DNA of 39,234 nt from Bacteroidota bacterium (GTDB lineage Bacteria; Bacteroidota; Ignavibacteria; UBA10030; UBA6906): positions 1 to 39,234 of the forward strand of contig JADLEA010000062.1 of assembly GCA_020846365.1 (NCBI GenBank), in the 5' to 3' direction. The notes below the pieces were generated by a model that had not been told where the DNA came from, did not search any database, and worked only from the letters and a program-made list of their open reading frames with translations. Every line of letters starts with the position of its first letter. Position 1 is the stretch's first letter. The translations under genes and the position numbers were made by a program. Of this stretch, positions 1 to 39,234 are shown one piece after another.

Positions 1-269
1 CTTGTACCCTTCAGGATAAAAAGCCAGCCATGCTGACCCGATTAAGGTTAAAAAAAAGCGCGTCCAAATGCAACTCGACGGTGTAGCTTCTACTCTTCAT
101 TGTGTGTGTACAATGTAGAAAGGTCCGGTCCCCTGTGCCGTGTCCGCCGTCACGTTATAACTATGTGCCCCAAAAAACGCGCCAACACCCGCGGGACATG
201 TACCATGTGCACACAACGTCGTCATCAGCGCTGCGGATTGCCAATCGCTTGACTCTCATGGGTTTACCG

Positions 270-310
270 AAAAAAAGCATTCTCCTCCGGAGAACGTCCG
301 GAGGAGAATG
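270..310 (-). terminator. Rho-independent terminator at the end of the EPS operon
   Basis: Perfect 13-bp inverted repeat CATTCTCCTCCGG (278-290) / CCGGAGGAGAATG (298-310), 7-nt loop, followed on the minus strand by C then T7 (A7 at 270-276 on +). About 30 nt after the stop of the 339-1445 gene. Confidence 0.93.
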
Positions 311-338
311 GTCAGGGCGTGATACAGCGGGATGCAGA

Positions 339-1445
339 TTACTTGTAGAATTCGCGGATTTTGTCTGCGACGTAGGTGATCTGTTCCTCACTCAGCTCGG
401 GATACATGGGAAGCGAGAGGATCTCCCGGGCCGCTTTTTCCGTAACCGGGAAGTCACCCTCTTTGTACCCCAGGTGCTTGAACGCCGTCTGCATATGCAA
501 CGGGATCGGATAATGCAGTCCGGTGGCAATCCCTTGTGCATCCAGATGTTTCTGTAGCTCGTCCCGGCGGGGAGCGCGAATCACATAGAGATGGTATACA
601 TGCTTGGCGTACGGCATCTCCCGCGGCGTGACGACCCCCGGGATGTCCTTGAGGCGGGCGTTGTAGAGCGCCGCATTCTTCCTTCTTCCCTCTGTCCATG
701 CCGGCAGATGGCGGAATTTCACGCCGAGCACCGCGCCCTGGATGCCTTCCATCCGGTAGTTGTGACCGTACATCTCATGCCAGTATTTCTTTTCCGCGCC
801 ATGATCCCTGATCATCTTGAACTTCCTGGCGAGCTCGGGATCGTTCGTCGCCACAGCACCTCCCTCGCCGTAGGCGCCGAGGTTCTTCCCCGGATAGAAA
901 CTGAACGAAGACGCGATCGAAAGCCCGCCGGTACGCTTGCCCTTGTATTCCGCCAGATGGGACTGTGCGCAGTCTTCGACAAGCGCGATCTTCCGCCGTT
1001 GCGCGATCTCGCGGAGAGGATCCATGTCTGCCGGCTGACCGTAGAGATGGACTGCCACGATGGCCTTGGTGCGCGGCGTAATCTTCGCTTCGACCTTCCG
1101 CGGGTCGATGTTGTAGCTGTCTGCTTCGCAATCCACGAACACCGGAGTCGCCCCGCACAGCGTGGCCCCCCAGGCCGTGGCAATGAACGTGTTTGCCGGG
1201 ATCAACACTTCGTCCCCGGGTCCGATCCCGAGCGCCCAGAGTGCCATGTGATTGCCGTCGGTGCCGGAACTCACGCCGTAGCAATACTGTACGCCGTGTT
1301 CCCGGCCGAACGCGGCCTCGAATTCACTGACCGGTTTGCCGAGGACGTACGCCGTGTTGTCCAGCACGGCGTGGATAGCGGGAAGGACCTCCTCCTTGAT
1401 CGCAGCATATTGCACTTTGAGGTCGAGAAACGGTACACGCATCAT
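339..1445 (-). CDS. DegT/DnrJ/EryC1/StrS family PLP-dependent aminotransferase
   Basis: 368 aa; motifs VPFLDLKVQY, SSGTDGNHMALWALGIGPGDEVLIPANTFIATA, VEDCAQSHLAEYKGKRTG, SFSFYPGKNLGAYGEGGAVATND, IRDHGAEKKYWHEMYGHNYRMEGIQGAVL. Confidence 0.95.
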   Translation of the reverse strand: MMRVPFLDLKVQYAAIKEEVLPAIHAVLDNTAYVLGKPVSEFEAAFGREHGVQYCYGVSSGTDGNHMALWALGIGPGDEVLIPANTFIATAWGATLCGATPVFVDCEADSYNIDPRKVEAKITPRTKAIVAVHLYGQPADMDPLREIAQRRKIALVEDCAQSHLAEYKGKRTGGLSIASSFSFYPGKNLGAYGEGGAVATNDPELARKFKMIRDHGAEKKYWHEMYGHNYRMEGIQGAVLGVKFRHLPAWTEGRRKNAALYNARLKDIPGVVTPREMPYAKHVYHLYVIRAPRRDELQKHLDAQGIATGLHYPIPLHMQTAFKHLGYKEGDFPVTEKAAREILSLPMYPELSEEQITYVADKIREFYK

Positions 1446-1477
1446 ACAATCACCTTTTTGTCAGTTATGGTATTGTT

Positions 1478-1527
1478 CCAGAATGCGACTTCTGGCCTCT
1501 GCGGGTGCGTCGCTTCTATGCGACGCA
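1478..1527. other. Two adjacent intercistronic hairpins
   Basis: CCAGAA-TGCGAC-TTCTGG (1478-1495) and TGCGTCGC-TTCTAT-GCGACGCA (1506-1527), between the stop at 1542 and the start at 1445; no T-tract. Confidence 0.6.
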
Positions 1528-1541
1528 GTCCCGCTCCTCCC

Positions 1542-2699
1542 CTACGGGGATACGGGTGTCCACGTCACTGCATCCTCGCCCGGTCGAGCTCTGACCAGCA
1601 CGCCCTTGTCCGCTGCGGGGCCGAGGATGGCCGGACGCCCATCACGTAGGGAAACGCGCGATGCGTTTCGCGCCCTCCACCACCTCGAGACCTCAAGCGG
1701 AAGGGCATGATACATCCCGTCAAAAGACCTCATCCAGACCAGGAATTCCTCGTACAGGGACAGGCGCTCTTGGGTCATCATGTAATCCGGATGGACGTTG
1801 ATGAGAACCATTCCGCCGTGCCGCATGATCCAGGAGGCCTTCTTCTGCCACACGGCGATGTCCCGATGACCAAGGATCTCAAACAAGGTGTGGTCCTGGG
1901 GCAGAGTCATCGGAAGTTCAACGAGATCGGCAAAGAAGTACGGCCAGATGGTGCAGCACCCACCCGGTTGGGGTTCGTACGGATCCGTGTCAGGGAACGT
2001 CGAATCGTACTCGAAAGGCAATACATGCATCCACTCGGGATTGCGGAGTGTCGACGGAGACCTGAATCCAGCAAGCCCCCATTTGCTGGCGTACACCTTC
2101 ATCTGGTTGACGCGGGCCTCGAATATCTTGCGTGAGGCAAAGAGCTTCCCATCGTGTTTGAGACCGTGCAATCCCAGTTCGAATCCTTCCGCCCGGAGCT
2201 CCTCCAGTATTGCCCAGTCGATAGGGTATCGTTCGGGAACAAAGTTCCAGGATGACGTGAAGCCGTGCTTCTTCTCAAGTGCACCCAATGCGGGTGCCCG
2301 GCGAAGACCTGCATCCCATTCGATGTCGTGAGTGATAACAAATGCGAACTGCTTCCCGTGCGGCCAGAAGGCGCAGGAGTGGGGTGCCTCACCGCCGTTC
2401 AACTGCACGGTCTCAAGCACGTAATCCCTGAGAAGGTCGACGACGCATGGTTCAATCGGCCAGTTCGGGAATTGTCGTTGGGCCTGGCGTGTGATGTAAC
2501 GACGGCGAAGTGCAAGTTGAAGCGGACGGGGAATGAGCGGCTTCATGCGATAGTAGAGATTCAGCAGCGGGTTTCCCCCTCGTTCCAGATACTCCTCGCG
2601 CAGAAAGCGTCGCAGTGCGTCACCTGGATCGGCAGGGAGCGTCGCCTGATCTGAGAATTTCGTGAGATCGCGCAGTGTTGAACCACCTGTCTTTTGCAT
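1542..2699 (-). CDS. Polysaccharide deacetylase family protein
   Basis: 385 aa; FAFVITHDIEWDAG, GLHGLKHDGKLF, GFRSPSTLRNPEW, MVLINVHPDYM fit the NodB-fold motif series. GGGAG upstream of ATG. Confidence 0.85.
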   Translation of the reverse strand: MQKTGGSTLRDLTKFSDQATLPADPGDALRRFLREEYLERGGNPLLNLYYRMKPLIPRPLQLALRRRYITRQAQRQFPNWPIEPCVVDLLRDYVLETVQLNGGEAPHSCAFWPHGKQFAFVITHDIEWDAGLRRAPALGALEKKHGFTSSWNFVPERYPIDWAILEELRAEGFELGLHGLKHDGKLFASRKIFEARVNQMKVYASKWGLAGFRSPSTLRNPEWMHVLPFEYDSTFPDTDPYEPQPGGCCTIWPYFFADLVELPMTLPQDHTLFEILGHRDIAVWQKKASWIMRHGGMVLINVHPDYMMTQERLSLYEEFLVWMRSFDGMYHALPLEVSRWWRARNASRVSLRDGRPAILGPAADKGVLVRARPGEDAVTWTPVSP

Positions 2700-2714
2700 G
2701 CTTGCTCCCGCTGG

Positions 2715-3740
2715 TCATCCAATATGGCGATACATCACCCTTCCTGCCAGGCGCAGGATGGGCAACGGCATATGACGTAACGCCTTTTCTACGCTGTGCA
2801 TCACGTCTTGCCCCTGTCGGGGCGCCGAGTCACTCCACCGTACATACGTCAGATCGCTTTCCTCACTCCCCCAGCTCTGCTTGAACTTGATGAGTCCCTC
2901 GCCCTCAAGGTCCGAGCGCCCGAAATCTACCACGGCCATCGCGTTGGCAATGGCCCACTTGATTGCGTCCCATACAACAGCATGGTTGGGGCACGCCTTA
3001 AGGTAGCGCACGTCTGAGGCGGAATACTTGTGGATGAGTGTTCGATTAAAGGCGAGCCAGACCGAGCCGGCGGCAACGACGCCATCGACAGTGGCGAGGT
3101 TGACGAAGCCCAGGCCTTGTGCGATAATGTGCCGGTGGAGGGATTCGAAAAACCTTCTGGGTTGAGGGGGGATTCCGTGCTTCCGCCGCGTCAGGTCGTT
3201 GAGGCGAACAAACTCGTCCAGTGCCTCCCGGTCCGTCCGCCGTTCTACAACAACGCGAGAGCTCTCCGCCTTCTGGATAGACCATTGCGTGCGCTTCTTG
3301 TTGAGGCGGCTGAACATGGATTGCACATCGCCGGAGACCATCAGGCGGTGATATTTGTATTCGGCAGTTTGCCTGGCGCCGGGATGGTCAGCCCGGGTAC
3401 GGACCTCCGCATACTTCCAGCCGCGGCGCCGACGGTCTGAGGCGAGAGTATCCAACAGGAGAGCAGTGGCATCAGGAGTCACGGTGAGCGGACCGCAGGA
3501 GTCGGTAAAGGGGAGACACACGCCGCGCTTGCCAGTTATCCAGCTGTCAATTTCCATCAGCGGGAGTACACCAATGATCTCGCCATTCTCCTCGACCCCC
3601 AAGCAGCATTGCGGGTAGCCGTATGCCTCGTCGAGGGTTTTCATCCAGGAAGGATGATAAAACAGAGTCGCCTCCGGCATATGGTTCAAGAAGGCAAGCC
3701 ATCGCGGGTCGGCCGCGGGATCTACGGAAATGACCTTCAT
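2715..3740 (-). CDS. FemAB-like GNAT acyltransferase (EPS-cluster type)
   Basis: 341 aa; LFYHPSWMKTLDEAYGY, GVLPLMEIDSWITGKRGVCLPFTDSCGPL, FGRSDLEGEGLIKFKQSWG. ATGA overlap with the upstream gene. Confidence 0.82.
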   Translation of the reverse strand: MKVISVDPAADPRWLAFLNHMPEATLFYHPSWMKTLDEAYGYPQCCLGVEENGEIIGVLPLMEIDSWITGKRGVCLPFTDSCGPLTVTPDATALLLDTLASDRRRRGWKYAEVRTRADHPGARQTAEYKYHRLMVSGDVQSMFSRLNKKRTQWSIQKAESSRVVVERRTDREALDEFVRLNDLTRRKHGIPPQPRRFFESLHRHIIAQGLGFVNLATVDGVVAAGSVWLAFNRTLIHKYSASDVRYLKACPNHAVVWDAIKWAIANAMAVVDFGRSDLEGEGLIKFKQSWGSEESDLTYVRWSDSAPRQGQDVMHSVEKALRHMPLPILRLAGRVMYRHIG

Positions 3741-4798
3741 ACAACCGTCTTTCGCTGTTCCACACGCCGAGATCCAGCCGCAATCTCCTGGAGAACGGAC
3801 ACGATCTCACCCGGAAGGTCTTGTGCTTCAGACGGAAAGAGCTCGGCCTTAGCCCTTCGTGTCACGGGAATCGCGTGCACAGCCTTTGCGTTCTCGATGA
3901 AACGTAATCTGCCCTGATCACTCAGGAACTCATCCAGATATGGTTTGCGACCCGTAAAAATGCTGTACGCGGGAATACCCAGCAACGCCGATTCCCTGTT
4001 CATGGTGCCACCTCCGCTCACGACGATGTCGGAGTGCCAGAGGAGTTGCAGCCCGTCCACCGACTTGGTGAGAAAGCGCACGTTGTCTCGCGCAAGCATG
4101 GCGGGAGGGACCAATCGTTGTTCTGACGCCGTTCGATTCACAATCAGGACGTAGGTATCGTCGCGAAGTCCGAAGTGCTTCAGACACTCCCCAAACAGGG
4201 CTTCGCTCCGGGCGTCGTGATAGTTCGCCGTCGTGCTTGGCGGACGCATTGTTACAAGGATGGCATCTTCCGGAACCCCGATACCTGCACGGAAACCCTC
4301 CACCGGTGAGAATTCTTTCAGATAGATTTGCTCCTTGAAGCCGTGGTATCGGATTACCTTGCTCATCTTATGGCCAGCAGCGATAAGCCGGCTGTCAGGA
4401 ATATAGGCGGGAAACATGACGACCGTGGCAAACGCATCCGCCAGCCGATGCTCGGAAAACTCGTAGTCGTTCATCTCCACGTAGGGGATGCCCCGGATTC
4501 GTGAGGCAATAAGGTGCGTCCGTGAACCATGACTGAAGGAGAGCTGTATGTCCTGGCCCTTCACCATTCGGGTGAGCGAAGCGGCCCTGTGCATGAGATT
4601 TGCCACCTTGCGCACCTTGCTCTTGCCTCCGTGGACTCCGACGGCCGTGTGTGGAATTCCCCAGAGCTTCAGCAGATCTTCCGTCTGAGCATGCTTGCGC
4701 GAAGTCACAAGCGTCTCAATCCCCCGGGAGGACAGCTCCGCAAGAATGGGGCGGAACAGCGGGACGTGAGGTGTGTTGTCTAGGTCGACCCAGTACAT
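3737..4798 (-). CDS. DUF354-family protein (UDP-GlcNAc 2-epimerase/glycosyltransferase-like fold)
   Basis: Start MYWVDLDNTPHVPLFRPILAEL preferred over the longer ORF (4852); LVTSRKHAQTEDLLKLWGIPHTAVGVHGGKS, GGGTMNRESALLGIPAYSIFTGRKPYLDEFL. Confidence 0.85.
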   Translation of the reverse strand: MYWVDLDNTPHVPLFRPILAELSSRGIETLVTSRKHAQTEDLLKLWGIPHTAVGVHGGKSKVRKVANLMHRAASLTRMVKGQDIQLSFSHGSRTHLIASRIRGIPYVEMNDYEFSEHRLADAFATVVMFPAYIPDSRLIAAGHKMSKVIRYHGFKEQIYLKEFSPVEGFRAGIGVPEDAILVTMRPPSTTANYHDARSEALFGECLKHFGLRDDTYVLIVNRTASEQRLVPPAMLARDNVRFLTKSVDGLQLLWHSDIVVSGGGTMNRESALLGIPAYSIFTGRKPYLDEFLSDQGRLRFIENAKAVHAIPVTRRAKAELFPSEAQDLPGEIVSVLQEIAAGSRRVEQRKTVV

Positions 4799-5976
4799 TG
4801 AGAACGCTCCAAGAGTGTGGAAAGCGCCAGGAACATCCATGCGGCTGACCACCGCGCGTAGGGGATCCTGACCGTGTACCAGCGGTTCTTCTGGTAGTAG
4901 AAGTAGCCGCGCCGATGCTGCATATGACGAACCATCCAGCCGGCCACGTTGTGGGCCGTATCTGTCTCGCCAAATCGTGTGAGGGTTAATATGGACTGCG
5001 CCGCCGCAGTGGAATCGATCGGATAGAGACTATTATCGTAGTACTTCGGCTGTGCCTCGTTGACAAAGAAATTCTCCCGATAGTACCGGAACCCGGCTTC
5101 GAGCGCCGGACGGTAATCAGTCTTGCCGGTCCGCTTCACGAACTCGTCCAGGCAATCAAGGATATAGCCGGTATGAAAATTGTCGGCCCAGGAACGCGAG
5201 TCTCCCAGCGCATACGCCCAGGCGCCGTTTGCCTGCTGGTGCCGCACGACAAACCGGACGGTCCGCTCGGCGGTCTCTATCAGCGATTGATCTCCCGTCA
5301 GTGTGAACACCTGGCAGAGAAGACGCGCGCCTTTCATGGTCGCATTCAGGACGACGTTGTCGTCCATCGGCGAATAGGAAAAACAAAACATCCCGTCTGA
5401 TTCCATGCGCCTGAGATCCCTGAGCACGAAACGCGAGGCACTGATGCAAAACTCCCGTGCCTCGTCAATCCCCAACCTCTCATACGCATGGAAGAGTGCA
5501 TTGGTGATGAAGCCCGTGGCAACCACTGTGGGAGTGTACGCAGGGAAACAAGCGTAGCGTGCTTCCCAGTCGAAATCGTATCCCCAACACGCGCCGCTGT
5601 ACCCCTTCGTCTGCAGTCCCCCCAGCATCGTCATGCATCGACGAATCTCCCCTTCCAGTTCCTCCCTCCGTTCCGGAATGGCCAGCGCAAGTGCGGTGTA
5701 CGCCTGGATGCAGAGACCGAGCGTGACCGGGTTCAATCCACCTCGTATGCCCAAGAGCGGACGGATGTTGACCGGAAGCCTCTTTACAACCTGTTGAGAT
5801 CCCCACCGGATAACTTTCGTGTTCCGCAGGACAGGGAGACGGAAAAGCGGAGACGTGAGGGCGTCGTACGGATCGTACCCCCGATAGTCGGCTGTTCTGA
5901 GATAGCTTTCGACCCGCAGCGCTGCATCTCGGACGAGAGACCGATCTGCGAGGTTACGCGAGCGTGACACCGGCAC
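4780..5976 (-). CDS. Alpha/alpha-toroid (six-hairpin-like) protein of unknown activity in EPS cluster
   Basis: 398 aa, repeated helical pairs (CWGYDFDWEARYACFPAYTPTVVATGFITNALFHAY; GAWAYALGDSRSWADNFHTGYILDCLDEF; SLYPIDSTAAAQSILTL). Overlaps both neighbours. Confidence 0.7.
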   Translation of the reverse strand: MPVSRSRNLADRSLVRDAALRVESYLRTADYRGYDPYDALTSPLFRLPVLRNTKVIRWGSQQVVKRLPVNIRPLLGIRGGLNPVTLGLCIQAYTALALAIPERREELEGEIRRCMTMLGGLQTKGYSGACWGYDFDWEARYACFPAYTPTVVATGFITNALFHAYERLGIDEAREFCISASRFVLRDLRRMESDGMFCFSYSPMDDNVVLNATMKGARLLCQVFTLTGDQSLIETAERTVRFVVRHQQANGAWAYALGDSRSWADNFHTGYILDCLDEFVKRTGKTDYRPALEAGFRYYRENFFVNEAQPKYYDNSLYPIDSTAAAQSILTLTRFGETDTAHNVAGWMVRHMQHRRGYFYYQKNRWYTVRIPYARWSAAWMFLALSTLLERSQCTGST

Positions 5977-8104
5977 CCTCCTTGAGGGATTCCATCACGG
6001 CAAAGGTAACGAGAGTAGCATCTACGCACTGTTCGAACGTGAGCAATGGCGCCGTTTCCCCACGGATAAGCCGGACGAAATGCCGGACTTCCTCGACATG
6101 GCCCTTCGATCCGTCGTACGATTTCTTCGACTGCTTGCCTCTGGCGAAGAATCGCACTTCCTTGAAATTATCCATGACGGCCGACTTCCCCGCACCGAAC
6201 ACTTCGCAATACTCCTTCCCCATCGCCGCATCACCGTTGGCTAGGTACGTAAGTGTGCCGACTGACCCGTCGGCGAACGTTACGGTCGCGACGATGGATT
6301 CAGGGGACGAACGGACGCCTCCGCCCAGAGACAGCGCACGGGCAACCACATGTACGGGGCGGGCGCCGATGAGGAACTGCATGCAATCGATGAAATGGCA
6401 TCCTTCTCCGATCATCCGTCCGCCTTGTCCTGCAGACAGGATCCAGTGTGTTGCGGGCAGGGATCCGGCATTGACGCGGTAGCTCACGACCAACGGCTCC
6501 CGTCGGTTCTCAAAGAATTCCGCTATGTCCTTGAAGGGCTTGGAGAACCTCCGATTGAACCCTACCATCACATGTTTCCCTGCCGCCTGTGGAGACTGCT
6601 CCCGCAGTGAGACAATGCGTGCGAGCTCTTCGCGCGTCACCGCAAGGGGTTTCTCCACGAATACGTGTTTTCCTTTTGTGAGGGCTTCATAGACAAATTG
6701 CGCGTGCGTGTCGTGCCGTGTGGCAATAACCGCTGCATCCACGGCAGGATCTTCGACAACGATGGCGGCCTCCGTCCCGCACTCCTGGAAACCGAATTTG
6801 TCTGCGACAGACTTTGCATTAACGGGAGTTCCGGTCACCACGCTTTTGAGCAAGACCGGAAGCTTCTTCATGGGCGGAAGCAGGTAGGATTGGGCGAAGT
6901 TTCCCGCCCCGATGAAGCCGACAGAGGTGCGTGTGTCTGCCGGTGAGGCGGCGGCTACGCTGACGCGACGCACGCGGGGTTTGGTCGCATCAACGGCGTC
7001 AGGATAGGTGATCAGCACGCCCAAGTACTTCTCTCCCTTCCGCGTGATCAGATCGTATGCTTTCAGCGCGTCGGCAATGGCGAAACGGTGCGTGATGAGC
7101 GGGCGGACATCGATGCAGCGTCGCGCAATCAGGTCGATGACCGATGCCATGTTCCGGTTCTCCGTCCAGCGCACGTACCCGATGGGATAGTCCTCCCCCC
7201 GGTCCTCGTACGCAGGATCGTAGCGACCCGGCCCGTAGGAGCAGGAGATGCGAAGATCCAGTTCCTTCTCATAGAAGGGAGATCGTGGGACATTCATGCC
7301 AACTGCGCCGACCACGACGGTACGGGATTTCTTGCGTGCCATCTTCAGGGAGAGCTCCAGCGGCTCGTTGGACTGCGTCGAGGCGGTGATAATCACCGCG
7401 TCGGTTCCGTATCCTTGCGTCATGGCCTCGATATGGCGTACCGCCTCCACATTGCTCCAGAGGCAATCCATGCACCCGAGCTGGCGGGCCAGAGCCCAGT
7501 GGGCGTCCGTTACGTCCAGCCCGATAACTCTGCATCCGTTGGCTCTGAGAAGTTGGACTGTCAACAGCCCCAGGAGTCCCAGCCCAATGACCGCGACGGT
7601 CTCGCCTATCTGCACCTGGGCCTGCCGGACGCCCTGCAATGCAATGGCGCCGATCGTGGCAAACGATCCCTCCTCAAAGGTCACGTCGGCCGGGAGTTTG
7701 GCGGCCAGGTGCTTCGGAATGGAGACGAGTTCAGCGTGGTACGCCGGGCCGCCACAGGCTACCCTGTCTCCGGGGACGAACCCGTCAACATCCGACGCGA
7801 TGACGATGCCAGCAGAGCTATACCCCAGCTCTTTGTAGTTGTCGAGTCTGTTTTTGACTTTCTTGTACGTGGCGACGAGACCTTCGCTTTTCACGTTCTC
7901 GAGAACCTGACGCACAAGGTCAGGTCGTGACCGGGCCTTTCCCACCATCGATGCGCGCGCCGTTTCAACGGACGTGCGTTCCGTCCCGGCGCTGATGAGA
8001 GAACTCCCGGTACGGACGAGGAGCGATCCCTTATCAAGTGTGGGGTCGGGGAGTTCTTCCACCCTCATCTCGCCCGTCTTCTGATACTGAATCACCTGAA
8101 GCAT
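5954..8104 (-). CDS. Bi-domain oxidoreductase: Zn-dependent alcohol dehydrogenase-like + Gfo/Idh/MocA
   Basis: N-terminal MDR part (GDRVACGGPAYHAELVSIPKHLAAKLP, VAVIGLGLLGLLTVQLLRANG) fused to Gfo/Idh/MocA part (TSVGFIGAGNFAQSYLLPPMKK, KHVFVEKPLAV, EGCHFIDCMQFLIGA). Start at 8104 preceded by GAGGAG. Confidence 0.92.
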   Translation of the reverse strand: MLQVIQYQKTGEMRVEELPDPTLDKGSLLVRTGSSLISAGTERTSVETARASMVGKARSRPDLVRQVLENVKSEGLVATYKKVKNRLDNYKELGYSSAGIVIASDVDGFVPGDRVACGGPAYHAELVSIPKHLAAKLPADVTFEEGSFATIGAIALQGVRQAQVQIGETVAVIGLGLLGLLTVQLLRANGCRVIGLDVTDAHWALARQLGCMDCLWSNVEAVRHIEAMTQGYGTDAVIITASTQSNEPLELSLKMARKKSRTVVVGAVGMNVPRSPFYEKELDLRISCSYGPGRYDPAYEDRGEDYPIGYVRWTENRNMASVIDLIARRCIDVRPLITHRFAIADALKAYDLITRKGEKYLGVLITYPDAVDATKPRVRRVSVAAASPADTRTSVGFIGAGNFAQSYLLPPMKKLPVLLKSVVTGTPVNAKSVADKFGFQECGTEAAIVVEDPAVDAAVIATRHDTHAQFVYEALTKGKHVFVEKPLAVTREELARIVSLREQSPQAAGKHVMVGFNRRFSKPFKDIAEFFENRREPLVVSYRVNAGSLPATHWILSAGQGGRMIGEGCHFIDCMQFLIGARPVHVVARALSLGGGVRSSPESIVATVTFADGSVGTLTYLANGDAAMGKEYCEVFGAGKSAVMDNFKEVRFFARGKQSKKSYDGSKGHVEEVRHFVRLIRGETAPLLTFEQCVDATLVTFAVMESLKEGAGVTLA

Positions 8105-8488
8105 CGGAAACTCCTCATTTTTCTTGGTCGATGAAACCACCGCTCGGCGCGCACAGTGTCGCCGTAGTCACTTCACGTCACGCTTCATGCCCAACCCCAC
8201 ATGCTGCTCACCTCTGCCGCTGCACGCCCGCTATTGTCACGCTGAAGTACGCTTGAGCCTTCTAATTTCGCAAACTCCCGAAACTGTGGGGTGATTGCCG
8301 TCACACGCCACCCGACCTCGTGTCAGCAAGCCTTCTACCCTGATCACAAAGATAGGCGATTTCAGCAACAGGCGCCAGGCCAGAACCCTCTCAGGCGGGG
8401 CCGTGGCATACGGACAATGCCGTCGTGTCGCGCCGCCCGGGGACGCACTGCCGCGACTGGCATCATCGATCGCCGGAGGGCTTGCAGG

Positions 8489-9646
8489 TCATGCCTGCCC
8501 GGCCTCCCTCCTGGAGTCCCGCGCCTTCCGGAAGAGTTCATCCATCTGCCTAACGAAGATTTCCAGCCGAAAGCGAGTCTCATAAGCGCGTCGGGCCTCG
8601 ACCGCAAACCTCCTATAGACCTGTGCATCCGCCATGATCAGCCGCATACCCCGGTAGAGTTCCTCTGCCGAGTTGTCCTTCATGAGATAGCCGGTCTTCC
8701 CGTCCTCCACCGTGTCGGGGATGGCACCGACCGGAGTTGCTATGACGGGAAGTCCGAAGGCAAATGCCTCAAGCATGGTCACGGGTTGGCCATCCCAAAA
8801 CGAGGGATGCACGAGCGCCGTGGCATTCCGAAACACCGCCCATTTGGCGTCGCCTACGAGCAATCCATGGAGAGTGAGCAGAGGATCCAGACCGCGATCG
8901 CGTATCCATGCATGCACCTCATCTCGGAGGGTCGGACTCTCCCACTCTCCCACGAGATGCACGTGCACCTCTTGTCCGCGGGCATGGCAAGATTCCAGGA
9001 AGCCGAGGAGTGTCCAGAGGCCCTTCGCAGGTGAAAGCTTCCCCACATAGAGCAACTGCGGAACCTGGTGAAGATGGTAATCCCTCTCGCCTTCCGCGGC
9101 CTCGCAGGAAATGCCGTTCGAGACACTCACGGCGTTTGTCAAGCCCAGAGCCTTGAGCCGCAAAGCCAGCGAAGGGGAGAGAACGCGGACCGCAAACACG
9201 GGTCGCAGGATCCACATACCAAATCTCTTCTTCCAGCCGTGTTTCTCGATAAAGGGGAACGCAGCACCTGCCAGATCACCCACGACAGCAACGCGCAAAA
9301 TGCGTGCGATGAGAAGTATCGGGCTCGTACGCAGAAACGACGGAAAGTCTTTGGGAATGTCGATATAGACTGCGTGAGGCCGAGTCCGGATGATCCGTCG
9401 TGCGGAAATGAACACATAGGTCAATCCGAATCGGAGATTGTCGAGGGTAAGACGTCCTTGTGATTGTTTGGAATGCCGCACACGTGTGAACTCGAGTATG
9501 TCGTACGCGTTTTGGAAGGCGTCCAGAAGAGAACGTGCTATGATTTCGCCTCCGCCATAGGGAGGTGGAGTGCGAAGGATCAGGAGGACTCGTCTGTCGG
9601 GTTCGAGCGGAGTACTCTTGCTTTGTGGATGTTTATGCATCCACAA
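8489..9646 (-). CDS. Glycosyltransferase family 4 protein
   Basis: 385 aa; YVGKLSPAKGLWTLLGFLE, VHPSFWDGQPVTMLEAFAFGLPVIATPVGAIPDTVEDGKTGYL. Confidence 0.93.
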   Translation of the reverse strand: MWMHKHPQSKSTPLEPDRRVLLILRTPPPYGGGEIIARSLLDAFQNAYDILEFTRVRHSKQSQGRLTLDNLRFGLTYVFISARRIIRTRPHAVYIDIPKDFPSFLRTSPILLIARILRVAVVGDLAGAAFPFIEKHGWKKRFGMWILRPVFAVRVLSPSLALRLKALGLTNAVSVSNGISCEAAEGERDYHLHQVPQLLYVGKLSPAKGLWTLLGFLESCHARGQEVHVHLVGEWESPTLRDEVHAWIRDRGLDPLLTLHGLLVGDAKWAVFRNATALVHPSFWDGQPVTMLEAFAFGLPVIATPVGAIPDTVEDGKTGYLMKDNSAEELYRGMRLIMADAQVYRRFAVEARRAYETRFRLEIFVRQMDELFRKARDSRREAGQA

Positions 9647-10748
9647 CTCCTTCGGAATCCACCGGCGTCCCCCTGTCTCCGTCGACTATTCCGGTAATGA
9701 GCGGATACAGAATCTGCCTGGAAATGTATTGCCAGGAGTGCTGCATACTCGAGGTCTTGATCGCCCGCGAATCGAATTCGCCCCGATGTTCCGACAACTG
9801 ATGCAGTGCGTGGCGGAATCCTTCGGCGGTATCGCCATGGAGAATCCCGTTCTCAGAACGGATGGTCTCGCTGTTCGCACGTGTAGCGGTAGCGAGCACC
9901 GGCATACCGGCAAGCAGGTATTCGAACACCTTGGTCGACGGCTGACAGTCATAGTACGGCGTCATCGGGATAAACGCGACGCCGGCGTTGGCGCGCTCGA
10001 GGTATGGTCGCAGTTCCGCGTTGGGAATCATCCCATGGTATTTCACGAGCGATTCGCAGGAATACCGGCGGACGGCGTCGAGAAGCCGCTCTTGTTCACG
10101 ATGATCTCCTCCGCCGACGATATCATACGAAATGTCCATTGCATTCCCTGAGTCTTGCAGGAAGAGACCAAGCCCCTCAACGGTTCTGTCGATGTGCCGG
10201 TTATTGAGGGTCCCCACGTAGAGGAGGTGTATCCGCCCAAAGGTCTTTGGCGGGATTTCGAGGGGTTCACCGCCCAGCGGGAGCACCGAATACCGTCCGC
10301 GTGCTAAGCCAATGACATCCGCCACGGCATCCGCGATGACCGTGATATGCCTGAATACGGAACACTCCCAGCGTATGCCCCGGTTGTCCCACGTGCGCCG
10401 GAACGCACTCCCGTGGACCGAGCCCGTCCGGATGTCGACGATTTTGGGGGTTCGGCGGGAAAACCATCGGAGAACTGAACAGCCGGAGAAGCGGACGATG
10501 AACCATACATCGAAGTTCCGGGCGTGCCCGATGGCAATAACGCTCCGGATGTACCGTAAGAGCCTGCGAACGGGTCCGCCGCTACGCGGGACATACACCA
10601 CGGAGATCCCATCCAGCGCTATGCGTTTGTTCCCATAGTCCCAGCAGACGACGGTCAGATCGAGATCATCCTTCAGCCATCGGCAATATGCATAGGTATC
10701 CGTGTGGTATCCAAACTGATGCGCATCGACGATGAGCAGGTGTATCAT
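9633..10748 (-). CDS. Glycosyltransferase (GT4/GT-B like)
   Basis: 371 aa; LLYVGTLNNRHIDRTVEGLGLFL, GVAFIPMTPYYDCQPSTKVFEYLLAGMPVLATATRANSETI. Confidence 0.87.
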   Translation of the reverse strand: MIHLLIVDAHQFGYHTDTYAYCRWLKDDLDLTVVCWDYGNKRIALDGISVVYVPRSGGPVRRLLRYIRSVIAIGHARNFDVWFIVRFSGCSVLRWFSRRTPKIVDIRTGSVHGSAFRRTWDNRGIRWECSVFRHITVIADAVADVIGLARGRYSVLPLGGEPLEIPPKTFGRIHLLYVGTLNNRHIDRTVEGLGLFLQDSGNAMDISYDIVGGGDHREQERLLDAVRRYSCESLVKYHGMIPNAELRPYLERANAGVAFIPMTPYYDCQPSTKVFEYLLAGMPVLATATRANSETIRSENGILHGDTAEGFRHALHQLSEHRGEFDSRAIKTSSMQHSWQYISRQILYPLITGIVDGDRGTPVDSEGVVDA

Positions 10749-12019
10749 GAACGTTCGAGGGTTTCCTCCTGGTCTTCGGCGGGCAACGAGCCAAAGAGCG
10801 CCTCCCCATCACCGCCCTCGGCGATGAACACCATGAAGTACGACGTCATGATGGCAAACGTCCGAAACAGGATCGCATCATTGTACACCCACATCACAAT
10901 GAGGCTGAAAAAGAGAAACCACTTGAACCGGCGAAGCGTGTAGTAGTTCCACGATTTCGTCCGCATGAATCCGAACATCGCAAACGCTACCGAGAGGACG
11001 GCGAGCAGGCCTCCCTGAATCCAGATGGTGAACAGCAGGATTTTTGATCCCCCGAGGAAGGAGAGCGTCTTGCCCAACTGAGTCATACCAAGCACATTGG
11101 CTCCGCCGAAGAGGCCATAGCCGAGCCCAAGCAGGATAGCGCCTATGTCTCCCCGCATGAGGTGGAACATGACGGGAATCCGGGCGAGTCGCGGCATGTC
11201 CACAGAGTTGTCACCGGAATAGAGATACCGTTCCACGTAGCGGATGTCAAACACCGTCCGCGTTTCCTGAACGTTCGTGGAGTAGAAATACTCCCAGAAA
11301 AGCCCGAGGAGGACGCTGAGGACCACAATCGGAATGGCCCGGTACACTTTGCCGCTTGTGAACGCAATCAGACTAAAGAAGAGTGGAAGGAAGATGAACG
11401 AGATCTTTGTCTCATTCAGCGCGCACGGGATCAACAGGATGGAGTAGAGGAACACCTTCTTGATGTTGAACGCAGTCCCCTCGTACAGAGAGCCTCTGCG
11501 CACGACGAAGTAGAAGGCGATCAGAAAGAGTAGCTGTGTGAGTATACCGCTCCCGCCAAAACCAAACGTGCCTCCAACGTGATCCGTCGCGCCAAACCGC
11601 GCTACTTCATACAAAGAGGCGGGCAGCTGCAAGAGGGCAAAGACGAACAGGTACGATGTGAAGCTCTCGACGAATCGATCTCGCAGATCGGACTGAAAGA
11701 AATCGTACACGACAACGAGAGAAGACAGAAAGAACACCGGTTCCCGGAGCCCGTTGAGGGTCGCCGAGGGACCCATATGTTCGATATTGTAGATGAACGT
11801 CAAGAGGGCGAAGGCGACAAAGAGCGAGAGCGCCCTGGCTCCGTAGTGCGTGCGGTTCCGCCAGAACACGGTAACGCAGAGGGCAACCATGAGGACATCG
11901 GTGACGACGAAAACATAGCGGACAATGAGTGAGATGCCCGGCAGGAGAATCGTACTGAAGATGCCCACATACGAGTGAAAACCGAGGACCAGAAAAAACA
12001 GCACCATCCGGAACATCAT
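10745..12019 (-). CDS. Polytopic membrane protein, Wzy/O-antigen ligase-like
   Basis: 424 aa, many hydrophobic segments, loop DMPRLARIPVMFHLMRGDIGAILLGLGYGLFGG; position in EPS operon. Confidence 0.7.
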   Translation of the reverse strand: MMFRMVLFFLVLGFHSYVGIFSTILLPGISLIVRYVFVVTDVLMVALCVTVFWRNRTHYGARALSLFVAFALLTFIYNIEHMGPSATLNGLREPVFFLSSLVVVYDFFQSDLRDRFVESFTSYLFVFALLQLPASLYEVARFGATDHVGGTFGFGGSGILTQLLFLIAFYFVVRRGSLYEGTAFNIKKVFLYSILLIPCALNETKISFIFLPLFFSLIAFTSGKVYRAIPIVVLSVLLGLFWEYFYSTNVQETRTVFDIRYVERYLYSGDNSVDMPRLARIPVMFHLMRGDIGAILLGLGYGLFGGANVLGMTQLGKTLSFLGGSKILLFTIWIQGGLLAVLSVAFAMFGFMRTKSWNYYTLRRFKWFLFFSLIVMWVYNDAILFRTFAIMTSYFMVFIAEGGDGEALFGSLPAEDQEETLERS

Positions 12020-12074
12020 GCGTCGATTTCCTTGCGTTCCAAGGGAATGGTGATGCCGTCAATCCCCTGATGCA

Positions 12075-12614
12075 TCAACGGAGAGCGATTACAGCATTTG
12101 CCACTGCCGCGGTGATAATGGCCGCAGTTGTAACCACGTTGAATGCATCCGCCCACGAGAACGAGACGGCCTCAATGACCACCGTGTCCCCGGGCTCCAG
12201 TTTCCTCGCTTTCTCGTCCAACCTGTCCAGCCTGTCCAGATTGACCGAGAACTCCACCGTCCGGATAGCATCCTCCCGCCGTACCTCGCGGGCAACCCGT
12301 ACCGAACCCAGATCGGCCTGTGCGAGCGGTCCGCCCGCATAAGATATGAGCTGAACGATATCCGTGGATATCGGAACCTCGTACCGCCCAGGATTGCGCA
12401 CCTGCCCCCAGAGATTCACCGAAATGGTGATCTCACCGGGCTTCGAGATGTAGTAGTATGCCGCGGAAGAGGCCCCGCTGTGTGACAGGCCGATGCTCGT
12501 CTCAAGCTGCGCAGCGCAGCGGGAGGGAGCTGCCACCACCCCCGCGAACACGAGACCCGCAAGGGCGAAGCGGGTGATGATCTTGCGAATCGTTCTGTGA
12601 CTGAATGCAACCAT
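12075..12614 (-). CDS. Small SLBB-domain exported protein with C-terminal hydrophobic segment
   Basis: 179 aa; signal-like N-terminus; ITISVNLWGQVRNPGRYEVPISTDIVQLISYAGGPLAQADLGSVRVAR is SLBB-like; tail FNVVTTAAIITAAVANAVIAL. Confidence 0.82.
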   Translation of the reverse strand: MVAFSHRTIRKIITRFALAGLVFAGVVAAPSRCAAQLETSIGLSHSGASSAAYYYISKPGEITISVNLWGQVRNPGRYEVPISTDIVQLISYAGGPLAQADLGSVRVAREVRREDAIRTVEFSVNLDRLDRLDEKARKLEPGDTVVIEAVSFSWADAFNVVTTAAIITAAVANAVIALR

Positions 12615-12625
12615 GGATCTGCTCC

Positions 12626-14980
12626 CTATGCGACTGCTGTGGGCGATTTCCCTTTGGCTCCGGCCTCTGTCCCGGCACCGTCTCCAGGAGATTTGCTGCG
12701 ATAATACGACGTTCCATAGCCAAGTCGGCCGTGTTTCCCGCCCCGACGAAACGACAGGCCGTATGCCTTCTGGGCGTCAAACCCGTTCAGCACGACACCC
12801 GCCACTTTGCCTCCGACACCTTCAAGAACCTCCGAGGCCTGCTGAAGATCCTGGAGACGGACTTTGCCCGCTGCCGCGACGAGGATCGTGCCGTCTACCA
12901 TCGTGGATATGACCGCAGGGTCTGTTACTGCAAGCACCGGCGATGAGTCAAACAGCACCAGATCGTACTCTTTCGTCATCGAGTCGATGAAGTCACGCAT
13001 GGCATCCGAGCCGAGGACTTCCGCAGGGTTGGGAGGAATCTCTCCGCTGGAGACGAAATGAAGATTTTCCACCTTCGTTTCCCGAATAACATTGCGCACC
13101 CGCTCTTTCCCGCTCAGCAACTCCGACAACCCGGCGCCGCCCGTGATCCGGAACATGGTCCCCAAGGTTGGTCGACGCAGATCGGCGTCTACCAGCAACA
13201 CCCGCTTCCCCGTCTGTGCAAAAGCAATCCCGAGGTTGGATGCGGTGGTGGATTTTCCCTCACCGGGCGAAGGACTGGTGACCAGGACTGATCGTATCGG
13301 CCTGCCAATCTTCGCAAACTGCAAATTCGTTCGCATCTGCCTGTACGACTCGGCAATTGACGAGAACGGAAATGACAGCGTAACGAGGTGCGCGTCAACG
13401 GCCTTGTCGCGCGCGGCAATCTTTGGCCCGCCCAACCGTTCAATCTCATTGTCAATGTTGCCGATCGGCGTCAACGACGGGAATCCATACCGTTTGAGAT
13501 CTTCCGGCGACTGGACGCGAACATCCAGAAACTCTTTCGCAAATGCAATGGCAACGCCGAGGCCGAGACCCAGGACAATGCCCAGGGCAAGATTCACAAA
13601 CGTTTTCGGGCTGGACGGCGAAAGAGGCACGGCGGCGCGCTCTATGATCTCAATGTACCCGATATTCGATTGTTCGGTAATATTCGCCTCGTTGTACTTT
13701 TCCTCAACCATGAGATAGAGTTTTTCATTGCTCAGGCGTGCCCGCTGGAGGCGCGCAAGCGCAACACTCTTGCTCGGGATTCGATCGAATTTCCGTTCGT
13801 AGTCGGATATTGCCTCACTGAGGGCCTTCTTCTTCGCCGCCAAGGCCGAAACGCTGATTTCCGTCTCCAGGATCTTCTGCTTGACGGATTTCAAGTATTC
13901 TGCTGCATCGGCGCCGGCACCCTGGGAAGGAGTGAGCGTGCGGAGGTAGTCGTCCGTGCGGGTCTGGAGCTTGAGACGGACGGACGCGATCTGTTGATCA
14001 ATTTCCTTGACTTTCTCGTTGAGGATCTCACGTCCAGCAGAGGAGGGGTTCTGGACAACTGCCATGTCACGCTGGACCTCCAGCCTGGAGAGCTGCTCCT
14101 GCATTTGGCGAATGTATGTGTCGTTTGCCTCTCCGACGACCCTCGCTACATTGGTCTCTTGCTGGGGGAGCTGGGCATGATAGGACGCGAGAGTGTTCTG
14201 CATCTCCTTCAGGTTGATGTCAGTCGCATCCCTAGCCGCTTCGAGTTCGGCAAGCTGATCGATCATGCGTTTCGACTCGTCATCGAGCGAGACCACTCCC
14301 TGATTCTCCATGTAATTCTGCAACGAGTTCTCGGTTTCCTCCAGCGCTTTGCGTTTTTCCCTTGCCTGTGCCTCCAGAAACTCGCGGAACGAGCGTGACT
14401 TGGCCCGGCTCATATAGATATTCCGGTCCCGGTATGCTTCTGCGAAGGTATTCGCTAGTAGCGCGGCCTCACGGGGGTTCTGACTCTTCGCCGTGATGGT
14501 GATGATGTCTGAGTCGCGCACAGGATCAAACTCCACGGAGCCTGCGATCCGACCTGACACCAGCGGAAGCGGGGCAAATTCGGGCTTTGTAGGATCATCC
14601 GGCGACGGAAGCACCAGCGGCATGAGCTCCCCCTTTGCATCGTCCAGATACTTCATTCTCAGCAAGGCTGCACCGGCAGAGTCCATCAGCGCCCGGGAGT
14701 TCAAGATCTCCAGCTCGTTCTGGATCACATTCTTGACCCCGTCAGTACGCACGGCGTCAAGGAACAAGGCACCCCGGCCTTCTCCGGCGCTCAAGAGAAC
14801 CTTTGCCGTCGCATGATAGGTCGGTGGCGTGAGCTTCGTGAAGAGAATCGTCGCTATAAGGACAGCGAGAAAGGTGACACCAATGATCCATTTCCCCCTG
14901 ATCATCATCGCAAAATATTCCTGAATTCCCCTCTCCCGGGGTCCATCCGGCCCAGCTGCACGATTCTGATGTGTCTTCAT
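12626..14980 (-). CDS. Polysaccharide co-polymerase/bacterial tyrosine kinase (Wzz + BY-kinase)
   Basis: 784 aa; Wzz N-terminus (GIQEYFAMMIRGKWIIGVTFLAVLIATILF), coiled coils, Walker A SPSPGEGKSTTASNLG, Walker A' VLLVDADLRRPTLG, Walker B LVLFDSSPVL, Tyr-containing tail. Confidence 0.95.
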   Translation of the reverse strand: MKTHQNRAAGPDGPRERGIQEYFAMMIRGKWIIGVTFLAVLIATILFTKLTPPTYHATAKVLLSAGEGRGALFLDAVRTDGVKNVIQNELEILNSRALMDSAGAALLRMKYLDDAKGELMPLVLPSPDDPTKPEFAPLPLVSGRIAGSVEFDPVRDSDIITITAKSQNPREAALLANTFAEAYRDRNIYMSRAKSRSFREFLEAQAREKRKALEETENSLQNYMENQGVVSLDDESKRMIDQLAELEAARDATDINLKEMQNTLASYHAQLPQQETNVARVVGEANDTYIRQMQEQLSRLEVQRDMAVVQNPSSAGREILNEKVKEIDQQIASVRLKLQTRTDDYLRTLTPSQGAGADAAEYLKSVKQKILETEISVSALAAKKKALSEAISDYERKFDRIPSKSVALARLQRARLSNEKLYLMVEEKYNEANITEQSNIGYIEIIERAAVPLSPSSPKTFVNLALGIVLGLGLGVAIAFAKEFLDVRVQSPEDLKRYGFPSLTPIGNIDNEIERLGGPKIAARDKAVDAHLVTLSFPFSSIAESYRQMRTNLQFAKIGRPIRSVLVTSPSPGEGKSTTASNLGIAFAQTGKRVLLVDADLRRPTLGTMFRITGGAGLSELLSGKERVRNVIRETKVENLHFVSSGEIPPNPAEVLGSDAMRDFIDSMTKEYDLVLFDSSPVLAVTDPAVISTMVDGTILVAAAGKVRLQDLQQASEVLEGVGGKVAGVVLNGFDAQKAYGLSFRRGGKHGRLGYGTSYYRSKSPGDGAGTEAGAKGKSPTAVA

Positions 14981-15030
14981 TGGTCACCTCTTCTACTCAA
15001 TACACGAAGAAGACGAACGCTATTCGAGAA

Positions 15031-15062
15031 ATTATAGTGCAAAGAAAACCAACAAATGTCAA
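15031..15062 (-). promoter_or_regulatory. Candidate promoter for the EPS operon
   Basis: Minus strand TTGACA (15057-15062) and TATAAT (15031-15036), both perfect hexamers but 20-nt spacing; about 50 nt upstream of the BY-kinase ATG. Confidence 0.5.
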
Positions 15063-15298
15063 TAATGTAGAAACTGCAGGCAATTCTTACACGCTTCACC
15101 GCCGGTGACGCCTCAGAGGCCGCGCTGATGCGCGTTTCGGCCCGGAGCGATGTTCGCCGACGGTCGGCACAGAAGTTGTGCAATCTGGAGAAGTGCCGCT
15201 TTACGGGCTTTGCGAATCGGCACAAATGGAGAGGCCGACGCCTTCCATTTCATACTGTAAAAGTGTATATTGATCATATCCTTCAAACAGGAGGCACT

Positions 15299-15436
15299 GT
15301 GGAAATAGCCCTGGGAATCGCCGCGTATTTCGCAGTGACCGCAATCGTCGTCCTCTTTTTCCGTTTCGCAAACGAACGGGATGCGTTGATGCACTCGATT
15401 ACGGCCGAGTGGATCAATGAGAGCACACAAGGGTAA
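15299..15436 (+). CDS. Small single-TM membrane protein (45 aa)
   Basis: AGGAGG (15289-15294), 4 nt, GTG start; VEIALGIAAYFAVTAIVVLFFRFANERDALMHSITAEWINESTQG-stop. Confidence 0.6.
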   Translation: MEIALGIAAYFAVTAIVVLFFRFANERDALMHSITAEWINESTQG

Positions 15437-15526
15437 CAGGCAGGCCCCCCGCGTCGGATAGACTTCTTCCTTCTCCCCCCCGTTGCTTCCTATCTCTCTA
15501 CATCATTCCCTTTGACGGTATTCCCC

Positions 15527-16036
15527 TTACCTCTCGCGCGTGAGAAAGGTAAAGAGCCGCGAATCTGCTACACTCCCCTGTTTGTCAACAATGTCAATCT
15601 GAAACGTCATGATCTGCGAGGTGACGCTTTCCGTCGCAGTGAAATAGAAGATGGCATAGCGCGTTGCATTGACGGGCACATCTCCCACGGCGATCGAGTC
15701 ATTGTATGTCAAACCCGTGGCAGCCGAAAGGGGCAGGACGCGTGCAACCACGCCCCGCAAGGGCGTTTTCCCGCTGTTCGTAAGCACAATCCGCAGCCGG
15801 CCCGTTTCCCGCGGCCCGAGAAAATTGTCCCCGGAGGGTTCCGAAAATTCGAAATCGTATGACGCGGACTTAACTCTCGCGGGAACGCGAACTCCTGCAC
15901 TGTCCACTTCCGCTGCGACACGGAGGGCTCCGGCGGGACTGCGTCCGCTTACGATCTGCGCCGAGGCCGGGGGCGCCGCTGTCCAGCAAACAACGCTCGC
16001 AATCATCACCCAGGCCGCACGCGTGTTCTTCACCAT
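15527..16036 (-). CDS. Exported hypothetical protein with CARDB-like beta-sandwich
   Basis: Start MVKNTRAAWVMIASVVCWTAAPPASAQ (signal peptide); NFLGPRETGRLRIVLTNSGKTPLRGVVARV resembles CARDB-type Ig folds. Confidence 0.7.
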   Translation of the reverse strand: MVKNTRAAWVMIASVVCWTAAPPASAQIVSGRSPAGALRVAAEVDSAGVRVPARVKSASYDFEFSEPSGDNFLGPRETGRLRIVLTNSGKTPLRGVVARVLPLSAATGLTYNDSIAVGDVPVNATRYAIFYFTATESVTSQIMTFQIDIVDKQGSVADSRLFTFLTRER

Positions 16037-16058
16037 GGCTGCACTTCTCCGTTGATCA

Positions 16059-16583
16059 TTAGGGACGTCCCGGCGGAGCAGGAAATCCGGAGGGAGGAGG
16101 GACGGGAGGCTCATCACTTCCAGGAAGAGCAATCAGTGTCACGATGCCGGCCACGAGCACTCCCCCGCCGATCCAGATCCACGGACTCATCCCTTCCGGT
16201 TCCACGTACTCGGCTTCCACCACGAAATAGAAATCCTCCCCCGAAAGACCGTCCGGGAATTCCTTCGTGAATTCCCAAACGATCCGTCGTTTCTGTCCGG
16301 GAAACACAATCGTTCCCGCATCCCCCGTGATATTCAGCGGGCGATACACAAAGGACGCATCGTTCTCCCTGCGCAGGAGGAGCCGCACCGCGTGCACTTT
16401 GTCGATGGGGGCGTTCAGATCGTAATAGATCCTGATCAGATCTGCGCTGATCTCGAAACGGACATTCTCAACGCTTGTGTCCTCCGCCTGTGCATGCGCG
16501 GCAGCTAGAGGCCACCCCTCGAGGAGCAGCAGCCCCGCGAGGACCACGCGCAGGAGATTGAACCGAGCCACAACGGCGTACAT
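16059..16583 (-). CDS. Exported/membrane-anchored hypothetical protein with beta-sandwich and C-terminal TM
   Basis: 174 aa; signal peptide; VENVRFEISADLIRIYYDLNAPIDKVHAVRLLLRRENDASFVYRPLNITGDAG; TM segment PWIWIGGGVLVAGIVTLIAL; Pro-rich tail. Confidence 0.75.
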   Translation of the reverse strand: MYAVVARFNLLRVVLAGLLLLEGWPLAAAHAQAEDTSVENVRFEISADLIRIYYDLNAPIDKVHAVRLLLRRENDASFVYRPLNITGDAGTIVFPGQKRRIVWEFTKEFPDGLSGEDFYFVVEAEYVEPEGMSPWIWIGGGVLVAGIVTLIALPGSDEPPVPPPSGFPAPPGRP

Positions 16584-16596
16584 GAAACCTCCCTGG

Positions 16597-19500
16597 TTAT
16601 TTCATCAGGAGCATCTTGATGACGTAGCTGCCGCCAGCGGCCGTGGTCATGCGGGTAAGGTACATACCCGTCGCCACGGTGCGGCCCGCCTCATTTCTTC
16701 CATCCCATCTCAACCAGTGCCGTCCCTGCTCCAGCACACCGGTGTGCAGCGTCCGCACTTCCTCCCCCAGAATGCTGTAGATTTTCACGGTCACTTCTCC
16801 CGTCAACGGTATCGACACCGGAATAGTCGTCGCCGGGTTGAACGGGTTCGGGAAGTTTTGTTCGAGCGCAAAGGTCTGCGGCACAATGGAGCCAAGCTCG
16901 CCGGCAACCGCCTCATGCGTGCCGATTAACACGATGAAGGCCGAGCGATCGGTGACGGGAAGAGCTGCATAGGAGTTCTTCTCCCTTAAGTCGACATAGC
17001 GCGCGCGGGCGACATCCACCAGATAGGCGTCGAACTCTGTCGGAACCTCTCCGATGCCGGTGAATGTCAACAGCACCTCCTTCCCGCGGGGAGCACGGAG
17101 CTCGAAGGGCCAACGCGCAACCCTGTCGATCCGGCCGCGAAAATCGGTCGCAAAGTCCGATGCAACGGAATCCATGTCGGGCCGCGAGAAGACAGCGCTC
17201 GGCAGCACTCCGATCGCCCTCGGCTTGTGGTAGTCATGGATGTCGAGCCCGTCAGTGGCATCCGGCCGGATGCCCAGTCGAGTGGACACATCCGCATAGG
17301 ATTCCGTCGATACCTCGATCCCCACAGTCCAGGATCCGGCAGCTAGCGTGTCCGGTTGTTTGAGCACGCCGGATGTTGCGGCATAGGGAACCTTAAGCGT
17401 GGCAATACCGTCCACATTATAGAAGTAGTAGCCTCTGTATGGTTCCAGCGTGCCTGAGGTCTGAAAACCCTGGCTGCCGCTGAATCCGTGGATGGGCTCC
17501 CGCGTTGCCTGTCCGTTTACCGATTGTACTGCTGTCCAGGGAACCGCCTGGGCGAACGGATTGGTGATGATATTCCACCCCGTGTGCAAAGGAACGAGGG
17601 CAGTCCCCGCCGAATCCAGTGTCGCGGATGGCACCGACGTGTTGATGTTCCAGTCCCCCTTTCTGACAAGCCAGAATGCGCGTCCCGTGGAGAAGGTGAA
17701 CGTCTGGCCGCCGTCATAGGGCACGAAGTAGTTGGACTCGGCGCCGTTATCCCAGTAGGCCTGCCAGTCGGATGCGTTTGTGCCGTTCACGAGATTGCCG
17801 ACAAGCGCCGTGCCGCCTCCGGGCAGCCCGACCAATCGATAGTCGGTCGGAAGATAATCGCCGGAGTTCGTGTAGCTCGGGAATGTCTGGACCCAGTTCA
17901 GGACCCACACCGTGGGGTACGACGGCGTGAAGGTCCATGTCGAAGAGTACGCACTCGTGCCCCCGGCATTCCTCGCCCTCACGTGCCAGTAGTATGTCGT
18001 ATTGTTGACCAGCGGTCCAATCTGCCGCGAGGTGGTCGTCAAGGTGGAGTCATCGATCACCGTGGTGTTGAACGTTCCGACCACAGCCACCTGCAGATGA
18101 TAATGCGTTGCCCCCGCAGCAGAATCCCAGCGGGCCGTGAAGTTCGTCGGAAGGTTCGGCTGGCCGTTTGTCGGGACCAGGAGCGTGGGCGTAGGCGGCG
18201 GCGCCATGCTGACGGTGAATGCGACGGGTGCAGCATTTCCTCCGCCTGGCGCCGGATTGGACACGACGACGTTTCGCGCGCCGAGCGTGGCCAAGGCCCC
18301 AATGGTGACGTTCGCCGTGAGTCGCGTGGCGCTGTCACGCGTCACGGAATTCACAGTGATCCCTGAACCGAAATTCACCTCGGTGTCGGTCACGAAATTC
18401 GTGCCGCGCAGGTCGACGTTCAACGTCTGCGACCGTATCGCGGTCGATGGGGTGGCGGACAGAAGCGTCGGTACAGGATTCGTCACCAGGAAGCCGTCAA
18501 CCAGACTGTCCACTCCCCCGCCCGGCGGGTCGATCCTGACGTAAATCGTACGGGGACCGGTGGCTGCGTTGCGCGAGATCGTGATGTTTGTGGTCAGCCG
18601 GGTTGCGCTGTCAACAGTGACCGAATTGACGTTAATATCCGGCCCGAAATCCATCTTCGTCGCGCCGCCCGTGAAGTTCGCCCCACGCACCACGACGCTG
18701 AGCGTCTCGAGACGTCTTCCGGTCGCCGGGGTCGCGTTGGCAATCGATGGTTCGGCGTTGGTGCCCACAACGAAACCGTTCACAAGCGTCGCGGAGCCGC
18801 CACCGGGGGCGAAGTTGAACACGGAGATGTCCCGCGGGCCAACGGCCGCGTCGGAGTTGACGGTGATGTCTGCCGTAATCTGGGTGTCGCTGACGACGAC
18901 ACGGGAGTGGACGGTTATGCCCGTCCCCATGTCAATTCTCGTCACGCCTTCGATGAAGCCGGTCCCCTCGATCACGATGTTTCTGCGCTCAAGCTGCTGA
19001 ACGATATTGGGCGTCACCGATGTGAGCGTGGGTTCCGGGTTGATGACGGTGAAAGCGTTCGTTTTTGTTGCAGTGCCGCCTCCCGGCGAGCTGTTGGTCA
19101 CGGAGACGGACCGCAATCCCGTTGCCGCGCTGGTGTCGATGGTGATCGATACCACCAGCTGCGTCGGGATGGTAATGGTCGGCTGGCCCGTCACGATACC
19201 GGATCCGAAGTTCACGGAAGTGACGCCATCGATGAAGTTCGTACCGGTGATCGCCACATCCAGGTGGCCCAGACGGGCGCCCACGGACGGAGTGACCGTG
19301 GCGATGGTGGGCACGGGGTTTTCCGCCACCGTGAAGGTGCGTTTCTCCGACATCCCGCCGCCGGGTGTGGGATTGGACACCGTCACGTCGCGCGGTCCCA
19401 TGGTTGCGCCGGCTTGCACGGTAATGTTGGCGGTCAGCGTCGTGCCGGAATTCACCACCGTGCTGTTGACCACAATGTCAGAACCGCCAAAATCGACTTC

Positions 19501-22500
19501 GGTCACATTGGCAACGAAGTTTGTGCCCGTGAATACTACGTCCAGTGTTTGTAGACGGCTTCCCGAAGGAGGTTCTATGCTTGCCAGAGTCGGAATGGGG
19601 TTAGCGACGATAAACGTGCTCGTGTTGGATTCACCCCCGCCCGGGGCAGGATTAAACACCGACACGGAGTACGACCGGGCCGTGTCGAGCTCGGAGGCCG
19701 GAATTGCGGCCGTCACGCGCGTCCTGTCCACCAGCGTCGTGCTCAACTCCAGGGTGCCCAGCCGGACAACCGATCCCGGAACGAAGTTTGTTCCGTCGAC
19801 CTGCACTGACGCGCTGACAGCTTCCACCAGGGTGCTTTCGGGAGCCAGCGTTATGATCGTCGGGATCGGGTTGTTGACGGTGAAAGCGTTCGGGAGCGTG
19901 GCTGAGCCGCCTCCCGGCACGGGATTTGAGACCGTGACATCGCGCGGGCCAAGCGTGGCGGCGGAATCAATCGTGAGCCCGACGACCATCTCTCCCTGAT
20001 TCTGTACATTCACCGCGTAGACGGTTATGTTCGCCCCCAGCGACGCATTGGTCACTCCCTGGACAAAGTTCGATCCGGTGAGCGTAATCGTCAGAGAATC
20101 CAGCCGTGAGCCGTTCTGCAATGAGAGTCCCGTGAATGTCGGGAGCGGGTTCGTCACGATGAGCCCGTCGGTTAACGATGCCTTCCCTCCGCCGGGACCG
20201 GCATTCTCGACGCTGACGGTCCGGAGTCCTGTCGATGCCGTGTCGGTGACGGTCGCGGTGATCCGTATCTTTGTGCTGCTGTCAATGACGGTGCTCGTGA
20301 CCACGAACCCGGTGCCCAGATCCACGGAGGAAATGCCCGTGTAGAAATTCGTTCCGCGGAGAGTGAACTCGATCGTCTGCAGTCTCGTTGCCGTGTCGGG
20401 AGAGATGCTGGTGAGCGTGGGGACCGGGTTGTTCCCAACCGTGAATCCCACCCCGTTTGAAGTCCCGCCCTCCGCACCGCTGTTGGTCACGGTGAACTGC
20501 CGGACGCCGTCAGAGGCGGCCGGGCTGACCCTGATGTTCATCGCAATGGTCGTGGGGCTTGTCACGGTATACGAGTTGATGGTGATGTTCGATCCGAGGA
20601 CCCCGACCGAACTCACCCCGTCCGCGAAGTTGGTTCCGGTGATGATCACGTCGTACGTCTGTCCGCGGATACCGGCCGACGGGGCGATGCTGATGAGCGT
20701 GGGAATGTTCTTCACGCGGAACGCCGACGGCAGCGTGGCCGTTGCCCCGCCCGGCGAGGGATTCGTGACGCTGACATCCCGCGTGCCCAGCGTAGCTCCC
20801 GAACCGATGGTGATCCCCACGGTCATTTGCGTGGGGGATTGCACGATGATCGTATCAATGGTGATGTTCGCCCCGAAGTTCGCGGTCGTTACCTTCGGGA
20901 TGAAATTCGTACCGGTGAGCGCCACCTGCACCGACTGGAGCCGGCTGGCTTCTCCGGGGGAGATACCCGTGAGCGTCAACGGGGGGTTGTTTATGGTAAC
21001 GGATCCGGAAACCCCCGTTTTGGAGCCGGTGGCGGAGGTCGCTGTGAACGTTCCCGTTCCGGCGGATCCGGTATAGCGCATCCCCATGGTGGTCAGGTTC
21101 GCCAGACCGGCCGTGAAATCTGCGGCCTGATTGAGCACGTTGTTGTCCAGCGTACCCAAACCCGTGATCGCTCCCGGAGAGCCCGGAAGGCTTGTCGTGA
21201 TCGTGACGTTGTTTGTGGCTGCATTGAACGTGGGCACGATATTTCCCCAATCGTCCTGCGCCACGAGGGTGTTCGTCCCCGTGAAGTTGACGCCGTTCAC
21301 CTGCGGTGAGGCGAGCGTCCAGGAGAATTGCCCGAGCGCGCCGGGAGAAACGGTTACGGTCAGCCTGTCTGCACCGGTGGATATCACCGTTCCGTCCGTT
21401 ACGACTATCGTCGCCGTCTCAACCTTGTACAATTTCATCTGGCCGTTTTGCCCGGCACTCACCGTGGCGACACCGTTGGTAAAGGTGATCGGCGTGGGTG
21501 TGTTGAAATTGACGTCCGTTCCCGTCGCACTCGAGACAGTGGGCTGCGTGACCGGATTCGCCGATGGGTTGGGGCCGGTGAATGTCAGGTTCTTCGTTCC
21601 CGTGTATCCGGTGACGATGTTGTCAGATGCGTCTTTTGCGGTGATCGTCAGATTTTGCCCCGACCCCGCGATTTGTGTCGTTGAGCCTGTGATCACCAGG
21701 CGGGTCGCCGTGCCGGCCGTAATTTCCACAAGAGCCGAGGTTCCGGCTTTTCCGGCAGCGGTTGCCGTGAATGTCCCGCTTCCGGTTGCACCCGTATAGA
21801 TCATCCCGAGAGTGGTAAGGTTTGCCACCCCCGAACTGAAATCCGTGGCCCGATTCAGGATGTTGTTGCCGCCGGTCCCCAGACCAGTTATGGTTGAGGG
21901 AAGACCGAGGGAAGTGCTGAGCGTGACATTGCTTGTCGACGCATTGAATGTGGTGACGGTGTTTCCGTATGTATCACGGGCGGTCAGGGTGTTGGCACCG
22001 GTGAACGCCACGCCGCTCACTTGCGGCGAGGTAAGACTCCACGCGAACTTCTCCAGTGCGCCGGGGGAAACCGTCGCCGTCAACCGGTCAGAGCCCGCGG
22101 AACTGATTGAACCATCCGTCACAGCGATAGTCGCTGTCTGGGCGCGGTACAGGCGGAGGACGCCGTTCTGGCTTCCGCTCACCTGGGCAACGCCATTCGT
22201 GAAGGAGATGGCGGTCTGAACAGTAAACGCCGTAGCGACACCGCTGCTGTTCGTCACCGTCGGCGACGTCGGCGGATCGATCGAAGAGTCCGCCCCCGAG
22301 AACGTAAGTTGCTTCGTCCCGGTGTAGGAGGTCACCGTATTGCCTGACCCGTCCTTGGCTGTGATCAGGAGATTTCTGGTGCCGCCGGCGCTCAACGTCG
22401 TAACGGAATCGCCCGTCGAGGTTCGCAGCACGAGGCGCGTCGCCCCGCCGGTGACGATCTGAATCGTGCTGGAGGTGCCGTTCTTCGTCCCTCCGGTCGC

Positions 22501-25500
22501 TGTAAACGTGCCGTTGCCAACGGCGCCGGTATACCGCATGCCCAGTGTCGTGAGATTTGCAACGCCGGAGACAAAGTCGCTGCTTCTGTTCAAAACGTTG
22601 TTGCCGACGGTGCCGAGCCCCGAGACAGTTCCTCCGAGGCTGCTGGTGATGGTCACGGGTGTGGCTGATGCGTCAAAGGTAGTGCGCGGGTTCCCCCAAT
22701 CATCCTGCGCTGTGAGCGTATTGGTGCCCACAAACGTTGCTCCGTTTGTCTGCGGCGATGTCAACGCCCATGCGAACTTGCCGAGCGCACCCGCAGAAAC
22801 TGTGACAGTGAGACGGTCTCCACCGCTGGCGCTGATCGTCCCGTCCGTGACGGAGATGATCGCCGTCTGCGCCCTGTACAGGCGCATGACGCCGTTGTTG
22901 CTTCCCGACACCGTTGCCACACCGCTGGAGAAGTTGATGTTTGTCGTCGCCCCGAATGCCCTCGCCGAGCCGGAATTGTTGGTGACCGTCGGCGCCGTGG
23001 CGGGATTCAGCGAGGAATCCGCCCCGGAAAACGTCAGGGATTTGGTGCCGGTGTACGACGTGACAATATTTCCGGATCCGTCCCGCGCGGTGATTGTCAG
23101 GTCCTGTGATCCGCCTGCTGTCATTGTGGATGAGCCCGTGATGACAAGGCGCGTCGCGCCCCCCGCCACGATCTGCACGTTTCCGGAGGTACCGGCCTTG
23201 CTGCTCGTATTGACGGCAGTAAATGTTGTGGTCCCCACCGGACTGGTATATTTCAGCTTCCCGGTAAGATTCGCGACTCCGGACACAAAATCAGAATTCT
23301 GTTCCAGGACATTTTCCGCTCCGGGCGTGAGCCCGCCGACGGTCCCTCCGAGCGCGTTGGCGCTGATCGTCACCGGAGAAGCGGAGGCGTCGTAGTTCAG
23401 AACCGTGTTGCCGTAACTGTCCTGCGCGGTGATGGTGTTTGTGCCGGTGAATGCGACGCCGCTTTGCTGCGGAGTGTTGAGGTCAACTACGAATTTCGCG
23501 AGGGCATCGGCAGAAACGGTGACGATGAGCCGGTCGCCGGCACCGGAACCGATGCTCCCGTCCGAGACCGCGATGGTGTCGGTGGCCGCACGGTAGAGGC
23601 GCATGAGCCCATTCGAACCCCCGCTCACTGTCGCGCTGCCGCCCGTAAACGTGATGACGGTGCCCAGGCCGAAAGGCACCTGGCTGCCGCTCTTGTTGGT
23701 GACCGTCGGAGACGTCACGGGATTCGATGAGGGGCCGGAACCGGAAAACACCAGGGTCTTGTCCCCCCCGTACGTCGTGACCGTATTCCCGGAGCTGTCT
23801 TTTGCCGTGATGGTAAGCGCCTGACTTGCTCCCGCGATCTGCGAACTGCTCCCGCTGAGCAAAAGTCGTGTCGCACTCCCCACATTAATAACGACACTTC
23901 CGGAAGTGGAACCGCTCCTGCCGGACTGTGATGTCGCCGTGAACACGCTGCTTCCGGTCGTCCCCGTGTACTTCAGCTTTGTGCTCAGATTGGCAACGCC
24001 GCTGCTGAAGTCACCGGCCTGGTTCAGGACGTTTGTACCGCCTGATCCGAGACCTGACAGGGTACCCGCAAGGCCGGGGGCTGTCATCGTTACATTGTTT
24101 GCGGCGGCGTTGAAACCAGTGACCACGTTCCCAAAGCTGTCCACTGCAGTCACGGTATTGATCCCGCTGAACGCCACACCGTTGGTCTGCGGCGAAGTGA
24201 TGACAACGGCGAACCGCTCAAGCCCGGCCGGCGTTACGGTAACGTTCAGTTCGCTTCCCACCACCGAGCTGATATCGGCATCGCGCACGGCGATTGCGGC
24301 AACCTCCACCTTGCGCAGCCGCAGGACGCCATTATTGTTCCCGGTCGGACTGGCCACGCCGTTGACAAACGTGATATCGGTGTTTCTGGGCGTCCACGAG
24401 AAGTTTCGTTCCGCACCCGTATTGTCGGTCACTGTCGGGGGATCGCCATCGGGGGAGGAACTGGCCCCCATGAAACCAAGCGTCTTTACGCCCCCATATC
24501 CCGTCGCGGTATTGCCTGACGTATCCTTGGCGGTGATCGTCAGCGAGCTCCCGATTCCAGCGCCAACGGACGATGCTCCGCTGATGACAAACCTCCGTGC
24601 GACTCCGGGAGCGATAGTGACGTTGCCGGATGTCCCCGACTGTCCGGAAATCAGACAGGTTGCCTTGAACTGCCCGGTCCCTGCCAGACCGATATATTTC
24701 AGCTTGCTGGTGAGAACGGCCTTGCCCGAAGAGAAGTCGCCAACCTGATTCAGCACGCTGTCCCTCCCCGTGCCGAGTGTAATCAGCCCGGAGGATAGGG
24801 ATCCCAGGGGACTGATCTCGACCGGCCGGTCCGACGCGTTGAAGCTTGTAACGATGTTCCCATATGCATCCTGTGCAATGAGCGTGTCCGCGCCGGTGAA
24901 CGCCACATCGTTCGTCTGAGGAGATGTGAGTTTGAACTCAAACTGGCCGAGCGAATCAGGCGAGACTGCCACCGTGAGACGATCTGCGCCGGTCGCCGAG
25001 ATGGACCCGTCGGTCGCGGCAACGATTGCGGTCTCGACCTTGTACAGCTTCAATACTCCGTTGTTACCGCTGCTCACCGTTGCAACCCCGGCGGTGAAGG
25101 TGATGCTCGTCGCGCTGCCGAAATTGACATCTGCGCCCGCGCTGTTGGTCACGCTGGGGATATCCCCATCAGGCGAAGCGGATGCCCCGGAGAAGGTGAG
25201 CGACTTGGGTCCGGCGTAGCCGGCGACGGTGTTTCCGCTGCCGTCTTTCGCCGTAATCGTCAGGTTTTGTGACTTCCCTGCAGTCTGTGTCCCCTGGCCC
25301 GTGATGACAAGCCGTGTGGCTGCTCCCGAGGATATGGTGATGGAGGCGGAGGTACCAGTTGCGACCGGGCCGGCTGAGGTGGCCGTGAATGTGCCTGAGC
25401 CGGTAGCCCCGGTGTACGTCATGCCCAGGGTCGTCAGGTTTGCCACGCCGCTGCTGAAGTCCCCATTTTTGTTCAGGACGTTTCCGGCGCCATCAAGCCC

Positions 25501-26115
25501 CGACACGGTCCCGCTCAGAGTCGTCGAGATGGTGACGTTGTTTGACTGGGCGCTAAACGTCGTGACTGTGTTTCCCCAGCTATCCTGCGCGGTGAGCGTG
25601 TTCGTGCCCGTGAATGCAACGCCGCTGATTTGGGGCGACGTGAGCGCGAAGGCGAACTTGTTGACGGTACCGGCGCTGACGGTGACGCTGAGCCGGTCGG
25701 TTCCTGTCGACGAGAGCGTGTCAGCCGGTGCTTCCACCGACACAACAGCCGTTTCCGCTTTGTAGAGCCGGAGCACGCCGTTCTTACCGGCTGCAACCGT
25801 TGCGACCCCGTCGGTGAAGAGAATGGTGGTGGGGCTGCCGAACGGAACTGCAATCCCGCCGGTGTCCGCAACCGTCGGCGCGGTGACCGGGTTGGTGGAC
25901 GAGGAGGCCCCGCTGAACGTCAGTGTCTTCGGTCCGGTGTATGATGCAGCCGGTTGGCCGGAGCTGTCAGCCCTGATCGTGAGGTTCTGTGATGCACCTG
26001 CCGTCTGCGTCCCGGACCCCGTGATCACGAATTTCGTCGCCTGCGCAAACGAGGCTGTAACCCCGACGATCATCATCAGGGCAAGCAATCTTGCAGCGCG
26101 TTGGTGCGTTCTCAT
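16597..26115 (-). CDS. Giant T9SS-secreted multi-repeat adhesin-like protein
   Basis: Open reading frame of ~3170 aa with signal peptide MRTHQRAARLLALMMIVGVTASFAQA, 7 tandem ~240-aa supermodules, ~10 IPT/TIG-like repeats, FN3-like domain and T9SS type A-like C-terminus (FALEQNFPNPFNPATTIPVSIP...VATGMYLTRMTTAAGGSYVIKMLLMK). Confidence 0.9.
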   Translation of the reverse strand: MRTHQRAARLLALMMIVGVTASFAQATKFVITGSGTQTAGASQNLTIRADSSGQPAASYTGPKTLTFSGASSSTNPVTAPTVADTGGIAVPFGSPTTILFTDGVATVAAGKNGVLRLYKAETAVVSVEAPADTLSSTGTDRLSVTVSAGTVNKFAFALTSPQISGVAFTGTNTLTAQDSWGNTVTTFSAQSNNVTISTTLSGTVSGLDGAGNVLNKNGDFSSGVANLTTLGMTYTGATGSGTFTATSAGPVATGTSASITISSGAATRLVITGQGTQTAGKSQNLTITAKDGSGNTVAGYAGPKSLTFSGASASPDGDIPSVTNSAGADVNFGSATSITFTAGVATVSSGNNGVLKLYKVETAIVAATDGSISATGADRLTVAVSPDSLGQFEFKLTSPQTNDVAFTGADTLIAQDAYGNIVTSFNASDRPVEISPLGSLSSGLITLGTGRDSVLNQVGDFSSGKAVLTSKLKYIGLAGTGQFKATCLISGQSGTSGNVTIAPGVARRFVISGASSVGAGIGSSLTITAKDTSGNTATGYGGVKTLGFMGASSSPDGDPPTVTDNTGAERNFSWTPRNTDITFVNGVASPTGNNNGVLRLRKVEVAAIAVRDADISSVVGSELNVTVTPAGLERFAVVITSPQTNGVAFSGINTVTAVDSFGNVVTGFNAAANNVTMTAPGLAGTLSGLGSGGTNVLNQAGDFSSGVANLSTKLKYTGTTGSSVFTATSQSGRSGSTSGSVVINVGSATRLLLSGSSSQIAGASQALTITAKDSSGNTVTTYGGDKTLVFSGSGPSSNPVTSPTVTNKSGSQVPFGLGTVITFTGGSATVSGGSNGLMRLYRAATDTIAVSDGSIGSGAGDRLIVTVSADALAKFVVDLNTPQQSGVAFTGTNTITAQDSYGNTVLNYDASASPVTISANALGGTVGGLTPGAENVLEQNSDFVSGVANLTGKLKYTSPVGTTTFTAVNTSSKAGTSGNVQIVAGGATRLVITGSSTMTAGGSQDLTITARDGSGNIVTSYTGTKSLTFSGADSSLNPATAPTVTNNSGSARAFGATTNINFSSGVATVSGSNNGVMRLYRAQTAIISVTDGTISASGGDRLTVTVSAGALGKFAWALTSPQTNGATFVGTNTLTAQDDWGNPRTTFDASATPVTITSSLGGTVSGLGTVGNNVLNRSSDFVSGVANLTTLGMRYTGAVGNGTFTATGGTKNGTSSTIQIVTGGATRLVLRTSTGDSVTTLSAGGTRNLLITAKDGSGNTVTSYTGTKQLTFSGADSSIDPPTSPTVTNSSGVATAFTVQTAISFTNGVAQVSGSQNGVLRLYRAQTATIAVTDGSISSAGSDRLTATVSPGALEKFAWSLTSPQVSGVAFTGANTLTARDTYGNTVTTFNASTSNVTLSTSLGLPSTITGLGTGGNNILNRATDFSSGVANLTTLGMIYTGATGSGTFTATAAGKAGTSALVEITAGTATRLVITGSTTQIAGSGQNLTITAKDASDNIVTGYTGTKNLTFTGPNPSANPVTQPTVSSATGTDVNFNTPTPITFTNGVATVSAGQNGQMKLYKVETATIVVTDGTVISTGADRLTVTVSPGALGQFSWTLASPQVNGVNFTGTNTLVAQDDWGNIVPTFNAATNNVTITTSLPGSPGAITGLGTLDNNVLNQAADFTAGLANLTTMGMRYTGSAGTGTFTATSATGSKTGVSGSVTINNPPLTLTGISPGEASRLQSVQVALTGTNFIPKVTTANFGANITIDTIIVQSPTQMTVGITIGSGATLGTRDVSVTNPSPGGATATLPSAFRVKNIPTLISIAPSAGIRGQTYDVIITGTNFADGVSSVGVLGSNITINSYTVTSPTTIAMNIRVSPAASDGVRQFTVTNSGAEGGTSNGVGFTVGNNPVPTLTSISPDTATRLQTIEFTLRGTNFYTGISSVDLGTGFVVTSTVIDSSTKIRITATVTDTASTGLRTVSVENAGPGGGKASLTDGLIVTNPLPTFTGLSLQNGSRLDSLTITLTGSNFVQGVTNASLGANITVYAVNVQNQGEMVVGLTIDSAATLGPRDVTVSNPVPGGGSATLPNAFTVNNPIPTIITLAPESTLVEAVSASVQVDGTNFVPGSVVRLGTLELSTTLVDRTRVTAAIPASELDTARSYSVSVFNPAPGGGESNTSTFIVANPIPTLASIEPPSGSRLQTLDVVFTGTNFVANVTEVDFGGSDIVVNSTVVNSGTTLTANITVQAGATMGPRDVTVSNPTPGGGMSEKRTFTVAENPVPTIATVTPSVGARLGHLDVAITGTNFIDGVTSVNFGSGIVTGQPTITIPTQLVVSITIDTSAATGLRSVSVTNSSPGGGTATKTNAFTVINPEPTLTSVTPNIVQQLERRNIVIEGTGFIEGVTRIDMGTGITVHSRVVVSDTQITADITVNSDAAVGPRDISVFNFAPGGGSATLVNGFVVGTNAEPSIANATPATGRRLETLSVVVRGANFTGGATKMDFGPDINVNSVTVDSATRLTTNITISRNAATGPRTIYVRIDPPGGGVDSLVDGFLVTNPVPTLLSATPSTAIRSQTLNVDLRGTNFVTDTEVNFGSGITVNSVTRDSATRLTANVTIGALATLGARNVVVSNPAPGGGNAAPVAFTVSMAPPPTPTLLVPTNGQPNLPTNFTARWDSAAGATHYHLQVAVVGTFNTTVIDDSTLTTTSRQIGPLVNNTTYYWHVRARNAGGTSAYSSTWTFTPSYPTVWVLNWVQTFPSYTNSGDYLPTDYRLVGLPGGGTALVGNLVNGTNASDWQAYWDNGAESNYFVPYDGGQTFTFSTGRAFWLVRKGDWNINTSVPSATLDSAGTALVPLHTGWNIITNPFAQAVPWTAVQSVNGQATREPIHGFSGSQGFQTSGTLEPYRGYYFYNVDGIATLKVPYAATSGVLKQPDTLAAGSWTVGIEVSTESYADVSTRLGIRPDATDGLDIHDYHKPRAIGVLPSAVFSRPDMDSVASDFATDFRGRIDRVARWPFELRAPRGKEVLLTFTGIGEVPTEFDAYLVDVARARYVDLREKNSYAALPVTDRSAFIVLIGTHEAVAGELGSIVPQTFALEQNFPNPFNPATTIPVSIPLTGEVTVKIYSILGEEVRTLHTGVLEQGRHWLRWDGRNEAGRTVATGMYLTRMTTAAGGSYVIKMLLMK
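16600..16875 (-). other. T9SS (Por) C-terminal sorting domain
   Basis: QNFPNPFNPATTIPVSIPLTGEVTVKIYSILGEEVRTL...GRHWLRWDGRNEAGRTVATGMYLTRM. Confidence 0.9.
18203..20991 (-). repeat. About 10 tandem IPT/TIG-like repeats in the giant protein
   Basis: Recurrent NPxPTLxSxxPxxxxRLQTLxVxxTGTNFxxGVTxVxFG ... GPRDVTVSNPxPGGG pattern, about 90 aa period. Confidence 0.85.
20991..26037 (-). repeat. Seven tandem ~720-bp (~240-aa) supermodules in the giant protein
   Basis: Module starts marked by ATRLVITG-type sequence at about 26037, 25322, 24603, 23876, 23157, 22446, 21712; each carries QNLTITAKDxSGNTVTSYTGTKxLTFSG, NGVLRLYKVETATI, DRLTVTVSAGALGKFAWALTSPQ, NTLTAQDSYGNTVTTF, NVLNQAGDFSSGVANLTTLGMRYTGATGSGTFTAT. 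Confidence 0.93.
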
Positions 26116-26332
26116 ATCGGACTCTCTGATGAAACAAGACACCCTTCTTCAGTGCAGCTGAGTGGAACCCGTTGTATCATGCCTCTGATGAAACGCAGGA
26201 AAGTAAGGGAAAAATCTTCGTTTGGGAGTATGCCCGCGGCATGGGTCCCCCGTCGAAAAGATATGTTCTCCACTCCCGCCGGCGGCCTGGGCGCCAGGGG
26301 GAAAAACGAGGATAGAGGAAGAAATGCATGAT

Positions 26333-26361
26333 AAAATACAAAGTTTACCTGTTCGTGTCAA
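26333..26361 (-). promoter_or_regulatory. Candidate sigma70-like promoter for the giant-protein gene
   Basis: Minus strand TTGACA (26356-26361), exactly 17 nt, TATTTT (26333-26338). Confidence 0.5.
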
Positions 26362-26443
26362 GAATGTGATTACGACGTACACAGGAAGGAAAGGATGCGA
26401 ATTTCACCACCAATTCACAATATACGACCTCAGTTCAAAAAGA

Positions 26444-26460
26444 ATGTGTCCCAGGACACA
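26444..26460 (-). terminator. Weak terminator-like hairpin downstream of the EamA gene
   Basis: TGTGTC-CCAG-GACACA (26445-26460), followed on the minus strand by TTCTTTTTG; about 100 nt after the 26557 stop. Confidence 0.35.
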
Positions 26461-26556
26461 AATCCTCTTCTGCGTTTTTTCAATTCCGGTCGTTCTTTGC
26501 GCTTTTTGTAGACGTATCCTCACACCTTAACGGGTCACCGACCGATCTCCGTTCCC

Positions 26557-27456
26557 CTAATGCAGAAAAAGGATCGCCACGCCGGCCACCGCCACACAAG
26601 CCCCTCCGACGGCTCTCCAGGAGAGCCGTTCCTTATACAGAACACGAACAAGAGGAAGCATGATGATGGGAACAGTCGCCATCAGCGTTGACGCGATGCC
26701 GACCGCCGTGTGAGCGACCGCCAGAAGGCTGAGGGAGATCCCGAGAAACGGACCCAGCACCGACCCGGCCGCGGTGAGCCAGAACGCCGGAAGGTCGCTG
26801 CGAAACGTCCGAACCGGATGCACAAACCTGCCAAGCACAACCATCACGGGGAGCAACACCAGGAGCGAGATGCCGATTCTCACCGTCGCGGCGACAAACC
26901 CGTTGATCGGCCCTTCGTTAAAGGCAAGCTTGGCAAAAATGAGCCCGACTCCTTGCCCCACAGCGGCGAGCGCGGCAAAGAGGATGCCCGCAACAAGTTC
27001 CTTCCCGTGAATGATGCTTCCTGGGGCCCGCTCGTATACCACGAGAAGCACTCCCAACACGGTCACGATGATCCCGACGACGCCGAGCACAGGAAGGCGT
27101 TCATGGAGGAAGACAAAGGCGAGGATGGCCGCAATGGCGGGTGCAATGGACATCACAAGCATACTGACGCGCGGACCGATATGGGCGTAGGAGCGGAAGA
27201 GGAACGAATCCCCTATCGCCAGCCCAACGATGCCGCTGATGCCCAGGTATGCGTACTGCGGGAGGGAGAGATCGAACGATGCGCCGGTGAGGAGCAGGAG
27301 GACGGCAAGATAGAAGAGCGCCAGAACGAGACGCGAAACATTCACCAGAACGGAGCCCACCCGCAGCGTCGCCGTGGAGAATATCAATGAACTGCCAGAC
27401 CAGCACACTGCAGTGAGCAATGCCGCCATCTCCCCGAAATACGGAATGTCACTCAC
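26557..27456 (-). CDS. EamA/DMT-superfamily transporter
   Basis: 299 aa; two EamA-like halves, multiple TM helices, AILAFVFLHERLPVLGVVGIIVTVLGVLLVV, LPLVRVLYKERLSWRAVGGACVAVAGVAILFL. Confidence 0.93.
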   Translation of the reverse strand: MSDIPYFGEMAALLTAVCWSGSSLIFSTATLRVGSVLVNVSRLVLALFYLAVLLLLTGASFDLSLPQYAYLGISGIVGLAIGDSFLFRSYAHIGPRVSMLVMSIAPAIAAILAFVFLHERLPVLGVVGIIVTVLGVLLVVYERAPGSIIHGKELVAGILFAALAAVGQGVGLIFAKLAFNEGPINGFVAATVRIGISLLVLLPVMVVLGRFVHPVRTFRSDLPAFWLTAAGSVLGPFLGISLSLLAVAHTAVGIASTLMATVPIIMLPLVRVLYKERLSWRAVGGACVAVAGVAILFLH

Positions 27457-27474
27457 TGCGGTCTTCCTCTCAGG

Positions 27475-28197
27475 CTACATCACCTTCCACCCGAGTCGTT
27501 CCAGGTATACGAACACGCGTTCTTTGAACAGTGCCGCATAGGTCGGATCCTGCCGGCCATGGTGCTCCGGAAGAAAGAGACACACCAACCGTTTTACCAT
27601 TCCCGAGTTTTTCAGCTTCTTGTGCATCATGTGACGCATCCGCTTTTCCGGGACCACGATGAGGTCGGCCCACCGGAGCCGTTCGTCATCGTCCGAGAGA
27701 TCCTCCAACCACGCCGTGCGTATGTCCAGCCGGTCCGGTGACCCCAGCAGTTCTTCCACAGCCCCGTCCGCAGCCCCGGCCTTGTGCTGGACGAAAAGCA
27801 GACGCACCTTCTCCGTTGGCGAGGGTTGCCGCTGCGCGTCACTGATGACGGGAGTGCACCGGGAGATCTCATCACCCGTTGCTTCGATCAGGACGGGGTT
27901 CGGGTCGCCGAAACGGACATTGATGAACACCTTTGCCCACGCAAGCACCTCTTCCCGGTTGAAGTCGTCCTTCCTGACCAGCATGTCCAGCGTATCAGAG
28001 ATGACGTATTCGCTCCCGCCCAACCGTTCCAGTTTCTCTTCACGTGTGCCGCCGGTGAAGGAGAGGAGGCCTTCCAGCGTAATCCAGTACGACTGCCCGC
28101 CGCTGCTTCCGTCTTCGGGAAGCAGGTAGAGATCTTCGAGCGCGGTCCGTTCGTCCCGCTGTGCTCCGGTAACGGGCAACCAGTATTTCCATCGCAT
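27475..28197 (-). CDS. Hypothetical protein with C-terminal degenerate LMW phosphotyrosine-phosphatase-like domain
   Basis: Start MRWKYWLPVTG; C-terminal VRLLFVQHKAGAADGAVEELL...LRWADLIVVPEKRMRHMMHKKLKNSGMVKRLVCLFLPEHHGRQDPTYAALFKERV resembles small LMW-PTP proteins but lacks CX5R. Confidence 0.65.
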   Translation of the reverse strand: MRWKYWLPVTGAQRDERTALEDLYLLPEDGSSGGQSYWITLEGLLSFTGGTREEKLERLGGSEYVISDTLDMLVRKDDFNREEVLAWAKVFINVRFGDPNPVLIEATGDEISRCTPVISDAQRQPSPTEKVRLLFVQHKAGAADGAVEELLGSPDRLDIRTAWLEDLSDDDERLRWADLIVVPEKRMRHMMHKKLKNSGMVKRLVCLFLPEHHGRQDPTYAALFKERVFVYLERLGWKVM

Positions 28198-28339
28198 GGC
28201 ACACCTGCGAGCCGTGATACCCGGCCGGGCACACTGCCGCCCGGGGCGCAAGAATATACGCGCGCACCGGACGAAAAGCAAGAACACAGCGGGTGAAGTG
28301 AAACGTCGTTGAGGCAAAGAGGAACAACAACGCGCATTA

Positions 28340-29368
28340 CTAGAGCCGGAAGTAGGCCTGCAGGGCATCCGCGAGTTTCTCTCCGCCGAACCGGAAGGCA
28401 TCGATCGCGGGAAGTCCGGTCTCCCGCTCGATTTTCAGCATCGCCTGCGTGCTCTCTTCCGCCGAGAGCCCTACGGAGTTGATGCCGATGCCCACCACCT
28501 TGGCCGGCTTGAAGAAGCGGATTGCGTCTTCGTGGAATTGGATCAGTGACAGGAGCGGCGGTATGGTGAATCCGTAGTCGTCTTTCTCGCGGGTGGGCTG
28601 ATGCACCATGATCATGGCATCCGGCATCGTGCCGTGCATGAGTCCCATCGTCACGCTTGAATAACCCTGGTGCGTCAATGCCCCCTGGCCTTCGACGAAG
28701 ATGTACTCGGCCCCCGCGTCGGCGGCCGCGTCGATCTCCTTCTCGATGCTCCCCGCGATGTAGTCGCCGATCATGGCATCGACGGAGATCCCGCTTCCGC
28801 AGATCAGAATCCCGGTCTGCCCCGTCGCAATGAACCGGCTTTTGGCGCCGCGCTGGCGAAACACCTTCTCTACTTCGAGGATCGTTGTCATTTTCCCGAT
28901 CCGGCAGTCGGTGCCGACACCGAGAATCGTTTTCGCCTTCCGGTTCTTCCACGTGCCGCGCGCCACTACCTGGTGCGAGGCCAGGGGTTTCCGGAGATCG
29001 GTGAGGACCACATGATGCTCCTCGGCAAGCCGGGCCAGCTCCGCATCTTCGCTGAGCCGCTGATGGAGGCCGCTGATGATGTGCAGTCCGCGGAGCACCG
29101 CCTTGCGGAGTGTTTCGCGCCAGCTCTCGGGCAGGTAACCACCGGGCGGCGCAATCCCGATCAGGAGCGTGTTCGGTGCGTACTGCATCCCCTCTTCCAG
29201 AGAGGCAACGACAGGTATGGAACCGCCGTAGCCCAGGATATCCTGTGCCGTCGCGCCCGCCCGCGAACTGTCAATCACCGCAACAACCTCTTCCGGCCGG
29301 TACGCAATGGCACCGGAGGCGGTCTTTGCGGTCATGGGGCCGAACCGACGTTCGGCCAGGATGATCAT
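28340..29368 (-). CDS. DUF1611 family protein (DgcN-like P-loop/Rossmann protein)
   Basis: RMIILAERRFGPMTAKTASGAIAYRPEEVVAVIDSSRAG, ILGVGTDCRIGKMTTILEVEKVF, FVEGQGALTHQGYSSVTMGLMHGTMPDAMIMVHQP. The longer start at 29425 cannot be excluded. Confidence 0.88.
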   Translation of the reverse strand: MIILAERRFGPMTAKTASGAIAYRPEEVVAVIDSSRAGATAQDILGYGGSIPVVASLEEGMQYAPNTLLIGIAPPGGYLPESWRETLRKAVLRGLHIISGLHQRLSEDAELARLAEEHHVVLTDLRKPLASHQVVARGTWKNRKAKTILGVGTDCRIGKMTTILEVEKVFRQRGAKSRFIATGQTGILICGSGISVDAMIGDYIAGSIEKEIDAAADAGAEYIFVEGQGALTHQGYSSVTMGLMHGTMPDAMIMVHQPTREKDDYGFTIPPLLSLIQFHEDAIRFFKPAKVVGIGINSVGLSAEESTQAMLKIERETGLPAIDAFRFGGEKLADALQAYFRL

Positions 29369-29393
29369 GCGTCTTGGGGCCGGAATGGCAGGA

Positions 29394-29936
29394 CTATCTC
29401 CCTGCAAAAGTCCACCCTTTCTCAAATGCGCTCAGATTCAGGGCTTCCGTCCCCTTGGGCACGGACACTTCGACCGCTTTGCGGAGCGCTTCCTTGCTGG
29501 TGACTCCCGCAACGGCCCCGTAGAATCCCATCATCACGATGTTTAACACCATCCTTTTGCCCAACTCCTCCGCGATTCTCGTCGCGGGAATGGAAAGATG
29601 CCGGATTCCCGGCCGAAGGTTGCGCACCGTGACAAGATCTTCTTCGGTAATCAACAACCCGCCTTCGGCGAGTTCCGGGGAGAAGCGGGAGAATGCTTCC
29701 TGGGACATCAGGACCATCTGCGTCGGGCTGGTGATGTACGGATAGGCGATAGGGTCCTCGGCCACGATCACCTGCGCACTGCATGCGCTCCCGCGCGCCT
29801 CAGGTCCGAATGCCTGGATCATGGTCGCGAACTTGTTGTCATAAATGGATGCTGCGCGGCCTATGATGTAACCGCTCAGGATGACTCCCTGGCCGCCAAA
29901 CCCCCCGATCTTGATTTCCGTGCGGGCCATGGTCAC
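29394..29936 (-). CDS. korC: 2-oxoacid:ferredoxin oxidoreductase, gamma subunit
   Basis: 180 aa; EIKIGGFGGQGVILSGYIIGRAA, IQAFGPEARGSACSAQVIVAEDPIAYPYI. Confidence 0.9.
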   Translation of the reverse strand: MTMARTEIKIGGFGGQGVILSGYIIGRAASIYDNKFATMIQAFGPEARGSACSAQVIVAEDPIAYPYITSPTQMVLMSQEAFSRFSPELAEGGLLITEEDLVTVRNLRPGIRHLSIPATRIAEELGKRMVLNIVMMGFYGAVAGVTSKEALRKAVEVSVPKGTEALNLSAFEKGWTFAGR

Positions 29937-30817
29937 GCTCCTCCCGCTGTGGCAGGGAGATAGTCCGCACCGAGCCGTTCACGCAAATACCGATCCATGG
30001 CTTCCCCGAAGGTTGGCCGCACACGGTCCACGAATTTCCCGACGATGATCTTCCCCTGAAATTCCAGAGCGACATCTTTGGTGTCAGCTCCGTGCCGGAT
30101 CTCGCTGTTCTCCCGGTAGTACACCATCTGTGCGAGCCCGTCCCCGAGTTTGTTCCTTCTGCTGTAGAGCGTGGGACAGGGGGCAAGAATCTCGACAAAC
30201 GAGAATCCCTTCTTCAACAGCGCTTCTTTGATCGCCTTGGTGGTATGACGGACGTGAAACGCGGTCCAGCGCGCCACATACACCGCGCCGCACGATTCCG
30301 CAAGCGCAGGGAGGTTGAAGGCGGACTCGAAATTGCCGTAGGGCGTAGTGGATGCCACCGCGGTCATCGGCGTCGTGGGTGCCACCTGACCGCCGGTCAT
30401 GCCGTACGTGGAGTTGTTGATGAGAATGACGGTCACATCCATGTTGCGGCGCGCCGCATGGATGAAATGGTTCCCGCCGATGGCGCTGAGATCCCCGTCG
30501 CCGCTGTACACCACAACCTTCAACTCCGGGTTGGCGAGCTTGAGTCCGGTCGCGAACGGAATGGCACGGCCGTGCGTCGTGTGGAAGGAATCCAGGTTCA
30601 GATACCCGGCAACGCGTCCGGTGCACCCGATTCCGGATACGATCGCGGTCTTGCGCAAATCCAGGCCGCTCGACTCCAGCGCCTGGGCAAAGCAGTTCAC
30701 CGTGGTCCCGATGCCGCAGCCGGGACACCAGATGTGCGGCATCCGATCCATGCGCAGGAGCGACTCGACCGGGTTCACCGGCAGGTTCTCGTCGAGCTCA
30801 TACAGTTCTTCGGCCAT
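29933..30817 (-). CDS. korB: 2-oxoacid:ferredoxin oxidoreductase, beta (TPP-binding) subunit
   Basis: 294 aa; PHIWCPGCGIGTTVNCFAQAL, SGIGCTGRVAGYLNLDSFHTTHGRAIPFATGLKLANPELKVVVYSGDGDLSAIGGNHFIHAARRNMDVTVILINNSTYGMTGGQ. Confidence 0.94.
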   Translation of the reverse strand: MAEELYELDENLPVNPVESLLRMDRMPHIWCPGCGIGTTVNCFAQALESSGLDLRKTAIVSGIGCTGRVAGYLNLDSFHTTHGRAIPFATGLKLANPELKVVVYSGDGDLSAIGGNHFIHAARRNMDVTVILINNSTYGMTGGQVAPTTPMTAVASTTPYGNFESAFNLPALAESCGAVYVARWTAFHVRHTTKAIKEALLKKGFSFVEILAPCPTLYSRRNKLGDGLAQMVYYRENSEIRHGADTKDVALEFQGKIIVGKFVDRVRPTFGEAMDRYLRERLGADYLPATAGGA

Positions 30818-30820
30818 GAG

Positions 30821-31990
30821 TCAGCGCCCTTTCCTGCTGTTCACAATTCCCTGATAGATGTCCTCCGGCACGTGCACCGTGCCGCCGGTGTGACCCACCA
30901 GCGTGGCCGGTACTTTTCCCGCGGAGCATCGTTCGACCTCCAGCACCACCTGACCCATGTTCATCTCGGGGACGACGAAGGCAGAAATGCGAGACGCGAG
31001 TTCGCGTATCCGGTGCTCCGGAAATGGCCAGACAACGACAAGGCGCAGGTGACCCACTTTCAGCCCTTCCTTCCGGGCCCTTTCGATGGCGGGAAGTGCG
31101 GTGCGTGACGTGATACCGTACGTCACGACCACGATGTCTGCACCTTCCACCTGGTCTTCAACATAGTCTGCGATGGTGGCGGAGTGTTTCGTGATCTTGT
31201 CGTGCAGCCGCTGGACCAGTTTTTCCTGCGCCGGAACCGACATGTTGGGATAGCCCCGCTCGTCATGAGTCAACCCGGTCACATGGATGTGGAACCCGTC
31301 TCCGGCTTTGACCATCTGAGGGACCATGTCAGGGCCGGCGCGGAACGGTTCGTAGTTCTCCGGCGAGCCGAGGAACCACCTGCGCGGAACCAGACTGATC
31401 TCCTCCGCCGGAGGAATGAGCACCCGTTCCGTCATGTGGCCGACACATTCGTCCATCATCAGGAAGACCGGTACACGGTATTGTTCCGACAGGTTGAACG
31501 CCTTGATGGTCAGGTCAAAGCACTCCTGCGGCGAATTCGGGCAGACTGCGATCGCCTGGTAGTCGCCGTGCGATCCCCATCGTGCCTGCATCATGTCTCC
31601 TTGCGCCGGCTGCGTCGGCAATCCGGTCGAAGGACCGGCTCTCTGAACGTTGACGAAGACACACGGAGTCTCGGTCATCGCCGCAAACCCGACGTGTTCC
31701 ATCATCAGCGAGAAGCCCGGGCCGGAGGTCACCGTCATGGCCTTTTTCCCCGCCCACACCGCCCCCTGAATGGCGATCGACGAGGCGATCTCGTCTTCCA
31801 TCTGGATGAACACGCCGCCAACGCGCGGGAATCGTTCCGCAATGCGCTCCACCACCTCCGTCGATGGCGTGATGGGATATCCCGCGACGAACCTGCATCC
31901 CGCAGCGATCGCGCCTTCGCAACACGCATGGTCGCCGTCAATGAAATGGGCGCCTGTGAGCACACCTGCCGGATCAGCGTTCACGGTCAC
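30821..31990 (-). CDS. korA: 2-oxoacid:ferredoxin oxidoreductase, alpha subunit
   Basis: 389 aa; GDHACCEGAIAAGCRFVAGYPITPSTEVVERIAERFP, QMEDEIASSIAIQGAVWAGKKAMTVTSGPGFSLMMEHVGFA, GPSTGLPTQPAQGDMMQARWGSHGD. Confidence 0.94.
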   Translation of the reverse strand: MTVNADPAGVLTGAHFIDGDHACCEGAIAAGCRFVAGYPITPSTEVVERIAERFPRVGGVFIQMEDEIASSIAIQGAVWAGKKAMTVTSGPGFSLMMEHVGFAAMTETPCVFVNVQRAGPSTGLPTQPAQGDMMQARWGSHGDYQAIAVCPNSPQECFDLTIKAFNLSEQYRVPVFLMMDECVGHMTERVLIPPAEEISLVPRRWFLGSPENYEPFRAGPDMVPQMVKAGDGFHIHVTGLTHDERGYPNMSVPAQEKLVQRLHDKITKHSATIADYVEDQVEGADIVVVTYGITSRTALPAIERARKEGLKVGHLRLVVVWPFPEHRIRELASRISAFVVPEMNMGQVVLEVERCSAGKVPATLVGHTGGTVHVPEDIYQGIVNSRKGR

Positions 31991-32243
31991 TCCCCTTCCC
32001 GCTCTTCTTGTTCTGCAGAAAACCGTAAATCGCGAAGTCCGGGCAGAGCATCCCGCACATGTTGCATCCGTTGCACATCTCCCTCGAGATAAGGGCAGGG
32101 GGATGGTACCCCTTCACGTTGTACTGGTCCGACAACTTGAGTGCGTGCGGCGGACAGAACTCCACGCAGAAGCCGCATCCTTTGCATCGCTCGACCGTGA
32201 TCACCACCGAACCGGCCGCTTTCTTCTTTTTTTCTTCAGCCAT
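31974..32243 (-). CDS. korD: 2x[4Fe-4S] ferredoxin-type delta subunit
   Basis: 89 aa; VERCKGCGFCVEFCPPHAL and EMCNGCNMCGMLCPDFAIYG. Confidence 0.93.
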   Translation of the reverse strand: MAEEKKKKAAGSVVITVERCKGCGFCVEFCPPHALKLSDQYNVKGYHPPALISREMCNGCNMCGMLCPDFAIYGFLQNKKSGKGSDRER

Positions 32244-32295
32244 AAAACACCTTTCTGAGATCCCTTCTCTTCCCGCCCGGATGCATCATGCCTCC

Positions 32296-33315
32296 CTATT
32301 CCTGCGGCGGCACATAGGGAAACAAATCCCTCTTCAGCTCGTACGTCCGCAACGCCTGGGCGGTCGGGTGGGAGACGGAGTCGACCAACGCGCCAATCGA
32401 AGCGATTTCCTCCGGAGAGATCTCGGCGCGGGAGACCACCTCCACCGAGACATCCGTGCCTTCGGCGCGGCGGGGTCTTCCGGGAGGGAAGAGCGCGTTG
32501 CTCATCCGGGAGTTCGGGTCCACGATTTCCACGCCGGCGGCTCCCCGTTTCCGCATCGCCTTCTCGAATTCCCGCGCCGCATATCCATAGTGTGTGCAGC
32601 AGAGTCCGACAAGCACCGGATCCGAGGTTCTTTCGATCTTCCCCATTGCCTCGCCGGCAAATTCAGCGATGGCCGAAACCACCTTTTCGCCGCGTGCATC
32701 CGACTCAATCTTCCCGGCCAGGTTCGGGCACGCCTGCGTGACGATGCGGACAGAATCCACTCCTCGTTCCAGAAGCAGCCGCCGGTGCGTGCCGGCGCCG
32801 ATGGTGGTCTCCGTGCCGAAAATGACCGCCGTCGAGCGAGGATCAGCAGAGAGCTTTTCGAACAACATGTCAACGCCCGTTTCCACGATCCCAAGCACCG
32901 GAATCGCCGAGGTCGTCACAAAACTCGTCTGCGGAATGAGCACGGAGAGCGTATTGCAGGCCACCAGGATGACGTCGGGCGCATACCAGCGCTCCATGCC
33001 CCCGAGCGCATCGTCAAAGACACGGACCTTCTCGGCCGTGCTCTTCATTCTATTATATCCCCGGTTGGATTCCGGAAGGGCATTGGCAAAGATGATCTGC
33101 AACCGGCGATAGATGCCCGATTGCCTGGCCCGTAGTTCGATATCCGCACACACGGCAAGCCCGCCCAGACCCGAGTCGGTCACCAGCACCTTGAGGGTGT
33201 CTCTTTCGGCGAGCTGGCCGATCCGGGCCAGGGGAGAACCCTGGGCGCGGGATTCTTTTGGGGAAGCAATCATCATGGTTCCGACCACGGCAGTCATAAG
33301 AAGGAGATGCTTCAT
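32296..33315 (-). CDS. Aspartate/glutamate racemase-like protein with N-terminal signal peptide
   Basis: 339 aa; signal MKHLLLMTAVVGTMMIASPKESRAQ; LVTDSGLGGLAV, LVACNTLSVL, PVLGIVETG, GLCCTHYGY match the DSGxGG / CNT / CTHY motifs of the MurI superfamily. Confidence 0.85.
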   Translation of the reverse strand: MKHLLLMTAVVGTMMIASPKESRAQGSPLARIGQLAERDTLKVLVTDSGLGGLAVCADIELRARQSGIYRRLQIIFANALPESNRGYNRMKSTAEKVRVFDDALGGMERWYAPDVILVACNTLSVLIPQTSFVTTSAIPVLGIVETGVDMLFEKLSADPRSTAVIFGTETTIGAGTHRRLLLERGVDSVRIVTQACPNLAGKIESDARGEKVVSAIAEFAGEAMGKIERTSDPVLVGLCCTHYGYAAREFEKAMRKRGAAGVEIVDPNSRMSNALFPPGRPRRAEGTDVSVEVVSRAEISPEEIASIGALVDSVSHPTAQALRTYELKRDLFPYVPPQE

Positions 33316-33354
33316 CGTTCATGCCACTCGATTGTGTCACACCTCAGGGGCTCG

Positions 33355-34608
33355 TTACCGTGGCGCAGAAGAGGTCCCACCCGGATTCTCATCCGGCCAG
33401 AGTCGATACCCGGCATAGTACTCTCTGACGATCTTCTGCACCTGACTGTACAATGTCGAAACTTCCCGGGCGCGGACCTCGCCCCCCCTGTCCAGCACGA
33501 GCGCCCGGGCCGCTTGAAGGACTTTCTGGTGCGCGGCATGCACGCGCTGCACCGTCCCGGTTCCCTGCTGGTTCAGGATCTTTGAAAGATCCAGATAGTT
33601 CCTTCCCTCCGGTGTCTTCAGCGGAAAGCACCGGCCTTTGAGCTTGAGCGCGTGCTCATTCAATGCCGCCGGGACCGGGCCCGAGGCGAGCATCATTGCG
33701 GGGATTTGATCGGCATATTTCACCCAGACCGGGATCACAGGGGTTGTGAGCGGAGACCCGAGCACCGTCCAGACGGTGGTCGCGGAAGGATCTTCACCCT
33801 TCCTGACTCCCTGGACGATCATGGATGTCGCCGTCGAATATCGCGGGACGAAGTCTGTGAAATTCACCATCGTACGGGAGTCCTCATCAAACGGGAGTTC
33901 TCCCTTCGTCAGGTCTGTCCCCACGAGACCATGCCGCAGGTTGGTGGTGCCTTCCAGCAGAATGAAATCCACCGAGATGCCCTCTCCGAGGAAAGCCCAC
34001 TGGAAGAGATTCTGCGTGGATTGGTACCGGATGTATCCCTGCCCGTTTTCCGGCGTCCCTGACATCGAGAAGTTGGTCCGGATGATGTATCCCTGCGGGG
34101 CGACAGCCGGATCATTGGCATCATACTTCACGAATGCATAGGGATCGGTCTCATAATAGGCAGCTCCGCCCTGGGCATCCACGACGCCGAAATTTGTCTC
34201 CACCCCCCTTTTGCCTTTGGTGTCCAGCAGTAGACGCTCAAAGTCTTCGAGCGTCCGGCATGTGCCGAGCGCCTGCCGCATGAGGATGCCTTCCTCATCC
34301 ATCTTCCCTCTATACTTCTCATACTGGAGATTGTAGGAAGCCGTGTTGATGATGCTGAACCCGGCCTCATTGCTTCCCATGAAACACTCCTGGTTTGCGG
34401 AATCAGCCAGATCGTGTACGCCCACGAAGGCATACGTGCCTCCCTTGGAGTACACCATCTTGTTCTGGAGATTGCCGGTATCCCGTTGTTTCCAGAGAAG
34501 CGGCCGGCCGTCTCTGGTTGCCCGGCCTGAGACAACCGCGGAGGTACAGGCATCTACGATCTGGGCTGCACAGAGCCCTGCGACTACCAGAAGCAGTATT
34601 CGTTTCAT
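33355..34608 (-). CDS. Secreted Ntn hydrolase, C45/AAT (acyl-CoA:6-APA acyltransferase)-like
   Basis: 417 aa; MKRILLLVVAGLCAAQIVDA^CTSAVVSGRATRDGRPLLWKQRDT; GSNEAGFSIINTASY; VVDAQGGAAYYETDPY. Confidence 0.78.
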   Translation of the reverse strand: MKRILLLVVAGLCAAQIVDACTSAVVSGRATRDGRPLLWKQRDTGNLQNKMVYSKGGTYAFVGVHDLADSANQECFMGSNEAGFSIINTASYNLQYEKYRGKMDEEGILMRQALGTCRTLEDFERLLLDTKGKRGVETNFGVVDAQGGAAYYETDPYAFVKYDANDPAVAPQGYIIRTNFSMSGTPENGQGYIRYQSTQNLFQWAFLGEGISVDFILLEGTTNLRHGLVGTDLTKGELPFDEDSRTMVNFTDFVPRYSTATSMIVQGVRKGEDPSATTVWTVLGSPLTTPVIPVWVKYADQIPAMMLASGPVPAALNEHALKLKGRCFPLKTPEGRNYLDLSKILNQQGTGTVQRVHAAHQKVLQAARALVLDRGGEVRAREVSTLYSQVQKIVREYYAGYRLWPDENPGGTSSAPR

Positions 34609-34625
34609 GCACGAGTCCTGAATGT

Positions 34626-36503
<1,878 letters not shown>

Positions 36504-36611
36504 GAACACAACCTGGGTAATCAAGGAAAAGGACGGGAGTACGTAAATGTACCGTTATATCCCCGGACAAGCAACGCCCAGGCAGGCGGCACAGCGATGG
36601 AAGTCATATCG

Positions 36612-37466
36612 TCAATGCCGCGGCCGGGAAAGCACCTCCAGGTAAGGATCGAGATCGGGGGGAAAGAGCGTGGTTTCGAGTATTCTCAGCGTCAGGGGCG
36701 ATGTCCACAGCACGTGCCGCTTCGGAGCTCCGACCGCTACCCGGAGTCTCTCATCATTGACATCAACGCCGAGTTTCGTCGCAACTCCCACGGCGTCCTG
36801 CGCGCGGGAGAACCGGAGTTCTGCCAGAATTCCCTGGTCACCCTGCAATCGCACCGCATGCAGCGTGTACTCTGCAGCACCGTCAAGCAGGTCTTCCCAA
36901 TCGGGCAACCCGTTCTGCACTCCCAGAGGCCCCGACATGAGCACCAGCTCGCCCGCATACGCTGCAAGCGCCGGCTCAGCGAAGAGCGACGGCAACGGGT
37001 ATCGCGGTTGTCCTGTTCGCGATACGAGCGACCGAAGCAGCTCGAGGCTGCTTTCCCGCGCAACAGGTGACCCGGTGCCGTTGGTAATCCGCATATACCA
37101 CTCGCCGGCTGCGCACTGGATCTGGGTTGTCCCTCCGCAGAAATGCGTGAATGCCGTATCCGGCGTCGCGCACCCGGACCGGGAGATGGAGAATATCCCG
37201 TACGCCGCGGCCGGCGTGCGCATGCGATAGGCCTCCACCACAAGATCCTCACCGCCGGGGAGACGGACCTCTTCCATGGTCAGCGAGACAAAACCGTACT
37301 CCTTGTAGAGCTCAGCCCCGCCGTTGATATACCCCGCGAGCGCTGAACCCGCATACCGCTCCGTGCGCAGGACGGTGCACCCCGCACAGGTTCCTTCCGG
37401 CAGAAGGGTGGCCAGCGAGTCCTGTCCGCTGGACAAGAGAAAAAGAACCGCCGCGAGGATACTCAT
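36612..37466 (-). CDS. DUF6599-family protein with signal peptide
   Basis: 284 aa; LLPEGTCAGCTVLRTERYAGSALAGYINGGAELYKEYGFVSLTMEEVRLPGGEDLVVEAYRMRTPAAAYGIFSISR. ATGA overlap with the upstream DUF362 gene. Confidence 0.75.
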   Translation of the reverse strand: MSILAAVLFLLSSGQDSLATLLPEGTCAGCTVLRTERYAGSALAGYINGGAELYKEYGFVSLTMEEVRLPGGEDLVVEAYRMRTPAAAYGIFSISRSGCATPDTAFTHFCGGTTQIQCAAGEWYMRITNGTGSPVARESSLELLRSLVSRTGQPRYPLPSLFAEPALAAYAGELVLMSGPLGVQNGLPDWEDLLDGAAEYTLHAVRLQGDQGILAELRFSRAQDAVGVATKLGVDVNDERLRVAVGAPKRHVLWTSPLTLRILETTLFPPDLDPYLEVLSRPRH

Positions 37467-38647
37467 GAGAGCAGGGCGTGGTCCAGCGTGATCTTTTGCT
37501 TGTCTGCCGTGCCGAGACCCATCTTCTCCGCCAACGTCAGAAATGTCCGGCCGCGGGGTGATTCTTCCTTCTGGATCCTGGTCTCCAGGCGCTTCTTCAG
37601 CACAATATCATAACCGATCTGGTCCACCGCCACCGGGTCGGTCCCCGCGAGGATCGTCTTGTAGTCCGTGAAGAACTCCGGGTTAGCGCCCGGCCCGCCG
37701 TTGTAGCAGCCGCGGATGCCGTCCACGATGTTCAGCACGACTTTGTCGCGGAGCGGCGGAAACGCCGGCACCTCGGCGCATGTTTCCGCCCAGAGGTGTT
37801 TGTGAAGCCGCCCCGTGTTCGAGATGGCTCCGTACGCGAGATTCTTCAGGCAGAGGGTCACCGTCGCGCCGGCATTTTTCAGAATCGGAATGTTGATGAT
37901 TTTGGTGACGTCCTGCGTGACAATGCGCGTGAAGTAGGAGTGCTTTCCCTCGTTGATCATGTAGGGAAGTGTCTCGCTGTCGTAGTGCTCCTCGACATCG
38001 GCCCAGTAGTACCAATCGCGGTCGATCATCGCCTCACCGTAGAGCTTCCCTTCCGCATCAGTAAAGGATCCCGACGCATCCTTGCGCTCCGTCCCCGTGA
38101 TCCGGATTCCGGGAAATCTCTCTTCGGTGAAACCCGCATCCCCCAGCTCGAATTCGCGCCTGTCCCATATCACGATGTGATCCCGCGGAATGCCGGATTG
38201 TTCCAGCTGGCCGATGATGACCTGGACGATTTCGGGACTGGTCGAGAGAAGTTTCCCCGCAACCGGGTTCACCTTGAGCCCGATGATATCTTCAGGGGTC
38301 ACAAACTCCTGCCAGGCGGATTTGATGCTGGACGCACCGGTGAGGCCGAGCATCGTCCGGGTGAGCATGGCATCGACCACGGCGGGATCCGGCGCGTTGT
38401 TGGCGATGGCCTTGTCATGACTCGCCTGGGCTACTCTGCCGGGATACTTTCCGGGGAGAGAAGCGCCGGTGCGAGGATAGGCCAGCGCCTGCTCCCCGTT
38501 CGTGGACGGTTTTTTCGGGGGCTGCTCGGTTTGCTGTGTCTGGCCGGCCTGCGTGATTCCAAAGAGCGACATGGCCACGCCGGCAGCCGCAGCAGTGCGG
38601 CAGAAATCCCGGCGGTTAATGTGATCGTGATCGCTGGAACAGTTCAT
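37463..38647 (-). CDS. DUF362 domain-containing protein with twin-arginine-like leader
   Basis: Start MNCSSDHDHINRRDFCRTAAAAGVAMSLFG, GGAGA upstream; EDIIGLKVNPVAGKLLSTSPEIVQVIIGQLEQSGIPRDHIVIWDRREFEL; IINIPILKNAGATVTLCLKNLAYGAISNTGRLHKHLW; VLNIVDGIRGCYNGGPG. The upstream extension in the ORF track (to 39139) is antisense to another gene. Confidence 0.87.
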   Translation of the reverse strand: MNCSSDHDHINRRDFCRTAAAAGVAMSLFGITQAGQTQQTEQPPKKPSTNGEQALAYPRTGASLPGKYPGRVAQASHDKAIANNAPDPAVVDAMLTRTMLGLTGASSIKSAWQEFVTPEDIIGLKVNPVAGKLLSTSPEIVQVIIGQLEQSGIPRDHIVIWDRREFELGDAGFTEERFPGIRITGTERKDASGSFTDAEGKLYGEAMIDRDWYYWADVEEHYDSETLPYMINEGKHSYFTRIVTQDVTKIINIPILKNAGATVTLCLKNLAYGAISNTGRLHKHLWAETCAEVPAFPPLRDKVVLNIVDGIRGCYNGGPGANPEFFTDYKTILAGTDPVAVDQIGYDIVLKKRLETRIQKEESPRGRTFLTLAEKMGLGTADKQKITLDHALLS

Positions 38648-38696
38648 GGAGAATCTCCATATGCGGATGTGGTTCACCCGGGGAGTGGGAGAATGT

Positions 38697-38725
38697 ATTT
38701 TACGGAATAAAATCCCTATACTCAA
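38697..38725 (-). promoter_or_regulatory. Candidate promoter for the DUF362-DUF6599 operon
   Basis: Minus strand TTGAGT (38720-38725), 17 nt, TAAAAT (38697-38702), about 50 nt upstream of ATG 38647. Confidence 0.45.
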
Positions 38726-38795
38726 TGTGGAGAGGCCTGGTGCAGGGCCTGACCGACACGCCCGGCCTCGGTTTTCCGGTACATGGAGAGGATCT

Positions 38796-39234
38796 ATGGA
38801 TCGCAGGGATTTTTTACGCGCCACGGGCATGAGCGTCGTCGGCTCTGCGGTGTTTGCATCGTTGCAGGAATCCATGTTCGCCAGCCCCCCGCCTCCGCAT
38901 GTGGCCTGGGTGGAGAACGGCGAACCGGCCCAACTCCTCGCAGCCGCTGTGAAGGAGTTCGGCGGAATGCAGAAATTCATCTCCCGCGGCGACGTCGTTG
39001 TCGTAAAGCCGAACATGGGATGGGACAGAGCACCGCAGTACGCCGCAAACACAAATCCCGATCTGGTCGCAGCCCTTGTAAGGGAGTGCCTGAACGCAGG
39101 AGCCAAGACGGTAAAGGTGTTCGACCGCACCTGCAACAATCCTTTGCGCTGCTACACCAATTCGCAGGTTGAAGCCAGCGCGCGCGATGCGGGCGCCGAT
39201 GTCTCGCACATCCGCGAGACAAGGTTCGTCACCA
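38796..39234 (+). CDS. DUF362 domain-containing protein with Tat-like leader, partial (continues past right edge)
   Basis: GGAGAGG then ATG; MDRRDFLRATGMSVVGSAVFASLQESMFASPPPPHVAWVENGEPAQLLAAAVKEFGGMQKFISRGDVVVVKPNMGWDRAPQYAANTNPDLVAALVRECLNAGAKTVKVFDRTCNNPLRCYTNSQVEASARDAGADVSHIRETRFVT. Absent from the ORF track, probably because no stop falls inside the window. Confidence 0.9.
   Translation, partial: MDRRDFLRATGMSVVGSAVFASLQESMFASPPPPHVAWVENGEPAQLLAAAVKEFGGMQKFISRGDVVVVKPNMGWDRAPQYAANTNPDLVAALVRECLNAGAKTVKVFDRTCNNPLRCYTNSQVEASARDAGADVSHIRETRFVT

What the first reader, a model, noticed from the sequence alone, without database searches (positions are those of the whole stretch)
32296..33315. 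Exported glutamate/aspartate racemase-like enzyme with intact catalytic motifs
Both MurI-superfamily cysteine motifs (CNT, CTHY) and DSGxGG are present, yet the protein starts with a signal peptide. Glutamate racemase is normally cytoplasmic for peptidoglycan synthesis. A periplasmic or extracellular form suggests D-amino-acid scavenging or remodelling.
Basis: partly seen in the sequence, partly recalled or inferred. Interest (0 to 1): 0.6.

Follow-up and report, generated by a model that had tools for sequence, protein, structure and literature searches.

The report
Exported glutamate racemase from polyglutamate loci
This gene encodes a secreted relative of the enzyme that flips glutamate between its mirror-image forms; it belongs to an apparently undescribed family, found in many bacterial phyla, that often sits among genes for making and cutting poly-gamma-glutamate, and here it sits among genes that probably break down acidic amino acids.

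Summary
The gene at 32296-33315 (-) has one possible start codon, a signal peptide (MKHLLLMTAVVGTMMIASPKESRA) and every catalytic residue of glutamate racemase. An AlphaFold2 model (pLDDT 93) matches glutamate racemases best in the PDB. The same genome carries a separate cytoplasmic MurI. The protein falls below the MurI and PF01177 cut-offs and belongs to a distinct clade found in 81 loci from many phyla; 52 look exported by a hydropathy rule. Exported members repeatedly lie in poly-gamma-glutamate (PGA) loci with PgsB, PgsC, a TIGR04332 protein and gamma-glutamyltransferase; in a 391-genome sample, 16 genomes have both the racemase and PgsC (3.4 expected). One such locus also holds a C45 Ntn-hydrolase of the kind encoded next to the racemase here. 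The window's genome lacks PgsB/C/W; its operon pairs racemase and C45 hydrolase with aspartase, a 2-oxoacid:ferredoxin oxidoreductase and a DgcN-like protein. Best reading: conversion, outside the cytoplasm, of D-Glu (or D-Asp) released by the hydrolase, for catabolism. Activity, substrate and direction are inferred. I found no description of the family in the held literature.

The parts
32296..33315 (-). Exported MurI-like racemase (Rac), 339 aa
33244..33315 (-). Signal peptide, residues 1-24, MKHLLLMTAVVGTMMIASPKESRA
   Evidence: sequence; export signals recur across the clade; unstructured in the model
33160..33177 (-). DSGLGG motif, residues 47-52 (D47, S48 = D7, S8 of A. pyrophilus MurI)
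   Evidence: D, S and the three Gly invariant in 55/55
33052..33060 (-). GYN segment, residues 86-88, in place of the MurI PYG loop
   Evidence: Y87 55/55, N88 54/55
32950..32958 (-). First cysteine motif CNT, residues 120-122
   Evidence: invariant in 55/55
32590..32598 (-). Second cysteine motif CTH, residues 240-242
   Evidence: C and H invariant in 55/55
33355..34608 (-). Exported C45/PF03417 Ntn-hydrolase; nucleophile Cys21 directly after the signal peptide
34626..36524 (-). Aspartate ammonia-lyase with N-terminal cNMP-binding domain
   Evidence: TIGR00839 724 bits over cut-off 681; PF00027
31974..32243 (-). Ferredoxin-like 4Fe-4S subunit (KorD-like), 89 aa
   Evidence: cysteine motifs
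30821..31990 (-). 2-oxoacid:acceptor oxidoreductase alpha subunit (KorA)
   Evidence: NF006412 570 bits over cut-off 411
29933..30817 (-). 2-oxoacid:ferredoxin oxidoreductase beta subunit (KorB)
29394..29936 (-). 2-oxoacid:ferredoxin oxidoreductase gamma subunit (KorC)
28340..29425 (-). DUF1611 protein, DgcN-like
   Evidence: PF07755 209 bits; NF041892 DgcN 262 bits, below its cut-off 480

Best explanation
The gene encodes a periplasmic or extracellular, cofactor-independent two-cysteine racemase of a distinct MurI-like clade. Exported amidohydrolases release acidic amino acids from gamma-glutamyl polymers or related amides outside the cytoplasm: in this operon the C45 Ntn-hydrolase, in relatives' poly-gamma-glutamate loci GGT, FGase-like and AstE-like enzymes. 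The racemase equilibrates released D-Glu (possibly D-Asp) with the L form, which is taken up and fed through aspartase and 2-oxoacid:ferredoxin oxidoreductase, with the DgcN-like protein as a possible intracellular route for leftover D isomer. Shown by sequence or model: signal peptide layout, catalytic residues, fold, separate MurI, distinct clade, gene order, and the clade's linkage to PGA genes. Inferred: racemase activity, Glu/Asp as substrate, net D-to-L direction, the C45 substrate, and that these genes form one pathway.
For: Single start codon and signal peptide, recurrent export signals in the clade; MurI catalytic residues conserved in 55/55 with E/Q at the Glu147 position; model pLDDT 93 with glutamate racemases as the first 47 PDB hits; separate MurI in the genome. 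AspA-C45-Rac are 17 and 39 bp apart on one strand, followed by Kor genes and DUF1611; C45-Rac recurs in relatives, with AspA in L019 and KorD-A-B-C in L025. PGA linkage of the clade. dgcN is described as key to racemisation of D-acidic amino acids (PMC12363236).
Against: No activity data. The protein is below the curated cut-offs for MurI and PF01177, and the PYG loop is replaced, so substrate or reaction may differ. The genome shows no PgsB/C/W, so no own PGA substrate. L085 has the same C45 and Kor neighbours but no recognisable signal peptide. The DgcN-like protein is below the DgcN cut-off. Aspartase would suit Asp rather than Glu. No transporter for the product was identified.
Confidence: 0.5

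Rival explanations
1. PGA-tailoring racemase: the clade sets the D/L make-up of extracellular glutamate or acts on the free N-terminal gamma-Glu residue of a surface polyglutamate, rather than serving catabolism; the window copy is a relic or works on other bacteria's polymer.
For: Exported members lie inside loci with PgsB, PgsC and TIGR04332 synthesis genes; the altered GYN loop could reflect a blocked or different side-chain carboxylate.
Against: The window's genome and its congener G001 keep C45-Rac without PgsC/PgsW and have catabolic genes next to it; hydrolases dominate the shared neighbours.
Confidence: 0.22
2. The clade catalyses a different reaction of the Asp/Glu racemase superfamily, such as racemisation of another amino acid or cis-trans isomerisation, on a product of the neighbouring hydrolases.
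For: Far below the MurI cut-off, distinct branch, changed substrate loop.
Against: Both cysteines and the assisting Asp and His are invariant; glutamate racemases are far better fold matches than other superfamily members; partners act on Glu/Asp amides.
Confidence: 0.17
3. The N-terminus is not a working signal peptide and the protein is a cytoplasmic auxiliary glutamate racemase.
For: 29 of 81 clade members, among them L085 with the same C45 and Kor neighbours, lack a recognisable signal.
Against: Only one start codon; signal sequences kept in 52 of 81 members despite divergence, several with lipobox-type Cys; the C45 partner is exported too.
Confidence: 0.06

Closest known systems
Glutamate racemase MurI/RacE (TIGR00067; PDB 1b73, 1zuw, 2jfx)
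   Same: Fold, both catalytic cysteines, DSGxGG, assisting Asp/Glu/His positions
   Different: Exported; separate clade below the curated cut-off; PYG loop replaced by GYN; longer C-terminus (339 aa against about 255-290 for the PDB chains); extra to the cell-wall MurI; different gene context
Poly-gamma-glutamate synthesis loci (pgs/cap genes of Bacillus and others)
   Same: In relatives, the clade sits with PgsB, PgsC, TIGR04332 protein and GGT
   Different: Window genome has no PgsB/C/W; Bacillus-type systems are described as using ordinary glutamate racemase or D-amino-acid aminotransferase as D-Glu supply (PMC3815933), not an exported enzyme
Periplasmic broad-spectrum amino-acid racemases of the alanine-racemase fold (BsrV, Pseudomonas putida Alr; own knowledge)
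   Same: Amino-acid racemisation outside the cytoplasm
   Different: Unrelated fold, need PLP; this is a cofactor-independent two-cysteine protein
DgcN-DgcA D-glutamate pathway
   Same: Conversion of D-acidic amino acids to L; a DgcN-like gene ends the window operon
   Different: That route is intracellular; DgcN score here is below cut-off and no DgcA was recognised among the neighbours scanned

Membership tests
MurI glutamate racemase (TIGR00067 equivalog) | Score over the curated cut-off of 146.65 bits | tested here: not met
   52.2 bits, E=5e-14
MurI glutamate racemase (TIGR00067 equivalog) | Two catalytic cysteines with assisting Asp, Glu and His | tested here: met
   D47, C120, E204, C240, H242 align with D7, C70, E147, C178, H180 of 1b73
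MurI glutamate racemase (TIGR00067 equivalog) | PYG substrate loop | tested here: not met
   Replaced by a GYN segment
MurI glutamate racemase (TIGR00067 equivalog) | Fold | tested here: met
   Model pLDDT 93; first 47 PDB matches are glutamate racemases, TMt 0.65-0.80
MurI glutamate racemase (TIGR00067 equivalog) | D/L-Glu racemisation | not testable with these tools
   Needs an enzyme assay
Asp/Glu/hydantoin racemase superfamily (PF01177) | Score over the gathering cut-off of 31 bits | tested here: not met
   29.1 bits, E=1e-6, just below; superfamily kinship is clear from fold and PDB profile search
Poly-gamma-glutamate locus | PgsB, PgsC or TIGR04332 protein in the window's own genome | tested here: not met
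   None found; only a distant Mur-ligase match; assembly 93% complete
Poly-gamma-glutamate locus | Clade members located in such loci elsewhere | tested here: met
   L090, L101, L121, L123, L152, L153 and others; 16 genomes with both against 3.4 expected
C45 / PF03417 Ntn-hydrolase (neighbour) | PF03417 score over cut-off and nucleophilic Cys at the mature N-terminus | tested here: met
   23.6 bits against 23.2; Cys21 after the signal peptide, invariant in 5 relatives; NCBIfam C45 model 40.9 bits, below its cut-off 85
DgcN (NF041892) for the DUF1611 neighbour | Score over cut-off 480 bits | tested here: not met
   262 bits

The most novel reading that the evidence does not exclude
A widespread, unrecognised family of extracellular cofactor-independent glutamate racemases is a standard component of Gram-negative poly-gamma-glutamate systems; some lineages, such as this one, kept the racemase-hydrolase pair as a stand-alone module for scavenging D-acidic amino acids.
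Probability: 0.4. Interest if true: 0.75.

Novelty: new variant of a known kind. Interest (0 to 1): 0.58.

Why it matters
Glutamate racemase is treated as a cytoplasmic cell-wall enzyme. A conserved exported clade tied to polyglutamate genes would mean that D/L-glutamate interconversion also happens outside the cytoplasm. It points to polyglutamate systems in many uncultured Gram-negative lineages and gives testable roles to DUF6305, the TIGR04332 protein and the exported C45, FGase-like and AstE-like hydrolases. Surveys that count glutamate racemase genes as cell-wall MurI may be mixing two enzymes.

Tried and rejected
Wrong start codon: rejected, one start only. Housekeeping MurI: rejected, a canonical one is elsewhere. 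Chance hydrophobic N-terminus: rejected, export signals recur. A genome-contig scan with the single protein found nothing; the alignment-based scan found the family. A PDB profile search with the C45 alignment found nothing; only the fold comparison did, on a moderate model. Literature searches on exported or periplasmic glutamate racemase, PgsW/TIGR04332 and PGA with racemase gave no description of this family; the library lacks most subscription papers. The PGA_cap (CapA) link of the signal-less subclade is kept as weak because the same proteins match the MslH epimerase model. The first automatic signal-peptide rule missed obvious cases and was redone. One family alignment failed on a stop codon and was repeated.

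Full report
Observation. The ORF at 32296-33315 (-) encodes 339 aa. ATG at 33315 is the only start codon in the frame. The N-terminus MKHLLLMTAVVGTMMIASPKESRA|QG has a typical signal-peptide layout. Pfam PF01177 scores 29.1 bits (cut-off 31) and NCBIfam glutamate racemase TIGR00067 52.2 bits (cut-off 146.65), so it is a remote MurI relative and not a formal member. The best PDB sequence match is A. pyrophilus glutamate racemase 1b73, E=1e-12.

Separate MurI. The window is a whole contig (C63) of a 4.3 Mb, 93% complete assembly. PF01177 over that genome finds a canonical MurI at C263:6439-7281 (MKTAGKKEDQPIGVFDSGIGG..., no signal peptide) and a second superfamily protein at C519. The gene is therefore additional to cell-wall MurI.

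Family. Relatives were found in the same order and class and, with an alignment, in 80 named loci whose record titles include Ignavibacteriales, Bacteroidales, Calditrichota, KSB1, Zixiibacteriota, Acidobacteriota, Holophagaceae, Aminicenantes, Lentisphaerae, Desulfobacterales and Lysobacterales, almost all of them metagenome-assembled genomes. A tree separates them from MurI of the same genomes with full SH-aLRT support. By a hydropathy rule, not SignalP, 52 of 81 are exported and 29 are not; several exported ones have lipobox-type cysteines. The tree needs at least 7 changes between the two states. Across 55 aligned members D47, S48, C120, N121, T122, C240 and H242 are invariant and position 204 is always E or Q; these align with D7, S8, C70, N71, T72, C178, H180 and E147 of 1b73. 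The MurI PYG loop is replaced by a segment with invariant Tyr87 and near-invariant Asn88. An AlphaFold2 model from this alignment has pLDDT 93 and pTM 0.89, with low confidence only at the N-terminus. The first 47 Foldseek PDB hits are glutamate racemases (probability 1.00, TMt 0.65-0.80), followed by aspartate and allantoin racemases.

Window operon. On the minus strand the order is AspA (34626-36524, with an N-terminal cNMP domain), 17 bp, C45 (33355-34608), 39 bp, racemase (32296-33315), KorD-like (31974-32243), KorA, KorB, KorC, DUF1611/DgcN-like (28340-29425). The C45 protein has a signal peptide that ends just before Cys21, as expected of an Ntn-hydrolase whose nucleophile is exposed on cleavage; its moderate model (pLDDT 71) resembles C69 dipeptidase and penicillin V acylase. 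C45-Rac recurs in L019, L025 and L026; AspA precedes it in L019, and KorD-A-B-C follow it in L025/L085.

Poly-gamma-glutamate link. Clustering the neighbours of the 81 loci showed PgsB, PgsC, the TIGR04332 'poly-gamma-glutamate system protein', gamma-glutamyltransferase, FGase-like and AstE/AspA-like hydrolases, DUF6305 and a DctM-like permease as recurrent partners of exported members. L152 reads Rac-B400-B611-B425-DctM-AstE-like-DUF6305-GGT-PgsB-PgsC-PgsW-C45-FGase in one direction (PgsC placed); L150/L151, from a single-contig genome, and L153 have similar sets. PgsB of L152, PgsC of L153, the TIGR04332 proteins and the GGTs of L152 and L153 pass their curated cut-offs; PgsB of L151 and L153 score below theirs. 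In a 391-genome class sample 16 genomes have both the racemase and PgsC against 3.4 expected (Fisher p=3e-9; genus level 14 against 3.7, p=1.5e-7; relatedness inflates both). In 7 of them the two genes share a contig, 9-32 kb apart. L081, L083 and L119 (Lysobacterales/Xanthomonadales), L090, and L101, L121 and L123 (Bacteroidetes/Bacteroidales) repeat the link in other lineages. Many exported members (33 of 52) show neither Pgs, GGT, C45 nor PGA_cap genes in the stretch held, partly because several loci are short, so the link is frequent rather than universal. The signal-less members of Desulfobacterota and Lentisphaerae sit next to a PGA_cap protein and an ATP-grasp ligase instead; since those PGA_cap proteins also match the MslH epimerase model, I treat this as weaker.

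What is not there. The window's genome has no PgsC or TIGR04332 match and only a distant Mur-ligase match to PgsB; its congener G001 also lacks PgsC and TIGR04332 while keeping AspA-C45-Rac. In this lineage the pair is therefore more likely used to consume external gamma-glutamyl or D-acidic material than to serve self-made PGA. [quoted passage not shown]

Mechanism. From established knowledge of MurI, two cysteines deprotonate and reprotonate the alpha-carbon from opposite faces without a cofactor. Conservation of both cysteines and of the assisting Asp and His predicts the same 1,1-proton transfer here. The exported C45 hydrolase is proposed to release D/L-Glu or Asp from an amide, the racemase to equilibrate it, and the L form to enter aspartase and 2-oxoacid oxidoreductase routes. 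Each of these steps is inference from gene content.

Literature. The racemase review PMC8142540 has no mention of periplasm or signal peptides. Searches for exported or periplasmic glutamate racemase found no relevant paper. PMC3815933 lists glutamate racemase as a candidate D-Glu supplier for PGA producers including Fusobacterium nucleatum. The library is open-access only, so absence there is not proof of novelty.

Verdict. I rate it a new variant of a known kind.

Noticed in passing
34626-36524 (-): Aspartate ammonia-lyase fused to an N-terminal cyclic-nucleotide-binding domain; the full-length fusion is conserved at 85% identity in L019. Unusual regulation of aspartase is possible.
   Followed up: partly
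L152 and L153; L063, L069, L078, L114, L124: Recurrent gene set DctM-like permease, exported AstE/AspA-like hydrolase, DUF6305 and GGT beside PgsB-PgsC-TIGR04332 genes: a candidate Gram-negative polyglutamate locus with several parts of unknown function.
   Followed up: partly
L089, L093, L094, L102, L103, L110, L117, L126-L129, L131, L132, L135, L136: Signal-less racemase relatives in a conserved set with a PGA_cap protein, a D-Ala-D-Ala-ligase-like ATP-grasp protein and, in part, FGase, alanine racemase and class IV aminotransferase: an unexplained D-amino-acid gene set, also in cultured Desulfosarcina alkanivorans (L103).
   Followed up: partly
L063, L065, L067, L105, L122: A divergent two-component pair (histidine kinase and response regulator; the regulator of L022 looks sigma-54-dependent) next to the exported racemase operon.
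   Followed up: no
16597-26142 (-): Open frame of 3181 aa with an N-terminal signal-like sequence, possibly a giant surface protein.
   Followed up: no
26557-28401 (-): A gene without family matches (27475-28401) followed by a DMT-like permease; the pair directly follows the racemase in L019, where Kor and DUF1611 genes do not lie between them.
   Followed up: partly
339-14980 (-): Run of genes on one strand that looks like surface-polysaccharide synthesis by eye (aminotransferase-like, glycosyltransferase-like, chain-length-regulator-like); not scanned against family libraries.
   Followed up: no
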